A stretch of DNA of 64,000 nucleotides, taken from Stanieria sp. NIES-3757. GTDB lineage: Bacteria > Cyanobacteriota > Cyanobacteriia > Cyanobacteriales > Xenococcaceae. A model generated the notes under the pieces. The model saw nothing but the letters and a program-made list of their open reading frames with translations. It was not told the DNA's origin and ran no database searches. Positions 1-64,000 of this stretch are shown here, piece by piece. The stretch spans positions 1,426,001 through 1,490,000 of the forward strand of contig AP017375.1 in the NCBI GenBank assembly GCA_002355455.1, read 5' to 3'. The position numbers and the translations under genes are program-made. How positions within the stretch are numbered: position 1 is the stretch's first letter; each line of letters begins with the position of its first letter.

Positions 1-1
1 T

Positions 2-394
2 GGTGCTGGTGCTACAGCTAGTGCCGTTGTTTCAGATATTGTCAATATTGTCGGTCTTCTTAAAAGTAGCGGTAAAACCAAACATCTTGACCCACTGTTA
101 GGTTGTTCTCATCAACATTTTTGTAGCCTAACACCAATAGAAGAAATTGAAAGTCGTTTTTATGCTCGTTTTTTATCTCGAGATCTTCCAGGTGTAATTG
201 GTCATTTAGGAACAGCTTTTGGTAATCATAAGGTTAGTTTAGAGTCAGTAGTCCAAATTGGTTTTCAAAATAAATTAGCAGAAATTGTGGTGGTTACCCA
301 TGACGTTAAAGAAGGTAATTTCCGTCAGGCTTTAGCAGAAATTCGCAGTTTAGAAGCAATTGATAGTATTCCTAGTATTTTGAGAGTGCTTTGA
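2..394 (+). CDS. hom: Homoserine dehydrogenase, C-terminal part (5' end outside window)
   Basis: The reading frame is open from the left edge to a TGA at 392-394. It encodes the end of a homoserine dehydrogenase (aspartate semialdehyde to homoserine, threonine/methionine pathway). The first residues (GAGATASAVVSDI) match the conserved segment before the end of the catalytic domain. A C-terminal ACT domain follows, recognisable from RDLPGVIGHLG and the alternating beta/alpha pattern up to SILRVL; ACT domains usually bind an amino-acid effector. The catalytic and NADP-binding parts lie outside the window. The call rests on the ACT segment and the glycine-rich start. Confidence 0.85.
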   Translation, partial: GAGATASAVVSDIVNIVGLLKSSGKTKHLDPLLGCSHQHFCSLTPIEEIESRFYARFLSRDLPGVIGHLGTAFGNHKVSLESVVQIGFQNKLAEIVVVTHDVKEGNFRQALAEIRSLEAIDSIPSILRVL

Positions 395-464
395 ACTGAC
401 TTTAATTCAAACTTAAACTGTTGCAGACGATCAATTTAACGAAAAAGTAATCAAGGAGTAATCA

Positions 465-1163
465 TTGAGTTTTGACGAAGAATTGGTTAAAAAGACTGTT
501 GCCGAATTTCTAACTGACAATCCAAAAGAACAAGGATTAGATGTAGCATTTATTGAGATTTGCAGATTTTTATACGATAACCCAAATAGATTATCTTGGA
601 GGTCTAAAAATAAACCAAGTGTTACTGATAAAAATGGCTTAAAGATTCTCGCAGAAAAGTTTTTTAATGGATTTAGGAGATCGGATTTTCCTGCTGAACC
701 TGGAACAATACCTGATGAAATGGTAAGTATTGTAATGCAGCAAGCTTATGGTTATTCTGCCGAACAATGTGAAAAAATCAAAATAGAACACCAGCACTCT
801 ATGTGTGCCGAAAATTGTGTTGGCGCACTTCTTGAAAGATATTTAGACTCTGTCTTACGAAAACAAGGTTGGCATTGGTGTTGTGGTGATTTCATTAAAG
901 CTATTGACTTTATTAGCAAAGATAAAAATGGAAAATGGTTAGTTCTACAAATTAAAAATAGAGATAATACAGAAAATTCTTCTAGCAGTGCAATACGTAA
1001 CGGAACTGAAATTCAGAAATGGTTTCGCTCTTTTTCCAAAAAAGGAGGAACAAACTGGGATAATTTACCAGAACTAATGCAGGGTTACAATCTTTCAGAA
1101 TCAGGTTTTGTTGCTTTTGTTGAGAAATACTTAAAAGAAGAAAAAGCAAGATTAAATAACTAA
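465..1163 (+). CDS. SinI-like type II restriction endonuclease
   Basis: A 232-residue protein resembling the SinI family of type II restriction enzymes, whose members cut GGWCC or related sites. The candidate catalytic core is E124 (LLERYL), D148 (KAIDF) and Q162-I-K164 (LQIKNR), a PD-(D/E)xK variant with Q in place of E. It is followed by NSSSSAIRNGT and WFR, which I associate with SinI/Eco47II-type nucleases. A TTG start is chosen because AAGGAG lies at 452-457, 7 nt upstream. The gene is convergent with the C5 methyltransferase, with only 25 bp between the stops. The recognition sequence is inferred from family resemblance and is not proven. Confidence 0.75.
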   Translation: MSFDEELVKKTVAEFLTDNPKEQGLDVAFIEICRFLYDNPNRLSWRSKNKPSVTDKNGLKILAEKFFNGFRRSDFPAEPGTIPDEMVSIVMQQAYGYSAEQCEKIKIEHQHSMCAENCVGALLERYLDSVLRKQGWHWCCGDFIKAIDFISKDKNGKWLVLQIKNRDNTENSSSSAIRNGTEIQKWFRSFSKKGGTNWDNLPELMQGYNLSESGFVAFVEKYLKEEKARLNN

Positions 1164-1188
1164 GAAAAAACTTGTCTTGATAATGGAA

Positions 1189-2664
1189 TTATAAAAAAAC
1201 AAGCTCTTGTTGTTCATAATTGTTTTTGTGTTTTTCTAGTTGTTGCAAAAATTGTTTTTCCCAATCTACATGATTGGTATTCTGGTAACGAGAAAACTTA
1301 AAATCATTAAACGGGATTATTTCAACATCATTAATTAAGTTGATAATTAACTTGCCTACTGCCAAACCCAGACTAACAGGAACAGCGTTTCCTACTTGTT
1401 TATATTGTTGAATGAGTGGACCTGCAAGTTTCCAATGATCGGGAAACTCTTGTATTCGCTTGTATTCTTGGATAGATAATGGTCTATCTTCTTCAGGATG
1501 AGCTAAATCTGTCGCGGGCATGGCAGGATGTGTTACTAAGGTAGGAGATGGTTTATCCCAAGCTAATCTTCGTAAAAAACCTGTTTTTCCACCTCCTAAA
1601 TAATAGGATTTACCCATTGCTTCTTTTTGTAATTCTTCAGGCAAATTACGCCAATTTTGTCCAGATTTTAGTATTCTATAGTACTTTAATCGTTTTTCTG
1701 GAAAGTTGATATGGTCGTGTTTATCGATATTTTTAATGCAAGATTCTAATGTTTTCCATTTTGGTAATCCATATTCACCATTTTCTGAATGAGTTGGAGT
1801 TAAAAAAGGCGGTGTTTCTCCATTTCTAGCGCAAATAATTATAATTCGTTCTCTTGTCTGAGGAGTTCCAAAGTTTGCTGCATTATATAAATTGAAAGAG
1901 TAGGCATAACCAAATTTTTTTAACTTGTTAATGATAAAGTTTAGTGCGCTTCCTTTCAGTTCGTCTTCTGAAAACGAGGATACGGGGTTTGAGGTCTTCT
2001 CAAACCCGTGAGTTATCCCTTCTGAAGATATATTTCTTCTTAGATTGTGAGTTCTCTGTTTTAATGGGCAAGACAACAAACCTCTGACATTTTCAATAAC
2101 CAAGTATTTAGGCTTGAGCGATAATGCTAGATCAATATATTTTAAAAAAACATTTCCCCGCTCGTCATGAAAAGCTTTTCTTTTGCCAGCCGTACTGAAT
2201 GCTTGGCATGGAGGTCCTCCAACAATTAAATCAATGTCATCTTGATTCGTCAGTCTTGCAGCTTGCAAAATGTTATCTGGTTCATAATTATTGAGATCGC
2301 CTAGTAAAGCAGTATTTGGTCTATTTAAAGTGATTGTTTGTCTACAAAACTTATCTACTTCACAAGCAAGGCGAATGTTGAATCCAGCTTTTTCAATTCC
2401 CAAATCCAAACCCATTGCACCAGAAAAAAAACTTAAAGCAATTGGTTTTTGTTGCTCTTGAATATCTACATTATAAAATGGGCGATCCTCAGCCACTCTA
2501 TGGGCTGATAGTAGTCCATATTTATTCAGACTTTTTCGATCGACTATCCATGTATTGCCTATTTTTTCAGCAGTTATTTTTCCTTGTCTGCAAAGAGTTC
2601 TAACTCGCTGTTCACTAATTTTAAGTTGCAGAGAAGCCTCTTTAATGCTTACATTGGTACTCAC
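1189..2664 (-). CDS. C5-cytosine DNA methyltransferase with N-terminal HTH domain
   Basis: The modification partner of the SinI-like nuclease. It transfers a methyl group from S-adenosylmethionine to cytosine C5 in the recognition site. Motifs run in canonical order: motif I (SFFSGAMGLDLG, about 78-89), the catalytic PCQ loop with C153, ENV (191-193), QTRER (269-273), a variable target-recognition region, and GNAVP near 427. At 491 residues it is longer than a minimal enzyme. The extra N-terminus (about 1-50, VSIKEASLQLKISEQRV then GKITAEKIG) looks like an excisionase/MerR-type winged helix, as in methyltransferases that also regulate their own promoter. The start is GTG at 2664-2662, and an inverted repeat overlaps it. 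Confidence 0.9.
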   Translation of the reverse strand: MSTNVSIKEASLQLKISEQRVRTLCRQGKITAEKIGNTWIVDRKSLNKYGLLSAHRVAEDRPFYNVDIQEQQKPIALSFFSGAMGLDLGIEKAGFNIRLACEVDKFCRQTITLNRPNTALLGDLNNYEPDNILQAARLTNQDDIDLIVGGPPCQAFSTAGKRKAFHDERGNVFLKYIDLALSLKPKYLVIENVRGLLSCPLKQRTHNLRRNISSEGITHGFEKTSNPVSSFSEDELKGSALNFIINKLKKFGYAYSFNLYNAANFGTPQTRERIIIICARNGETPPFLTPTHSENGEYGLPKWKTLESCIKNIDKHDHINFPEKRLKYYRILKSGQNWRNLPEELQKEAMGKSYYLGGGKTGFLRRLAWDKPSPTLVTHPAMPATDLAHPEEDRPLSIQEYKRIQEFPDHWKLAGPLIQQYKQVGNAVPVSLGLAVGKLIINLINDVEIIPFNDFKFSRYQNTNHVDWEKQFLQQLEKHKNNYEQQELVFL

Positions 2665-2699
2665 TAATAATTTCCTAGTCGAAATTTTTTATTAGTACC
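2656..2699. promoter_or_regulatory. Inverted repeat over methyltransferase start, candidate operator
   Basis: On the + strand GGTACTCACTAATAA (2656-2670) faces TTATTAGTACC (2689-2699). The arms are inverted copies apart from a two-base CA interruption in the left arm. The left arm contains the GTG start codon of the methyltransferase and the right arm sits where its promoter or leader should be. This placement suits autoregulation by the HTH domain of the methyltransferase. The repeat is seen directly; the regulatory role is inferred. Confidence 0.45.
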
Positions 2700-2801
2700 A
2701 GTTTAGCGGTATATCCTTATGTGTCAAGCATTAGTTTTAAAGCCTGTGATTTTTTTACATTTTTAAATCTTGTCTAAATTACTCAACGCTATAGTGACTG
2801 A

Positions 2802-2884
2802 AAATTTTACAGTTGCTCAAGGTAGGCTGAAATTTTAATCAGAGCATACTTAAAACCAACCTCGACTTTTGGTCGAGTTTTTTT
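2802..2884 (+). ncRNA. Candidate small RNA upstream of ocp
   Basis: A -10-like TATAGT (2790-2795), with a weak TTGTCT 14 bp upstream, precedes about 80 nt that end in an intrinsic terminator (2861-2884). No reading frame of useful length lies between. The methyltransferase is transcribed leftward, so no annotated + strand gene needs this terminator. A short independent transcript would explain it, but an attenuated leader of ocp is an alternative. No known RNA family was recognised. Confidence 0.3.
2861..2884 (+). terminator. Rho-independent terminator upstream of ocp
   Basis: Stem CTCGAC (2861-2866) pairs with GTCGAG (2872-2877) around a TTTTG loop, followed by a run of seven T (2878-2884). 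It is oriented for + strand transcription and has no annotated + strand gene directly before it. Confidence 0.6.
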
Positions 2885-3022
2885 GCGTAATAATAAAAAG
2901 CTTGGATTTCAATTATTTTTAACAAAACTTATTTTTTTGAAATATAGGTTTACAATAGTAACAGTGTTCAAAAAACGCTTTTGTTTTTTGACTTCACATT
3001 GAAATTTAGCTGAGGAATATTC

Positions 3023-3982
3023 ATGCCTTTTACTATCGATTCAGCCCGTGGCATTTTCCCAAATACTTTATCTGCTGATGCCGTACCAGCCACAATCGCT
3101 AGGTTCAATCAGCTTAGTGCTGAAGATCAATTAGCATGGATTTGGTTTGCTTATTTAGAAATGGGCAAAAGCGTGACAATCGCTGCACCAGGAGCAGCTA
3201 ATATGCAGTTTGCCGAACTCACTCTTCAAGAAATCAAGCAAATGAGTTTCCAAGAGCAATCTCAGGTAATGTGTGATTTAGCTAATCACGCTGATACACC
3301 TATTTGTCGTACCTATGCTACCTGGACTCCTAATATTAAACTTGGTTTCTGGTTTAAACTCGGACAATGGATGGAAGAAGGTATTGTAGCTCCAATTCCC
3401 AAAGGTTATAAACTTTCAGCGAATGCGTCGGCAGTGTTGCAAGCACTCAGAGAAATGGAGTCTGGTCAACAAATTACCGTTTTGCGTAACGCTGTAGTTG
3501 ATATGGGATTTGATAAAAACAAACTTGGTCAATATAGCAAAGTTGCTGAACCAGTTGTTCCTCCTACAGACATAGCACAACGCACCAGCGTCAAAATTGA
3601 AGGAATTAATAATTCCACTGTTTTGAGCTACATGAATTTATTAAATGCCAATGATTTTGATGAGTTAATTAAACTCTTTGCTCCCGACGGCGCGCTCCAA
3701 CCTCCTTTCCAAAAACCTATTGTTGGAAAAGACGCAGTATTGCGATTTTTTAGGGAAGAATGTCAAAACCTCAAGTTAATTCCAGAACGAGGTGTTGCCG
3801 AACCTGCTGAAGATGGTTTTACTCAAATCAAGGTTACTGGTAAAGTTCAAACTCCTTGGTTTGGTGCAGGTGTTGGTATGAATATGGCTTGGCGATTTTT
3901 ACTCAATTCCGAAAATAAAATTTTCTTTGTAGCGATTGACTTACTAGCATCTCCTAAAGAGTTGCTTAATCTAGTTCGCTAG
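3023..3982 (+). CDS. ocp: Orange carotenoid protein (OCP1 type)
   Basis: A water-soluble photoprotection protein. It binds a ketocarotenoid, is converted by blue-green light to a red form, and then quenches phycobilisome energy. At 319 residues it has the two usual domains: an all-helical N-terminal carotenoid domain (about 1-165) and an NTF2-like C-terminal domain (about 195-315). Key residues are present: Y44, W110 and R155 in the first domain, and Y203, E246 and W290 in the second (Y201, E244 and W288 in the Synechocystis protein). These are the carotenoid contacts and the R-E interdomain bridge. The adjacent FRP gene suggests the OCP1 clade. It has its own upstream region of more than 130 bp after an intrinsic terminator, and GAGGAA lies before the ATG. 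Confidence 0.97.
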   Translation: MPFTIDSARGIFPNTLSADAVPATIARFNQLSAEDQLAWIWFAYLEMGKSVTIAAPGAANMQFAELTLQEIKQMSFQEQSQVMCDLANHADTPICRTYATWTPNIKLGFWFKLGQWMEEGIVAPIPKGYKLSANASAVLQALREMESGQQITVLRNAVVDMGFDKNKLGQYSKVAEPVVPPTDIAQRTSVKIEGINNSTVLSYMNLLNANDFDELIKLFAPDGALQPPFQKPIVGKDAVLRFFREECQNLKLIPERGVAEPAEDGFTQIKVTGKVQTPWFGAGVGMNMAWRFLLNSENKIFFVAIDLLASPKELLNLVR

Positions 3983-4115
3983 AAGAAACTCTAGTGCGAG
4001 CTAATCCTATTACTTTAAAGTTAACCAAAACTGCCAGTTAGACTTTAGGTAAGGAAAGCTCGTACTAAGATAGAGATAAGTATATAAATGTTAAAGTTTA
4101 GCGTCAATATTACAA

Positions 4116-4436
4116 GTGAGCGAAATTCAATGGTCTGAAACCGAGGAAAAAATAGCGAAACAAGCGTTTGAGAAAGCTTATCAAAGAGAAACCTCTGCCT
4201 TAATCAAGATTGTTCGCGAGCAAGCTAGTGAGATTACAGAGCTTGAAGATCTATGGTATTTACATGATTTATTAAGTACCAAAAGACATGAAATAGATGG
4301 CAAATATGATTACGATCATTCTACTCTTGTGTTTGTTTTTGCCCAATTGCTCAAACAAGGGTGGTTACATCACGAAGAATTAAAAGGTCTAAATCCAAAA
4401 ACACTATCTAAAATATCTGCTCTAGCACGTATGTAA
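4116..4436 (+). CDS. frp: Fluorescence recovery protein (FRP)
   Basis: A small dimeric helical protein that binds the C-terminal domain of activated OCP, speeds its return to the orange form and ends quenching. At 106 residues it is the usual size. The conserved patch W47, H50, D51 and R57 corresponds to W50, H53, D54 and R60 of the Synechocystis protein, inside ELEDLWYLHDLL and KRHEIDGKYDYD. The start is GTG at 4116, with no clear ribosome-binding site. It lies 133 bp after ocp on the same strand, so cotranscription and a separate weak promoter are both possible. Confidence 0.93.
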   Translation: MSEIQWSETEEKIAKQAFEKAYQRETSALIKIVREQASEITELEDLWYLHDLLSTKRHEIDGKYDYDHSTLVFVFAQLLKQGWLHHEELKGLNPKTLSKISALARM

Positions 4437-4573
4437 ATTATGGAAGTTTGGGTTTGAGGCAAATACTCTTGCCCAACTCTCTACAACTTAATCTTCCTTC
4501 TCAAGTGGCGGGCCAAATATTTTACAATCAAATAATTTCAAAAATAATGATCTGTTAGCTACAACCTAAAAAG

Positions 4574-4579
4574 TATAAT
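4574..4579 (+). promoter_or_regulatory. Candidate -10 element of ilvC
   Basis: A perfect TATAAT hexamer 65 bp before the ilvC start. The -35 region is poor, as is common in cyanobacteria. The site is seen, its use is inferred. Confidence 0.4.
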
Positions 4580-4605
4580 TATAAGTTTGCAGCACTTTTT
4601 GCTAA

Positions 4606-5640
<1,035 letters not shown>

Positions 5641-5699
5641 GTAATTACCTAAAGATATCGAGTTTTTATTTAACTGGTAATTAACAATGAGTTTTAAAA

Positions 5700-5728
5700 G
5701 TAAGGGCATAGCAATGCTACGCCCTTAC
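5700..5728. repeat. REP-like palindromic hairpin
   Basis: GTAAGGGC, A, TAGCA, A, TGCTA, C, GCCCTTAC: a near-perfect hairpin with a single A-C mismatch. It resembles the dispersed GTAGGGGCGTAGCAATGCTACGCC-type palindromes of many cyanobacteria. It lies 60 bp after ilvC and is followed by T-rich sequence (5730-5743), so it may also act as a transcription terminator. Confidence 0.7.
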
Positions 5729-5770
5729 AGTTTTATTTTTTTCTTTAGCATGAGTATGAATTAAAAAGTT

Positions 5771-6016
5771 TTATTGAAGCGATTGTCTTCTTTCTAAGGA
5801 AGAAAATTCTCCTTTTTCAAATTGTTGGATAGTTTTAGTTGTATTTTTGAGAGTATCAAGCTCTTTGTTGGGCAGAAGACTAATTAAAAATTCATTAATC
5901 TCACTACGGACTTTTTGACTACTACTACTATAAGGTTGAGGCAGAAATTCATCTCCTAAAGCTACATAAGTTAAAGACATAACTAAACAAAGTTTTAAAA
6001 AAGATTTAATATACAT
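5771..6016 (-). CDS. Small secreted hypothetical protein
   Basis: An 81-residue protein not recognised as a known family. The N-terminus (MYIKSFLKLCLVMSLTYVAL, then GDE) looks like a signal peptide. The remainder is polar, with a stretch of predicted helix containing NELD/KNTTKTIQQFEKG-like sequence. AGGAGAAA about 6 nt upstream of the ATG on the minus strand supports the start and a real gene. It is convergent with ilvC and stands alone. Confidence 0.55.
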   Translation of the reverse strand: MYIKSFLKLCLVMSLTYVALGDEFLPQPYSSSSQKVRSEINEFLISLLPNKELDTLKNTTKTIQQFEKGEFSSLERRQSLQ

Positions 6017-6458
6017 AAGAAATTTCTCCTGATTTTAAGACTATAAATATCTAGCAAGCTATTTAATAATCGCTTTTTGATAGTTAACGCTTGTTATTTA
6101 ATCTCCATTAATTCAGGAGTGTAATGTTAACTAATAGGATTGCTAAATATAAAAAAGTAATAAATCTTTGGGGTTATTAATTATTAGTTTAATCAAAATA
6201 CTTTTATCCAACTTCAGTATTATTACGACATTTGAGGAGAAAATTAGGAGTTCTCTTTGCGTTATTTACTAATAAAAAACGGCATCAGTTAAGATTTTTT
6301 TTGCCGTTAATGAAATTAAGTTGCTCATAACTCTAGAATTTAGCTTAATAGAAACAATTGAGTAACTTCACTGAACAACCTAATATTTAGATTAAGTTTG
6401 TTTAAAGCAAAATAGATCGGAAGCTATAGCATTGGTCGAAAATCTCAATTTCTGCTTT
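6017..6458. other. Non-coding stretch
   Basis: About 440 bp, AT-rich, between two minus-strand genes. No credible reading frame, RNA gene or clear repeat was seen. It should hold the promoter of the small secreted protein gene. Confidence 0.5.
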
Positions 6459-6740
6459 TTACTTTTTCTCTCCGTGGGTAGGACAAGGAGGTGCAGAAAT
6501 AGAACGATCTAGCCAGCCTGTAGCTTGATTAAGACGGATTAATGCTTCTTGGGGCTGATTTTTGAGGAGAAAAACCAAAGCAGCACCTAATTGTTGTCCA
6601 GCTTGCGCTTGACGATTAGCTTTGAGACGATGCCAATCCTGAGGCGCGATCGCAAGACGTTCGGCTAAAGCCTGGGCTAATTCTACTGTATCTATTTCTT
6701 TGAGAAAGTCGGTTTTGGATAGTGGAGTTATTTCAGACAT
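6459..6740 (-). CDS. Conserved cyanobacterial small protein (DUF6439-like)
   Basis: A 93-residue soluble protein, predicted mostly helical. It has a conserved-looking core (VELAQALAERLAI, DWHRLKANRQAQA, GAALVFLLKNQPQEAL) and ends in a short polar tail. I associate this pattern with an uncharacterised cyanobacterial family (DUF6439, from memory). No catalytic motif, membrane segment or signal is seen. It is divergent from the coiled-coil membrane protein gene at 6829, with about 90 bp between the starts, so the two may share a promoter region. The function is unknown. Confidence 0.65.
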   Translation of the reverse strand: MSEITPLSKTDFLKEIDTVELAQALAERLAIAPQDWHRLKANRQAQAGQQLGAALVFLLKNQPQEALIRLNQATGWLDRSISAPPCPTHGEKK

Positions 6741-6828
6741 GAGTTAATATCGTAGAGGTCTTTTGCTTTGACGGGGCGTATAAACTCTGCCGTGCAACGC
6801 CAGAGACAACCCCTCACTATATTTTAAG

Positions 6829-7182
6829 ATGTCTCCCAACAATTCTAGTCAGATTAAAGATGATGAGCAGATCGCCCAAGTTTTAGTTGAAGTAGAGCGA
6901 TCGCTTGAAGAACTTCAAGAACGTTATATTCAGGTTAAACAAGATTGGCAAACTTATACTCAATTGTTGCAAGAACAACAAGAGTTAACTCAACGACAAA
7001 AAAATAATGTTACTAAAGAGCCAATCAAAACAGAATTAAAACATCTGCAACAAAAATTAGCTGAAGTACAGTTAAATTTAGAAAGTCGTCTGTTAATCAA
7101 CTTTAGTCCTTTTTGGCAAGTAATTCGGTTTGTTGGCTTAGGAATTGTGATTGGTTGGTTACTCAAAACTTGGGCTAGGTAA
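6829..7182 (+). CDS. Hypothetical coiled-coil protein with C-terminal membrane anchor
   Basis: A 117-residue protein of unknown function. Residues about 12-90 are rich in E, Q, L and K with heptad-like spacing (VEVERSLEELQERY; LKHLQQKLAEVQLNLE), so a coiled coil is likely. The C-terminal end (WQVIRFVGLGIVIGWLLKTW) forms a single transmembrane helix, suggesting a tail-anchored protein. The ATG has no strong ribosome-binding site. It is divergent from the DUF6439-like gene. Confidence 0.6.
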   Translation: MSPNNSSQIKDDEQIAQVLVEVERSLEELQERYIQVKQDWQTYTQLLQEQQELTQRQKNNVTKEPIKTELKHLQQKLAEVQLNLESRLLINFSPFWQVIRFVGLGIVIGWLLKTWAR

Positions 7183-7749
7183 AGTCTTTTTAGTCTTAAC
7201 AAAGCTAGTAAAGCGTTGACGACCATTTCGGCAACAAGTTTTGGCTATCTTTCCTAAGTTCATCATTTACTTTGATTAATTGTAGTTATTCTTCGCCACA
7301 AATAACTATCAACGCGATCTTAGCGTAGCTTAGTGCGATTAGGAAGTAACAGCAAAGCGATCGCTATTGCCTTGGTAAACTTCTCACATCCTGTCAATTT
7401 TAAATATATTTTGTTATTCAAGTCGCTGACTTATTGACTCTAAAATTTCTGCATCCTTGTTTAACCTTTATAAAATAAAGGCTTTGAGACAATTAATTAA
7501 AATTTATAATTCAAATTAGTTTTTTAATCATAGAAACAAATAAATGATTTTTCGTTTGTGATAGACTATTGGTTATCAAGACAAGCAAGCTTACTTCATA
7601 AAAAATCAACTAATTAAATCTTCCAATATTTAACTTAATTGGCAGTTTTTCAGTCAAAAGTTAAATATTACAGAGTTCTATTAATTTTTTTCTGGCGAAT
7701 TATTTAACATATCTGCCCTATCAAACTATGAGGGTAGTTAGGAGGTTTT
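7183..7749. other. Intergenic region upstream of the cmp operon
   Basis: 567 bp with no convincing gene. It holds HIP1-like sequence (AGCGATCGC near 7355) and a short GCGATCTTAGCG stretch around 7316. The 3' part must carry the promoter of the bicarbonate transporter operon. I looked for an NtcA site (GTA-N8-TAC) and found no clean copy, which agrees with a carbon rather than a nitrogen operon. No clear CmpR half-site pair (TTA-N7/8-TAA) was identified either. A strong TAGGAGGT precedes the cmpA ATG. Confidence 0.5.
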
Positions 7750-9093
7750 ATGTCTAATTTTTCGAGGATTTCTCGCAGGAAATTTTTAGCAACGGCTGCT
7801 GCATCTGGAGTCAGTGCAGTTTTCCTGAATGGTTGTTTTGGCAACCCACCTTCTGTAAGGGAGTTAACGCCAAAAGTTCAAGCTTTAGATTTAAGTCCCG
7901 AACAAATTCCAGAGACTCCCAAAATTAAACTGGGATACTTACCTATCCTCGAAGCGGCACCTTTGGTTATTGCCAAACAAAAAGGTTTTTTTGACAGATA
8001 TGGCATGACGGAGGTAGAAGTTTCCAAACAGGCAAACTGGGCATCTGCGAGAGATAACGTTGTGATCGGATCGGAAGCTGGGGGCATTGATGGAGGACAA
8101 TGGCAAATGCCGATGCCCTATTTAATTAGTGAAGGACTTCTGACTAATGGTAGAAAAATACCTATGTATGTCCTCGCAACGTTAAATACTCAAGGGAATG
8201 GCATTGCTGTATCTAATATGCATAAAGGTAAAGGAATTGGTTTAGATATTTCTCAAGCTGCTGACTATATTAAAAGCTTTCCCAAAGATCAAGGCAGAAA
8301 ATTCAAAGCTGCTTTTACCTTTCCGAAAGTTAATCAGGATTTCTGGGTGCGCTATTGGTTAGCTGCTGGTGGTGTAGATCCAGATCAGGATGTTGATTTG
8401 ATTGCTGTACCTCCAGCCGAAACTGTACAGGGAATGCGGACAGGTAGTATGGATGCATTTAGTACAGGCGATCCTTGGCCTTATCGAATTGTAGCCGAAG
8501 ATATTGGTTACATGGCAGCTTTAACTTCCCAAATGTGGCAATTTCATCCAGAAGAATATCTAGCGATTAGAGGAGATTGGGTAGAAAAAAATCCCAAAGC
8601 TACTAAAGCCTTATTAAAAGCATTAATGGAAGCACAACAATGGTGTGATAAACCAGAAAATCGACCAGAATTAATCAAAATATTAGGACGCAGAAGTTAC
8701 TTTAATATTCGCACCGAATTAATTGAATCTCCTTACAAAGGCTACTACAAAATGGGCGATGGCAAACCAGATATTAAAGACTTTAATATGGGTCCTTTAT
8801 ATTGGCAAGATGATCGCGGTAATGTTTCTTATCCCTACCAAAGTCATGATTTATGGTTTTTAACAGAAAGTGTTCGTTGGGGCTTTTTACCTGAAGATAC
8901 ATTAGCTAATGCGAAGGAAATGATTGCCAAAGTTAACCGACAAGATCTTTGGTTAGAAGCAGCCAAAGAAGCCAAGTTTTCTAATCTTCCTACTAGTCCA
9001 TCTCGTGGTGTAGAGAAATTTTTTGATGGGATTGAATTTGATCCAGAAAACCCAGCAGCCTATCTCAAAAGTTTGGCAATTAAAAAAGTTTAA
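7750..9093 (+). CDS. cmpA: Bicarbonate-binding lipoprotein of ABC transporter
   Basis: The periplasmic solute-binding protein of the BCT1-type high-affinity bicarbonate transporter, 447 residues. The N-terminus has a twin-arginine motif (SRRKFL, 8-13) and a lipobox (LNGC, C29), so it is probably exported folded and lipid-anchored. CmpA and the nitrate protein NrtA are close homologues and easily confused. Here the ligand positions are CmpA-like: Q196 (NQDFW), where NrtA has His, and E269 (HPEEY), where NrtA has Lys. [13 protein letters not shown] and FSTGDPWP also match CmpA rather than NrtA. It is the first gene of a four-gene operon, and no nirA or narB is nearby. The residue assignments are recalled from the published CmpA/NrtA comparison. 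Confidence 0.88.
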
Positions 9094-9140
9094 TTCATCA
9101 AATTGAAGATTAAAAATTAACAATCAATGAAGGAGCAAAC

Positions 9141-9980
9141 ATGACTGTTAGTACAAGAAGAATCAACAAAAACAATCAAGGAAATTTTATTAGTTCATTT
9201 TGGAAAAAGAATAGTAAAGATATAATTCCACCCATTTTAGGAATTTTGGGATTTCTAACCATTTGGCAATTACTTTCTACTTTAGGTTTGACTAAATTAC
9301 CAGGACCCTTAAGTATTTGGACAGATGAACGTACCAGAGAATTACTTTTATATCCTTTTTATGACGCTGGTGGTTTAGATAAAGGTTTATTTTGGCAAAC
9401 AATGGCGAGTTTAGGCAGAGTTGCCCAAGGTTATTCTTTAGCAGCCCTAGTTGGTATTGGCGGTGGGATTTTAGTAGGAATGAATCCTATATTAGATAAA
9501 GCATTAGACCCAATTTTTCAATTTTTAAGAATGGTTGCACCTTTAGCATGGGTTCCCATCGCTTTAGTCGCTCTACAACAAAACCAACCTGCTGCTATTT
9601 TCGTAATCTTTATTACTTCAGTTTGGCCGATTTTAATTAATACCACTGAAGGCGTTAAACAAATTCCTCAAGACTATATTAATGTTCGCCGAGTCTTAAA
9701 ATTATCTAATTACAAATTCTTCTTCAAAATTCTTTTACCTTCTGCTTTACCCTACATTTTCACTGGTTTAAGAATTGGGATTGGTTTAGCTTGGTTAGCA
9801 ATTATCGCAGCAGAAATTGTTATGTCAGGTATTGTTGGCATCGGTTTCTTCATCTGGGATGCCTATCAACAAAACTACATCAGTGAAATTATCTTGGCAG
9901 TAATTTATATCGGTGCAGTAGGTTTAATTTTAGACCGCGCGATCGCTTATATCCAAAAATTAATTGCACCACAATCGTAA
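9141..9980 (+). CDS. cmpB: Bicarbonate ABC transporter permease
   Basis: The inner-membrane permease of the transporter, 279 residues and about six transmembrane helices. It belongs to the NrtB/CmpB/SsuC family. The EAA-type cytoplasmic loop that docks the ATPases is near residues 180-200 (RVLKLSNYKFFFKILLPSALP). A soluble stretch follows the first helix, as usual in this family. AAGGAGCAAAC before the ATG supports the start. It lies 47 bp after cmpA. The substrate is assigned from CmpA. Confidence 0.88.
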   Translation: MTVSTRRINKNNQGNFISSFWKKNSKDIIPPILGILGFLTIWQLLSTLGLTKLPGPLSIWTDERTRELLLYPFYDAGGLDKGLFWQTMASLGRVAQGYSLAALVGIGGGILVGMNPILDKALDPIFQFLRMVAPLAWVPIALVALQQNQPAAIFVIFITSVWPILINTTEGVKQIPQDYINVRRVLKLSNYKFFFKILLPSALPYIFTGLRIGIGLAWLAIIAAEIVMSGIVGIGFFIWDAYQQNYISEIILAVIYIGAVGLILDRAIAYIQKLIAPQS

Positions 9981-10053
9981 AGAAAGCATGGCAGCAGAGG
10001 AGATTAGGGAGATAGGGAGAAAAATTGGTTCCTTGTTCCCTATTCCCCAATCC

Positions 10054-10081
10054 TTATTACCTATTACTTATTACCTATTAC
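10054..10081. repeat. Two-copy 14-bp tandem repeat
   Basis: TTATTACCTATTAC occurs twice in direct succession (10054-10067 and 10068-10081), just before cmpC. This is simple intergenic repetition of the kind common in cyanobacteria, and no function is apparent. Confidence 0.7.
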
Positions 10082-10091
10082 CTAAAAAACC

Positions 10092-12092
10092 ATGAGCGTA
10101 TTTGTTGCAGTAGATCAAATCGAAAAAGTTTTTCCCCTCAGTGGTGGTGGTGAATATGTCGCCCTCAAAGGAATTGATTTAGAAATTAAAAAAGGTGAAT
10201 TTATTTCCTTAATTGGTCACTCTGGTTGTGGTAAATCAACCCTTCTAAATATGATTGCAGGTTTAGATTTACCCACTGATGGCATTGTCACCTTAGAAGG
10301 ACAAAAAATTAAAGAACCAGGACCCGATCGCATGGTAGTCTTTCAAAACTACTCTCTGCTACCTTGGTTAACAGTGCGTCAAAATATTGCTTTAGCAGTG
10401 GATGAAGTGATGGGGAATGCACCCAAATCAGAACGCAAATCTGTTGTAGAAGAACATATCGACTTAGTCGGTTTGCGTCATGCAGTCGATAAATTGCCTG
10501 GACAACTATCAGGAGGAATGAAACAGCGAGTCGCGATCGCTCGTGCTTTGGCAATTCGTCCTAAACTATTATTATTAGACGAACCTTTTGGAGCTTTAGA
10601 TGCTCTAACCAGAGGTAATCTTCAAGAACAGTTGATGCGAATTTGCGAACAGTATCAAGTTACTTCTGTCATGGTAACTCACGATGTCGATGAAGCAGTT
10701 CTATTATCCGACAAAATTGTCATGCTTACCAATGGTCCTGGTTCAAAAATTGGTGGCATCTTAGAAGTAGATATTCCCCGTCCTCGCAAACGCATGGAAG
10801 TAGTTAACCATCCTAGTTACTACAGCCTCCGCAGCGAAATTATTTACTTCCTCAATCAACAAAAACGCATCAAAAAAATACGTGCGAAGAAAACCGCTAT
10901 TGTTGCTCGTCATGGTTTAGAAAAAGTCAATTTAGAAATTGGTTTTGTACCCTTAACTGCCTGCGCACCTTTAGCAGTAGCACAAGAAAAAGGTTTCTTT
11001 AGCAAACATGGTTTAGATGAAGTTAGTTTAGTTAGAGAAACTAGTTGGCGTGGTATTGTCGATGGTATTGATGGAAGATATCTTGATGCAGCCCAAATGC
11101 CGGCAGGAATGCCCACTTGGTTAACAGCAGGAGGAAATCAGGATCGACCTTTACCTGTAGTCACAGCTTTAACTATGACTCGCAATGGTAATGGAGTAAC
11201 CTTAAGCAAGAAATTTTACGACCAAGGTGTCATTACTGCTGCTGAATACAAACAGAAATTACTTGCTTTGGATGGAGAAAAACATACTTTGGGTATGGTA
11301 CATCCTTCCTCAATGCACAATATTTTATTACGCTACTGGTTAGCAGCAGCAGGCATCGATCCTGACAAAGATGTCGAACTAAAAACGATTCCTCCAGCCC
11401 AAATGGTAGCTGACTTAAAAGCAGGAACTATTGACGGCTATTGTGTTGGCGAACCCTGGAATCTACGTGCAGCTATAGAAGGACATGGTTTTACCGTTGC
11501 CACAGATATGGAAATTTGGCAGGGACATCCAGGCAAAGTTTTGGGAGTAAGAGAGGATTGGGCAAATCGCTATCCTAATACCCATGTTGCCCTAGTTAAA
11601 GCCCTTTTAGAAGCTGGTCGTTATTGTGCCGAGGAAAAGAATCATCAAGAAATCAGAGAAATTCTAGCTAGTCGTAAATATTTAGCTACTAAAGAGGACT
11701 ACATCCAACTAGGCGATCCTAATAGTTACAGTTGTAATTTAGATCAACACGTTGAATATGCCCACCATATGTTTTTTGGTGATGGCTTAAATCGTCCCAG
11801 TCGTACCGAACACCTCTGGATGATGACTCAAATGGCACGTTGGGGACATATTCCCTTTCCTCGTAATTGGGTAGAAATTTTAGAAAGAGTCTGTCGAGTT
11901 AGTACTTTTAGTACGGCTGCCAGAGAATTAGGATTGGTTGATATTAAATATCGTCGCAATCCAATTCAGCTATTCGATGGGATTATCTTTGATGCTGAAG
12001 ATCCCATTGGTTATCTCAATCACTTAGATATCGAACGCAACTTTACTATCGCTGAAGTTCATTTCGATTCTCAAACTCTAGTTGCAGCTTAA
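10092..12092 (+). CDS. cmpC: Bicarbonate ABC transporter ATPase fused to binding-protein-like domain
   Basis: A 666-residue fusion. Residues about 1-255 are an ABC ATPase with Walker [10 protein letters not shown] (43-51), signature LSGGMKQR and Walker [14 protein letters not shown]. Residues about 275-650 are a CmpA/NrtA-like domain without signal peptide ([30 protein letters not shown]), so it is cytoplasmic. In this family the domain is thought to sense internal substrate and regulate transport. The architecture is diagnostic of CmpC or NrtC; CmpC is chosen because of the CmpA residues in the first gene. It is preceded by 111 bp of spacer with tandem repeats. Confidence 0.88.
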
Positions 12093-12160
12093 TTTTAATT
12101 ATGAATGATGATCGATGAACGCAAAATAAAAAAATACCTAGTTATTTTTATTTTTCATCG

Positions 12161-12201
12161 TTGATTTTTAACCTTTGACTTTTGATTTTTAACTTTTGAC
12201 T
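12161..12201. repeat. Two-copy 20/21-bp tandem repeat before cmpD
   Basis: TTGATTTTTAACCTTTGACT (12161-12180) recurs with one change at 12182-12201 and abuts the cmpD ATG. It leaves no room for a recognisable ribosome-binding site. Confidence 0.7.
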
Positions 12202-12202
12202 C

Positions 12203-13045
12203 ATGCAAGCTTCTAATAAACAAGTATTACAATTTCAACCCCGTTCGATTCAAAATACTCCCTTTCTCAAAATCGAAGGAGTTTCAAAAGTATATCCTAC
12301 TCCTACAGGACCTTATACAGTTTTAGAAAACGTCAATTTAACTGTTAACGAAGGAGAATTTATCTGCGTTATTGGTCACTCTGGTTGCGGTAAATCTACC
12401 CTTTTGAATATGGTTTCTGGTTTTGCTCATCCTACTACAGGTTCAGTAACAGTAGGTGGAAAAACCATTACCGAACCAGGTCCCGATCGCATGGTAGTAT
12501 TTCAAAACTATGCCCTTCTACCTTGGCTAACAGTATTTGATAATGTTTACTTAGCAGTTGATTCAGTTCATCCCAACAAACCCGAACAGGAAAAACGCGC
12601 TATTGTCAGAGAACATCTAGCTTTAGTAGGTTTAACCGAAGCAGCAGAGAAAAAACCGACTCAAATCTCTGGTGGTATGAAACAAAGAGTTTCTATTGCC
12701 AGGGCGTTAGCGATTCGTCCAGAAGTCCTAATTTTAGACGAACCTTTTGGAGCTTTAGATGCTATCACTAAAGAGGAACTACAAGAAGAATTGCTGAAAA
12801 TTTGGAACGATCATCGCTGTACTGTTTTAATGATCACTCACGATATCGATGAGGCATTATTTTTAGCAGATAAGTTAGTTATGATGACTAATGGTCCTGC
12901 TGCTGGCATTGGAGAAATTATGAATATCGATTTTCCTCGTCCACGCAACCGAGATCAAATTATGGAACAGCCAGAATATTATGATTTGCGTAACTATGCC
13001 CTAGACTTTCTCTACAATCGTTTTGCTCATGATGATGCAGCTTAA
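12203..13045 (+). CDS. cmpD: Bicarbonate ABC transporter ATPase
   Basis: The second ATPase of the transporter, 280 residues, with no extra domain. Walker A is GHSGCGKST (about 61-69), the signature is ISGGMKQR, and Walker B is [12 protein letters not shown] followed by the switch histidine of MITHD. It would pair with the ATPase half of CmpC on the CmpB permease. It is the last gene of the operon: a strong terminator follows 42 bp after the stop. No ribosome-binding site is visible because a tandem repeat abuts the start codon. Confidence 0.9.
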   Translation: MQASNKQVLQFQPRSIQNTPFLKIEGVSKVYPTPTGPYTVLENVNLTVNEGEFICVIGHSGCGKSTLLNMVSGFAHPTTGSVTVGGKTITEPGPDRMVVFQNYALLPWLTVFDNVYLAVDSVHPNKPEQEKRAIVREHLALVGLTEAAEKKPTQISGGMKQRVSIARALAIRPEVLILDEPFGALDAITKEELQEELLKIWNDHRCTVLMITHDIDEALFLADKLVMMTNGPAAGIGEIMNIDFPRPRNRDQIMEQPEYYDLRNYALDFLYNRFAHDDAA

Positions 13046-13086
13046 TTGAGATTATCAATATTGACAGTTGTTCATTGTCTCTATTT

Positions 13087-13120
13087 TCTCTTCTACTTTC
13101 AGGTAGAAGAGATTTTTTTT
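13087..13120 (+). terminator. Terminator of the cmp operon
   Basis: Perfect 10-bp stem TCTCTTCTAC (13087-13096) and GTAGAAGAGA (13103-13112), with a 6-nt loop, then eight T (13113-13120). Confidence 0.9.
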
Positions 13121-13188
13121 ACAAGCTTGACTATATTATCGGCAATTAAACGGATTTAATATTATAAATTTTTCCGCCTACCTACTTA

Positions 13189-13416
13189 ATTGTTGTTGAC
13201 AATACAACTTTTCATCGTTCCCAGTTCATAAATAAAATTGTGGCAGAAGTAGGATGTGAAATCTGCTATCTTCCCACATATTCCCCAGATTTAAATAAAA
13301 TTGAACGCTGGTGGTTTGTACTCACGAATTGGATGAAGCACCGATGGGATGAATTTGAAGAATGGAGTGATTGCGTCGATGCTGCCTTCACAAAATCTCC
13401 TAACGTATACGCGTAG
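13189..13416 (+). pseudogene. IS630-family transposase remnant (C-terminal third)
   Basis: An open frame without a start codon, ending at TAG 13414-13416. It translates to the end of an IS630/Tc1-type transposase: the second catalytic Asp segment (VVVDNTTFHRS), then LPTYSPDLNKIERWW with the terminal Glu of the DDE triad, and WMKHRW. The N-terminal two thirds and the first Asp are missing. Its sequence differs from that of the complete IS630 copy at 15.3 kb, so it derives from a different element. No terminal repeats were found. Confidence 0.8.
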
Positions 13417-13664
13417 TGCTATAGCGTAGAGTCGAGCCTGGAATAACTTTGTTTAGTTTTATAGCCAAAATTAAAAATTAGGAAGTAAAATTGGTAGACT
13501 ATTTCTAAGTATATTTAACTAAATATTTTTGTAATAATACCACAAAGAGTTAGTAAATTCTACGGTGTTTAGACTTGCTTGAATTTAACTCGTAAACGTT
13601 AGAAAACAAACAGACATTCATTTAGATCGAGCGTTTTATTAATTGAAGAATGTACGGAGTAGTT

Positions 13665-15071
13665 ATGAATACAACGTTTAATTACGCAATTTTGCCAGTA
13701 TTAAGTATTACAGCTTTTGCCAATCTTCTCAGCGGACAAGTAGCTCAAGCAGAAATGACTGAGAAGATTTTCCATTCTGCAAGCCAATTAACTGAAACAT
13801 CAAACCAGAATGCATCTCAGGGAGCTTCTAATACCCTAGCTCAAACCGATACTGAAATTTATCAGGTTCCACCTACAGATCTATCTACTCCATCGCAGCA
13901 GATCGGTTTTACCGATGTAGATAATAATTATTGGGCATATCCATTCATTCAAAATCTAGCTGCCCAGAATTTAATTGCTGGTTTTCCTGATGGCAGCTTT
14001 CAACCAGACCAGCTATTGACTCGGGCTCAAGCAGCAGTAATGATTCAAAAGGCTTTTGAGTTGCCCATCCTAGAAGTACAAGAAGCTAGATTCTCTGATG
14101 TTCCTGTTAATCATTGGGCTGCTCCCGCTATTGAATCTGCTTACACAGAAAATTTTGTTTCTGCTTATCCTAATAATTTCTTTTTACCAGACCAGTCAAT
14201 TCTCAAAGTTGAGTTGATTGATTATTTAACTAGTGGGCTGAAATTGACTTCCACTGGCTCTGCCGTGGATGTTGTTAATACCAATTACACAGATGCTCAA
14301 CAAATTCCTGTTTATGCTATCGATGAGGTAGCAGCAGCAACAGAAGCCAATATGGTAGTCAACTATCCTGATATTAAAACATTTAATCCCCAATCCCCTG
14401 TTACCCGTGCCGAAATGGTAGCGCATTTATATCAAACCCTGGTCAAACTGGGAAAGGTGCAACCAATTTCTGCCAACGAACCAGCAGCGACCTACATTGT
14501 GGGTGGTCCTGGGAAGGATCTAAGTCAAACTGCTGCTACTCCCACCAATCTTGAAGAAGAAAAGACTAGAGCCAGTTCTGATACAGAGACTATTACTGGG
14601 GACGAGGCTCAAAAGACAGAGAACAACCAAAGAAGTGTCATTGGACCGACTGCTCCAAGCTATCTTGGCATAGGTGGAAGCCTAGGATTGATTAATGATG
14701 AATTCGGAAATTTTGGTGCCTTTGCTGTAACCAGTAAGCTTCGTCTATTTTCTGTTATCGATAGTAACGAGGGAGGCACAGATTTATCGGTACGCCCTTC
14801 GGTAGTTATAGGGGAAGATGTTACCTTAGCTATTCCTGTTACGCTCGATCTGCGTCTGCCTCCTTTTAAAAATACTGACACTGATGCAATTGTCCCCTAT
14901 TTTGGTCCAGGCGTGGTGATTACAACTGGTAGTAATAGTGCTTTTAAGTTTTTAATGGCAGGAGGTTTAGATATTCCTATTGGGCGATTCACTGCCAATA
15001 CTCAATTGAATATCGGCTTTCTAGACGAGACTGCTCTGGGCTTAACTCTAGGTATCGGCTACAATTTCTAG
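13665..15071 (+). CDS. SLH-domain envelope protein with C-terminal barrel-like domain
   Basis: A secreted protein of about 468 residues. I start it at ATG 13665 because GGAG lies 5 nt upstream; an in-frame ATG at 13650 would add five residues. A signal peptide (to about residue 30, VAQA) is followed by S-layer homology repeats at about 80-265 (FTDVDNNYWAYPFI; FPDGSFQPDQLLTRAQA; FSDVPVNHWA; FNPQSPVTRAEM). SLH repeats bind cell-wall polymers or peptidoglycan. After a polar linker, residues about 335-468 form short alternating strands ending in LGIGYNF. A C-terminal Phe of this kind is typical of outer-membrane barrels, though this segment is short. The C-terminal domain recurs in the gene at 16748. 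The function is probably envelope anchoring. Confidence 0.75.
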   Translation: MNTTFNYAILPVLSITAFANLLSGQVAQAEMTEKIFHSASQLTETSNQNASQGASNTLAQTDTEIYQVPPTDLSTPSQQIGFTDVDNNYWAYPFIQNLAAQNLIAGFPDGSFQPDQLLTRAQAAVMIQKAFELPILEVQEARFSDVPVNHWAAPAIESAYTENFVSAYPNNFFLPDQSILKVELIDYLTSGLKLTSTGSAVDVVNTNYTDAQQIPVYAIDEVAAATEANMVVNYPDIKTFNPQSPVTRAEMVAHLYQTLVKLGKVQPISANEPAATYIVGGPGKDLSQTAATPTNLEEEKTRASSDTETITGDEAQKTENNQRSVIGPTAPSYLGIGGSLGLINDEFGNFGAFAVTSKLRLFSVIDSNEGGTDLSVRPSVVIGEDVTLAIPVTLDLRLPPFKNTDTDAIVPYFGPGVVITTGSNSAFKFLMAGGLDIPIGRFTANTQLNIGFLDETALGLTLGIGYNF

Positions 15072-15104
15072 TTCTGTGTCAGTATGCTCAGATCTTGCAC
15101 GTGG

Positions 15105-15210
15105 AACTATGGCGTTGGGATTGTCCCGGCATAGTTGTTGATATCGCTCGTTGAGTTTGCTTGGTGCGCGTTCCCTTGCGCGTTGACCGCGCGCGGGGTC
15201 GCATCCGCAA
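15105..15210. repeat. Compound palindromic repeat next to the IS element
   Basis: AACTATG (15105-15111) and CATAGTT (15130-15136) enclose GGGA/TCCC, forming an interrupted hairpin. A GC-rich segment (about 15165-15205) with repeated GCGCG and a GGGGTCGCATCC motif follows. Its composition is unlike the AT-rich surroundings. It resembles cyanobacterial dispersed palindromes and ends about 20 bp before the IS630 left end. Confidence 0.55.
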
Positions 15211-15292
15211 AAAACGTTTTGATTAAACTAAGCTGTAATGCATCTAAAACGCATATCTTAGAAATAAGAAAAAGAATCAACAGTTGTGAATA

Positions 15293-16453
15293 ATGCCAGT
15301 CAAAGGATTTCTCAGTCAAGAGCAACAAAAAAAGCTGCAAAAAGAGTTAAAAGAACACGAACATCCAGAAATTAGAGAAAGAATTCTAATTTTATTGTTA
15401 CTTAATGACGGCAAAACTCAGGGGGAAATTGCTAATTTCTTGGGTTGTTCGTTAAGAAAAATAGCATATTGGTGTGTTCATGGCGACCCAGAAAATCTTG
15501 AGAGTCTCAAAGATGAGAGAATGTCAGGAAATTATCATAAAGCGACAGAGGAGTATATTGACTTATTGTTAAAAATAGTAGAGCAAGACCCTGAAGAATT
15601 AGGATATGAATTTGGCAGATGGACGGCAAAGAGATTAGCAACTTATTTAGATGAAAAAACAGGAATTAAATTAAGCAGCTCACAAGTTAGAAGGATATTA
15701 GCCAAAAAAAAGTACGTTTACCTCTGGGCAAAATATAGTCTAGAGGATAAACAAGAGCCAGAAAAAAGAAAACTTTTTAAAAAGAAACTAGAAGAATACA
15801 TCTCTATTAGCAAAGAGAAGCCAAAACTTTTACAGATATGGTTTTGGGACGAGAGCGGATTTAGTCTGAGAGTTTTGAGAAGAAAACTTTGGGGTAAAAA
15901 AGCGCACCGCCCGCGCCGAGGCTTCCTCGGCGTAAGGACGGAGCAAGAAGGTTCTCGAAAAAAGATAACTGGTCAAAGAAGAAAAGGCAGAGTCAATGTA
16001 ATGGGTGCTGTTCGTTATTCGGATAAAAAAAGAGTAGTAGATTTTGTACCTAAAGGAGATGGAAATAATTTTTATTTAACTTTAAAGGTTCTTTATCAAG
16101 AAGTAAAAAATGAGTGGATACAGCAAGGCAATACTTCAGAAGATTTTGAGACTAAGGGGACAAAAATCCTCGTTATTTTAGATAATGCAAGCTTTCATAA
16201 AAAAGAAGATATTCTCAAGAAAATTACACAAGAAATGCCCAACTTGATTTTAGAATTTTTACCTCCCTATAGTCCAGATTATAATATTGCCGAATTAGTG
16301 TGGCATTCAGCTAAGGAATTCTTGGCTCATCGCCTTTTTAAATCTATTGAGCAATTAGAATCTCTTTTACATCAACTTCTTAATCAGGGAGAATTAATTA
16401 TTAATTGGGATAGAAAATTGAAAAACAAAGGTAATGCTGTTAATGCAATTTAA
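15293..16453 (+). CDS. IS630-family transposase
   Basis: A 386-residue DDE transposase. The N-terminal part has a helix-turn-helix (KTQGEIANFLGCSLRKIAYW, about 45-64) and a second DNA-binding segment. The catalytic triad is visible: first Asp in IWFWDESGF, second Asp in VILDNASFHKK, and Glu in YSPDYNIAELVW. All three are intact, so it may be active. Between KLWGKK and GSRKKITGQ there is a 16-residue, Arg/Gly-rich insert encoded by a GC-rich palindrome (15902-15949), which I would not expect in this family. Activity of the protein with this insert is uncertain. Confidence 0.88.
   Translation: MPVKGFLSQEQQKKLQKELKEHEHPEIRERILILLLLNDGKTQGEIANFLGCSLRKIAYWCVHGDPENLESLKDERMSGNYHKATEEYIDLLLKIVEQDPEELGYEFGRWTAKRLATYLDEKTGIKLSSSQVRRILAKKKYVYLWAKYSLEDKQEPEKRKLFKKKLEEYISISKEKPKLLQIWFWDESGFSLRVLRRKLWGKKAHRPRRGFLGVRTEQEGSRKKITGQRRKGRVNVMGAVRYSDKKRVVDFVPKGDGNNFYLTLKVLYQEVKNEWIQQGNTSEDFETKGTKILVILDNASFHKKEDILKKITQEMPNLILEFLPPYSPDYNIAELVWHSAKEFLAHRLFKSIEQLESLLHQLLNQGELIINWDRKLKNKGNAVNAI
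15902..15949. repeat. 48-bp palindromic repeat inserted in frame in transposase
   Basis: A GC-rich block with a perfect 8-bp hairpin: CGCCGAGG (15914-15921), loop CTT, CCTCGGCG (15925-15932). The outer arms GCACCG and CGGAGC are imperfectly complementary. The surrounding transposase DNA is AT-rich. The block is exactly 16 codons, so the frame is kept. It resembles small dispersed cyanobacterial palindromes able to insert into coding regions. Confidence 0.65.
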
Positions 16454-16747
16454 ATGCGCGACAGCTTATATAAAAATAAAAACTAGATCGATAACCGATT
16501 TTTAAGTCTAATCGAGCGATTGCAATATATCTAAAAATATTTATTTACTCTTTTTTGGGATTGGGATATCAATCGAATTTTTATAAAATTACATCCCTCT
16601 TAAGCTATAAAAATTGAAGTTAGATTTTAAATTGTAAATTTAAAATCTAACTTTTTGGTCATTTTTTAGTCACAAATATTATTTAAATTAGAAAAGTAAA
16701 GATTTAGCTTGGGCTTTGTCAAATAAATTTTAAAGATATAGGTTACT

Positions 16748-17449
16748 ATGAATTTATTTTTTAAATTAAACAACTTTGTAATTATCGGACTGGCAGCTTT
16801 TTATATTTTCTTAAGTGGACAACCATCTCAAGCTGAAACGAAAGTAAAAGAAAATTCACCAAAGGCTAATCAAAACGTTGAGAAAAAATCTGATTCTCTT
16901 AAAGGAATACCAGCAATTAATTCTAATAATTTTCAACAATTAACCTCTGCTTCTAACTTAAATACTACATCGGCAGCCTCTCCAACAGAACCAGCTAACT
17001 CAATAGAAGTTGCACAAACAGATTTTGAGGTAGAACCAGGTCGAGCAACTCGTTCAGGTTCTAGTTATTTTGGTATTGGTGGTAATATAGGTATTGATGG
17101 CGACACTGCGATCGGAGACAGTTCATTTGCTGTAATTAGTAAAATAGGGTTAACTGATAATGTATCTTTCCGTCCTTCTGCTTTGATAGGTGAAGATGCA
17201 ACTTTTATTTTGCCTCTAACAGTGGACTTTTTTACTAGAGACGTTGAAGATACCCAATTTAGCCTGGCTCCCTATGTAGGTGGTGGTATTTCACTCTCGA
17301 CAGGAGATGGTGATACGGTGGGAGTAGTAGCTACTGGGGGTTTAGATATTCCTATATCTTCTGTTTTTACTGCTAATGCAGCGGTAAACTTTAAATTTAT
17401 TGATGATACAGAGTTAGGATTACTTTTAGGACTGGGATATAATTTCTAA
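16748..17449 (+). CDS. Secreted barrel-like envelope protein, paralogue of the SLH protein C-terminus
   Basis: A 233-residue protein with a signal peptide (about 1-30, ending PSQAE), a low-complexity Ser/Asn/Thr-rich linker (about 30-115) and a C-terminal domain from about 118 to the end. That domain is clearly related to the C-terminus of the SLH protein at 13665. Shared features include YFGIGGNIG/YLGIGGSLG, RPSALIGED/RPSVVIGED, GGLDIPI, and a closing LGLGYNF/LGIGYNF. It has no SLH repeats. It probably resides in the outer envelope. The two genes look like a duplication with loss or gain of the SLH region, now separated by an IS630 element. Confidence 0.65.
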   Translation: MNLFFKLNNFVIIGLAAFYIFLSGQPSQAETKVKENSPKANQNVEKKSDSLKGIPAINSNNFQQLTSASNLNTTSAASPTEPANSIEVAQTDFEVEPGRATRSGSSYFGIGGNIGIDGDTAIGDSSFAVISKIGLTDNVSFRPSALIGEDATFILPLTVDFFTRDVEDTQFSLAPYVGGGISLSTGDGDTVGVVATGGLDIPISSVFTANAAVNFKFIDDTELGLLLGLGYNF

Positions 17450-17899
17450 TTCTTTAGTGCGATCGCACTATTATGCTCAAATGTAGCAACAAGTTTCTTG
17501 TTTCATAACCATAGCGATCGCTTTAATCGAGCAAATTAAATTGTTCACAATCATTCAATTATTAATTACTTGTTTTTAGCTGAACAAAACTAAAATTAGC
17601 TCCCGAAAAGGTTTGTAATTTTTCATTATTTATTTGTCTCTTCTAGCTTAATTGCAGAAGAGACTTTTGTTTTTTTGAACTTGTGTAGAAAAATTTTTTT
17701 TAATAAAATAACTATTTTTAGAAAATCAATCAAATTGATATTTGTAGATTTTTTCTAATCAAAAACCATTATTAAATCTTAATTAAAAAATTAATTAATC
17801 CTGATTAGCTTGAATTTTGTTAATAATGTGTAATTAATTGACCTTCCCCCCGATAAAATTTAGAGTTTCAAGCAATTTTTAGTTAGTTAACCAAATTTT
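17450..17899. other. Intergenic region with a terminator
   Basis: 450 bp with GCGATCGC-type sites (17459-17467, 17514-17521), one strong terminator (17636-17676) and AT-rich sequence that should hold the promoter of the methyltransferase at 17900. No gene seen. Confidence 0.5.
17636..17676 (+). terminator. Rho-independent terminator
   Basis: Perfect 9-bp stem GTCTCTTCT (17636-17644) and AGAAGAGAC (17656-17664), with an 11-nt loop, then TTTTGTTTTTTT. It lies 187 bp after the barrel protein gene and probably ends that transcript. The stem resembles that of the cmp terminator. Confidence 0.85.
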
Positions 17900-19120
17900 A
17901 TGTCCGATTTACAAGCAATTAATAACGCAGTAGCTAATTTATATAATACCTATCCTTTTCCCCCCGATCCTTTATCGGATCAATTACCACCTGGATATAA
18001 TTGGCGATGGAGTTGGACAGCAGCTTATAATTTCTGCACAGGTCAAAAACCATCTCGTCAAGATATTCGCATTCTTGACGCTGGTTGTGGTACAGGTTCT
18101 GGTACAGACTATCTAATTCATCTCAATCCTCAAGCAGACATAGTAGCAATTGATTTGAGTGAAAAAGCTTTAGAAGTAGCACAAGAACGTTGTCATCGTT
18201 CAGGCGCGATTGCCAATCATCCCAAATCAGTTGAATTTCACAATCTGAAGTTGGAAGAAGCAACTCAGTTAGCTGGGGAATTTGATTTTATTAATTGTGT
18301 TGGCGTATTACACCATTTACCTGATCCGATCAAAGGAATTCAAGCCCTAGCTGCCAAATTAGCACCAGGCGGACTACTTCATATTTTTGTCTATGCTGAA
18401 TTAGGACGTTGGGAAATTGCTTTGATGCAAAAAGCGATCGCTCAAATTCAAGGTGAAAAACGAGGTGATTATCGGGATGGAGTCCAAGTTGGTAGACAAA
18501 TTTTTGCTGCTTTACCAGAAAATAATCGTATCCTCAAGCAAGAAAAAGAACGTTGGGCATTAGAAAATCATCGAGATGAAGCTTTTGCAGATATGTACGT
18601 TCATCCCCAAGAAATTGATTACAATATTGAAACTTTATTTGAGTTAATTGATGCTTCTGGTTTAGAATTTGTTGGTTTTTCTAATCCAAACTATTGGGAA
18701 TTATCCCGATTAATTGGCAATTCTCCAGAACTTTTAGCAAGAAGTCAAACTTTGAGCGATCGCCAAACTTATCGGCTGATTGAACTCCTCGACCCTAGTT
18801 TAACTCATTACGAATTTTTCTTAGCCCGTCCACCTTTACCTAAAATAGATTGGACTGACGATGAAGTTTTATTATCAGCTATTGCTGAACTTCATCCTTG
18901 TATGCAGGGTTGGCCAAGTCGCAATTTCTTTGATTATGATTATCAAATGGTAAACTTATCTGAACCCGAATACCAATTTATGACTGCTTGCGAGCGACAA
19001 AATGCTAATGTAAGACAATTAATAACTGATTGTTCGGTAGATTTAAGCCTAGTGCGATCGCTTTGGTTAAGGCAATTAATTATTCTCTCTCCTCAGGAAA
19101 AAATTCCAGCAAAATCCTAA
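17900..19120 (+). CDS. Class I SAM-dependent methyltransferase, substrate unknown
   Basis: A 406-residue protein. An N-terminal segment YNTYPFPPDPLSDQLPPG precedes a Rossmann methyltransferase domain. Its motif I is ILDAGCGTGSGTDYL (about 64-78), the acidic end of strand 2 is IVAIDLSEKAL, and post-I/IV segments include FINCVGVLHHLPDP. The C-terminal 180 residues are of unclear fold. Similar proteins occur across cyanobacteria next to housekeeping genes, but I cannot name the substrate. It stands upstream of the atp operon on the same strand, with 230 bp between, so it is probably a separate transcript. Confidence 0.75.
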   Translation: MSDLQAINNAVANLYNTYPFPPDPLSDQLPPGYNWRWSWTAAYNFCTGQKPSRQDIRILDAGCGTGSGTDYLIHLNPQADIVAIDLSEKALEVAQERCHRSGAIANHPKSVEFHNLKLEEATQLAGEFDFINCVGVLHHLPDPIKGIQALAAKLAPGGLLHIFVYAELGRWEIALMQKAIAQIQGEKRGDYRDGVQVGRQIFAALPENNRILKQEKERWALENHRDEAFADMYVHPQEIDYNIETLFELIDASGLEFVGFSNPNYWELSRLIGNSPELLARSQTLSDRQTYRLIELLDPSLTHYEFFLARPPLPKIDWTDDEVLLSAIAELHPCMQGWPSRNFFDYDYQMVNLSEPEYQFMTACERQNANVRQLITDCSVDLSLVRSLWLRQLIILSPQEKIPAKS

Positions 19121-19351
19121 CTTAACCACAAAATTCTCCCTTAATCTCCGCTTATTTTTCATTCAGAAAATTTTAATAATTACCACTATCCCATGATATG
19201 ATTGCAAATGGTCTGGGCTAAACTTGCAGCAATTCAAACTGCTGTCTAGTTTTTAGGTGAAATTCTGATATCAAACGAAGCTCACCTCCAAACTAATTTA
19301 AAGTTTAGTTTCAGTTAGTAAACCATGGGTCAGTAACCGAGTACGTAACCT

Positions 19352-19804
19352 TTGTCTAATCAACAACTAGAACCAATGCCAAGACAAGCAAACGAACTGA
19401 CTCAAGCGGATTCTCCTCAAGAGAATTCGATGCAAGAGTATTACCAGCTACAAAAAACTTTGTTGTTGGTAACTTTAACGCTCATGACAATCATTTTTCT
19501 GCCTGTCTGGTATTTCTATTCCTTAAATACTGCCCTTAATTATGTTTTGGGTGCGTTAGTCGGAGTAGTCTATTTAACGTTATTAGCCAAAGATGTTGAA
19601 CGCCTAGGTCAACAACAACAGCGTCTCGGAGGTAAAGGATTAGCAATCTTTGCTGGCCTAATGATTGTTGCAAGTCAGTGGCAACAATTACACATTCTCC
19701 CAGTCTTTTTAGGATTTCTCACCTATAAAGCTGCCATCCTTATTTATACTCTACAAACAGTGTTAGTCACGGCTAACACAGTAGAAGTAACCAAAGAGGA
19801 TTAA
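19352..19804 (+). CDS. atp1: ATP synthase accessory protein I
   Basis: A small membrane protein encoded first in cyanobacterial atp operons, thought to help assemble the c-ring. At 150 residues it has four predicted transmembrane helices ([69 protein letters not shown]). The start is uncertain: TTG at 19352 gives the longest form, while an ATG at 19375 would shorten it by eight residues. Neither has a clear ribosome-binding site. It is 59 bp before atpI. Confidence 0.85.
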
Positions 19805-19863
19805 AGTAAGCTCGAGAAATGCAATCAGATTGGTTGTGTTGATTTTTTCAAGCAATCTAGGCA

Positions 19864-20622
19864 ATGGAAATTCTCAATAGTTTGACTTACCCAAATTTAT
19901 TTACCCTAGCAGAATTGGAAGTTGGCGAACATTTCCTCTGGAAAATCGGTAACTACACAGTTCACGGGCAGGTTTTTCTTGCCTCCTGGCTTGTAATGGG
20001 TGTTTTAATCATTGCTTCTCTCGCAGCAACTCGAAACATTCAAAGAGTTCCTAGTGGCATTCAAAATTTTATGGAATATGCCCTAGAATTCATTCGAGAT
20101 TTAGCGAAAAACCAGCTAGGCGAAAAAGAATATCGTCCTTGGGTGCCCTTTATTGGCACTTTATTTCTGTTTATTTTTGTCTCCAATTGGGGAGGCGCAC
20201 TAATTCCTTGGAAGTTACTTAGATTACCATCTGGGGAAATTGCTGCTCCAACTAACGACATCAATACTACAGTTGCCCTAGCATTGCTCACTTCTCTGGC
20301 CTATTTTTACGCGGGTTTGAGCAAAAAAGGTTTAGGATACTTTAAGAGGTATATCGAGCCGACTCCGGTCTTGTTGCCGATCGCGATTTTAGAAGATTTT
20401 ACTAAACCTCTATCCCTCAGTTTCCGTCTTTTTGGTAATATCGTTGCTGACGAATTAGTAGTTGCTGTATTTGTACTGTTAGTTCCCTTATTTGTGCCGT
20501 TACCAGTAATGGCATTGGGACTATTTACCAGTGCAATTCAGGCTCTAATCTTTGCTACCTTAGCTGGAGCTTATATACATGAGGCTCTAGAGGGACACGG
20601 TGAAGAAGGACATGAGGAATAG
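19864..20622 (+). CDS. atpI: ATP synthase subunit a
   Basis: The Fo subunit that forms the two proton half-channels beside the c-ring in the thylakoid membrane. It has 252 residues and five to six helices. The essential Arg lies in [17 protein letters not shown] (about 180-196), and the C-terminal helix ends in [12 protein letters not shown]. It is named atpI in the cyanobacterial scheme (atpB in E. coli). It follows atp1 and precedes the c subunit gene by 117 bp. Confidence 0.96.
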
Positions 20623-20718
20623 TTTTACCTCATTGATTAACCGATTTTTAGTTGAGTTAATCTAATTCAATTTGCTCAACAACAAAACTTTCTCTAATTA
20701 ATTTTTTGTAGTTTGTAA

Positions 20719-20979
<261 letters not shown>

Positions 20980-21083
20980 CATTGCGTAACTGGTTGAGGT
21001 GCGAGCGAATCTGCATCGCGCCTGCCTCCATCCGTATCGGTATTAATCGCATGCAGTCCCAATTCTGATTGGCTTGATAAAAA

Positions 21084-21518
21084 ATGTTTGATTTTGATGC
21101 GACTCTGCCTCTGATGGCAGTGCAATTCTTAGTTTTAACCTTTGTGTTAAACGCAGTTTTCTATAAACCCCTGACTAAGGTACTAGACGAGCGAGATAAT
21201 TATGTTCGCAAGAACGAGATAGACTCTCGTGAAAAGTTGTCTAAAGCAGAGCAAATAGTCAAAGAATACGAGAAGCAAATAGCTCAAGCTCGTCGAGAGT
21301 CCCAAGTTATTTTAGAAAAAGCTCAAGCAGAAGCAAAAGAAATTATTGCTCAAAAAACTGCTGAAGCTCAGAAACAAGTTCAGACAGAACGGGAAAAAGC
21401 TGCTCAAGAGATTCAACAACAAAAAGCAGTAGCCTTAACGAGCTTAGAACAAGAAGTAGACGTTCTCTCTCGCCAAATCCTAGAAAAACTTCTCGGACCA
21501 GAGCTAGTTAAATCATAG
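21084..21518 (+). CDS. atpG: ATP synthase subunit b' (peripheral stalk)
   Basis: The second b-type subunit, typical of photosynthetic organisms, which forms a heterodimeric stalk with b. It has 144 residues: an N-terminal transmembrane helix ([20 protein letters not shown]), then a long charged helix rich in E, K, Q and A through the C-terminus. It follows atpH after a 104-bp spacer that is more GC-rich than the rest of the operon. It is followed by atpF. Confidence 0.93.
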
Positions 21519-21561
21519 CCTAGGGGACTAGAAAAAATCTGAAGTAAAGCAAGAACTAGGT

Positions 21562-22095
21562 ATGATAGAAACTTTATTTTTTTTAACAGAAGCACATTCA
21601 GAGGCTGAGGGTGGTTTTGGGTTAAACTTCGATATTTTGGAATCTAACCTAATCAACCTCTTGATTTTGGCTGGCGTACTGTTTTACTACGGCAGTAAAA
21701 TAGTGGGCAACATTTTAAATGAACGAAAAAATAAAATAGCCCAAAAAATCGGGGAAGTAGAAGAAAAGCAACGGAAAGCTGCTCAGGCTCTAGCCCAAGA
21801 ACAAGAAAAACTCGCTCAAGCTAAATCTACAGCTAGCAAAATTATCTCTGATGCCGAAGCTAATGCTCAAAAAGCAAAACAAGCGATTCTGGCTCAAGGA
21901 GAAAAAGAAGTTGAGCGAATCAAAGCTATGGCAGTAGCAGATTTAAATTCTGAACAAGAAAGAGCGATCGCTGAATTAAAGCAGAGAATTGCAGCTTTAG
22001 CTCTCGGACGAGTAGAAAATCAATTGGGAGAGTTTCTCAATGATGAAACTCAACATCAACTCATAGACCGTAGTATTGCTCGACTGGGAGGATAA
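21562..22095 (+). CDS. atpF: ATP synthase subunit b (peripheral stalk)
   Basis: The stalk subunit linking Fo to F1, 177 residues. One transmembrane helix lies near the N-terminus ([19 protein letters not shown]), preceded by a short periplasmic/lumenal segment. A long amphipathic helix ([21 protein letters not shown] onward) follows. Together with AtpG it forms the b-b' pair. The stop is 2 bp before the atpD start, suggesting translational coupling. Confidence 0.95.
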
Positions 22096-22097
22096 TT

Positions 22098-22649
22098 ATG
22101 AGTGAAGCTTTAATTAGTAGCGAAATTGCTGAACCTTATGCGCAAGCTTTGATGTCTGTAGCTCAACAAAATAATCTTACTGAGCAATTTGGCGACAATT
22201 TCCGTCAATTGATTAGCTTGATGGAAGAATCTGAAGAATTTAGTGCTTTTGTTGCCAACCCAATTATCAAAGCAGAAGATAAAAAAAACGTGCTACGCAG
22301 AGTGCTAGGAGATAGCGCGAATCCATACTTAATCAACTTTTTGATGTTGTTGATTGATAAACGTCGCATTATCTTTTTGAAGCAAGTAGCAGAGCAGTAC
22401 CTCAGTTTATTGCGGAAATTAAATCAAACTGTTTTAGCAGAAGCTATAGCTGCCAAAGAACTGACAGATTCACAAAAACAAGCAGTTATTGATCGCGTCA
22501 AGGCAATTTCTAAGGCTCAGAATGTTGAGTTAAAAACTAGCGTCGATCCTAATCTAATTGGTGGAGTTGTCATTAAAATAGGCTCTCAAGTTATTGATGC
22601 TAGTTTGCGTGGTCAACTACGTCGAATTAGTATGAGTTTAAACAGTTAG
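22098..22649 (+). CDS. atpD: ATP synthase subunit delta
   Basis: Connects the peripheral stalk to the alpha3-beta3 head. It has 183 residues: an N-terminal helical domain ([18 protein letters not shown]) and the conserved C-terminal segment [25 protein letters not shown]-type, here at about 150-175. GGAGGATAATT before the ATG is a strong ribosome-binding site, located inside the end of atpF. Confidence 0.95.
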
Positions 22650-22717
22650 CAGTCGATAGCGAATAACTGATAATAAAAAACCAACAGCAAAGAACTATCA
22701 ACAAGTAACGAGAGAAT

Positions 22718-24235
22718 ATGGTAAGCATCAGACCAGACGAAATTAGCAGCATTATTCGCCAACAGATTGAATCCTACGATCAAGAAGTTCAAATTTCTAA
22801 CGTTGGTACTGTCCTCCAGGTAGGGGATGGTATCGCTAGGATTTACGGTCTGGAGCAAGCAATGGCAGGGGAACTTCTAGAATTTGAAGATGGTACAGTA
22901 GGTATCGCCCTTAACCTAGAAGAAGATAACGTGGGTGCCGTATTGATGGGAGACGGTCGCGATATCCAAGAAGGTAGTACAGTTAAAGCAACTGCTAAAA
23001 TTGCTTCTATCCCAGTAGGGGAAGCTTTGATTGGCAGAGTAGTTGATGCTTTAGCTCGTCCTATCGATGGCAAAGGAGATATCAATACTGGTGAAACTCG
23101 TTTGATCGAATCAATGGCACCAGGGATTATTGCACGTAAATCAGTCTGTGAACCTCTACAAACAGGTATTACCGCTATTGATGCAATGATTCCAGTTGGT
23201 CGTGGTCAACGGGAATTAATTATTGGCGATCGCCAAACTGGAAAAACTGCTGTAGCAGTAGACACCATCATTAACCAGAAATCAGAAGATGTAATTTGTG
23301 TTTATATTGCGATCGGTCAAAAAGCATCTACTGTAGCTCAGGTAATTAATACTTTAGAAGAAAAAGGTGCGATGGCTTATACGATCGTAGTAGCTGCCAA
23401 TGCTAACGATCCTGCTACTCTTCAGTATCTTGCTCCTTATACTGGTGCTACAATTGCTGAATACTTCATGTACAAAGGCAAGCACACTTTAGTAATCTAC
23501 GATGACTTGTCTAAACAAGCTCAAGCTTATCGCCAGATGGCTTTATTACTGCGTCGTCCACCAGGACGTGAAGCTTATCCTGGAGACGTTTTCTATCTCC
23601 ACTCTCGTCTTTTAGAACGTGCTGCCAAACTCAGCGACGAATTAGGTGGTGGTAGTATGACTGCACTGCCAATTATTGAAACTCAAGCTGGTGACGTTTC
23701 TGCTTACATTCCTACCAACGTAATTTCTATTACTGACGGTCAAATCTTCCTTTCTTCCGATTTGTTTAACGCTGGTTTCCGTCCTGCAATTAATGCTGGT
23801 ATTTCTGTAAGTCGGGTAGGTTCTGCTGCTCAAACCAAAGCTATGAAACAAGTAGCTGGGAAACTGAAGTTAGAATTGGCTCAGTTTGCTGAATTAGAAG
23901 CATTTGCTCAGTTTGCTTCTGATTTGGATGCTGCTACTCAAGCTCAGTTAGCTCGCGGACAACGTTTACGGGAAGTTCTCAAACAACCCCAAAACTCTCC
24001 TCTTTCTGTAGCTGAACAAGTAGCAACTGTATATGCTGGTTTGAATGGCTATCTTGACGAGCTTCCTGCCAATAAAGTTACTGCTTTTGCTAAAGGATTA
24101 AGAGACTATTTGAGCAATAGCAAACCTCGATACGGAGAAATCATCGATTCTGAAAAGAAATTGACCGATGAAGCTGAAAATCTTCTCAAAGAAGCTATCT
24201 CCGAATACAAGCAAACCTTCTTGGCAGCAGCCTAA
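22718..24235 (+). CDS. atpA: ATP synthase subunit alpha
   Basis: The regulatory, non-catalytic nucleotide-binding subunit of F1, 505 residues. The P-loop is GDRQTGKTA (about 170-178). The arginine-finger region [15 protein letters not shown] and the [11 protein letters not shown] segment are intact. The adjacent catalytic beta and epsilon genes are absent, as expected: cyanobacteria carry atpB-atpE elsewhere. It is followed by a palindromic repeat before atpC. Confidence 0.98.
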
Positions 24236-24255
24236 AGTCAGTTATCAGTGACCCC

Positions 24256-24284
24256 GTAGAGGCAAGGCAGTGCCTTGCCCGTAC
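24256..24284. repeat. REP-like palindrome inside the atp operon
   Basis: GGCAAGGCA (24261-24269), a single G, then TGCCTTGCC (24271-24279), with outer GTA and GTAC: a perfect 9-bp hairpin of a type dispersed in cyanobacterial genomes. It lies between atpA and atpC in a 146-bp spacer. It could stabilise the upstream mRNA or attenuate atpC. Confidence 0.75.
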
Positions 24285-24381
24285 ACTAGTTCTCAGTAGA
24301 GATGCGACCTATTGTGTCTTTACCCTTACTGGTTACTTGTCGTCGGATATTGTAATTAATTAATAATTACCGTTTACAGAA

Positions 24382-25326
24382 ATGCCTAATTTAAAAGCTA
24401 TTCGCGATCGCATTCAATCAGTTAAAAACACCAAGAAAATTACTGAAGCTATGCGCTTGGTGGCAGCAGCTAAGGTACGTCGCGCCCAAGAACAAGTTAC
24501 GGCGACTCGTCCTTTTGCAGACAATTTAGCACAGGTGCTTTATAACTTACAAGGAAGACTTAGATTTGAAGATGTTGACTTGCCTTTATTTAGACAGCGG
24601 GAAGTCAACAAAGTAGGATTGTTAGTAGTTACTGGCGATCGCGGTCTTTGTGGTGGTTATAATGCTAACGTGATCCGTCGTGCTGAACAAAGAGCCAAAG
24701 AACTCAAAGCAGAAGGAATTGATTATACTTTTGTCATTGTAGGGCGTAAAGCTGCTCAATATTTCCAAAATCGCAACGCACCAATCGATCGCAAATTCAG
24801 TGGTTTAGAACAGATTCCTACCGCAGCCGAAGCATCTCAAATTGCGGATGAACTGTTATCTTTGTTCTTGTCGGAAACTGTAGATCGAGTTGAGTTGATC
24901 TATACTAAGTTCGTTTCTTTGATTAGTTCTCGTCCAGTTGTACAAACTTTATTACCTTTGACAACTCAAGGTTTAGAAGTCAAAGATGATGAAATCTTTC
25001 GTCTGACTACTCGCGGTGGTGAATTCCAAGTAGAACGACAAACAGTTACTACTGAAGTATCTGCTTTTCCTCAAGATATGATTTTTGAACAAGATCCAGT
25101 TCAAATTTTGGATTCTCTTTTACCTCTTTATCTTAATAATCAATTGTTGCGAGCATTACAAGAATCAGCAGCTAGCGAACTTGCAGCTAGAATGACTGCG
25201 ATGAATAATGCTAGTGAGAATGCTTCTGATTTGATTGGGACATTGACTCTTTCTTATAACAAAGCTAGACAAGCAGCAATTACTCAAGAACTTTTAGAAG
25301 TGGTTGCTGGTGCCAATGCTCTGTAA
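24382..25326 (+). CDS. atpC: ATP synthase subunit gamma
   Basis: The central rotor shaft of F1, 314 residues. The N-terminal helix [20 protein letters not shown] (about 3-22) and C-terminal helix [21 protein letters not shown] form the coiled shaft. The cyanobacterial insertion of about 35 residues, which lacks the plant redox cysteines, lies around 195-235. It is the last gene of the operon, and a terminator follows 24 bp after the stop. Confidence 0.96.
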
Positions 25327-25350
25327 TTTGCTTAAAATTTAAATTGGATT

Positions 25351-25386
25351 AATCCCTTCTAATTGACAGGAGGGATTGTTTTTTTT
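25351..25386. terminator. Terminator of the atp operon
   Basis: AATCCCTTCT (25351-25360) pairs with AGGAGGGATT (25368-25377) with one mismatch, then G and a T tract. It lies between the convergent atpC and DUF3352-type gene and may serve both strands. Confidence 0.8.
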
Positions 25387-25395
25387 ATTCGGAAG

Positions 25396-26994
25396 CTAAT
25401 TTTTAAATTGAATTGCTAAATCTCCTTGAATAGTAGTTGAACTAGGCATGGTACTGGTTGCGCCAATACTATTAATTGAATTGATTAACTCAATTGCTTC
25501 AGGAGTAATGGTTTGTGGTTGAGAGTTTGATAAATTTTTAATTACAGTAGCAATAGGATTGAAATCCAGATACAGATAGCCAAAATTGTTGTTTGGTAAT
25601 TGTTTCGCGATCGCACTAAAACGCTCATTTTTAGTCAAAGATTTAGTCCCGATTGATTCTGCTACCTTCTCTCCTACAGTAAAGATCACAGAATTGTCAT
25701 CCAACCAACCATAGGTCAGAATAAAATTACTTTGAGGTTCACGCCATTGAGTCATGGTTTTGCCTTGAACCTCAATTTGATTCGATGTTAACCCGGTACT
25801 CATTTGTAAAAGATTTTCTAATTTAGCTAAAGTTTGTTTGGCAAGATCGTTTTGTTGAGTTTCAAATAACATTGCTCCTCCTAACCCAAACCCTAATTCT
25901 GGAATAATCGCCGTCTGGGTAGGTATCAAACCAAAAGCATATTCACCATCCATCCAACCAAAAATATCGCGGTCCAAATCTAAACCAGAACTCATTTGCA
26001 ATCCGCCTCGGATCATATTTAAATAGTTATTAATATCGCGGTCTGTTGCGAGTTGAGTGACGGTATTAGACCAAATTTGATTAATATTGCTGCCGTTGAC
26101 TACAGTAAAAGTATTTTCTGGCAATTGAGCTAGAAGTTTTTCTGATGGTTGACTAAATCCTTGAGTTAATTGCTCGGAATTGAATTGAGTGATTGATTGT
26201 AAACGTAAACTTTGATTATCTGTACCAATGCCAACCACGATATAATTAACCTGATTCCAGATGGGTAAAGCATTTAGTTGAGAATAAGTTTTTGACTGAG
26301 CAAAAGATTGGAATAGTTTACTGTAATTAGTGAAATAAATTTGTCCTAAAGAATTTTTGAGAGTTAATTTTTCTGAAAAAGCTGCCTTATTTGCTTCTTG
26401 ATCCACTAACGAGGGTGAACCTCTATAAGTAGCGATCGCTTGTTCAATTACCTGACGGTTAGTAGCAAACAAAACTTTATTTTCTACTACAGCAAAATAA
26501 CTAGGTTCTGAAGAATGGATAGTTTCAGTGATTTTAATGCCTTGATATTCAGTTGTTTGGATATTTTTGGTTTGTTGGGTGACTTTTTTGAAAAAATTAT
26601 AGGCTTTTAGTTTATTTTTAATACCGAAGATGCCTAAAAATTGAGGTTCAGATAATGCTTGAGTATTTGACTGAGGTAAAATTGCTAATGCTATTCCTCC
26701 TAACCAAGGTTGAATATCTGTAGCATAATTAATTTGGGTTTCAGCTAATATTTCTTGTTGAGCTTTGTTCCAATTATTATTTAATAAGCTGGGAGGAATT
26801 CCTACTTGTTCTAATTGTGACCAATTATTAGGATTGGTAACTACAAAACCAGTAACAACTGCGTCTTGGGGAATAAGCTCTGCTGCTGCTAATGGTGTTA
26901 GTTCCCTACCAAAAATCCATTGACTAGCTACATAACCTGCGCCGATCAAAACAGCAATGCCAATTCCAGTCAAGGCTAAAGATTTCGTACTCAT
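25396..26994 (-). CDS. DUF3352-type membrane-anchored protein
   Basis: A 532-residue protein with one N-terminal transmembrane helix (LALTGIGIAVLIGAGYVASQW) and a large extracytoplasmic part. The sequence pattern (AAELIPQDAVVTGFV; EYAFGLIPTQ; WLDDNSVIFTVGE) matches the DUF3352 family, common and uncharacterised in cyanobacteria. Repeated beta-rich segments with conserved FGI/FAVVENKVLFATN-type stretches suggest two related halves. No catalytic motif was recognised. It is convergent with the atp operon, and the AT-rich 27001-27345 region upstream holds its promoter. Confidence 0.75.
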   Translation of the reverse strand: MSTKSLALTGIGIAVLIGAGYVASQWIFGRELTPLAAAELIPQDAVVTGFVVTNPNNWSQLEQVGIPPSLLNNNWNKAQQEILAETQINYATDIQPWLGGIALAILPQSNTQALSEPQFLGIFGIKNKLKAYNFFKKVTQQTKNIQTTEYQGIKITETIHSSEPSYFAVVENKVLFATNRQVIEQAIATYRGSPSLVDQEANKAAFSEKLTLKNSLGQIYFTNYSKLFQSFAQSKTYSQLNALPIWNQVNYIVVGIGTDNQSLRLQSITQFNSEQLTQGFSQPSEKLLAQLPENTFTVVNGSNINQIWSNTVTQLATDRDINNYLNMIRGGLQMSSGLDLDRDIFGWMDGEYAFGLIPTQTAIIPELGFGLGGAMLFETQQNDLAKQTLAKLENLLQMSTGLTSNQIEVQGKTMTQWREPQSNFILTYGWLDDNSVIFTVGEKVAESIGTKSLTKNERFSAIAKQLPNNNFGYLYLDFNPIATVIKNLSNSQPQTITPEAIELINSINSIGATSTMPSSTTIQGDLAIQFKN

Positions 26995-27000
26995 AAAATC

Positions 27001-27345
27001 TAATTTAATATTTTTCTTTATTCAATAAATTAGTTAATTTTGAGTAATAGTAGTGCGATTTACTTCGCAGATCTATAGCGATCGCGATCAAACAAGACTA
27101 AGAATTTTTAGTTAGCTATATTTGTGCAATTAAAACTGTAGTTTACAATTTTTATAATTTAGATTCTCTCTAGCAAAAATTATTTTTAGCTAATATTTAT
27201 TTGAATAAAATTTATTTTTATATTAATAATAATTAAATTCGGTTTGAGTTCGTGAGTCACATCAACCAGAAATTAACTTTGGGCTAAGATCTAATAGTCA
27301 AAAGCTTTGTGATTTGTATTTTATTTACTAAAACAAATCAGTAAT
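27001..27345. other. Intergenic region
   Basis: About 345 bp, AT-rich, with a HIP1-containing palindrome-like patch (TAGCGATCGCGATC near 27076). No gene seen. It carries the upstream region of the DUF3352-type gene. Confidence 0.45.
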
Positions 27346-27600
27346 TTATTTATTTTGTGAAGAAAATAAACTTTTATAAGTCAGCCAACTAAAACCTACA
27401 ATCATCAAAACAAACCATTTTTTATGTTTATTAAGCATTTTTTCAGTGTCATCATCAACAAACTCAGTTTTTTTTCTTTCTTCATCAAAATCTTTTTGTA
27501 AAGAATTAATAATACTGGATTTGGTTACGGTTAAAAATAAGGCGGATGGTAAGAAATTAAACTGTGTAACTGCAATCGTTATGATAATTATTTGTACCAT
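27346..27600 (-). CDS. Small membrane hypothetical protein
   Basis: An 84-residue protein, not recognised. It has a hydrophobic N-terminal segment (IIIITIAVTQFNFLPSALFL), a charged middle (DEERKKTEFVDDDTEKMLNKHKK) and a second hydrophobic segment (WFVLMIVGFSWLTYKSLF). This suggests a two-helix membrane protein. It lies 18 bp downstream of recQ on the same strand and could be cotranscribed. The evidence is only an open frame and plausible topology. Confidence 0.45.
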   Translation of the reverse strand: MVQIIIITIAVTQFNFLPSALFLTVTKSSIINSLQKDFDEERKKTEFVDDDTEKMLNKHKKWFVLMIVGFSWLTYKSLFSSQNK

Positions 27601-27618
27601 AAAATTTAAAAATAACTA

Positions 27619-29751
27619 TTAAGATTGATTTCGGTGAAGATACCAAGCTCGAACTAATCGAATTTCCTCATAGCTATAATTATCTCCAAGAGCTTCTTTG
27701 AGAGTTTTTAATGAATCAGTGCCAATTTTTTCTAAAATTTGAGTAATTATTTTTTGCTTTTCTGGAGCGACTAACTTATTAATTGCTACTGGTTGATTTA
27801 GTTCAATTAGTTCACTAAGATGTTGATTAACTGTACTAACAGCTAAACTTCTTTGGGCTGCAATTTCTCTGACCGTTAATCCTCGATGATGTAGCTGGAG
27901 AGTAGTTATTTGGCTGCGGGAAGGTAGAGGAATTGGTAATTTTTGTTGCTGACAAAAAGTTCTGATCAAAGAAATAAACTCTTCTCCATATTGTTGAAGT
28001 TTATAATCATTAACTCCAGAAATTGAAGCAAATGCTTCTAAAGTTTGAGGTTGCAACTGTGCCATTAGTTTTAAACTAGAATCGGCAAAAATAATATAAG
28101 GAGGAACAGAATGAAGATCGGCTATTTGTTTGCGTAATTTTTTTAATTGTTCATACAGAATTTCTCTTTCAGCTTGATAAGGATTATTTTTAGGTTTTGT
28201 CTGAGAATTTGCCTTATTTTTAACAGCAATTTCTACAGTGCGCTGTTTGCGTAAAATTTCCCAACTGCGTTTATTTAACTTTAAAATTCGATAGCCGTCA
28301 TTACTTTGTCCAACTAAACCTTGATTAAGTAAAGAGCGAGCTAACATTTTCCATTCATCTTCAGTTTTATCTTTACCAATACCGTAAGTAGAAAGTAAAT
28401 GATGTCCGTATTGTTCTACTTTCTTTTTGCGCGAACCTCTTAACACTTCAATAATATGTATCATGCCAAATTTTTCTTGGCAACGAGCCACACAAGAAAG
28501 AAATTTTTGCGCTTCGATAGTCCAATCTTCTAAAGGATGAGGATTCAAACAATTATCACATTGACCACAATTACCTGAAAATCTTTCACCAAAATAACGT
28601 AATAAAATAGTTCGACGACAATCAATTCCTTCTGCATAATCGATTACTTGATTTAACTGTTGGCGAGCAATTCTTTGTTCTTGTTCGTCGGGTTTTTGTT
28701 CAATTAAATAATCAATTTTTTTCCAATCACCCATACTAAAAAATAGAATCGATTTAGCTGCTTCTCCATCTCTTCCTGCTCTACCAGATTCTTGATAGAA
28801 ATTTTCTAAACTTCGGGGTAAATCGTAATGAAAAACAAAGCGAACATCGGGTTTATTAATACCCATTCCAAAGGCAATTGTTGCCACCATTACTTGCACA
28901 TCATCTCGTAAAAAACGAGTTTGATTAATAGTTCTTTTTTCGTCAGTCATCCCTGCATGATAAGGTAAAGCTTTGAGCCCATCTTGTTGAAGTTTGTAAG
29001 CAATTTCTTCGACATTACGACGACTGAGACAATAAACTATTCCTGCACCAGATTGAGAACGAATTTCTTGGAGAAGCTGATGATAACTTCTTTGTTGTTT
29101 TGGTTGTACTTGATAATGAATATTGAGGCGATTAAAACTATTAAGATAAACCGAAGGATTTTGTAAACCTAATTGTTCGATAATATCGTGTTGAACTCGT
29201 TTAGTTGCAGTGGCTGTTAAAGCAAGTAAAGGTACTTGAGGATAACGTTGGCGAAATTGTTTTAACTGACGATATTCAGGACGAAAATCATGACCCCATT
29301 CAGAGATACAATGAGCCTCATCGATCGCAATTGTAGAAATACCAATATTACTCGCAATCTTATTTAAAAAAGTACTAAATTTTTCGGCTAAAAGTCTTTC
29401 TGGAGCGACATAAAGTAATTTAATCTTACCTTGAAGAGTTGCCCCATAACGCGATCGCACTTGTTCGTAGTCTAAGGTACTATTGATAAAAGTAGCATTA
29501 ATTCCTCGGTCTTTGAGAGCGTCTACCTGATCCTGCATCAAAGCAATTAAAGGGGAAACAACTAAAGTTAAACCAGATTTGAGTAAAGCTGGTAACTGAA
29601 AGCACAGAGATTTACCACTACCTGTTGGCATAATAATCAGTAAATCTTTGTTATTTAATGCTTCTTCAATAATTTCTTTTTGTCCAGGGCGAAAACTATC
29701 ATAACCAAAGTAATGTTTTAAAGCTTTTTCTAAACAGGTGAATTGAAGCAT
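27619..29751 (-). CDS. recQ: ATP-dependent DNA helicase RecQ
   Basis: A 3'-5' DNA helicase for recombination repair. It has 710 residues. The helicase core (about 5-340) has Walker A PTGSGKS (41-47), the DEAH box, and motif VI SGRAGRDG-type sequence. The RQC region has the zinc cysteines (CRRTILLRYFGE; CGQCDNC), and an HRDC domain lies at about 525-600. The C-terminal 100 residues contain a helix-turn-helix (LTVREIAAQRSLAVSTVNQH), as in some longer bacterial RecQ proteins. It is divergent from the NLR-related locus, with 144 bp between. Confidence 0.95.
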   Translation of the reverse strand: MLQFTCLEKALKHYFGYDSFRPGQKEIIEEALNNKDLLIIMPTGSGKSLCFQLPALLKSGLTLVVSPLIALMQDQVDALKDRGINATFINSTLDYEQVRSRYGATLQGKIKLLYVAPERLLAEKFSTFLNKIASNIGISTIAIDEAHCISEWGHDFRPEYRQLKQFRQRYPQVPLLALTATATKRVQHDIIEQLGLQNPSVYLNSFNRLNIHYQVQPKQQRSYHQLLQEIRSQSGAGIVYCLSRRNVEEIAYKLQQDGLKALPYHAGMTDEKRTINQTRFLRDDVQVMVATIAFGMGINKPDVRFVFHYDLPRSLENFYQESGRAGRDGEAAKSILFFSMGDWKKIDYLIEQKPDEQEQRIARQQLNQVIDYAEGIDCRRTILLRYFGERFSGNCGQCDNCLNPHPLEDWTIEAQKFLSCVARCQEKFGMIHIIEVLRGSRKKKVEQYGHHLLSTYGIGKDKTEDEWKMLARSLLNQGLVGQSNDGYRILKLNKRSWEILRKQRTVEIAVKNKANSQTKPKNNPYQAEREILYEQLKKLRKQIADLHSVPPYIIFADSSLKLMAQLQPQTLEAFASISGVNDYKLQQYGEEFISLIRTFCQQQKLPIPLPSRSQITTLQLHHRGLTVREIAAQRSLAVSTVNQHLSELIELNQPVAINKLVAPEKQKIITQILEKIGTDSLKTLKEALGDNYSYEEIRLVRAWYLHRNQS

Positions 29752-29895
29752 AACTATTCAAACTTTAACTTATCAATTATTAAACATTGATTGACAGTCA
29801 AAAAATTGAAATTGGAGAAAAATCAGGACTAATTTCGGTATTGTTTAAATAAACTCAAGATATTAATAGCTCAATTTAGCAATAGGTAATTTTTA

Positions 29896-30363
29896 ATGAT
29901 CGATCCTACTACTATAACTATTACAACAACTGCGATCGCAACTGTCATTTTCAATAAAGCCATTGAAAAAGGTGGAGAAAACTTAGGCGGAGCAGTTTAT
30001 GACAAAATTGGTCAACTGCTCAACTTTATTCGTGATAAGTTTCAACAAGAAGGTAGAGAAGGTAAACTCCTTGAAGCTCAAGAAGACCCTTCTGAGAAAA
30101 ATCAAGATAGATTTAAACAAGAATTGGCAGAATTAATGGAAGATGATGAAAAATTTGCCAAAAAGCTCAAAATACTGATTGATGAAATTAAATCGGATCA
30201 AAAGGCGAATACGATATTCTTCAAAGACATGAATATCAAAGGTAGTGCCAAATTAGGCAAGATCGATCTCAAGTCTAGAGGAGGAAATATGGAAGCAGTG
30301 ACTGATAGCAAAATTGGTGAAGACCTTACAATGGGTGATGTGAATATGACTAACAACGGTTAA
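29896..30363 (+). CDS. Putative NLR-associated effector with C-terminal amyloid-like motif
   Basis: A 155-residue protein without a described enzymatic motif. The N-terminus is hydrophobic and Thr/Ile/Ala-rich (ITITTTAIATVIFNKAIEK) and continues as predicted helix (ENLGGAVYDKIGQLLNFIRDKF). This resembles the small helical domain found in cyanobacterial partners of NLR proteins (Bell-type). A charged helical region (60-110) follows. The C-terminus (about 115-155) is short-strand, G/D/N-rich, with two related segments: NIKGSAKLGKIDL and SKIGEDLTMGDVNM. The second matches residues 18-35 of the NB-ARC protein two genes downstream (GxDLTxGD). By analogy with HET-s/BASS systems it could be a membrane-active effector triggered by templated folding. 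The function is inferred. Confidence 0.5.
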   Translation: MIDPTTITITTTAIATVIFNKAIEKGGENLGGAVYDKIGQLLNFIRDKFQQEGREGKLLEAQEDPSEKNQDRFKQELAELMEDDEKFAKKLKILIDEIKSDQKANTIFFKDMNIKGSAKLGKIDLKSRGGNMEAVTDSKIGEDLTMGDVNMTNNG

Positions 30364-30388
30364 TGTAATTAAATTTCGATATTGCCCT

Positions 30389-30652
30389 ATGTCTTCAGAA
30401 CAGATTAATCAAAACCAAATTATAGAAGAAATAAATTTAATTCCAGAAGATAAACACAAGGAATTATACAATTTAATTCATAAATTTAGAATGGGTTTGG
30501 AGGGATCACAGAATAATATAGATGAAATTATGCAGTTTGCAGGTAGTTGGTCAGATATGCTTGAAGAAGATTTTAGCTATTTCTATGAAGAAATAGAACA
30601 GCGTCGAGTCATGGTTAAAAACATTTCGGTAAAATCAAAATATTACGATTGA
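30389..30652 (+). CDS. Antitoxin-like protein without a partner toxin
   Basis: An 87-residue protein. The pattern EINLIPEDKHKELYNLIHKF, then IMQFAGSWSDMLEEDF and EEIEQRR, resembles small cyanobacterial type II antitoxins that accompany PIN-type toxins. No toxin reading frame overlaps or follows. The normal C-terminal basic tail is replaced by VKNISVKSKYYD. It could be a decayed remnant or have another role within the NLR locus. The 25-bp gap after the effector gene and 47 bp before the NB-ARC gene suggest one transcript. Confidence 0.5.
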   Translation: MSSEQINQNQIIEEINLIPEDKHKELYNLIHKFRMGLEGSQNNIDEIMQFAGSWSDMLEEDFSYFYEEIEQRRVMVKNISVKSKYYD

Positions 30653-30699
30653 AAGAATGGACGCTATAGCAAGTTCATCTCAAGCTAAAAGAATTAATT

Positions 30700-33060
30700 A
30701 TGAGTGAGTCCCCAAACCCACAACAGCCTTTTCAAAAAGTTTTCAGCAACGTTTCGGTCGGTGGTGACTTAACTGCGGGGGACATTACTCTTATCTACAA
30801 TCAATATACTAATTTAGATGTAATTCCCAAACCACAGGGAATTCCGCAAAATATTATCTCCAGCAGCACAGATAAATTTGTCGGACGGGAAAGAGATTTA
30901 GAAAATCTCAATCAACAGCTACAACGTCATAACCAAGTAGTGATTGCTGCGGTTGAAGGAATGGGAGGAGTTGGCAAAACTGAACTAGCTATCCAATATT
31001 CTTTACTCAATTTACAGTTAAAAACTTATCCAGGGGGTATTTGCTGGATACACGCTAGAGAACAAGATATTGGATTGCAGATAGTAAATTTTGCTCGGAC
31101 AGATTTAGATTTAAACCCTCCAGATGACTTAGAGTTACCAGATAGAGTCCGTTGGTGTTGGAAACGTTGGCAAGAAGGAAACACCCTTATAGTCCTTGAT
31201 GATGTCAATGATTACAGTGAGATCAAACCTTATCTACCACCACAACCATCTCAGTTCAAAGTCTTAATTACTACCAGACTAAAATTAGATTTACCTAGTT
31301 CTCTGTATTTAGCAGTTTTATCTGAACCAGATGCATTAGAATTACTCAGCCAATTAGTTGGTTCGGCAAAAGTAGAACAAGAGTTAGAAACTGCCAAAGA
31401 ACTTTGTCAGCGTCTAGGTTACTTACCTCTAGCATTGCAGTTAGTAGGGCGATACATAAAGAAACGCAGAATATCCTTAGCTGAAGAATTGCGACGTTTG
31501 GAGGAAAAAGGATTAGGACATCCTTCTATGGAAGTTCCAGAAAACGATCCTTCTTGGACTCTTGAAATTAAGCGTGGAGTAGAGGCAGCTTTTGAATTGA
31601 GTTGGGATGAGCTAAAAAAGTTTGAGTTTGCCCAAGAGTTGGGTTGCTTATTAAGTTTGTTTGCTTTAGCTCCTATTCCTTGGACACTAGTAGAAAGTGC
31701 TGTCCCTTATAGAGAGCCAGAAAGTCTAGAAAACGACCGAACTGAGTTAGAAAATTTACACCTGTTACAAGGTGAAGATGTTTATCAATTACACCAACTA
31801 ATTCGAGAATTTTTGAATAAGAAGCAAATTAATTTAGCTATTGCCGACGAACAAAAGAAATACTTATGCCAAGCTTTGGTCAAAATAGCACAGCATATTC
31901 CCGAAACCCCAACTATTGAATTGATTAAGTCAGTCAAAGATGCTATCCCTCATTTAGAAGAGGTCGCACAAAATCTGATTGTATCAGTCAGGGATGAAGA
32001 TTTAATTTGGGTTTTTAGTGGAGTAGAAAAATTTTATTCAGGACAAGGCTTATATGCACAAGCAGAAACCTGGTGTAAGCAATGTTTATTAGTAGTACAA
32101 ACTCGGTTGGGAGCAAAGCATCCAGATTTAGCTACCAGCCTCAACAACTTGGCAGAACTCTATCGTTCACAGGGAAGATACACGGAGGCTGAACCTCTTT
32201 ACTTACAAGCATTATATTTAAGAAAACGGTCGCTAGGAGAGGAGCATCCAGATTTAGCCATAAGTCTTAACAGCCTAGCTCTACTCTACTATGCACAGGG
32301 AAGATACACGGAGGCTGAACTTCTTTTTCAACAAGTATTAGATTTAAGAAAACGGCTACTAGAAGAGGAGCATCCGGATTTAGCCATAAGTCTCAACAAC
32401 TTGGCAGCATTCTATCGTTCACAGGGAAGATACGCGGAGGCTGAACCTCTTTACTTACAAGCATTAGATTTAAGAAAACGGCTGCTAGGAGAGAGTCATC
32501 CAGATTTAGCTATAAGTCTCAACAACCTAGCTTTACTCTATGAATCACAGGGAAGATACGTGGAGGCTGAACCTCTTTACTTACAAGCATTAGAACTGTA
32601 TAAACGGTTGTTAGGAGAGGAACATCCAGATGTAGCATTCATTCTCAACAACCTGGCAAAACTTTACTATGCACAAGGAAGATATGCAGAGGCTGAACCC
32701 TATTGCCGACAAGCATTAGATTTAAGAAAACGGCTGCTAGGAGAAGAACATCCAGATGTAGCACTCAGTCTCAACAACTTGGCAGAACTCTATCGTTCAC
32801 AAGGAAGATACACAGAGGCTGAACCCTATTGCCGACAAGCATTAGATTTAAGAAAACGGCTTCTAGGAGAAGAACATCCAGATGTAGCATTCAGTCTCAA
32901 TAATCTGGCAAAACTTTACTCTGACCAAAAGCAATACGAACAAGCCAAACCCCTCTATCGACAAGCTTTAGAAATTGCTGAAAAAAGCTTAGGAGTAAAT
33001 CATCCAACTACAATCACTATTCGTGAAAATCTGAAATCTTTAGGGGATGATAATCCTTAA
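30700..33060 (+). CDS. NLR-like NB-ARC ATPase with TPR repeats
   Basis: A 786-residue STAND protein. Residues 15-35 carry a short strand-forming motif (SVGGDLTAGDITL) similar to the C-terminus of the small protein at 29896. The NB-ARC domain begins at about 60 (KFVGRERDLENL), with Walker A GMGGVGKT (87-94), Walker B TLIVLDDVND and the GLPL-like LGYLPLALQLVG. A winged-helix-like region and helical linker follow. From residue 470 there are seven 42-residue kinesin-light-chain-type TPRs (LGEEHPDLAxSLNNLAxLYxxQGRYxEAEP). Such proteins sense a trigger through the repeats and oligomerise through NB-ARC. It has no catalytic effector domain of its own, which fits with signalling to the neighbour. Confidence 0.85.
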   Translation: MSESPNPQQPFQKVFSNVSVGGDLTAGDITLIYNQYTNLDVIPKPQGIPQNIISSSTDKFVGRERDLENLNQQLQRHNQVVIAAVEGMGGVGKTELAIQYSLLNLQLKTYPGGICWIHAREQDIGLQIVNFARTDLDLNPPDDLELPDRVRWCWKRWQEGNTLIVLDDVNDYSEIKPYLPPQPSQFKVLITTRLKLDLPSSLYLAVLSEPDALELLSQLVGSAKVEQELETAKELCQRLGYLPLALQLVGRYIKKRRISLAEELRRLEEKGLGHPSMEVPENDPSWTLEIKRGVEAAFELSWDELKKFEFAQELGCLLSLFALAPIPWTLVESAVPYREPESLENDRTELENLHLLQGEDVYQLHQLIREFLNKKQINLAIADEQKKYLCQALVKIAQHIPETPTIELIKSVKDAIPHLEEVAQNLIVSVRDEDLIWVFSGVEKFYSGQGLYAQAETWCKQCLLVVQTRLGAKHPDLATSLNNLAELYRSQGRYTEAEPLYLQALYLRKRSLGEEHPDLAISLNSLALLYYAQGRYTEAELLFQQVLDLRKRLLEEEHPDLAISLNNLAAFYRSQGRYAEAEPLYLQALDLRKRLLGESHPDLAISLNNLALLYESQGRYVEAEPLYLQALELYKRLLGEEHPDVAFILNNLAKLYYAQGRYAEAEPYCRQALDLRKRLLGEEHPDVALSLNNLAELYRSQGRYTEAEPYCRQALDLRKRLLGEEHPDVAFSLNNLAKLYSDQKQYEQAKPLYRQALEIAEKSLGVNHPTTITIRENLKSLGDDNP
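32107..32988 (+). repeat. Seven 126-bp tandem repeats encoding TPRs
   Basis: Seven in-frame units of 126 bp encode the 42-residue TPRs. Adjacent units share long identical DNA stretches, for example CACAGGGAAGATACRCGGAGG-like and AACATCCAGATGTAGCA-like blocks. This indicates recent expansion or gene conversion. A degenerate eighth unit follows. Confidence 0.85.
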
Positions 33061-33395
33061 AATTACTACTCGATCTGGAATTTAATATTACATCAACCTA
33101 GAGACAAATAGTCCAGATCACTCCCCCGACACTCACGACAAAAACGCGATCTCGCTTATAGCGAGGCACTGCGCGGACAGCTTCGCTGGCGCATTCGCGA
33201 TCGCAATTAAATGAATGTCAAGATTTAAAGATATATTACCCTAGTATTAAGGTCGGTAACAATAGTAGGATGGTAAGTTGCTTTACCGTAGTTTGATTAG
33301 AAGCAGAAGTAAATTAGAACTTGCCACTGTTATCTAAACAGAAGCTGAACCTATTAATGCCAGTATTGTAGAGAGTATATCCCCAGTAGAAGTAT
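33061..33395. other. Intergenic region with compound palindrome
   Basis: 335 bp. A mosaic of short palindromes lies at about 33145-33204: CTCGC-TTATA-GCGAG (33151-33165), CAGCTTCGCTG (33178-33188) and a terminal TTCGCGATCGC. This is a composite of the dispersed-repeat type common in cyanobacteria. No gene seen. The remainder should contain the promoter of the arginine dihydrolase gene. Confidence 0.6.
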
Positions 33396-35501
33396 ATGGC
33401 TGAGTCAATTCGCATCCTGATGTGTTCCCCCGACCACTACGACGTAGATTATGTGATTAATCCGTGGATGGAGGGAAATATTCATAAATCCTCGCGCGAT
33501 CGCGCTGCCGAACAGTGGCAAAAATTATATCATGTCCTTAAGGATTTGGCGGTGGTAGATTTAGTTCCGCCTCAGCAAGGTTGGCCGGATCTGGTGTTTA
33601 CGGCTAATGCTGGTTTAGTTTTGGGTGATGATGTCGTTCTTAGTCGTTTTTATCATAAAGAACGTCAGGGAGAAGAGCCTCATTTTAAGCAATGGTTTGA
33701 AGAGAATTGTTTTACCGTCCACGAATTACCTAAAGATTTACCTTTTGAAGGTGCAGGAGATGCCCTTTTAGATCGAGAAGGGCGTTGGTTGTGGGCTGGT
33801 TATGGTTTTCGTTCCGAATTAGATTCCCATCCTTATATTGCTAAGTGGTTGGATATTGAGGTTTTATCCTTAAGGTTAATTGACGATCGCTTTTATCATC
33901 TGGATACTTGTTTTTGTCCTTTAACTGATGGTTATTTACTTTATTATCCCGATGCCTTTGATTCCTATTCCAATCGCTTGATCGAAATGCGTGTACCCAC
34001 CGAAAAGCGAATTGCGATTGAAGAAGCTGATGCAGTTAAGTTTGCTTGTAATGCGGTTAATGTCGATCGTACCGTAGTAATGAACCAAGCAAGCGACAGT
34101 CTCAAACAACGTTTAGCCGAAGCAGGTTTTTCTGTAATTGAAACACCTTTAACTGAATTTCTTAAAGCTGGTGGTGCAGCAAAATGTCTGACTTTAAGAA
34201 TTACTGAACCAGTTCTACCAGATGTTCATGCTAACGTACCTGTAGAGAGTCGGATTATTCATTTGGAAGGACATCTTTTGGATGCTGGAATAATGAATCA
34301 GGCTTTAGATTTAGTCGTGGAAAACGGCGGTAGTTTTAGAGTCTTGAATTTTAATTTAGGTATTGAAAGACAAAGTACTTCCGCTGCTGATGTGAGGGTA
34401 TCTGCACCTTCCCATGATGTCATGGAAGATATCATGCGTCAGTTGATCGATTTGGGTGCAGTTGCACCTCCACAAGAAATTTGCGATGTCATTACCGAAG
34501 TTTGTACTCAAGCAGGTGTTGCCCCCGATGACTTTTATGTCACTACGATTTATCCCACTGAAGTTAGAATTAATTGTGAGTGGGTGAGAGTTCAAAAACA
34601 ACGCATGGATGGGGCAATTGTAGTTAGTAAGACGAGTGATGGTATAGTTGCTCAATGTAAAATTTTACGAGACTTACAAGAAAGCGATCGCGTTGTAGTT
34701 GGCGTTGAAGGTATTCGTACGGTTAAGAAAACGGAATCCAGAGAACAACGTAACTCTCAAGAATTCAGCTTCATGGGTGCTGGTGTATCAAGTGAAAGAA
34801 GAGTTGAATTAGTCGTCGAACAGATCGCTTGGGAATTGCGTCAAATTCGCGATCGCGGTGGTAAAGTTGTGGTTACCGCAGGGCCAGTGGTAATTCATAC
34901 TGGTGGCGCACAACATCTTTCTCGTTTGATTCGCGATGGTTATGTGCAAGCCTTACTAGGAGGTAACGCGATCGCAGTTCACGACATCGAACAAGCGTTG
35001 ATGGGTACTTCATTGGGTGTGGATATGCAAAAAGGAACACCCGTAAGTGGTGGACATCGTCATCATCTCAAAGTGATTAATACCATTCGTCGTTATGGCA
35101 GTATTGCTAAGGCAGTAGAAGCAGGAATTCTAACCAAAGGCATTATGTATCAATGCGTTAAAAATAATATTCCCTTCTGTTTAGCTGGTTCAATTCGCGA
35201 TGATGGCCCTCTTCCCGATACTCAAATGGATCTGATTAAGGCACAAGCAGAGTATGCCAAATTGATTGAAGGAACAGACATGATTCTAATGCTTTCTTCG
35301 ATGCTACATTCGATTGGAGTTGGTAATATGACTCCTGCGGGAGTAAAAATGGTTTGTGTAGATATCAATCCTGCCGTTGTGACCAAGTTAAGCGATCGCG
35401 GTTCGGTCGAATCTGTCGGAGTAGTTACCGATGTCGGTTTATTCCTCAGTTTATTGGTTAAACAGTTGGAAAAATTGACCAGTCCTTATCAAGTTGTTTA
35501 A
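33396..35501 (+). CDS. argZ: Arginine dihydrolase / ornithine cyclodeaminase-type bifunctional protein
   Basis: The ArgZ/AgrE family of cyanobacteria. The N-terminal domain converts arginine to ornithine with release of CO2 and two ammonia. In AgrE the C-terminal domain converts ornithine to proline. The protein has 701 residues. The N-terminal catalytic residues of the guanidine-modifying fold are at the Synechocystis ArgZ positions: N71 (TANAGL), E118 (FEGAG), H168 (FYHLD) and C264 (AAKCLTL). The C-terminal half (about 285-695) is the LOR/SDH-type region with the nucleotide-binding-like VVTAGPVVIHTGG and MLSSMLHSIGVGNMTP. This is a key enzyme for mobilising nitrogen from cyanophycin or arginine. 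It is monocistronic with a strong terminator. Confidence 0.93.
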   Translation: MAESIRILMCSPDHYDVDYVINPWMEGNIHKSSRDRAAEQWQKLYHVLKDLAVVDLVPPQQGWPDLVFTANAGLVLGDDVVLSRFYHKERQGEEPHFKQWFEENCFTVHELPKDLPFEGAGDALLDREGRWLWAGYGFRSELDSHPYIAKWLDIEVLSLRLIDDRFYHLDTCFCPLTDGYLLYYPDAFDSYSNRLIEMRVPTEKRIAIEEADAVKFACNAVNVDRTVVMNQASDSLKQRLAEAGFSVIETPLTEFLKAGGAAKCLTLRITEPVLPDVHANVPVESRIIHLEGHLLDAGIMNQALDLVVENGGSFRVLNFNLGIERQSTSAADVRVSAPSHDVMEDIMRQLIDLGAVAPPQEICDVITEVCTQAGVAPDDFYVTTIYPTEVRINCEWVRVQKQRMDGAIVVSKTSDGIVAQCKILRDLQESDRVVVGVEGIRTVKKTESREQRNSQEFSFMGAGVSSERRVELVVEQIAWELRQIRDRGGKVVVTAGPVVIHTGGAQHLSRLIRDGYVQALLGGNAIAVHDIEQALMGTSLGVDMQKGTPVSGGHRHHLKVINTIRRYGSIAKAVEAGILTKGIMYQCVKNNIPFCLAGSIRDDGPLPDTQMDLIKAQAEYAKLIEGTDMILMLSSMLHSIGVGNMTPAGVKMVCVDINPAVVTKLSDRGSVESVGVVTDVGLFLSLLVKQLEKLTSPYQVV

Positions 35502-35519
35502 ATAATTAGGTGGTTGAGA

Positions 35520-35592
35520 AGAGGGGAACAGGGATGCCGATATATTAGTCAATAGAATCCATAACTGGTAACTGTTTACCCCTCTTTTTTTA
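35520..35592 (+). terminator. Terminator of argZ
   Basis: GAGGGGAACAG (35521-35531) pairs with CTGTTTACCCCTC (35572-35584), with two bulged bases, across a 40-nt loop. A run of T follows (35584-35592). Confidence 0.7.
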
Positions 35593-35604
35593 TCCAAAAA
35601 AATA

Positions 35605-36540
35605 ATGAACAGATTAAAATACTTCGGGCTATTAGTAGGATTTAGTTTAATGATTCCTTGTGCTTCTGCCAATCAACCGCCTGTTCCCGAATCAATTACT
35701 TGGTATAACTGCAAAAGTCGCGAAGTTTGGACAAAGGAAAAATCCGCTTGGTGCAAAGAATTATCTAAATTACAAAATACTCAATATCAACTCCCAGATC
35801 TTGGTGAGTTTAATCTTACTAATGGGAAATACAACAATGATGCTGAACGGAAAGTAGTTTTCTTTCAAAATACTCCTGGTACAATTAAATACGATCGCCT
35901 TCCTGATGGTACTAAAATCGCTACAGTTCTTTTAAGTTCTAATACAGGAGGTTCGGGAATTTTTATTCATCTGGTGGTGATGAAAGAGGTAGATGGAGAA
36001 TATCAAACCTTAGCAACTCAATTTTTAGGCGATCGAGTTTGGGTAAAATCAGTTAAATTAGCAGAAAAACAAATCAAAGTTCAACTAATTAAACAGGGAG
36101 AAGCAGAACCCCAGTGTTGTCCTACTCTAGAAGTAGTTCAGACCTATCATTTAGCTGATGGCAAGCTGGAACAACTAGCAGAAGAAAAAATTGGTAATGT
36201 ACCCCTCGATCCAGGACGCAGGTTTTTTACTGAATTAGAAGTAACCGATCAAATTATTGGTGAAGATCCCCTTCAAATTGCCAAGAATCTCTACGGTACT
36301 CAAGAAACTCCCAGTGAAGGCAACTTTCAAGAGGAATTAACTTTAATTGAGCGAGTTTTTAATCAACCAGTTGTTTTACTAACTCAAACAGGTTTATTAG
36401 ATGATTCAATTGAAGGAACGCGCTATCGTTTAGAGTTTAGACCCCAAGGCAAACAATGGCAACTAATTTGGGTAGGACAACAAAATCGCTGTTATCCAGA
36501 CAGAGGTTCACAGGAATGGAATTCAGAACCATGTAACTAA
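35605..36540 (+). CDS. Secreted conserved hypothetical protein
   Basis: A 311-residue protein with a signal peptide (MNRLKYFGLLVGFSLMIPCA, cleaved near ASA/NQ). The first domain has paired cysteines (WYNCKSREVW; AWCKELSKL). The middle segment (LGDRVWVKSVKLAEKQIKVQ; AEPQCCPTLEVVQTYHL) resembles the LppP/LprE-type secreted domain of unknown function. The C-terminal part (ELTLIERVFNQPVVLLTQ to LIWVGQQNRCYPDRG) resembles a cyanobacterial extracytoplasmic module. No catalytic motif recognised. It follows the argZ terminator and is probably separately transcribed. Confidence 0.6.
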   Translation: MNRLKYFGLLVGFSLMIPCASANQPPVPESITWYNCKSREVWTKEKSAWCKELSKLQNTQYQLPDLGEFNLTNGKYNNDAERKVVFFQNTPGTIKYDRLPDGTKIATVLLSSNTGGSGIFIHLVVMKEVDGEYQTLATQFLGDRVWVKSVKLAEKQIKVQLIKQGEAEPQCCPTLEVVQTYHLADGKLEQLAEEKIGNVPLDPGRRFFTELEVTDQIIGEDPLQIAKNLYGTQETPSEGNFQEELTLIERVFNQPVVLLTQTGLLDDSIEGTRYRLEFRPQGKQWQLIWVGQQNRCYPDRGSQEWNSEPCN

Positions 36541-36651
36541 AAAACTAAAGTTTTTCTCGAATTATTGATATACACCATATTTTTACTCCTGCCTCCTGCC
36601 TCAAAAGATCGAGTTTACACCCGATCAATCTGAAAACCGCTATCTTTAAGA

Positions 36652-38115
36652 TCAAATTAGGTTAAATTGTTCCCCAGTAACAACATCGGCACTAGAACCA
36701 TTAGTAATATTCACATTATTTAAGGTAATTTGCTGACCAAAAATATCGGTGACAAGCAAATCTTGTGCGCCATTAAGCGGGTAATTACCATTTAAAACAA
36801 AACGATTATCAGACTCGCGATTAAGTTCTACTAGATTACCGTTGTTGGTAATCAAATCAACGCTTTCAATCGGATAGCGGTGGTTATTTAATCTTACTGC
36901 TGCGTAGTAAGGATTAGTTTCAGCAATTCCTTCGACTACAATACCTTGACCAATGCTATAACCATAAGCCGTTACATAGTCATCGGCAGGCCCGACTAAT
37001 TTATATTCAATATTAACTATTCCATCAACAGGCTCTGCAATCTCAGCGAAAGCTTCCGCACTCAAATCTAAGCCATCGGCTCGTTCGTATAAATAATCTA
37101 CAACTTGAACTATGATTGGAGCAGCACCATCTCTTTGTTTTGGGCCAGATACTTCCAAAAAAGCACCACTTGCTTCCGAACCATTCCATTGCACATTATT
37201 AATTGCAACAATTTTATCTAGTTCACTTTGCACTGGCACATCATAACCAGAAGCCCCCTTACCACCAGAAGGATTAGCAGCATCGTAAAAAGTACCTCTG
37301 CCTTGATAGTTTTGATTAAGCTCTAATTCTGGTTGTAAATTAGGATTGGAAAAAGTATAGATACTGTCCGAAATGCTAGGGCTAGTAAAAGTTGAACCAT
37401 TCAATTCAAAGTTTTGTGGTTCTGAAATGACTGAGTTATTGCCCGTAAACCCAAAAGTTAAAGTTTCTCCCGCAGCAATTTCCCGATTCCAAGCAGCGTG
37501 ACTGACAACATAATTACCATTTTCATTACTTTCAATCGCAGCATCCCAGATATTATTAATTTGATTGGGAAAATCGAATTCCAGACTCCAACTATCAATA
37601 TTGCTACCACTATTATTTGTAATCGCTATTTTGCCTTCAAAGCCACTGCCCCAGTCTTTAATCAACGTAAAGTCAACATCTGCCGATAAATTATCATCTG
37701 GTGTTAGTGTGTCTGAGTTTGCCCTATTTGGAATTTCTGCTACTGGTTTTGGTGTATTAACTGGAGAAGTCTCAATTGTAGAACTAGGATCATCATCAAA
37801 GGAAATATTGGTAGGACTGATAATTTGTCCGTTAACTTTATTGGCGTTAAAGTAAATTGAAATTGTTTGTTGAGAATTAATTATTTCGTTGTAATCTACT
37901 GGCTTTAAAACGTAGCGATTGCCTTCATGACTGACAATTTCAGCCCCCCAAATCATCCCAGGTTCAATTTCAAAAGCAGATTCAAATTCTATTGTCCAAT
38001 CATTAATTGTTTCTCCTGTATTGAAAAGATCTAATCTTCCTGTAAATCCATTATCCCATTGAGTTTTAATGGAAAAATCAGTTTGGATTAGATTATTGTT
38101 GCTTAAAACTTGCAT
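36652..38115 (-). CDS. Expansin-like protein with two CBM2-type cellulose-binding domains
   Basis: A 487-residue protein. Residues about 8-106 and 144-247 are CBM2-type domains (WDNGFTGRLDLFNTG, NDWTIEF; WGSGFEGKIAITNNSG, DSWSLEFDF). From about 270 it resembles bacterial expansins. D1 is a double-psi barrel: GRGTFYDAANPSGGKGASGY (272-291), with the conserved Asp D350 in GLDLSAEAFAEI. D2 is a CBM63-like domain (YYAAVRLNNHRYPIESVDLI, then LLVTDIFGQQI). Expansins loosen cellulose without hydrolysis. There is no signal peptide, so export would need a non-Sec route. GGGAG before the ATG supports the start. The assignment rests on motif resemblance to Bacillus EXLX1. Confidence 0.78.
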   Translation of the reverse strand: MQVLSNNNLIQTDFSIKTQWDNGFTGRLDLFNTGETINDWTIEFESAFEIEPGMIWGAEIVSHEGNRYVLKPVDYNEIINSQQTISIYFNANKVNGQIISPTNISFDDDPSSTIETSPVNTPKPVAEIPNRANSDTLTPDDNLSADVDFTLIKDWGSGFEGKIAITNNSGSNIDSWSLEFDFPNQINNIWDAAIESNENGNYVVSHAAWNREIAAGETLTFGFTGNNSVISEPQNFELNGSTFTSPSISDSIYTFSNPNLQPELELNQNYQGRGTFYDAANPSGGKGASGYDVPVQSELDKIVAINNVQWNGSEASGAFLEVSGPKQRDGAAPIIVQVVDYLYERADGLDLSAEAFAEIAEPVDGIVNIEYKLVGPADDYVTAYGYSIGQGIVVEGIAETNPYYAAVRLNNHRYPIESVDLITNNGNLVELNRESDNRFVLNGNYPLNGAQDLLVTDIFGQQITLNNVNITNGSSADVVTGEQFNLI

Positions 38116-38304
38116 TCAGTTATCTCCCGATGCTCTTTATCAAAAAAGCAATTGTCTTATGTATTACTTCATAATTCCTTCATAATGGAGGAAGGACAGT
38201 GATATCAATCGGAGATAATTGTGATTTTGCGTTTTACGGCAAACTTACAGCAGTTTTCAATTAGGTAGACAATTAGTCAATAAGGGGTCAGAAGTCAGAA
38301 TTTA

Positions 38305-39615
38305 TTGGTTAATACGGCTTTATTTATCTGTTTTTCGATTGGTTGTGCTTGGTCTTCTAGTTTGGGCATGATGATCGTTTTTCGCGCCCTGCAAGGATTT
38401 ACAGGCGGTGTTTTAATCCCAATGGCTTTGACTATCGTGCTGACAAACTTACCCAAATCAAAACAACCAGTAGGGATGGCGATGTTTGCCATGACAGCTA
38501 CCTTTGCCCCTTCAATTGGCCCAACTTTGGGAGGTTGGTTAACCGATAACTTTGGCTGGCAATATAACTTTTATTTAAATCTCATTCCAGGCATAATTAT
38601 GTTAAGTGCGATCGCTTATGCTATACCTGCTAGACCGATGCAACTCGATCTTTTAAAACGAGGAGATTGGTGGGGAATTATCACCATGGCAATTGGGTTG
38701 GGTTCTTTGGAAGTATTTTTAGAAGAAGGAAATCGCAAAGATTGGTTTAGTTCTGGTTTTATTACTCAGCTGTTTGTCATTGCTTTTGCTTTTTTAACTG
38801 CTTTTTTATGGATTGAACTGACTCGTCGTCAACCTTTTATTAAATTGCGTTTGCTGTTGCGTCGTAATTTTGGCATTGGTAGTATTTCTGGTTTAGCGTT
38901 GGGATTGGGGTTATACGGCTCGATTTATATTTTGCCTCTGTATCTGACTCAAATTCAAGATTATACAGCTACTCAAATTGGCGAAGTAATTATGTGGTCG
39001 GGAGTTCCTCAACTGTTTTTAATTCCTTTTGTACCAAAACTAATGCAGCGTTTTGATGTGCGTGTGATTGCAGCAGTAGGATTTAGTTTGTTTGCGGTAA
39101 GCTGTTTTATGAACTCTAGCATGACCAGTGAAACAGGAATAGACCAGTTGCGTTGGTCGCAGTTAGTCAGGGCGATGGGACAACCTCTGATGATCGTTCC
39201 ACTAACTACTATTGCTACAGGGAATATTGAAACCGAACAAGCTGGTTCTGCCTCTGGTTTATTTAATATGATGCGTAATTTAGGAGGTTCGATTGGAATC
39301 GCTACTCTATCAACCTTTTTATCCCGACGAGAACAATTTCATTCGGCCCAAATTGGCGAGGCTGTTTCTTCCTATAATCCCGAAACTCAACAGCGAATCG
39401 AACAGTTAACGCAAACTTTTATCAGTCGTGGCAGTGATGCAGTGACAGCCTCTCAACAAGCGATCGCAACTATTGATAATATCATTCGTCGTGAAGCTTA
39501 TGTGATGGCTTATAATGATTGTTTTTATTTAATTGGTTTTGTTCTCTTACTGTGTGGTCTGACTCTAATTTTTTGTAAAAAAGTTCAAGCAGATAGTGGT
39601 GCAGCAGCCCATTAA
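38305..39615 (+). CDS. DHA2-type MFS exporter, N-terminally truncated
   Basis: A 436-residue drug:H+ antiporter of the EmrB/QacA (14-helix) type. It begins inside the family, at VNTALFICFSIGCAWSSSLG, followed by the conserved FRALQGFTGGVLIPMAL and GPTLGGWLTDNFGWQYNFYLN. Full-length members have about 500-530 residues; the first two to three helices are missing. The DNA upstream (38116-38304) does not encode them in any frame. The only start is TTG at 38305, without a ribosome-binding site. It is probably a 5'-deleted pseudogene, though the open frame is otherwise intact. Confidence 0.75.
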   Translation: MVNTALFICFSIGCAWSSSLGMMIVFRALQGFTGGVLIPMALTIVLTNLPKSKQPVGMAMFAMTATFAPSIGPTLGGWLTDNFGWQYNFYLNLIPGIIMLSAIAYAIPARPMQLDLLKRGDWWGIITMAIGLGSLEVFLEEGNRKDWFSSGFITQLFVIAFAFLTAFLWIELTRRQPFIKLRLLLRRNFGIGSISGLALGLGLYGSIYILPLYLTQIQDYTATQIGEVIMWSGVPQLFLIPFVPKLMQRFDVRVIAAVGFSLFAVSCFMNSSMTSETGIDQLRWSQLVRAMGQPLMIVPLTTIATGNIETEQAGSASGLFNMMRNLGGSIGIATLSTFLSRREQFHSAQIGEAVSSYNPETQQRIEQLTQTFISRGSDAVTASQQAIATIDNIIRREAYVMAYNDCFYLIGFVLLLCGLTLIFCKKVQADSGAAAH

Positions 39616-39695
39616 AACTAAATCATAAACTTTAATTATTCAGAAATTCAACAATTTCAAAGATAAAATTTTGCTGTAACACTTTGGAATTGTTT

Positions 39696-40364
39696 ATGAG
39701 CGATTATAAATTCAACTTAAAACAAAACTATACGTTTAAAACAGGTCAATACTTTCAGCGAGGCTGGCAAATTTTTCAGCAATATCTTTGGCAATTTATC
39801 GGCTTTACTGTTTTGGTAATTGTAATTTCTGCCTTTACTGCCCGTCTTCCTTATCCTTTGGGAATTAATGAAGATGGTCAAGGTGGCATAATTAATGGTA
39901 TTCTTAGTCCAGTTTTAGTGGCTGGTATTTATATCGTAGCTTTCAAAATTGCTAAAAACAGAATAATAAGTTTTAGTGATTTTTTTCTGGCTTTTAATAA
40001 GTTTTTGCCAATTTTTTTGGTTAATTTAGTTGGAACTTTTTTAACAGTACTAGGATGTTTTTTATTAATTATTCCAGGAATTTATTTAGCTGTTGCCTAT
40101 TTATTTGGAATTTGTTTTGTGATTGAAAAACACTTTAGTTTTTGGTCAGCTTTGGAAACTAGCCGAAAAATCATTACTAAAAAATGGTTTGCCTTCTTTG
40201 CTTTTGTCTTGTTGTTAGGATTACTTAATTTAGGTGGATTATTGGTTTTAGGAGTAGGACTAATATTTACAATTCCTTTAACGGTTTGTATTATTGTCGC
40301 TGCCTTTGAAGATATTGTTGGTTTAAATTTAGCAGATACTCAAAGTCTAGAGTCAGAAATATAA
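39696..40364 (+). CDS. Integral membrane protein of unknown function
   Basis: About 222 residues with five to six transmembrane helices. The ATG at 39696 (MSDYKFNLK) is preferred over the in-frame TTG at 39684. The conserved-looking segment FLLIIPGIYLAVAYLFGICF, followed by FWSALETSRKIITKKW and a Gly/Leu-rich helix, is a pattern found in YciC/DUF975-like membrane proteins with unknown roles. No catalytic residues. It is followed by the gene at 40448 on the same strand. Confidence 0.65.
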   Translation: MSDYKFNLKQNYTFKTGQYFQRGWQIFQQYLWQFIGFTVLVIVISAFTARLPYPLGINEDGQGGIINGILSPVLVAGIYIVAFKIAKNRIISFSDFFLAFNKFLPIFLVNLVGTFLTVLGCFLLIIPGIYLAVAYLFGICFVIEKHFSFWSALETSRKIITKKWFAFFAFVLLLGLLNLGGLLVLGVGLIFTIPLTVCIIVAAFEDIVGLNLADTQSLESEI

Positions 40365-40447
40365 AAAATTATCTTGCTGTTATTTTAAGGTAAACTATCT
40401 GCAATTAAACTACTTTGTTTACGTTGGTTTGATAGAGTTTAAAAAAA

Positions 40448-41398
40448 ATGAATAATTTTGTTTTATTTTGGGAAATTCCTCTTGCTTTGTTATCTTTTCT
40501 GTTCTACAAAGTAATGAAATTTTTGATTGGTAATTTATTTACTATTTATTTAGCAACTAATCAAAAAAAAGCTACTCAATGGCGGGTTTTATCTCAAGCA
40601 ACAATTGATTCTTTTCTTAGTTTACCTGTCTTAATGACTAAAGGTCCCCGTTGGAATACCCATGCAATTATTGGAACTCTAGGACCTTTTGCTGTCGAAA
40701 AATCAATTTCGTTAGATTTACAATCTGCTCATCATTCTGCTAGTTCTTGGATTGCAGTAGTTTATAGTTTTCCTAGTTACCAAACTATTACTAGTCTTGA
40801 ATCTCATCAAATTGATTTGACTCAATTCTGGCAATCAATTGAACTGAAACCAGGAAAATATTCTTTGGGTCTGAGATATTATGATTGGCGTGATATTGTT
40901 AAGTTACCTGCCATCAAAATAGATAACCAAGACTTTGTGGTAGCTACAGATGTTCCTCATAATATTAACGACTTTTATCGTCATTTAATCAAAGCTAAAA
41001 ATTGGTTTTACTTAAGTTTACACTACTATATTTTTACTATTCTTAAGTTAAGAAAATGGTTGCCAGAATCTTTTGTGCGATACGAATTTTTACCAGTAGG
41101 TGCGCCAGCTACAGAGTTTTTCTATAATTATTTAACTAAAACTCAAACCTTACAATTAGAGTTTAGTAATTCTTTAATTCAAAATTATGATATTTATTTT
41201 ACTATCTATGACCGCTCTAGTTTCCCTTTAGATTATTGTCGAATTCAAACAAAAAAATATACTTTACCAGCGACTGGTGTTAATGGTTATTATCTTTTAA
41301 GAATTCGTCCCAAACCAAATAATTCACGTGAACAAGTAGCTCTTAATTCACAATTAATTGAAGAAAATAATCAGTTTCAACATTGGCTTTTACAGTGA
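40448..41398 (+). CDS. Conserved cyanobacterial hypothetical protein (DUF6208-like)
   Basis: A 316-residue protein with a hydrophobic N-terminal segment (VLFWEIPLALLSFLFYKVMKFLIGNLF) and a mostly soluble remainder. Features include RWNTHAIIGTLGPF, ELKPGKYSLGLRYYDW and GVNGYYLLRIRPK, suggesting a beta-sandwich part. I associate the pattern with an uncharacterised cyanobacterial family (DUF6208, from memory). No function can be given. It is 83 bp after the membrane protein gene. Confidence 0.6.
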   Translation: MNNFVLFWEIPLALLSFLFYKVMKFLIGNLFTIYLATNQKKATQWRVLSQATIDSFLSLPVLMTKGPRWNTHAIIGTLGPFAVEKSISLDLQSAHHSASSWIAVVYSFPSYQTITSLESHQIDLTQFWQSIELKPGKYSLGLRYYDWRDIVKLPAIKIDNQDFVVATDVPHNINDFYRHLIKAKNWFYLSLHYYIFTILKLRKWLPESFVRYEFLPVGAPATEFFYNYLTKTQTLQLEFSNSLIQNYDIYFTIYDRSSFPLDYCRIQTKKYTLPATGVNGYYLLRIRPKPNNSREQVALNSQLIEENNQFQHWLLQ

Positions 41399-41470
41399 TC
41401 AGTTACCAGTTGTAAATTAACCATTAATCATCAACTATCAACCATCAACAAAAAACACTTCGATAAATCT

Positions 41471-41500
41471 ATCTGTGTGTATCTGTGTGCATCTGTGGAC
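41471..41500. repeat. Three-copy 10-bp tandem repeat
   Basis: ATCTGTGTGT, ATCTGTGTGC and ATCTGTGGAC in succession, within a 189-bp spacer that also repeats AACCATCAACCATTAA-like words. A common simple repeat of cyanobacterial intergenic DNA. Confidence 0.7.
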
Positions 41501-41587
41501 AAACAATGAACCATCAACCATTAACCCATTTGATTATTAATGGTCATTAGTATAAGTTACTTACCAATGACCAACAATTATTAAAAA

Positions 41588-42061
41588 TTAAGCCATTTTT
41601 TCAATAATTCTTTGGACAATTTGCATTCCAGTAATGGCTTGCCAACCAAACAAACCTAGCAAAACAACATTCAAAGTAATATGAGTATAGCGAGCTAATT
41701 CATTTCCTTTTTGCATATAAGGCACTAAAGCAGCAGAAGTAGCAATCATTCCCGTCATACCCAAACCAGCTAAAAGATGAGGCCCTAAAAATAATTTGCC
41801 ATTATTAATATAGGTAACCCCCATACCACCAATTGTGCCTAAAACCATCAAAGCTAGCAAAATTGACCCAATTTGATGATGTTTCAGACTAAAATTCTTT
41901 TTAACTAATTCTTTTCTAACTTCTTTATCTGCGTTGCGAGTACGTCTAATTTGGATACCCGAATATAAAGCATAAATTGTTAAACCCAACAATACCCACA
42001 TTAAAATAGGATGACCAAATTGTGACCAAATTTTTACTGTGTCTGGAATCTCTAGTGACAT
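41588..42061 (-). CDS. DUF4079 membrane protein
   Basis: A 157-residue protein with four predicted transmembrane helices. Conserved histidines are spread through them: FGHPILMWVLLGLTIY, SLKHHQIGSILLALMVLG, LGPHLLAGLGMTGM, and RYTHITLNVVLLGLFGWQAI. This arrangement resembles a cytochrome b561-like four-helix bundle. It matches the DUF4079 family of cyanobacteria and plastids, whose function I do not know; haem binding is an inference from the paired His. The gene is convergent with the DUF6208-like gene and divergent from the ankyrin gene. Confidence 0.78.
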   Translation of the reverse strand: MSLEIPDTVKIWSQFGHPILMWVLLGLTIYALYSGIQIRRTRNADKEVRKELVKKNFSLKHHQIGSILLALMVLGTIGGMGVTYINNGKLFLGPHLLAGLGMTGMIATSAALVPYMQKGNELARYTHITLNVVLLGLFGWQAITGMQIVQRIIEKMA

Positions 42062-42200
42062 AGTGTTCTTCTCAAATCAACCCATAATTTTTATAAAACT
42101 TAACTTAACATAAAGCAATATTAGAAAGTTAACTGTTATTTCCCTCAAAAACCTTAATTAAAAGTTTGTCAAACTGACATAATCTGAAAACAGTAGGGTT

Positions 42201-43508
42201 ATGAGTTGGGTAACAGGGATGATTCTTCGTCAAAATACTTCGTTATTACAAGCAGTTATTAATGGCGATCGCTTTTTAGTCCAAGAGTTATTAAGTCAAG
42301 GTAGCGATCCTAATGATCGCGATGGCAAAAATACTACCGCTTTAATGTATGCTGCTCAAAAAGGTTATACCGAAATTGTCAATTTGTTAATTCAAGCTGG
42401 CGCAGACGTTAATCATAGCAATCAACCTCACCGTATTACTGCTTTAATGATGGCAGCAGCAGCAAATCAAATTGATGTTGTTAAGATCTTAATTAATGCT
42501 GGTGCAGATCTGAATCAAGTTAATGACGATGGTACCCCTGCTCTGGCGATCGCAACTTATCGTGGTTATTTACAAGTAGTTCGACTTCTAGTAGCAGCAG
42601 GTGCAGAAATTAATATTGGCGATCGCGATGGAGATAGTCCTTTAAGTCTAGCTATTGCAGCAAATCAGCCTGAAATAGTCAAAGAAATAGTCCAAGCTGG
42701 TGCAGCAATTAATAGTCGCGATCTTCAAGGAGAAACTCCCTTAACTATAGCGACAGAAAAGGGTAACTCCTCAATTATTGATATTTTATTAGCAGCAGGC
42801 GCGCAGATCGACTTAACCACTACCAGAGGAGAAACTCCTCTAGCGATCGCAACAACTAATGGAAATCAAGAGATTGTTCAACAGCTATTAAAAGCTGGTG
42901 CTAATCCCAATTTGGCAGATTTACAAGGAGACACACCTTTACATATAGCCACAGTCGAAGGCTATCGGGATTTAGTCGCAATGCTACTAGAAACTCGTGC
43001 AGAAGTTGATTGTCGCAATAAAATTGGTGATACCCCGTTAATGATAGCTTGTTTGCAAGGGTATCAAGAAATTGTAGAATTATTAATTCGCTACGGTGCT
43101 AACCCTCAACTCAAAAATCAAGAAGAAATTCCGTTAACTTTAGCCTTGGCACACAATAACGAACAGATTATCAAACTATTGCTAGCAGCAGGTGCGGATC
43201 CCAATACCCGACTTCCAGACGGCAAAACTATCCTCATGCAAGCTTGCGATCGCGGACAAGTTAAAATCATTGAAGAACTCATTAAAGCAGGTGCAGATGT
43301 TAATATTCAGGATCGTGCTGGCGCGACAGCTTTAATGTGGGCAAGTCATCGAGGTTACACTGAAGCTGTCGAAACTTTATTAAAAACCAATCAAGTTAAT
43401 CTCGATCTTCGCAATCGTGGTGGTTATACGGCCTTAATGCTAGCGAAATTTAATGAATATGCTGAAGTTGTCGAGTTACTGCAACAAGCAGGTGCAGCAG
43501 AAAAGTAA
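42201..43508 (+). CDS. Ankyrin-repeat protein
   Basis: A 435-residue protein made almost entirely of about twelve 33-residue ankyrin repeats. Typical units are DGKNTTALMYAAQKGYTEIV-NLLIQAGADVN and GDTPLHIATVEGYRDLVAMLL. No signal peptide, membrane segment or catalytic domain, so it is probably a cytoplasmic scaffold; the partner is unknown. The start could be ATG 42201 or the in-frame ATG at 42219, and neither has a strong ribosome-binding site. Several repeats share GCGATCGC codons, so HIP1 octamers recur inside the gene. Confidence 0.88.
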   Translation: MSWVTGMILRQNTSLLQAVINGDRFLVQELLSQGSDPNDRDGKNTTALMYAAQKGYTEIVNLLIQAGADVNHSNQPHRITALMMAAAANQIDVVKILINAGADLNQVNDDGTPALAIATYRGYLQVVRLLVAAGAEINIGDRDGDSPLSLAIAANQPEIVKEIVQAGAAINSRDLQGETPLTIATEKGNSSIIDILLAAGAQIDLTTTRGETPLAIATTNGNQEIVQQLLKAGANPNLADLQGDTPLHIATVEGYRDLVAMLLETRAEVDCRNKIGDTPLMIACLQGYQEIVELLIRYGANPQLKNQEEIPLTLALAHNNEQIIKLLLAAGADPNTRLPDGKTILMQACDRGQVKIIEELIKAGADVNIQDRAGATALMWASHRGYTEAVETLLKTNQVNLDLRNRGGYTALMLAKFNEYAEVVELLQQAGAAEK

Positions 43509-43733
43509 CCAGACAAAAATTATTTTTAAATCGCAGGACAGCAAAAACCCATCAAGGTCGCATTTCAATCATTTTAATAGAGGAGTTGTCTATACCGATA
43601 ACTTTTCAAAAAGCTCAAAAAAAATTTATATCTATCTCAAGGAATAGTGATAACCATTCGACTGATAGAAGCGTGTACCTAAGTGATTTTGATTTACTGA
43701 AAGTGCAGTGAAAAAAAATAAACTTGTACCATA

Positions 43734-44273
43734 ATGCCTAAATTAAATATTGGACTTACCGAAGACGAACGTCATGGAGTGATTGACTTATTGAACCGTG
43801 ACTTAGCAGATTTATACTTACTTTTGATCAAAACCAAAAAATATCACTGGGATGTTATTGGCCCTCAGTTTCGTACCCTTCATCAGTTATGGGAAGAACA
43901 TTACGAAGCTTTGACTACTAGCATTGACGCAACAGCAGAAAGAGTTCGCGCTTTAGGAGGATATCCTTTAGGAACAGCAGCGGGTTTTCTCCAACACAGT
44001 TCTATCAACGAACACGCCAACGATTTACCTTCCGCAACTGAAATGGTTGAACGTTTGGTACAAGACCACGAACAAATTATTCGTAACCTTAGAGAACATA
44101 TCGATCAGTGTTCAGAACAATTTCACGATGAAGGAACAGCAGATTTCCTCACTGGCATGATGGAACAACACGAAGAAATGGCTTGGATGCTACGTTCTTT
44201 TCTTGAAGGTGAAGATTTACAACCCAGTGGCGATCGCCCTGGTTCAGAAACTCAACCTGCTGTTAAGGCATAG
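43734..44273 (+). CDS. dps: Dps family ferritin-like protein
   Basis: A DNA-protection ferritin that oxidises Fe(II) with H2O2 and stores iron in a 12-mer shell. It has 179 residues. The intersubunit ferroxidase ligands are present: H38 (KYHWD), H50 (LHQLWEEHYEAL), D65 and E69 (SIDATAERVRALGG). The C-terminus extends by about 20 polar residues. It is first in a cluster of stress-type genes. A short GC hairpin follows. Confidence 0.92.
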   Translation: MPKLNIGLTEDERHGVIDLLNRDLADLYLLLIKTKKYHWDVIGPQFRTLHQLWEEHYEALTTSIDATAERVRALGGYPLGTAAGFLQHSSINEHANDLPSATEMVERLVQDHEQIIRNLREHIDQCSEQFHDEGTADFLTGMMEQHEEMAWMLRSFLEGEDLQPSGDRPGSETQPAVKA

Positions 44274-44316
44274 TGTGCCTTTGAAGACCACAGCAGTCGC
44301 AAATTAATTGATTATT

Positions 44317-44334
44317 CGCCCTGTATTAAGGGCG
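44317..44334 (+). terminator. Hairpin after dps
   Basis: CGCCCT (44317-44322), loop GTATTA, AGGGCG (44329-44334), followed only by ATACCTTT. A weak terminator or processing site. Confidence 0.4.
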
Positions 44335-44399
44335 ATACCTTTCTCTTCCTATCAAAAGAACAGTAAATAAGAAATTTAATCACAAGGACAAATTTTATC

Positions 44400-45167
44400 A
44401 TGGCGGAAACCTATCAAGCAGAACGCACTATCAGCGCAGTTTTAAAAGAAGAACGCCAGGTAGATAATGTAGTTAGACGTTTATTAGATCGTGGTGTACC
44501 TCAAGACCATATCTCGGTTATGGGACAAAACTTTCAATCCCAGACCCGTATTGCTGGTTTTGTAACCAAAAAAGATGTAATCTTTGGTGGGTTACGGTCT
44601 GGCGCAATCTTTGGTTCTCTGTTTGGTTCTCTTCTCAGTTTGCTTACTGGAGTAGGTGTACTATTTATTCCTTTTGTTGGTTCAGTAGTTGCAGCAGGAC
44701 CAATTAGCGCAGTACTTTTAGGCGCAGCTACAGGTGCTTTAGCTGGTAGTGCAGGTGCTGGTTTGGCTTCAGCCTTAGCTACTCTGGGTATGCCAGAAGA
44801 CAAAGCCACTGTTTATGAGACTCGCCTCAAAGCAGGAGAATTTTTAGTCATGGCAGAAGTTCCTGCCGACCGTTCTGGCGAATATCAACTATTAATTGAA
44901 AGTGCAGGTGGTGAAGAGATTAACGTTAGCGAAACTACTTTACCCCGTGCTTGTTCAGGTCGTTGTAGCGGTCCCGAAAACTTATCCCCAGAAGTCCGTA
45001 CTCACCTATCCTCAGAAGCTCAACAAGATTTTATCACTCGTTATAACGAAGTTTTTGATGAAACCAACAATCCAATGCAAGCAGAACAAGCTGCTTGGGA
45101 AAGCATCAAAGAAAAATATGATGAAGATGACAACGGAGTTTGGTCTAAAACAAAAGTAACCGCCTAA
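44400..45167 (+). CDS. Stress-type glycine-rich protein with C-terminal ChaB domain
   Basis: A 255-residue protein. The first 45 residues resemble the general-stress GSP17M-type domain ([34 protein letters not shown]). Next comes a hydrophobic Gly/Ala region (about 60-135, [19 protein letters not shown] and [19 protein letters not shown]) that could insert in a membrane. The C-terminus (about 196-255, [25 protein letters not shown]-type, ending DDNGVWSK) is a ChaB domain, linked in other bacteria to cation transport regulation. A cysteine pair lies at ACSGRCSGP. The function is unknown; the neighbourhood suggests stress. Confidence 0.75.
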
Positions 45168-45219
45168 GCTTGAAAATTTAAATATGTTTGGCAATAAAAG
45201 TTACATGAGGTAATATTTA

Positions 45220-45381
45220 ATGCAAAAATATCAATGTACGGCTTGTCAATATATCTACGACCCCGAACAAGGAGACCCCGATTCTGACATTCCACCTGGT
45301 ACTCCTTTTGAAGATATTCCAGATGATTGGTATTGTCCTCAATGTGGCGTAGACAAATCTATGTTTGAACCCATTGATTAA
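45220..45381 (+). CDS. Rubredoxin
   Basis: A 53-residue iron protein for one-electron transfer in the cytoplasm. The two knuckles CTAC (C6, C9) and CPQCG (C39, C42) would bind one iron, and the aromatic core Y11, Y13 and W37 is intact. It is the short classic form with no membrane anchor, so it is not the photosystem II assembly factor RubA. GAGG lies about 10 nt before the ATG. It is 52 bp after the ChaB protein gene and is followed by a terminator. Confidence 0.93.
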
Positions 45382-45421
45382 GTAGCAAATTTATTATTGC
45401 CGACAGTAAGCAAAAAATAAT

Positions 45422-45461
45422 AAAAGCGGAGTTATCCAAATTAGAGGCTCTGCTTTTTTTG
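45422..45461 (+). terminator. Terminator after rubredoxin gene
   Basis: AAAGCGGAG (45423-45431) pairs with CTCTGCTTT (45448-45456), including one G-T pair, and is followed by T residues to 45460. Confidence 0.75.
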
Positions 45462-45799
45462 TTTATCTATCTAAAGATAGATTAATTCAATATTTACTCT
45501 GATTAAAGAGTTAGGGTTATTAATTTATTTCTTTTATTATTTAATAATTAAGACTTTAGAGTATTTAAGGCCTAATTGCCAGAGAAAACCATCTTTTGTT
45601 GACTAAAAACAAAATAATTTTAATCAGAAAACAGTATTTATATATTTTTAAAAATTAAAATATTTGAAATAAATTACTGATTATTTAATAAGTTTTACTT
45701 AAAATAAAGAGCAAAATAGTTTCAATCTTAAGATAGAAGTAAAATTAGCAATTGTTTATTAATGTAGAAGATGAAATAACAATAAATAAGGAATTAATT
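45462..45799. other. AT-rich intergenic region before csbD genes
   Basis: About 340 bp, very AT-rich, without a convincing gene. It should contain the promoter of the three csbD-like genes. AAGGAATTAATT immediately precedes the first start. Confidence 0.45.
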
Positions 45800-45982
45800 A
45801 TGAGTATTGAAGATAGAGCCAAAGCTACTGCTAAAAACATTGAAGGTAAAACTCAAGAAATTATCGGTAATGTAACAGGTGATCCCAAAGACCAAGCTGA
45901 AGGCAAAGCTAAACAAGGTGAAGCAGAAGCTCGTCATACCGTTGAAGATGCTAAAGATCAAGTCAAAAAAGCAATTGACTAA
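45800..45982 (+). CDS. CsbD-like stress protein, copy 1
   Basis: A 60-residue hydrophilic protein of the CsbD family, usually induced by general stress; its biochemical role is unknown. The sequence has the family signature: AKNIEGKTQEIIGNVTGDP, then KDQAEGKAKQGEAEARH. I start at ATG 45800 because AAGG precedes it and the two paralogues begin identically (MSIEDRAKATAKN). An upstream in-frame extension to 45752 has no support. It is the first of three tandem copies. Confidence 0.88.
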   Translation: MSIEDRAKATAKNIEGKTQEIIGNVTGDPKDQAEGKAKQGEAEARHTVEDAKDQVKKAID

Positions 45983-46032
45983 TAACTTTTTCAATTTATT
46001 TATTTAATAAAATTAAACCAGAAGGTGAAGTT

Positions 46033-46215
46033 ATGAGTATTGAAGATAGAGCCAAAGCTACTGCTAAAAACATTGAAGGTAAAGCTCAAGAAATTATTGG
46101 TAATGTAACAGGCGATCCTAAAGACCAAGCTGAAGGCAAAGCTAAACAAGGCGAAGCTCAAGTTCGTCACACTGTTGAAAATGCTAAAGATGACCTCAAA
46201 AAGGCTATCGACTAA
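46033..46215 (+). CDS. CsbD-like stress protein, copy 2
   Basis: A 60-residue protein nearly identical to copy 1 over the first 48 residues, in DNA as well as protein. It differs mainly at the end (QVRHTVENAKDDLKKAID). AGAAGGTGAAG precedes the ATG. The 50-bp gap from copy 1 suggests cotranscription and recent duplication. Confidence 0.9.
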   Translation: MSIEDRAKATAKNIEGKAQEIIGNVTGDPKDQAEGKAKQGEAQVRHTVENAKDDLKKAID

Positions 46216-46290
46216 TATCTAAATCAAAATCACTTTATAGAAAATTAGGCATTATTTTTTATCGAAAAAACGAGGAGTTTTACAAGATAT

Positions 46291-46473
46291 ATGAGTACAG
46301 AAAATCGAGTAGAAGCTACCCTAAAAAATATTGAAGGTAAAGCTCAAGAAATGCTCGGCGAAATTACTGGCAATCCTCAAGATAAATCTGAGGGTAAAGC
46401 TAAACAAGCTGAAGCTCAGGTTCGTCACATGGTTGAAAACGCTAAAGATGACCTCAAAAAAGCAATTGGTTAA
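46291..46473 (+). CDS. CsbD-like stress protein, copy 3
   Basis: A 60-residue protein, more diverged than copies 1 and 2 (MSTENRVEATLKN; MLGEITGNPQDKSEGKAKQA) but with the same C-terminal segment as copy 2 (MVENAKDDLKKAIG). CGAGGAG lies about 14 nt before the ATG. A hairpin follows at 46493. Confidence 0.88.
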   Translation: MSTENRVEATLKNIEGKAQEMLGEITGNPQDKSEGKAKQAEAQVRHMVENAKDDLKKAIG

Positions 46474-46492
46474 TTAAACTTATAATTTAGTT

Positions 46493-46526
46493 CGGGGCTG
46501 ATCGGAAAATTTCTGATTCAGCCTCG
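46493..46526 (+). terminator. Hairpin after csbD cluster
   Basis: CGGGGCTGA (46493-46501) pairs with TCAGCCTCG (46518-46526), including one G-T pair, but lacks a long T run. A probable weak terminator or 3' stabiliser. Confidence 0.5.
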
Positions 46527-46718
46527 ATTTAGTTTAAGACTAAAGTTTTGTAACAAAAGTTGTTAAGCTCTATTGCAAGTTTGACGTTTCTCAAGCGATC
46601 AAGGGCTAAGAACACCGCAGTCCATGATAGTATGCGATCTCGTATGGACATTTTGAGGAGAGCAGTAAAGCCACTCAACTCTTGTCCTTAGCTAGAGATG
46701 AGATAGAGGAGAAAAGCC

Positions 46719-47942
46719 TTGACATTAAGGGTTGCAGTTGTTGGTTCGGGTCCGGCTGGTTCTTCTGCCGCCGAAATTTTAGCAAAAGCAGGTATTGAAA
46801 CTTATTTATTTGAAAGAAAGTTAGATAACGCTAAACCTTGCGGTGGTGCAATTCCCCTTTGTATGGTTAGCGAATTTGACCTACCTCCAGAAATTATCGA
46901 TCGCCGTGTGCGAAAGATGAAAATGATTTCGCCATCTAATATTGAAGTTAATATCGGTCAAACTCTCAAAGATGACGAATACATTGGCATGTGTCGTCGA
47001 GAAGTTCTCGATGGTTTTATGCGCGATCGCGCTGCTAAATTAGGTGCAAATTTAATCAACGGTACTGTTTATCAATTAGATATACCAAACAACGATAAAG
47101 ATCCTTATACAATTCATTACGCCGATCATTCTAATGGCGATGCTAAAGGAGTGATGAAAACTCTCAAGGCAGATCTAGTGATTGGTGCTGATGGAGCCAA
47201 CTCTCGCATTGCTAAAGCCATTGATGCAGGGGATTACAATTACGCGATCGCTTTTCAAGAACGGATCCGTCTGCCAGAAGATAAAATGGCATATTACGAA
47301 GATTTGGCAGAAATGTATGTCGGTGATGATGTATCCCCCGATTTCTACGCTTGGGTGTTCCCTAAATACGACCACGTAGCGGTAGGTACGGGAACTATGA
47401 AGATTAACAAAGCTATTATTAAAGATCTTCAAGCAGGAATTCGCGCTCGTGCAGCACGTAAACTTGAAGGTGGAGAAATTATTAAAGTAGAAGCACACCC
47501 CATCCCCGAACATCCTCGTCCTCGTCGTGTGGTTGGTCGTGTAGCTTTAGTGGGAGATGCTGCGGGTACAGTAACTAAATCTTCTGGTGAAGGGATTTAT
47601 TTTGCTGCTAAATCAGCACGGATGTGTGCAGAAGTTATTGTCGAGGCTTCTAACCACGGACAGCGGATTCCTACTGAAGCCGATCTCAAAGTTTATCTCA
47701 AACGTTGGGATAAGAAGTACGGCATGACTTATTTAGTTTTAGATATCCTCCAAAGAGTTTTCTACCGCAGTGATGCTACTCGTGAAGCATTTGTAGAAAT
47801 GTGTGCGGATGTCGATGTCCAAAAGTTGACTTTTGATAGTTATCTCTACAAAACTGTAGTTCCTGCTAATCCACTCAAACAAATGAAGATTACAGCAAAA
47901 ACTATCGGTAGTTTGTTAAGAGGTAATGCCTTAGCTCCTTAG
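46719..47942 (+). CDS. chlP: Geranylgeranyl diphosphate/chlorophyll reductase
   Basis: An NADPH-dependent flavoprotein that reduces three double bonds of the geranylgeranyl group to phytyl, for chlorophyll a and tocopherol. It has 407 residues. The FAD-binding N-terminus is VVGSGPAGSSAAEILAKAG (5-23) followed by YLFERK. The conserved CGGAIP and the second FAD motif VALVGDAAGTVTKSSGEGI (about 276-294) are intact. The start is TTG at 46719, with GAGGAG 7-8 nt upstream. It is monocistronic with a clear terminator. Confidence 0.96.
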   Translation: MTLRVAVVGSGPAGSSAAEILAKAGIETYLFERKLDNAKPCGGAIPLCMVSEFDLPPEIIDRRVRKMKMISPSNIEVNIGQTLKDDEYIGMCRREVLDGFMRDRAAKLGANLINGTVYQLDIPNNDKDPYTIHYADHSNGDAKGVMKTLKADLVIGADGANSRIAKAIDAGDYNYAIAFQERIRLPEDKMAYYEDLAEMYVGDDVSPDFYAWVFPKYDHVAVGTGTMKINKAIIKDLQAGIRARAARKLEGGEIIKVEAHPIPEHPRPRRVVGRVALVGDAAGTVTKSSGEGIYFAAKSARMCAEVIVEASNHGQRIPTEADLKVYLKRWDKKYGMTYLVLDILQRVFYRSDATREAFVEMCADVDVQKLTFDSYLYKTVVPANPLKQMKITAKTIGSLLRGNALAP

Positions 47943-47972
47943 TTAGTTAAATTATTCAGGCTTATTGATCGA

Positions 47973-48005
47973 AGCATCAAATGTAAAAATTTGGTGCTTT
48001 TTTTT
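47973..48005 (+). terminator. Terminator of chlP
   Basis: AGCATCAAAT (47973-47982) pairs with ATTTGGTGCT (47989-47998), with one wobble, then a run of T to 48005. Confidence 0.88.
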
Positions 48006-48234
48006 GCTGATGTTTATATAACAAACTGATTAAAAATTATTGCTAACTATTTCATGAGCGATCGCTTATTTTGCTGTTGATAATTTTAGACTCTGCTTAA
48101 ATTCAAAAAAACTGAATAAAATTAATAAAGGAAAAAAAATTCATCAGTCGCAATCAAGTTTGTCTCTATAGTCAAGGTGGCATTGTGAAATTAATTGTAG
48201 AGCAAGCGAACTAAATAATTAGGAAAAACCACCA

Positions 48235-49263
48235 TTGAACAATCATCATATTATTACCATTGGTACATCGGCTGGAGGGGTACGAGCCTTAAAAACTCTG
48301 GTAAGTCAGTTACCAAAAGATTTTCCAGCTTCAATACATATTGTGCAGCATCTTCCTAGCGAATCTCGTAGCAATTTGCCTCAAATTTTAAATAAAGCTG
48401 GTCAACTTCCCGTTGTCTTTGCGAAAGATGGAGAACCGATTGAGTCTGGTCGTATTTATTTAGCACCTCCTGACTTTCACATGATGCTAGAAAAAGACTA
48501 TATCACAGTGATCCGTGGTCCTCGCGAGAATCGAGTGCGACCTGCTATAGATCCACTTTTTCGTTCGGCTGCCGTAACTTATAAATCCTATGTAACGGGT
48601 GTGATCCTGACAGGAATGTTAGATGATGGTACTGCTGGACTACAAGCGATTAAAACTTGTGGCGGAATGGCAATTGTCCAAGACCCAGATGAAGCAGAAT
48701 TTAATAGTATGCCCAAAAGTGCGATCGCTAATGTTGAAGTAGATTGGGTTGTTCCTTTAAATGGTATAGCTAATATTTTGATTGAACGAGTTCGCCAAAT
48801 TCCACCTACTATCACAGAAATTCCTGAAAATTTGCTGATAGAAGCTTCAATTCCAAAAAATGGCATCACCGAACCAGAAATTATGGATCGAATCGGTCAA
48901 CCTGTTTTCTCAAGTTGTCCTAGTTGCGGAGGTCGTTTATGGCAAATTGGTCAAGATTCACCTCCTCGTTATCGGTGTCATACTGGTCATGCTTTTACAA
49001 GCAGTACTTTACTTACAGAACAGAATGAAGCAACAGAAAAGGCACTTTGGGTCGCACTGCGAACTCTAGAAGAACGAGGTCGCCTCTTAGAAAATATGAG
49101 CAAGCAATATGCTAAAAAAGGTTCTAACAACCTAGCAAGTATCCATCAAGCACGTTCTAAAGAAGCATTTGAACACGCTATTCTTATCCGTAATTTAATT
49201 CACAATCTCAAAGATATTTCAGTATTTTCTACAGAAGAGAAACCTGAGCAAGAAATTTCTTGA
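48235..49263 (+). CDS. cheB: Stand-alone CheB-type protein methylesterase
   Basis: A 342-residue protein. The CheB esterase domain (about 5-190) has the catalytic triad S12 (GTSAGG), H39 (VQHLP) and D131 (GMLDDG). The usual N-terminal receiver domain is absent. After residue 220 a four-cysteine-type motif (CPSCGGRLW, then RYRCHTGHAF) probably binds zinc, and a helical tail (ATEKALWVALRTLEERGRLL) follows. This architecture occurs in cyanobacterial CheB proteins not linked to che operons. No other chemotaxis gene is nearby, so the substrate is unknown. The start is TTG at 48235 after TTAGGA. Confidence 0.85.
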   Translation: MNNHHIITIGTSAGGVRALKTLVSQLPKDFPASIHIVQHLPSESRSNLPQILNKAGQLPVVFAKDGEPIESGRIYLAPPDFHMMLEKDYITVIRGPRENRVRPAIDPLFRSAAVTYKSYVTGVILTGMLDDGTAGLQAIKTCGGMAIVQDPDEAEFNSMPKSAIANVEVDWVVPLNGIANILIERVRQIPPTITEIPENLLIEASIPKNGITEPEIMDRIGQPVFSSCPSCGGRLWQIGQDSPPRYRCHTGHAFTSSTLLTEQNEATEKALWVALRTLEERGRLLENMSKQYAKKGSNNLASIHQARSKEAFEHAILIRNLIHNLKDISVFSTEEKPEQEIS

Positions 49264-49505
49264 TGCTATTCTTAATTGCTCTAAAAATGATGTGTCGCTT
49301 TCTACTTTTACAGCGATTTTTAGTTTAATAGAACAGAGCAAATTAATTTAAAGTGTAAGTATTAAAGCAGACTTTAGATTACCAATAACAAAGACTTGCC
49401 TTCAACAAAATTAAGAGGACAATAACCATAATTAATGTACTAAAAAAGTACTATTAGCTAAAAAATTGTTAATATCATAACCAGTTGCCTTCCTTGGGAT
49501 CGATA

Positions 49506-51857
49506 ATGTCATTGGATTCAGATCGTCTTGTTTCTACTCTTGCTGATTTTTCCTTAACTGATTTAGAACAATCTGCCACTTTAGAATTAAAATTACAGCA
49601 ACTACGAAATAGTTTACGTCCAGGACAAGAAAATCTAGCTAATTGGAATGGTGGGTTAATGGCTGTTTCTGCCGTACCTGGTGCAGGAAAGTCTCATAGT
49701 TTAGCCGTAGCAGCAGCGATCGCAATAGCTAAACATCAACTACATAGTCGTAAGCAATTAGTTATTGTAACTTATACTCGTTCGGCAGCAGCTAGTATTA
49801 AAACGAAGATACGTAATCTTTTAAAAGAGTTGTATCTACCGCCTGGTGGTTTTATAGTTCAAACTCTTCACGGTTTAGCTTTAAATATTGCTAATTCTCA
49901 AAGAGAGTTATCAGGATTAAACTTGGATCGAGTTACCATTGTTGTACCTACGGTTGGGCATCGAGTAATTAAGGGCGCAGTTGATAAATGGATTGCTGAA
50001 AATCCTCGTCGTTACGCATTCCTGATCGAAGGAATTCAGTTTGATGGAGAAGAAACCGAGAGATTACGCCGTCAATCTGTGTTAAGAACCGAAATTTTAC
50101 CTAATTTAGCTTATACAGTCGTAAGAGAAGCCAAAAGTTCTGGTTTATTACCAGAAGACTTACAAAAATTGAGTCAATTTGCGACCGATGAATACGATAT
50201 TTTAGAGATTGCAGCAGGATTGTATCAACAATACCAAGAATTAATGCGATCGCGGAATTTAATTGATTACGATGACATGATTCTGGCTGCTTTACGGGTA
50301 TTGAAGTATGAACCCATGCGTCAATTGTGGCAAAATCAAGTTTTTGCGGTGTTTGAAGATGAAGCGCAAGATTCTAGCCCGCTACAAGCTCAATTAATCT
50401 CAATTTTGGCTGAAAATGCCCTTGATGAAAATTTACCTGCTAATTTAGTGCGAGTGGGCGATCCTAATCAAGCAATTAATTCTACTTTTACTCCCGCAGA
50501 TCCAATTTACTTCAATTGGTTTTGTCGTCATTGCGAACAACAAGGCAACTTTGCAACCATGAACCAGGCGGGAAGAAGTAGTGAGATTATTATTAAAGCA
50601 GCTAATTATGCGTTGCAGTGGATGAATCAGCAGCAGAACAAGCAAAATAATTTAGATTTGCCTTTTCGTTTACAAGATATCGCTACTGTAGCTCAAAATG
50701 ATCCTCAACCAGAAGCGAATCCCGACCCAGAAGGAAAAGGTTTAGAAATTTATCAACCCGATGATATTTATCGTACCGTTACCTTGATTGGGGAACGAGT
50801 CAAAACATTACTGGAAGCAAATAAAGAAAGAAACGCTGCTATTTTAGTTAGAGAAAATCGTCAAGGACGTTTCCTCGCCGAACAACTCGCTTATCTACCA
50901 AGAGAACATCAAATTAGAGTCTATGAAGTAGGGGAAGTAGAAAGACATTCTCAAATTCCCGAAGAAATTCTCAAACTTCTCCAATTTATTTATCGTCCCC
51001 ATTCACCAGATAACCTCAAAGCAGCCTTAGAAGTCATCGAACAACGAGGTTTGATTGCCACTCAAGACTTAAACGCCTTAGCTACCTTTCCCGAACAATT
51101 TCTTTATCCGACTCCCCTGCAACCCCAAGCCAAACCTCACATCGAACAAGCCCGTCGTTACTGCTGCAATTTACTCCGCGCCCGTATTGAATTACCTCAT
51201 TATCAATTGATTCCTTTTTTGGGCATGACTTTAAAATATACAGGTTCAGAATTAGCCACAGTCCAAAAATTATCCGAACGAGTCAATCAACAAATTACTG
51301 GACATAGTTCGCTGCCGAATACCATTCGCGCCTTGGAAGAAATAGTTAGTTCCGAAAAATTTGAAGCAGTTGAAGAGGATCATGACGATCAATATACTCG
51401 TTCAGGACAACTTACCATTATTACCATGCACAAAGCTAAAGGCTTAGATTGGGACTATGTTTTTATTCCTTTCTTACACGAAGATATTTTACCAGGTCAA
51501 CCTTGGATACCAACTTCAGGCAGATTTCTCGGTAACTATACCTTAGCAGAAGTTGCTCGCGCCCAAATAAGAGCGATCGTTCACAATCAATATCAAGGAG
51601 AAACTGACTCACTTTTGATTCCTCAACCTCTAGAAGCTTGGCGAGAAGCGGGAAAATTAAAACAAGCTGAAGAATTTCGTTTGTTGTACGTCGCCATGAC
51701 TAGGGCAAAACGTTTGTTATGGATGTCCGCAGCAGCAATTGGTCCTTTTCGTTGGAATACTTTTCGCGGAGATAAACCAACTAATTTACAAAGTAAAAAA
51801 CCCTGTCCTGTTTTACCTGCTTTAGCGCGGGAGTTTACGGAGTCAGTAATGAATTAA
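49506..51857 (+). CDS. UvrD/Rep-like superfamily 1 DNA helicase
   Basis: About 783 residues from ATG 49506; an in-frame TTG at 49485 would add seven residues. Walker A is AVPGAGKSHSL (about 56-66), motif Ia is VTYTRSAAASIKTKI, Walker B is VFEDEAQDSSPLQAQ, and motif V is LTIITMHKAKGLDWDYV. Motif VI is RLLYVAMTRAKRLLWMS. This is the UvrD/PcrA-type 3'-5' helicase core. It has no nuclease domain. It is related to but distinct from canonical UvrD, and its exact role is unknown. It is followed by chrB. Confidence 0.88.
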   Translation: MSLDSDRLVSTLADFSLTDLEQSATLELKLQQLRNSLRPGQENLANWNGGLMAVSAVPGAGKSHSLAVAAAIAIAKHQLHSRKQLVIVTYTRSAAASIKTKIRNLLKELYLPPGGFIVQTLHGLALNIANSQRELSGLNLDRVTIVVPTVGHRVIKGAVDKWIAENPRRYAFLIEGIQFDGEETERLRRQSVLRTEILPNLAYTVVREAKSSGLLPEDLQKLSQFATDEYDILEIAAGLYQQYQELMRSRNLIDYDDMILAALRVLKYEPMRQLWQNQVFAVFEDEAQDSSPLQAQLISILAENALDENLPANLVRVGDPNQAINSTFTPADPIYFNWFCRHCEQQGNFATMNQAGRSSEIIIKAANYALQWMNQQQNKQNNLDLPFRLQDIATVAQNDPQPEANPDPEGKGLEIYQPDDIYRTVTLIGERVKTLLEANKERNAAILVRENRQGRFLAEQLAYLPREHQIRVYEVGEVERHSQIPEEILKLLQFIYRPHSPDNLKAALEVIEQRGLIATQDLNALATFPEQFLYPTPLQPQAKPHIEQARRYCCNLLRARIELPHYQLIPFLGMTLKYTGSELATVQKLSERVNQQITGHSSLPNTIRALEEIVSSEKFEAVEEDHDDQYTRSGQLTIITMHKAKGLDWDYVFIPFLHEDILPGQPWIPTSGRFLGNYTLAEVARAQIRAIVHNQYQGETDSLLIPQPLEAWREAGKLKQAEEFRLLYVAMTRAKRLLWMSAAAIGPFRWNTFRGDKPTNLQSKKPCPVLPALAREFTESVMN

Positions 51858-51944
51858 AGAAATTTAGTCAAATGCGATCGCATATAATTGGCGCAAAGCA
51901 CTAAAATATTTAGTATTTATAGTATCTATTACTTCAAAAACTTG

Positions 51945-52880
51945 ATGAAATGGCTGGTATTTTCCTATTCTTTACCTTCAAAATCTCGTTCAAGTCCTCG
52001 TGTAACTTTGTGGCGAAGATTACGCCGTCTTGGTTCTATAGCAGTTAAGACAGGAGTATATCTGTTACCTGCACGAGATGATTGTATTGAAGCTTTCCAG
52101 TGGTTAGCGCAGGAAGTTCAACAGGCAAAAGGAGATGCTTTAGTATTTTATGTAGAACAGTTTGACGGATTGAGCGATGAACAAATCATAAAACTGTTTC
52201 GCGAAGCTCGTCAACAAGACTATCTAGAGATTGACACTCAAGCAGAAGAACTAGAACACAAAATTAATACTCAACAAAAAATTGAAATTTTAGAAATAAA
52301 AGAAGCGATCGCTAAATTAAAAAAACGCTACAGCGAAATTCTGACTCTTGATTTTTTTGATTGTCCTGATGCTCAACTAGTAGCAGCAAGATTAACTAGA
52401 ATTGAACAATATCTTAAAGAAGAAAATTCTGTTAACCTAGTTAGCGTTATCTTGACTGAATATCAGCATAAGCGTTGGGTTACTCGTCCCCGTCCATTTG
52501 TAGATCGTCTGGCTTGTATTTGGTTAATTCGTAAATTTATTAATCCTAACGCTATCATCCGCTATTCCCTTCAACCAGAAGCAGATGAAGTTTCCTTTGA
52601 TATGAAAAATGCCGAATTTGGACATCAAGGTAATTTGTGTAGTTTTGAGACTATGATGTTCAGATTTGGATTAGAAAAACCTGGACTAAAAGCGATCGCA
52701 AAAATTGTTCACGAACTCGATCTACGTGACGGAAAATATATATCGCCCGAAGCAGTAGGAGTAGAAACTATTCTCAGAGGATGGTTACTAGCTGGTTTCA
52801 CAGATATAGAACTTGAATCATTAGGAATTAAGCTTTTTGATGGGCTTTACTTAGCTTTAGCCAAAACTCAAGAAGCCTAA
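51945..52880 (+). CDS. chrB: Chromate resistance protein ChrB
   Basis: About 311 residues from ATG 51945, where the family sequence begins (MKWLVFSYSLPSKSRSSPRV); the open frame extends further upstream without support. The N-terminal domain (about 1-100) is typical of ChrB and proposed to bind DNA. The C-terminal domain (about 170-311, RWVTRPRPFVDRLACIWLIRKF; CSFETMMFRFGL; LDLRDGKY) carries conserved Cys/His/Asp. ChrB senses chromate and regulates chr operons in other bacteria. It lies 72 bp before chrA in the same direction. Confidence 0.88.
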   Translation: MKWLVFSYSLPSKSRSSPRVTLWRRLRRLGSIAVKTGVYLLPARDDCIEAFQWLAQEVQQAKGDALVFYVEQFDGLSDEQIIKLFREARQQDYLEIDTQAEELEHKINTQQKIEILEIKEAIAKLKKRYSEILTLDFFDCPDAQLVAARLTRIEQYLKEENSVNLVSVILTEYQHKRWVTRPRPFVDRLACIWLIRKFINPNAIIRYSLQPEADEVSFDMKNAEFGHQGNLCSFETMMFRFGLEKPGLKAIAKIVHELDLRDGKYISPEAVGVETILRGWLLAGFTDIELESLGIKLFDGLYLALAKTQEA

Positions 52881-52952
52881 AAATTGTAAAAGGTGTTGCT
52901 TTATAAAGAAATAGATATTACATTAAGGTTGTTCAAAAACTACTGATAAGTC

Positions 52953-54152
52953 ATGAGTAAATCTTCTCAACACAACGAAGACGCTCTAGGTATCGAAACA
53001 ACCAAAATCAATTATTCTTTGTGGAACATAGTTTTATATATGCTCAAACTAGGAGCAATTGGTTTTGGCGGACCGATCGCTCTGGTAGGATATATGCACA
53101 GGGACTTAGTTGAACAGAAAAAATGGATTTCTGAAAGCGAATATGCTGAGGGATTAGCATTAGCACAACTTGCACCCGGTCCTTTGGCAGCACAGTTAGG
53201 TATTTATCTTAGTTACGTCCATTACGGCATTTTAGGAGCAACTATAGGCGGAATTGCGTTTATTTTACCTTCTTTTTTGATAGTAGTTGCTCTGAGTTGG
53301 GTTTACGTCCAATATGGCGGTATTAGTTGGATGCAAGCAGTTTTTTATGGAGTGGGTGCTTGTGTTATTGGCATCATTGCCAACAGTGCTTATAAACTTA
53401 CTGAAAAAATGATTAAAGGTAAGTTAGTTTGGATTATTTATCTAATTAGTATATCCATTACAGTAATTACGGAATCTGAAATTATTTGGACTTTTCTTTT
53501 AGCTGGTGTCTTAGTTTGGTTTGCTGAAGCACCGCCTAAAAATTGGTTTAAAAGTAATAAATCTTTTAGTATTGCTCCTCTATTATTATTAACTCAGACA
53601 ACAATTGTTGCTAAAGAAGCAATTCTCTGGAAGATTCTGCTGTATTTTTCTCAAGCAGGTGCATTTGTCTTTGGTAGTGGTTTAGCAATCGTTCCTTTTT
53701 TGTATGGCGGAGTAGTAAAAGACTTTCAATGGTTAACTGATAAACAATTTGTTGACGCTGTAGCAGTTGCTATGATTACTCCAGGTCCAGTAGTAATTAC
53801 TACAGGTTTTATTGGCTATTTAGTAGCAGGATTATCAGGAGCGGTAGTAGCTGCTTTAGGAACTTTCTTACCTTGTTATCTCCTGACAATTCTTCCCGCA
53901 CCTTATTTTAAAAAATATGGTAAACAGCCAGGAATTGCAGCTTTTGTTAAAGGTGTAACTGTTGCTGCTACAGGAGCAATTACAGGAGCAGTAATTGTTT
54001 TAGCAAAGCGATCACTCGTCGATCTACCTACTATTGCGATCGCTCTGATTAGTATTGCTTTACTTTGGAAGTTTAAGAAAAAATTACCCGAACCAGTGTT
54101 GGTTTTAGGCGCAGCAATAATTGGATTGATTTTATATCCTTTAGTCCAATAG
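52953..54152 (+). CDS. chrA: Chromate transporter ChrA
   Basis: A 399-residue CHR-family efflux pump exporting chromate from the cytoplasm. It is the long (two-domain) form: two homologous halves, each starting with the CHR signature. These are LGAIGFGGPIALVGYMHRD with QLAPGPLAAQLGIYL, and SQAGAFVFGSGLAIVPFL with MITPGPVVITTGFIGYL. About ten transmembrane helices. It is linked to the chrB regulator just upstream. Confidence 0.94.
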   Translation: MSKSSQHNEDALGIETTKINYSLWNIVLYMLKLGAIGFGGPIALVGYMHRDLVEQKKWISESEYAEGLALAQLAPGPLAAQLGIYLSYVHYGILGATIGGIAFILPSFLIVVALSWVYVQYGGISWMQAVFYGVGACVIGIIANSAYKLTEKMIKGKLVWIIYLISISITVITESEIIWTFLLAGVLVWFAEAPPKNWFKSNKSFSIAPLLLLTQTTIVAKEAILWKILLYFSQAGAFVFGSGLAIVPFLYGGVVKDFQWLTDKQFVDAVAVAMITPGPVVITTGFIGYLVAGLSGAVVAALGTFLPCYLLTILPAPYFKKYGKQPGIAAFVKGVTVAATGAITGAVIVLAKRSLVDLPTIAIALISIALLWKFKKKLPEPVLVLGAAIIGLILYPLVQ

Positions 54153-54309
54153 TAAGTTTAGTTAGAGTTCTTGACAATAACAATTCAAAAATTTTCATAA
54201 AAAAATCTCAGAAGAATTATCTTGCCGATCTTTCACAAATATGAGTAGGATTGTCAAAATATCGTGGAGTTTTGGAATGTCTTGATTGCCAACTGCTGGA
54301 GTTGTTTGG

Positions 54310-56088
54310 ATGAAAAAATTACTTGGTTTGACTGTAAGTATTGCGCTCATAGGAAGTGCTATTATCTTTTCTCTAGCTGCACAAGCACAACCATCTCTTT
54401 ATCTTGCTTATCCACCACCGAATCATGAAACTGTTGCTGACAAAATTTTTTTAATTGGTACTGGATCGAGTCAAGGAGAAGTGTCGATTAATGGGAAATC
54501 AATTGCTAGAAGTAAAGCAGGACATTTTGCTCCTAGTTTTCCTCTCAAAATTGGCGATAATGTGTTTGAGATTCGTCATCAAAATGAAAAATTAAGCCTA
54601 AAAGTTAAAAGAATTTCTACTGAACCAGAATTTGCGAGTCAAGTGGCTTTTGCGAAAGATTCTTTGACTCCTGCGACTAAAATAACCAGATTACCAGGCG
54701 AATTAATTTGTTTTAGTGCAATTGCGCCTCTTAATGCCCAAGTTAAGGTCAAAATTGAAGAGCAAACTATTCCGCTATTTCTACAAACTGACTTAGTTGA
54801 GTTACCAGCTAATTCGGCTATTTTTACCAACAATCAACCAACTATTAAAGCAACTACTAAAACTAATCAATATCAAGGATGTACTAGCTTTACAGAAATG
54901 GGTACGTTGGGAAAACCTGAATTTGAATTAAGTTTATCAGGAGAAACAACTACTCAAACAGCACCAGGTGAAATTGAAATTATTTCTCCTACAGAGTTAC
55001 AAGTAGTTGAAATAACAGCAGAGGCAGGTGTAACTAGAACGGGACCTTCGACAAATTATTCTCGTCTGACTCCCTTGCCTAAAGGAGTTAAAGCGAGTGT
55101 TACAGGTAAAGAAGGGGAATGGTTGCGTTTAGATTATGGTGCTTGGATTAAAGCAGAAGAAACCAAACCAATTGCTACGAATGTTCCTCCTACTTCGCTG
55201 ATTCGCAGTATTGCTTCTCGACAGTTACCAGGCATTACTGAAATTGTTTTTCCCTTACAAATAGCTGTACCTTTTAGTGTGAGACAGGGAGAAAAAACTT
55301 TTACCTTAACTCTTTACAATACTACTGCTCAAACCGATATCATTCGTCTTGATAATGATCCTGTCATCAAACGTTTGGATTGGCAACAAGTAACACCAAC
55401 CCAAATTGACTATACATTTAATCTCAACAACGAACAACAATGGGGTTATGAGGTTCGTTATCAAGGGACAAGTTTAATTTTATCTCTACGTCATCCGCCT
55501 CAACTCAGTCTGCAAAAAAATCTTCCCCTCACAGGAGTTAAAATCTTACTCGATCCTGGACACGGAGGTAAAGAATCGGGTTCCAAAGGGCCAACGGGTT
55601 ATCCTGAAAAAGATATTAATTTATTAATCTCTACCTCCCTAGCTAAACAACTAGAGAAATTAGGGGCAACAGTTGATTTAACTAGAGAAAAAGATCTTGA
55701 TGTAGCTTTAGAAGATCGAGTTAAAATGATTGATCGCCTTAAACCAGCGATCGCTTTATCGATTCACTACAATGCCTTACCAGATGAAGGCGATGCTATG
55801 AATACTAAAGGAATTAGTACCTTTTGGTATCATCCTCAAGCTCATAGTTTGGCAGTATTTTTACAAAATTATCTAGTCAATCAATTAAATCGCCCTTCTC
55901 ATGGAGTTTATTGGAATAATTTGGCGTTGACTCGTCCTTATACAACACCTGCGGTTTTATTAGAATTAGGCTTTATGATTAATCCTGATGAATTTGAATG
56001 GATTACTAATCCTACCGAACAAACCAAATTAGTAAATGCGATCGCCCAAGGCATTACTCAATGGTTTGTTTCAGTGGAGAATTCTTAA
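54310..56088 (+). CDS. N-acetylmuramoyl-L-alanine amidase with SH3 and AMIN-like regions
   Basis: A zinc amidase that cleaves the amide bond between N-acetylmuramic acid and peptide in peptidoglycan. About 592 residues from ATG 54310, supported by GGAG 9 nt upstream; a TTG at 54286 would add eight. A signal peptide (ends AAQAQ, about 27) precedes an Ig-like stretch. A bacterial SH3 region (about 230-290, AEAGVTRTGPSTNYSRLTPL) and an AMIN-like segment follow. The Amidase_3 domain (about 410-590) has zinc ligands in DPGHGGKESG, the Glu of GYPEKDINLL, SIHYNALPD, and the catalytic Glu of LLELGFMINPDE. It is probably involved in cell separation. Confidence 0.9.
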   Translation: MKKLLGLTVSIALIGSAIIFSLAAQAQPSLYLAYPPPNHETVADKIFLIGTGSSQGEVSINGKSIARSKAGHFAPSFPLKIGDNVFEIRHQNEKLSLKVKRISTEPEFASQVAFAKDSLTPATKITRLPGELICFSAIAPLNAQVKVKIEEQTIPLFLQTDLVELPANSAIFTNNQPTIKATTKTNQYQGCTSFTEMGTLGKPEFELSLSGETTTQTAPGEIEIISPTELQVVEITAEAGVTRTGPSTNYSRLTPLPKGVKASVTGKEGEWLRLDYGAWIKAEETKPIATNVPPTSLIRSIASRQLPGITEIVFPLQIAVPFSVRQGEKTFTLTLYNTTAQTDIIRLDNDPVIKRLDWQQVTPTQIDYTFNLNNEQQWGYEVRYQGTSLILSLRHPPQLSLQKNLPLTGVKILLDPGHGGKESGSKGPTGYPEKDINLLISTSLAKQLEKLGATVDLTREKDLDVALEDRVKMIDRLKPAIALSIHYNALPDEGDAMNTKGISTFWYHPQAHSLAVFLQNYLVNQLNRPSHGVYWNNLALTRPYTTPAVLLELGFMINPDEFEWITNPTEQTKLVNAIAQGITQWFVSVENS

Positions 56089-56191
56089 TCAATTGTTAAT
56101 TGATTGCTATCAAGTGGTTACTCCTCGGGGTTTAGATTGATCCCAATTTCCTTTTAGTGAAACTGTACGATTGCTATCCGTTTGGGGTGGA

Positions 56192-57799
56192 TTATTCAGG
56201 TTTTCCAGCATTAATAGTAGTTAAAATTTTAGTTTCTTGCTCAACTTGTGCTTTTCTTTGCTTTTCTTGGGCTTGAAATTGTGCTAATTGTTGTTCAATT
56301 TCAGTGCGGACAGTTTGACGATATTCCAAAAAATGTTCGTTATGGGCGCAAAGAGTTAAATAATGTTCCCAAACTGCGGGATTATGTTTAAGAATTCCCA
56401 ATAAATGATGCCAGAATTGCCAACGAGTATTACGTTTAAAACCCTGTCGCCAGATGACAATCATTAAAGCTTTGAGGTCGACCCAATTTGGTAAACTAGC
56501 AGGAATTTGACACTGAGGCGCACCAAGCTTAAGGAAACAACGATAAACTCGGTCTAAATAAGTTTTAGGCTCATATAGAGTCCAAAATGCCTCAATATAT
56601 TCTCTGGCAATTTCTTCAATCGGACGAGTAGGAATAAAATTCATCAAGGTTGTTTGATTGATATCCTTTCTTGTCTCATCTCGCAGACGTTGTTCCTGTT
56701 CTAAACGATTCCACAAAGCTGTATTAGGTAAAGCTTGTAACATCCCAAACATTGCCGTAGGAATGGCTGCTTCTTCTACAAAATGAATAATACGTTGACC
56801 TGCATTGGCTTTTTCACCATCAAAACCAATGATAAAGCCTGCCATCGGTCGTAATCCTGCCCTAATTATTTTATCAACCGTATCTGCAAGCGAATTTCTA
56901 GTATTTTGGAATTTTTTAGTTAGTTGTAAGCTATCTTCATCAGGAGTTTCGATCCCTAAAAAGACGGCGTTAAAATTGCATTGCACCATCAATTCCATTA
57001 GTTCTGCATCGTCTGCTAAGTCTACAGAAGCTTCCGTATTAAAAGCAAAAGGATATCGGTGTTCTGCTTGCCAAACTTTAAGTTCTTTTAGGAACAATTT
57101 AACATTGCGTTTGTTACCAATAAAATTATCATCCACCATAAAAATACTTCTACGCCAACCTAATTCGTAAAGATAATCTAGTTCCTTCAGAAGTTGGGCT
57201 GGTGTTTTGGTTCGTGGTTTGCGACCATAAAGAACGATAATGTCACAAAATTCGCATTGAAACGGACAACCACGGGAAAATTGCACTGACATCGAATCAT
57301 AAGCATCCAACTCTAGCAAATCGTAGCGAGGGATAGGTGTAGCAGTGACATCGGGCTTTTCTGTAGTGCGAAACGTGCCATTTTTTTCCCCTTTTGCTAA
57401 CGCATCGACAAACATGGGCAGGGTAATTTCTCCCTCATCTAAAATGAGAAAATCTGTCCCTGCTTCTTGCGGTTCGTGGGGTAAAGAAGTAGCATAAGGA
57501 CCACCTACGGCGACTAATTTACCTCGCTGTTTAGCTACTTGAATTTGTGCTAGTAAATCATTTTTTTGGACAATCATGGCAGAAAAAAGCACTAAATCTG
57601 CCCATTCCCATTCCTCTTCCTTAACATCACGAATATTACGGTCAACTAGTTTAAATTCCCAAGTTTGGGGTAAAATTGCTGCAACGGTAATTAATCCTAA
57701 TGGCGGTAATAAGACTTTACGGTTAACTAATTCTAAAATTTTGTCATAAGACCAAAAAGTTTGCGGAAATAGGGGATAGATTAATAAAACTCGCATCAA
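56192..57799 (-). CDS. B12-binding-domain radical SAM protein (DUF4070 type)
   Basis: A 535-residue protein. The N-terminal Rossmann part (1-150, LLPPLGLITVAAILP; VDRNIRD; VAVGGPYAT) is a B12-binding-like domain. The radical SAM core has the 4Fe-4S motif C178-x3-C182-x2-C185 (RGCPFQCEFCD), followed by the DDNFIGNK segment. The C-terminal region (about 370-480) resembles DUF4070. Members include methylases such as hopanoid C-2 methylase HpnP, and many uncharacterised cyanobacterial proteins. The substrate cannot be told from sequence. The C-terminus is a Q/E-rich coiled helix. It is convergent with the amidase gene. Confidence 0.85.
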   Translation of the reverse strand: MMRVLLIYPLFPQTFWSYDKILELVNRKVLLPPLGLITVAAILPQTWEFKLVDRNIRDVKEEEWEWADLVLFSAMIVQKNDLLAQIQVAKQRGKLVAVGGPYATSLPHEPQEAGTDFLILDEGEITLPMFVDALAKGEKNGTFRTTEKPDVTATPIPRYDLLELDAYDSMSVQFSRGCPFQCEFCDIIVLYGRKPRTKTPAQLLKELDYLYELGWRRSIFMVDDNFIGNKRNVKLFLKELKVWQAEHRYPFAFNTEASVDLADDAELMELMVQCNFNAVFLGIETPDEDSLQLTKKFQNTRNSLADTVDKIIRAGLRPMAGFIIGFDGEKANAGQRIIHFVEEAAIPTAMFGMLQALPNTALWNRLEQEQRLRDETRKDINQTTLMNFIPTRPIEEIAREYIEAFWTLYEPKTYLDRVYRCFLKLGAPQCQIPASLPNWVDLKALMIVIWRQGFKRNTRWQFWHHLLGILKHNPAVWEHYLTLCAHNEHFLEYRQTVRTEIEQQLAQFQAQEKQRKAQVEQETKILTTINAGKPE

Positions 57800-58196
57800 A
57801 TTATCTCCTCACCCACTTAAAAATAATGTCTCTATGAGGGTAACGCAGTCTTTAGGTTAACGGGACAACATTGATTAAATTTCTTTGCAATACAGTATGG
57901 TTAATTTATTAAGCTGAGTTTAACTTACTGCATTTTTCAATTTGTAAGAACACGAATTACAATTACAAAGCTATTAGCTTGAAGCTCTTAGCTTTTATCC
58001 CTCTCCTAGGAAACAATTTAAGGTCAATCTGATTCAGACAAATTTATTAAAAATAAAACAGTTGTTCTTGGCGACGATTTTTCCTCTGCTGCTAGATACA
58101 AGCAGATAACTGTGTGTAGTTAATGGTTAGAATAAGAGGTAAATAAACTCTTGAAAAAAGACTGTGCTTTGATTTTCTTATTATCAGTTTAAGGCT
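57800..58196. other. Intergenic region
   Basis: About 400 bp between the radical SAM gene (minus) and a small + strand frame. AT-rich, with no convincing gene, RNA or repeat. Both flanking promoters should lie here. Confidence 0.45.
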
Positions 58197-58301
58197 ATGG
58201 AAGAGTATTTACGCAGTTTATTTGCAGATAAAGTCACACTGGCATGGATGTTTTTAATCATCAGTTTTTGTTGGTTTGCTTATATTCCAGGTAGACTTTA
58301 G
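58197..58301 (+). CDS. Possible 34-residue single-helix membrane protein
   Basis: A 34-residue frame: short acidic N-terminus (MEEYLRSLFADK), one transmembrane helix (VTLAWMFLIISFCWFAYI) and a basic end (PGRL). This is the layout of small photosynthetic or respiratory subunits, but the sequence matches none that I recognise. AAGG is only 2 nt before the ATG. Very short frames arise by chance, so confidence is modest. Confidence 0.35.
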   Translation: MEEYLRSLFADKVTLAWMFLIISFCWFAYIPGRL

Positions 58302-58335
58302 TTAAATTTCGACTCTTTGATCTTGGAATTGGCTT

Positions 58336-58564
58336 TCAACTGCTAGATTCTGGTAAATGAGGACGAAAACATAAATAAACTAAGGCACCAAACAGAGGAA
58401 CTAACGCCACCATCCAAAAAATTTTGGCATCCCGTAAACTCCGATTGAAACTTAATTAGTTGTTCGATGATGGTGATGTTTCCTGGTTGATCTAGCGGAG
58501 CCAACCATAAAGTATAAGCAACAAAGATTACCCAAATCAACCAAAGCAATATTTTGGTAGCCAT
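58336..58564 (-). pseudogene. Small membrane protein gene with a frameshift
   Basis: The frame starting at ATG 58564 (MATKILLWLIWVIFVAYTLW) is coherent to about EQLIKF near 58440. It then runs into a poor-quality tail that ends at 58343. The next frame resumes a typical membrane sequence: SLRDAKIFWMVALVPLFGAL, then VYLCFRPHLPESSS, ending at 58336. Together they make a plausible two-helix protein of about 75 residues, similar to small cyanobacterial membrane proteins. One indel near 58440-58455, or a sequencing error, would explain it. Confidence 0.6.
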
Positions 58565-58648
58565 TAAAAGCACTAACCTTTGCTTATCTGCCTGGAAAAA
58601 AATAAGAGAGACGCAGAAAAATTGCGTCTATAGCCCTATTTAGCGAGA

Positions 58649-58891
58649 TTAGCCCGTACTAGGAAGATCGCTTGCTTCAGGATCGGAACGACTAGGAACA
58701 TGTTCTTCTGCCGTACTAGAAGCACTTCCACCAGAGGCATTGCCTGGTTTTCCTTCGTTAGCATTGCGGGCTTCCTCTAATCCTATTGAAGGCTCTGAAG
58801 CAATCTGTGCAGCCCTCATTCCGCTATTATCTGAGATTTCTTTGGGATTTTCGTTCTCAGGGTTAGAATTAATATCTTTTTTTTCAACCAT
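58649..58891 (-). CDS. Small disordered hydrophilic protein
   Basis: An 80-residue protein rich in E, N, S, G and P with almost no large hydrophobic residues, so it is predicted to be intrinsically disordered. GAGG about 8 nt before the ATG supports a real gene. It shares its general style with the 64-residue protein upstream and with stress or dehydration proteins. No family recognised. Confidence 0.55.
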   Translation of the reverse strand: MVEKKDINSNPENENPKEISDNSGMRAAQIASEPSIGLEEARNANEGKPGNASGGSASSTAEEHVPSRSDPEASDLPSTG

Positions 58892-58990
58892 TTCTTTATC
58901 CTCGATCGCACTAAAATTAAATTCTTTTAGGATTTACCAGAAGGTTCGTTAGCTTTAATTAGTTCTGGTTTTTGTTGCCTTATGATTAAT

Positions 58991-59185
58991 TTATGATTCT
59001 GGTTCTGGTTGGCTTGGTCGTTCGAGTGCTTCTGGCTTTTCCGTACCTTCTCTTTTTAGCTCACCAGCGGGAAGAGCCTCGTCTGGTCGCACATTTAATT
59101 CTTCCAAATCAGAACTCAACTGATCGTTGGCATTAACATTTGGTTTGTTCGAGGTACCTTTGTGACTGGCATGACCACTACTCAT
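58991..59185 (-). CDS. Small disordered hydrophilic protein
   Basis: A 64-residue protein (MSSGHASHKGTSNKPN start; NVRPDEALPAGELKREG middle), rich in E, P and S and predicted disordered. AAGGAGAAAAAATT directly before the ATG is a strong ribosome-binding site. It lies 39 bp after the aeRF1-like gene on the same strand and is probably cotranscribed with it. The function is unknown; a stress role is inferred from context. Confidence 0.6.
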   Translation of the reverse strand: MSSGHASHKGTSNKPNVNANDQLSSDLEELNVRPDEALPAGELKREGTEKPEALERPSQPEPES

Positions 59186-59224
59186 AATTTTTTCTCCTTA
59201 ATAAAATAAAATTGAAATTGGTAA

Positions 59225-60400
59225 TTAATAACGAAAGATGCCTGCTAGAGGTGCTGCATCTGGTACTTGTTCGGGTTCGACGGCATAGACAGTACCGCTA
59301 TTAAGAATGGTTTGAATGGCTGCTGAATCTAATAAATCTTCGTCTCCTGGTTCTAAATCAGCATGTAAATTTAATTGATTATTTTGTGGATCGAAACTGC
59401 CCCATTGTTGGATACCCTTAGCGACAAATAAGCGATCCACACGACCGTAATAAGCAGCAGCAACAACTTCTTTGAGATCGTGAGAAATTTTGCCTGTTCC
59501 AGTCAAATCCCGATATTGCTTGATCGCTTCTTGTTGTGCTTGAGTAAAATAAGGTTCGACAATTTGCCAAGCTTGCTCTTGTAATTCTTCGGGTTTGAGA
59601 ATTTCTGGATTTCCAGTAATACCTTCTTCAAGAAGATTTTGATAGGTATTAGCTTCTCGATAAATTGGGAAGAGATATTCGACACCAACTAAAACTAAAG
59701 GTGCGCGTTTTCCTCGCAGATATTTTTGCAAACCGTCATCGAGTTGATGAAAGAATTGTAAGATATTGCGTCGGTTGTCATCCGTGTCGGGACTACCCTG
59801 TCCGTGAAAAGAGCCTGCCTGTTGAAAGGCATTACTAGTTCCACCTTTAGGAGTACTAATACGATTTTGCAAGCTATTTTCTGGTTCGTCGTATCGCAAT
59901 GCTTCGGCAAGACTTTTTGGCACGTCTTCTAATTCGATCTCGTTGACGTTGTAGCGCGAACCTTCAAAAAACCTAACATCCTTTTGACTTAAAGCTAAAA
60001 TATAGAACTCTCCATCTTCTGTAAGTAAAGGTAACAGAGGCTTGAGATGAAAGCGATCGCCTACTATAACTAATTCCTCAAACTCTAAAGGTAGACGATA
60101 GCAACGCAGAAAATTGTCTGCCAGAAAAATTGCGAGTCCATCATTTTGCTGCTGCCAAAATTCTTCTGTATCTAAATCTAAAACTGGTTGCAAAAATTCG
60201 GAGACATTAAAATCTTGTAAGTCGTATTCTTTTTTATATTCTTCTAAATAAGTTTCAGCCAATCTAATCGCATTTTTAAATCGAATTGGATTTTGTCTTG
60301 TTTCGGGACCAAATCGACAAGTGGGTATATAGATAGAAACACAAATTCCTAACGACTGTTCTACTAAAGTTTTGAGTTCATCAATCGCCAATAGCCTCAT
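59225..60400 (-). CDS. aeRF1-like (Balon/baeRF type) putative ribosome hibernation factor
   Basis: A 391-residue protein of the bacterial archaeo-eukaryotic release-factor-1-like group, which includes the cold-shock hibernation factor Balon. The order of segments fits: an N-terminal domain (SIYIPTCRFGPETRQNPIRFKN-type, about 20-45), a central domain (FYILALSQKDVRFFEGSRYNV; KRAPLVLVGVEYLFPIYREA) and a C-terminal L7Ae-like domain (KEVVAAAYYGRVDRLFVAKG). It ends in the typical PLAGIFRY. Balon relatives bind the ribosomal A site and shelter it during stress. The function here is inferred from family and from the two stress-like small genes downstream. Confidence 0.75.
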   Translation of the reverse strand: MRLLAIDELKTLVEQSLGICVSIYIPTCRFGPETRQNPIRFKNAIRLAETYLEEYKKEYDLQDFNVSEFLQPVLDLDTEEFWQQQNDGLAIFLADNFLRCYRLPLEFEELVIVGDRFHLKPLLPLLTEDGEFYILALSQKDVRFFEGSRYNVNEIELEDVPKSLAEALRYDEPENSLQNRISTPKGGTSNAFQQAGSFHGQGSPDTDDNRRNILQFFHQLDDGLQKYLRGKRAPLVLVGVEYLFPIYREANTYQNLLEEGITGNPEILKPEELQEQAWQIVEPYFTQAQQEAIKQYRDLTGTGKISHDLKEVVAAAYYGRVDRLFVAKGIQQWGSFDPQNNQLNLHADLEPGDEDLLDSAAIQTILNSGTVYAVEPEQVPDAAPLAGIFRY

Positions 60401-60588
60401 TTAAACCATCCCCCAATTACTTAGCGCGAACTTGCTTATCTCGAGCTTTGACAATCGGTCAACTTGATCGCGCTTTTTAAGTTATGGTTTGATGCTAGAA
60501 AACTAGCAATTCTTTTCCCTCTTCCTTATGGAGGAGAAATAGGTTTAGTTTAATTAAAGCTAAATAGAAGAAGTTGAAGCAGATCGAG

Positions 60589-61941
60589 TTATGAGGCACG
60601 TTCTCTTAACAAAAACAGAAATTTTACCTGCTTTAAGATGCCAAGTCCCAGAACATTTTCGTGTCTTGGTTCGTGAACGAAAAGTAAAGGTAAAAGCGCA
60701 ATAATTCGCAACACGGAAGAAAGGACAAATAATCCAGGTAAACCGCCGATGTAAGCAGTTTGAGCTAAAATACCACCTGTGGTAGTACCTAACGCGCCAC
60801 TTAAGCCACCAATAGCAGCCGCGATCGCGAAATAACTTGAAGGTTTATGAGTAGGTGCAGTTGCCATTTGTAGATTGTTGTTACAAAGATCGATCGCCGA
60901 GACAGTTGCGCCTGTAATCAGATAGAGCAAAGGTAACCAGAATCTCGTTGATAAGCGATCGCTATCAATTCCCAACCACAACAATGGCAAGATTGAAACT
61001 GCTATTCCCACTCCAATTAAAATGGAACGGTTGCCAATGCGATCGGCTAACTTGCCCCAAACAACTAGCATTAATACATTTGCTCCTGCCGTCAAACTGC
61101 TATAAAAAGTCACCCAACTGATATCCAAACCTAGATCTTTAAGTAGATAGATATTGAAAAAGGGTGCGCTGGAGTTAACAGCAAACATCCATAAGCCGTT
61201 AAAAAAAAGAAATTTAAGGAAATTGGTGTCTTTGAGAAAAGTTAAACAGGTTGGTGTTTCTTGATCGTTCTTAATAATCTTGGTTACCTGTTGGGGATTA
61301 ACATCCGTCATTAACAATTGAAAACCCAAACTAATTAACCCTGCCACTACAGCTATGGTTAAAATTAATCCATAACTTTCTACCTTACTAACCTGCCAGC
61401 GAGACACCAACAAACCCAACAATGGTACGGATAATAAATTAGTCAAATTAGCTGCACTGCTACGAAATCCAAAATAACGACCCCGCAAACGACGAGGTAC
61501 TAAAACAGCCATCCAACTAGTCCAGTTAGCAATTCCCAAAGCACCAAAGGTATGAGCGAGGAACACAACTATCAAAGTCAACTCTATTAATTGATGCGAT
61601 CGACACCAACCCATCTCAAAGCCGATGATTGCTAAAGCCAAAAGCAACCACAACAATCTAGCGGGGACAAAAATCCGTAAATTGTATTGACGACGACTGA
61701 GCGATCGATCTGCTAAAATCGCCCCGACTGGCTGCAAAAAATGAGCAAACATCGGGATGGCTGAAAGCATGCCAATTTCTAAGCTGTTGGCACCCAATTC
61801 TAATAAAAAATTGCCCAGTAAAATTTCAGCAGTGACGCAACCAAAAAAAGCCGAAAAAATCCCATCACAAGTAGAAGCTTTTAGACTAGTGCGGATATCT
61901 TGTTTAGAAAGCTTGATTGCATGATCGAGATTGGTGTCCAA
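60589..61941 (-). CDS. MFS transporter
   Basis: A 450-residue protein with about 12 transmembrane helices of the major facilitator superfamily. The loop 2-3 motif appears as GAILADRSLSRRQYNLR, and a second Arg-rich cytoplasmic loop is VPRRLRGRYFGFRSSAANL. The substrate is unknown. The short soluble N-terminus (MDTNLDHAIKLSKQDIRTSL) is typical of this cyanobacterial subgroup. No operon partner; it is divergent from the toxin-antitoxin pair. Confidence 0.85.
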   Translation of the reverse strand: MDTNLDHAIKLSKQDIRTSLKASTCDGIFSAFFGCVTAEILLGNFLLELGANSLEIGMLSAIPMFAHFLQPVGAILADRSLSRRQYNLRIFVPARLLWLLLALAIIGFEMGWCRSHQLIELTLIVVFLAHTFGALGIANWTSWMAVLVPRRLRGRYFGFRSSAANLTNLLSVPLLGLLVSRWQVSKVESYGLILTIAVVAGLISLGFQLLMTDVNPQQVTKIIKNDQETPTCLTFLKDTNFLKFLFFNGLWMFAVNSSAPFFNIYLLKDLGLDISWVTFYSSLTAGANVLMLVVWGKLADRIGNRSILIGVGIAVSILPLLWLGIDSDRLSTRFWLPLLYLITGATVSAIDLCNNNLQMATAPTHKPSSYFAIAAAIGGLSGALGTTTGGILAQTAYIGGLPGLFVLSSVLRIIALLPLLFVHEPRHENVLGLGILKQVKFLFLLRERAS

Positions 61942-62146
61942 AGTATTGCAGTTGTGGGAAAATGCCTCAATTTCTTCGATTGCTGGCTACTCCGAAATAG
62001 ATACAGCTAAAATTTAACTCAAACAAAATTTTTCAACTATTTCCACATACAAATATTAATCGAATCTAATTTTGAAGAACGGTCATGCTTGTGACTTCTA
62101 GCCAAAAAAAACCATTTTATTAAACTTCAAAGATAGTTTATGATTA

Positions 62147-62166
62147 ATGTACGTTTTTATGTACAT
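62147..62166. promoter_or_regulatory. Operator of the YefM-YoeB pair
   Basis: ATGTAC (62147-62152) and GTACAT (62161-62166) form a palindrome with an 8-bp spacer, 5 bp before the antitoxin start. A full TGTACA lies at 62160-62165 and a near copy TGTACG 12 bp upstream at 62148-62153. YefM-YoeB complexes recognise TGTACA cores spaced 12 bp apart. The match is direct; binding is inferred. Confidence 0.65.
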
Positions 62167-62171
62167 AAAAT

Positions 62172-62483
62172 ATGTTGGATTCTCAAATAATATCGCCGAC
62201 TGAAGCGAGAAATGATTTTTTTAATTTGTTGAATACGATAGTAGAAAATCATCAGGTATACATAATCAATCGTAGGAATGGGGAAAACGTAGCGTTAATT
62301 CCCGAATCGGATTTAGTAAGCTTGATAGAAACAGTTTATCTTTTTCGTTCTCCGACGAATGCACGCCGTCTTTTGGAAGCAATAGAAGAATCAAAGACGG
62401 GAAAAATTAAGCCTCAAAGTTTATTAGAACTGCAACAGGAGTTAGGCGTTGGGCAAGAAGAAGAAAAAGAGAGCGGAAAATGA
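62172..62483 (+). CDS. yefM: Phd/YefM family antitoxin
   Basis: A 103-residue antitoxin. The N-terminal DNA-binding domain has the family pattern ISPTEARNDFFNLLNTIVEN, then VYIINRRNGENVALIPESD. The C-terminal part (SPTNARRLLEAIEESKTGK, LLELQQELG) wraps the toxin. It neutralises YoeB and represses the operon through the TGTACA sites just upstream. It overlaps the toxin gene by 35 bp. Confidence 0.92.
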   Translation: MLDSQIISPTEARNDFFNLLNTIVENHQVYIINRRNGENVALIPESDLVSLIETVYLFRSPTNARRLLEAIEESKTGKIKPQSLLELQQELGVGQEEEKESGK

Positions 62484-62766
62484 TGAAGTCAAACCAGTAG
62501 TAGTAAATCGCAGTCCTGGTTTTAGCTCTCGTTTTAAGGAGGATTTAGCTTGGTGGTTTAAACAAGATACTAAGACGGGAGAAAAAATACTCGATTTGGT
62601 AACAGCAGTAATGTCCGATCCTTTTAGCGGAATAGGAAAACCAGAACCTTTAAAATACCTCGATGCAGATCTATGGTCGAGACGAATTAATTTAGAGCAT
62701 CGATTAGTTTATCGAGTTGGACAGACTCAAATCGATTTTTTAGCTTGTCGATATCATTACGAATAA
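62449..62766 (+). CDS. yoeB: YoeB family toxin (mRNA interferase)
   Basis: A ribosome-dependent RNase toxin. The YoeB fold occupies the C-terminal 85 residues: FSSRFKEDLAWWFKQDTKTG, then GKPEPLKYLDADLWSRRINLEHRLVYRV and CRYHYE. The catalytic Glu (PEPLK), Arg (WSRRIN) and the C-terminal His (RYHYE) are present. It starts at TTG 62449, with GGAG 7 nt upstream inside the antitoxin gene, giving a basic extension of about 20 residues (GKKKKKRAENDE). No ATG is in frame. Confidence 0.92.
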   Translation: MGKKKKKRAENDEVKPVVVNRSPGFSSRFKEDLAWWFKQDTKTGEKILDLVTAVMSDPFSGIGKPEPLKYLDADLWSRRINLEHRLVYRVGQTQIDFLACRYHYE

Positions 62767-62789
62767 ATAGCGATCGCTTTTCAGGTAAA

Positions 62790-64000
62790 TCAAAACAATT
62801 CTGCATCTTTAATTAGTTTAATCATTCCTGCATTAGCAACTTCTCCACAAGTACGAGGAGTGGGAAACATTTTACCAGGATTAGCTAAACCTTTAGGATT
62901 AAAAGCATCACGGACATATCCCATTGTTTCTAAGTCAGTTTCATTGAACATATAAGGCATATAACAATTTTTATCTGAACCAATACCGTGTTCCCCTGAA
63001 AGACTTCCTCCAGCTTCAACACAGAGTTTCAGAATTTCTCCTCCTAGTTTTTCCACTGCTTCAAATTCTCCTGGTACAGAATTATCGTAGAGAATTAAAG
63101 GATGTAAATTCCCATCGCCAGCATGAAAAACATTAGCAATACGATAGCCCGATTCTTCACTCAGACGATTAATTTCTTTTAGTACGGAAACTAATTTAGT
63201 GCGGGGAATTACACCATCTTGCACAAAGTAATTAACACTAATATGTCCTGCTGCTGCAAAGGCTGCTTTTCTACCTTTCCACAATTTTAAACGGGTTTCA
63301 GCATCGTTAGCTGAAGTAATATTGCGCGAATTATTTTGCCGACAAATTTCCGCTATACGTTTTTTACCTTCTGCAACTTCTACTTCCAAACCATCCAATT
63401 CTACTAATAAAATGGCTTCAGCATCACGAGGATAACAACCAGTCGCTACTACATCTTCTACTGCATTGATACTAAGATTATCCATAATTTCCATACCAGC
63501 AGGAATAATCCCTGCACTGATAATCCCTGCTACGGCTGCGCCAGCATCTTCAATGGTAGGAAAATCGGCTAACACGACACAAATCGATTCAGGAGTTTTA
63601 AGAATACGTAGTGTTACTTCTGTAGCGATACCTAGCGTACCTTCTGAACCAACAAATAAACCAGTTAAATCGTAGCCAGGCATTTCGGGAATTGTACCAC
63701 CGACATCAATAATCGAACCTTCAGGAATAACTAATTTTAAACCGATTACGTGGTTGGTAGTGACACCATATTTAAGACAGTGAACTCCACCAGAATTTTC
63801 CGCTACATTCCCACCAATCGAACAGATAATTTGACTAGAAGGATCGGGGGCATAATAAAAACCTGCACCGCTAACCGCCTGAGTTACCCAATTATTAATA
63901 ATGCCTGGTTGTACAGTGATGCGATGATTTTCAATATCAATATCTAAAATTTGCTTCATCCTGGCGGTGACGATTAAAACGCAATCTTCTACAGGTAAAG
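62790..64000 (-). CDS. glcD: Glycolate oxidase subunit GlcD, 5' end outside window
   Basis: An FAD-linked glycolate dehydrogenase subunit, active in photorespiratory glycolate metabolism. The frame stays open to the right edge (LPVEDCVLIVTARMKQILDID), so ATG 63959 is internal and not the true start. Visible are the end of the PCMH-type FAD domain (YAPDPSSQIICSIGGNVAENSGG; KYGVTTNHVIGLKLV; GLFVGSEGTLGI) and the FAD-oxidase C-terminal domain (VFHAGDGNLHPLI; GGSLSGEHGIGSDK). It is convergent with yoeB, with 23 bp between stops. Confidence 0.93.
   Translation of the reverse strand, partial: LPVEDCVLIVTARMKQILDIDIENHRITVQPGIINNWVTQAVSGAGFYYAPDPSSQIICSIGGNVAENSGGVHCLKYGVTTNHVIGLKLVIPEGSIIDVGGTIPEMPGYDLTGLFVGSEGTLGIATEVTLRILKTPESICVVLADFPTIEDAGAAVAGIISAGIIPAGMEIMDNLSINAVEDVVATGCYPRDAEAILLVELDGLEVEVAEGKKRIAEICRQNNSRNITSANDAETRLKLWKGRKAAFAAAGHISVNYFVQDGVIPRTKLVSVLKEINRLSEESGYRIANVFHAGDGNLHPLILYDNSVPGEFEAVEKLGGEILKLCVEAGGSLSGEHGIGSDKNCYMPYMFNETDLETMGYVRDAFNPKGLANPGKMFPTPRTCGEVANAGMIKLIKDAELF

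Follow-up and report, generated by a model that had tools for sequence, protein, structure and literature searches.

A leaderless, mostly CBM2-bearing expansin clade with altered functional residues in one family of Cyanobacteria

Introduction

Expansins have usually been discussed for plants and plant-associated microbes. A well-defined bacterial reference is EXLX1 of Bacillus subtilis (YoaJ; PDB 2bh0/3d30; NCBIfam NF041144), which is built of the domains D1 and D2. According to PMC11040781, D71, Y73 and D82 are essential in this protein, W125, W126 and Y157 are its glucan-binding residues, and selected expansins, including CmiEXLX2 of Clavibacter, keep all six of these residues as well as K119. 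Clavibacter also provides the closest described architectures. Namely, CmiEXLX2 consists of an N-terminal CBM2 and an expansin, and CelA is an expansin fused to GH5 and CBM2 (PMC11040781 and PMC7729394). Expansin homologues that lack predicted signal peptides are mentioned in a passage of PMC7729394 that does not name their sources. With respect to export, PMC4390845 describes HesF of Anabaena PCC 7120 as an exported protein in which a signal peptide was not found and reports that its secretion depends on HgdD, a TolC-like protein. Among the papers listed by our literature search, none was on cyanobacterial expansins, although the survey of expansin evolution by Chase et al. 2020 (New Phytol) may list such members, and nothing was found that links expansins with Pleurocapsa or Stanieria.

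Here we describe an expansin gene in a stretch of 64,000 nucleotides from Stanieria sp. NIES-3757, referred to below as the window. Similar to B. subtilis EXLX1, its product had the D1-D2 fold and the equivalents of Asp71, Glu75 and Asp82. In contrast to EXLX1, it had Leu in place of Tyr73 and Tyr-Tyr-Asp in place of Trp125-Trp126-Tyr157, had lost Lys119, carried an 8-residue insert, lacked a signal peptide and started with two CBM2 modules. The joining of CBM2 to the N-terminus of an expansin was shared with CmiEXLX2, but the window protein had two CBM2 and, unlike CelA, no GH5. Bacterial expansins with CBM2 or GH5 were already known.

Domain organization and predicted fold

The gene was located on the minus strand (window 36652..38115) and encoded a protein of 487 aa that had no cysteines and a pI of about 4.05. 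Its ATG was immediately preceded by an in-frame TGA, so that an upstream extension was impossible. The Pfam CBM2 model PF00553 matched the protein twice (E 9.5e-36, 122.6 bits against a cut-off of 24). The first CBM2 spanned about residues 12-110 (37786..38082, minus) with W20, W56 and Y75 at the binding positions, and the second one spanned residues 146-242 (37390..37680, minus) with W155, W190 and W209. The remainder of the protein scored 112.5 bits with the NCBIfam model NF041144 (expansin_EXLX1; cut-off 100), where residues 272-483 aligned with model positions 1-192 of 194 and therefore covered both expansin domains. D1, a double-psi beta-barrel at about residues 270-371 (37003..37308, minus), was assigned from NF041144 and the fold match; the Pfam model DPBB_1 by itself gave 20.2 bits, which was under its cut-off of 28.8. 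D2 had the CBM63-type fold (36655..37002, minus) and, in the alignment and the model, an altered platform composed of Y403, Y404 and D436, with the 8-residue insert (residues 392-399; 36919..36942, minus) situated right before it.

An earlier note on this DNA, made from the sequence alone, had proposed the order CBM2-CBM2-double-psi barrel-CBM63-like, and the two PF00553 matches together with the above-cut-off match to NF041144 bore it out. The two motifs named there were also present: D350 (37066..37068, minus) stood in GLDLS and aligned with Asp82 of B. subtilis EXLX1, and NHRYPIE was found at residues 411-417.

The D1-D2 expansin fold expected by the note was obtained in structure prediction as well. 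The AlphaFold model of D1-D2, built from ten sequences (the window protein and related ones), was of moderate confidence (pLDDT 64, pTM 0.60), with D1 being weaker (low confidence) than D2. A full-length model was set aside (pLDDT 52). All top 11 Foldseek matches of the D1-D2 model were expansins of microbes and plants; the TM-scores over the whole model were just 0.44-0.55, at an rmsd of about 9-10. According to VIA-align, the first seven chains, which were microbial expansins, had Z of 13.4-14.2 over 161-172 residues (rmsd 4.6-5.7), and two grass expansins had Z of 12.5 and 11.8. A sequence search of the solved structures with the expansin part returned six distinct sequences at E <= 10: Streptomyces 9ms5 (3.3e-14), Xanthomonas sacchari 9ms4, B. 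subtilis 2bh0, Talaromyces 7wvr and two from Clavibacter. By its fold and by the curated model, the window protein was an expansin; judging from its aligned residues, it was one without the full functional set of canonical EXLX1.

Distribution and phylogeny

Among 388 Cyanobacteriales genomes, NF041144 was matched above its cut-off in 15, namely 13 of the 27 genomes of the window's family and two genomes of another family (f15). At E <= 0.001 there were 62 matching genomes, and the 47 below the cut-off, which were matches to shorter pieces, were left out. In an even phylum-wide sample of 386 genomes, the sole match at E <= 1e-12 was the window's own genome. Viral contigs yielded no relatives of the window expansin at the sensitivity of the scan, and nine plasmid records contained only distant ones (28-35% identical).

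The 13 family genomes encoded 17 expansin proteins, including that of the window, and four of these genomes had two copies. The named carriers were Waterburya agarophytonicola KI4 (two copies), Hyellaceae CSU_1_1, Pleurocapsa CCALA 161, Xenococcus MO_188.B8 and an uncultured Pleurocapsa. Seven proteins had two CBM2 and an expansin (479-499 aa), six had one CBM2 and an expansin (mostly 345-346 aa), three were an expansin by itself (243 aa), and in one the expansin was fused behind a GH9 domain. In the tree, the 17 proteins formed a single clade (support 100/100) on a branch of length 1.66, so that a recent transfer from another phylum was unsupported. The earlier note had raised horizontal transfer as a question for phylogeny; no recent stray transfer was apparent, and what emerged was a clade on a long branch, made up of proteins from a single cyanobacterial family. 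The two f15 sequences adjoined it weakly (92/79), and the clade and these sequences may have had one or two origins. The placement of the long branches of the tree (Talaromyces, Vibrio, Myxococcales) was unsure.

The f15 proteins (G253, L121 1255-5160; G118, L122) were CBM2 ... expansin ... GH9 fusions. Similar to the window protein, they were cyanobacterial and leaderless and had CBM2 at the start, and in them the expansin occurred together with GH9. They differed from it in that they scored 245-246 bits with the EXLX1 model, had a canonical platform with Lys119, Tyr-Trp and Tyr157, contained four cysteines and were 1294-1301 aa long, with repeated modules that were Calx-beta-like by eye. They showed a second type of cyanobacterial expansin, canonical in appearance and embedded in a larger protein.

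The homologue in the sister genome G086 was 90% identical and had the same neighbours and the same start. We compared 14 loci with window 28001-48000 (G249 and G135 being represented by their first copies) and found no conserved neighbourhood across them: shared neighbours were common to G086 alone, and besides it a neighbour recurred only in L115, as a single partial match of 40% identity. Window 38305-39615 contained a DHA2-type efflux gene (EmrB family) in which roughly the N-terminal 70 positions of the family model were missing and which was absent from the corresponding place in G086. This gene looked like a truncated insert or remnant.

Groove, platform and CBM2 residues

The 17 clade proteins were aligned with five other expansin rows (two cyanobacterial from f15, one from Myxococcales, 2bh0 and 9ms5), and the residues were numbered as in B. 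subtilis EXLX1. In the groove, D71 and D82 were invariant in all 17 clade proteins and Glu75 was kept in 16, with Asp in G149. Tyr73 was replaced throughout (Leu in 16, Met in one); in the window protein, the Leu at this site had a Tyr on both sides (Y341, Y343). Since Streptomyces 9ms5 had Cys at the same position, Tyr73 was not universal in expansins.

In D2, the W125 position was occupied by Tyr in 12 proteins, Trp in four and Asn in one, the W126 position by Tyr in 16 and Trp in one, the Y157 position by Asp in 16 and His in one, and the K119 position by Gly in 17/17; the window protein had Tyr, Tyr, Asp and Gly, respectively. Directly after the K119 position, all 17 clade proteins had the 8-residue insert, which was found in none of the five other rows, and all five retained Lys119 and Tyr157. 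Accordingly, the description of D2 as CBM63-like held for the fold and failed for the binding platform. At the same time, D2 need not be inert, as most of the clade proteins keep two aromatics at W125/W126.

In CBM2, we took positions W17, W54 and W72 to be the surface tryptophans for cellulose binding. The second CBM2 kept all three in 11 of 13 proteins; in the first CBM2, Trp-Trp-Tyr occupied these positions in 7/7. Since the tryptophans of the second CBM2 were so widely kept, CBM2 was probably the new cellulose binder. In the alignment, the departure of the clade from canonical expansins was patterned, and probably cellulose binding shifted from D2 to CBM2 with the D1 groove being retained. 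The 243-aa expansins of three family genomes (L043, L044 and L045) had no CBM2, and their D2 platform was altered all the same. They were an exception to a takeover of binding by CBM2.

Absence of a signal peptide

Signal peptides were assessed by the best mean hydropathy of an acid-free 11-residue stretch within the first 45 residues, which was a simple heuristic rather than a dedicated predictor. The window expansin scored -0.01 versus 2.61 for the signal-peptide GH9 from its own genome, and its first CBM2 began already near residue 12. Counted from the starts that were chosen, 16 of the 17 clade expansins had values of 0.23 or less. The remaining protein, the Xenococcus fusion, scored 2.18 for a stretch within its nucleoside-hydrolase domain, and by this heuristic none of the 17 had a convincing signal peptide. 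The start of G149 was ambiguous (the first ATG/GTG/TTG was at residue 69 of the frame). In the part of the frame that preceded the ATG, G162 had a weakly hydrophobic piece (1.43) and G254 a piece scoring 1.42 with one acidic residue; G135b and G046 had almost no frame upstream.

A wrong start that hides a leader in the window gene was ruled out by the in-frame stop before the ATG, and the relatives agreed. A sequencing error was ruled out too, because the G086 gene shared the start and the neighbours. The earlier note was therefore right that the signal peptide was missing. It had called this puzzling; the relatives and most CBM2-bearing GH9 cellulases of the family were leaderless too, and the missing leader was therefore a shared trait.

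Leaderless and signal-peptide GH9 cellulases

GH9 genes were present in 23 of the 27 family genomes and in all 13 that carried an expansin. This co-occurrence was weak by itself (hypergeometric about 0.06, hand calculation), and the fusions were a stronger pointer. In addition to the f15 proteins, Xenococcus MO_188.B8 (L007 2454-5702) combined a nucleoside-hydrolase-like part, GH9 and an expansin in one leaderless protein of 1083 aa.

The genome of the window had three GH9 proteins: two were leaderless and began with CBM2, and the third had CBM3 and a clear signal peptide. As judged by hydropathy, the family followed the same division: most CBM2-bearing GH9 cellulases appeared leaderless, whereas the other GH9 appeared to have ordinary signal peptides. 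Of the 50 GH9 places, 47 were retrieved, and under the thresholds used L161-L165 yielded no row. Of the 37 rows obtained, two f15 proteins, one 5'-cut frame and one 3'-cut frame were excluded from the comparison. The 16 complete leaderless GH9 had no cysteines (one protein had a single Cys), and their C-terminal 50 residues contained 0-2 K/R/H/C; the corresponding values for 17 signal-peptide GH9 were 0-5 and 4-9 (Mann-Whitney p 8e-7 and 1e-6, overstated since close relatives are not independent). Seven further signal-peptide GH9 of another subtype had 2-3 Cys and 2-5 K/R/H/C, overlapping the leaderless group in the latter measure. The excluded f15 proteins had four Cys each and 4 and 3 K/R/H/C.

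The CBM2 match of the leaderless GH9 began within the first 25 residues in 14 of 16 proteins, with that of L124 being partial; the exceptions were L126, where CBM2 was at residue 321, and L053, which had no true CBM2. The 17 signal-peptide GH9 contained one CBM2 carrier, L144 (2 Cys, 5 K/R/H/C). Two assignments were made individually. L053 (hydropathy 2.18) was classed as leaderless, its hydrophobic stretch being inside the nucleoside-hydrolase domain, and L134 was classed by hand as a signal-peptide protein, since its hydrophobic stretch came after an internal start. Two further features of the window's own genome were observed. In the GH9 protein L119 (1645-3801), the two CBM2 copies at the N-terminus read as the same sequence along most of the module, which would fit a recent tandem duplication. 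Next to a gene for a leaderless GH9 was an ORF (L003 2350-3243) that resembled an IS transposase by eye.

Possible export route

From the chosen starts, the 17 clade expansins were free of Cys, had an acidic pI of 4.05-5.05 and contained 0-2 K/R/H/C among their 50 C-terminal residues; Cys upstream of the chosen ATG (three in G135a, one in G254) were outside this count. Low Cys together with few C-terminal basic residues was unspecific, being found in 5 of 43 window ORFs with the expansin included (43 of 44 ORFs were used, one nested ORF being dropped). The other four included a membrane transport component, an SLH protein and a DUF3352 protein. The latter (window 25396-26994) had 532 aa, no cysteine and a C-terminus poor in basic residues.

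A type I secretion signal is normally located at the C-terminus. In the window expansin, the last 50 residues were the final D2 strands, the tail aligned with the end of another expansin, and the model aligned with microbial expansins up to residues 225-227 of 227. No C-terminal segment past D2 was visible in the alignment or the model, and RTX repeats had no Pfam match in the protein. The genome encoded an HlyB-type ABC gene (TIGR01846, 658 bits, below the cut-off of 725.6) that adjoined an HlyD gene (TIGR01843, 242 bits against 208.65), both unlinked to the expansin gene. The HlyD search had matches in 9 of 14 control genomes and exceeded the cut-off in one. The expansin would leave the cell without Sec, most likely via a type I secretion machine, a route that we favour tentatively and at slightly less than even odds. 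Similar to the window expansin, HesF was a cyanobacterial leaderless protein, and its export has been observed. It differed in that the accessible part of PMC4390845 does not describe it as an expansin and reports HgdD dependence for HesF itself, whereas the route of the window protein was inferred.

Discussion

We propose that the window protein is an exported, CBM2-anchored, cellulose-loosening expansin that acts with GH9 on the sheath, with a probability of roughly 60% for the proposal as a whole. A role on cellulose had been suggested by the earlier note and was plausible. The protein would be non-enzymatic and would loosen cellulose outside the cell. The two N-terminal CBM2 would hold it on crystalline cellulose, the D1 groove (Asp340, Glu344, Asp350) would disrupt contacts between glucan chains, and D2, whose own binding platform is partly gone, would be chiefly structural. 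The partners would be GH9 endoglucanases, of which the CBM2-bearing ones appear mostly leaderless and cysteine-free with CBM2 near the start. Together, they would most likely remodel the cellulose-like sheath that surrounds the cells, although we put the cells' own sheath as the target at even odds.

The nearest competitor was a tool for attack or colonization that, with GH9, would loosen the cellulose of algae, plants or debris instead of the own sheath. To our knowledge, some of the carrier strains are not known as epiphytes, which counts against it, and CBM2-bearing GH9 and GH5 enzymes, which would suit it, do occur in the family. Its substrate need not be foreign: the own genome had a cellulose-synthase-like gene that reached 478 of the 699 bits required by TIGR03030, and matches of more than 380 bits were found in 24 of the 27 family genomes and made an own substrate plausible, even though 0/27 exceeded 699 bits and the weak threshold was also reached in 10 of 14 control genomes. 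Waterburya, a carrier of two copies, was isolated from a red seaweed and called its symbiont, and the main text of that paper mentions neither expansin nor CAZy (PMC8580901). We favour remodelling of the cells' own cellulosic coat and regard the attack on algae as possible but the less likely of the two.

The loss of Tyr73 and the altered D2 platform in 17/17, together with the mostly kept CBM2 tryptophans, would also suit a cellulose-binding structural protein or adhesin in which the D1 fold remained and the loosening activity was gone. This was unlikely: D71 and D82 were invariant and E75 nearly so across a deep clade, and the Streptomyces expansin 9ms5 (Cys) likewise lacked Tyr73. We found it similarly improbable that the protein is cytoplasmic and is released by lysis or opening of the mother wall rather than exported by intact cells. 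The lack of both a signal peptide and a visible C-terminal export segment agrees with such a location, but the leaderless state was maintained across 13 genomes (one start being uncertain) and was common to most CBM2-GH9 enzymes, and we know of no cytoplasmic use for binders of crystalline cellulose. Action of D1 on peptidoglycan, suggested by 'peptidoglycan-binding' in the deposited names of 9ms5 and 9ms4, was very improbable given that the CBM2 and GH9 fusions indicate cellulose.

Returning to the exported, cellulose-loosening expansin, a broader and more speculative version, which we consider possible but rather improbable as a whole, would be that pleurocapsalean cyanobacteria export a Sec-leaderless cellulose-remodelling set of expansins and GH9, most of them with CBM2 at or close to the N-terminus. 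In this set, the expansin would bind through CBM2, would be free of Cys for an unfolded, type I-like passage and would open the own sheath. The division between leaderless and signal-peptide GH9 within one family makes leaderless cyanobacterial export directly testable. Moreover, the clade is a natural test of the essential expansin residues, where D71 and D82 stay and Tyr73 and a part of the D2 platform go. Finally, the retention of an expansin clade within one family, alongside GH9 and genes similar to cellulose synthase, would point to a controlled loosening of cellulosic coats in cyanobacteria as well.
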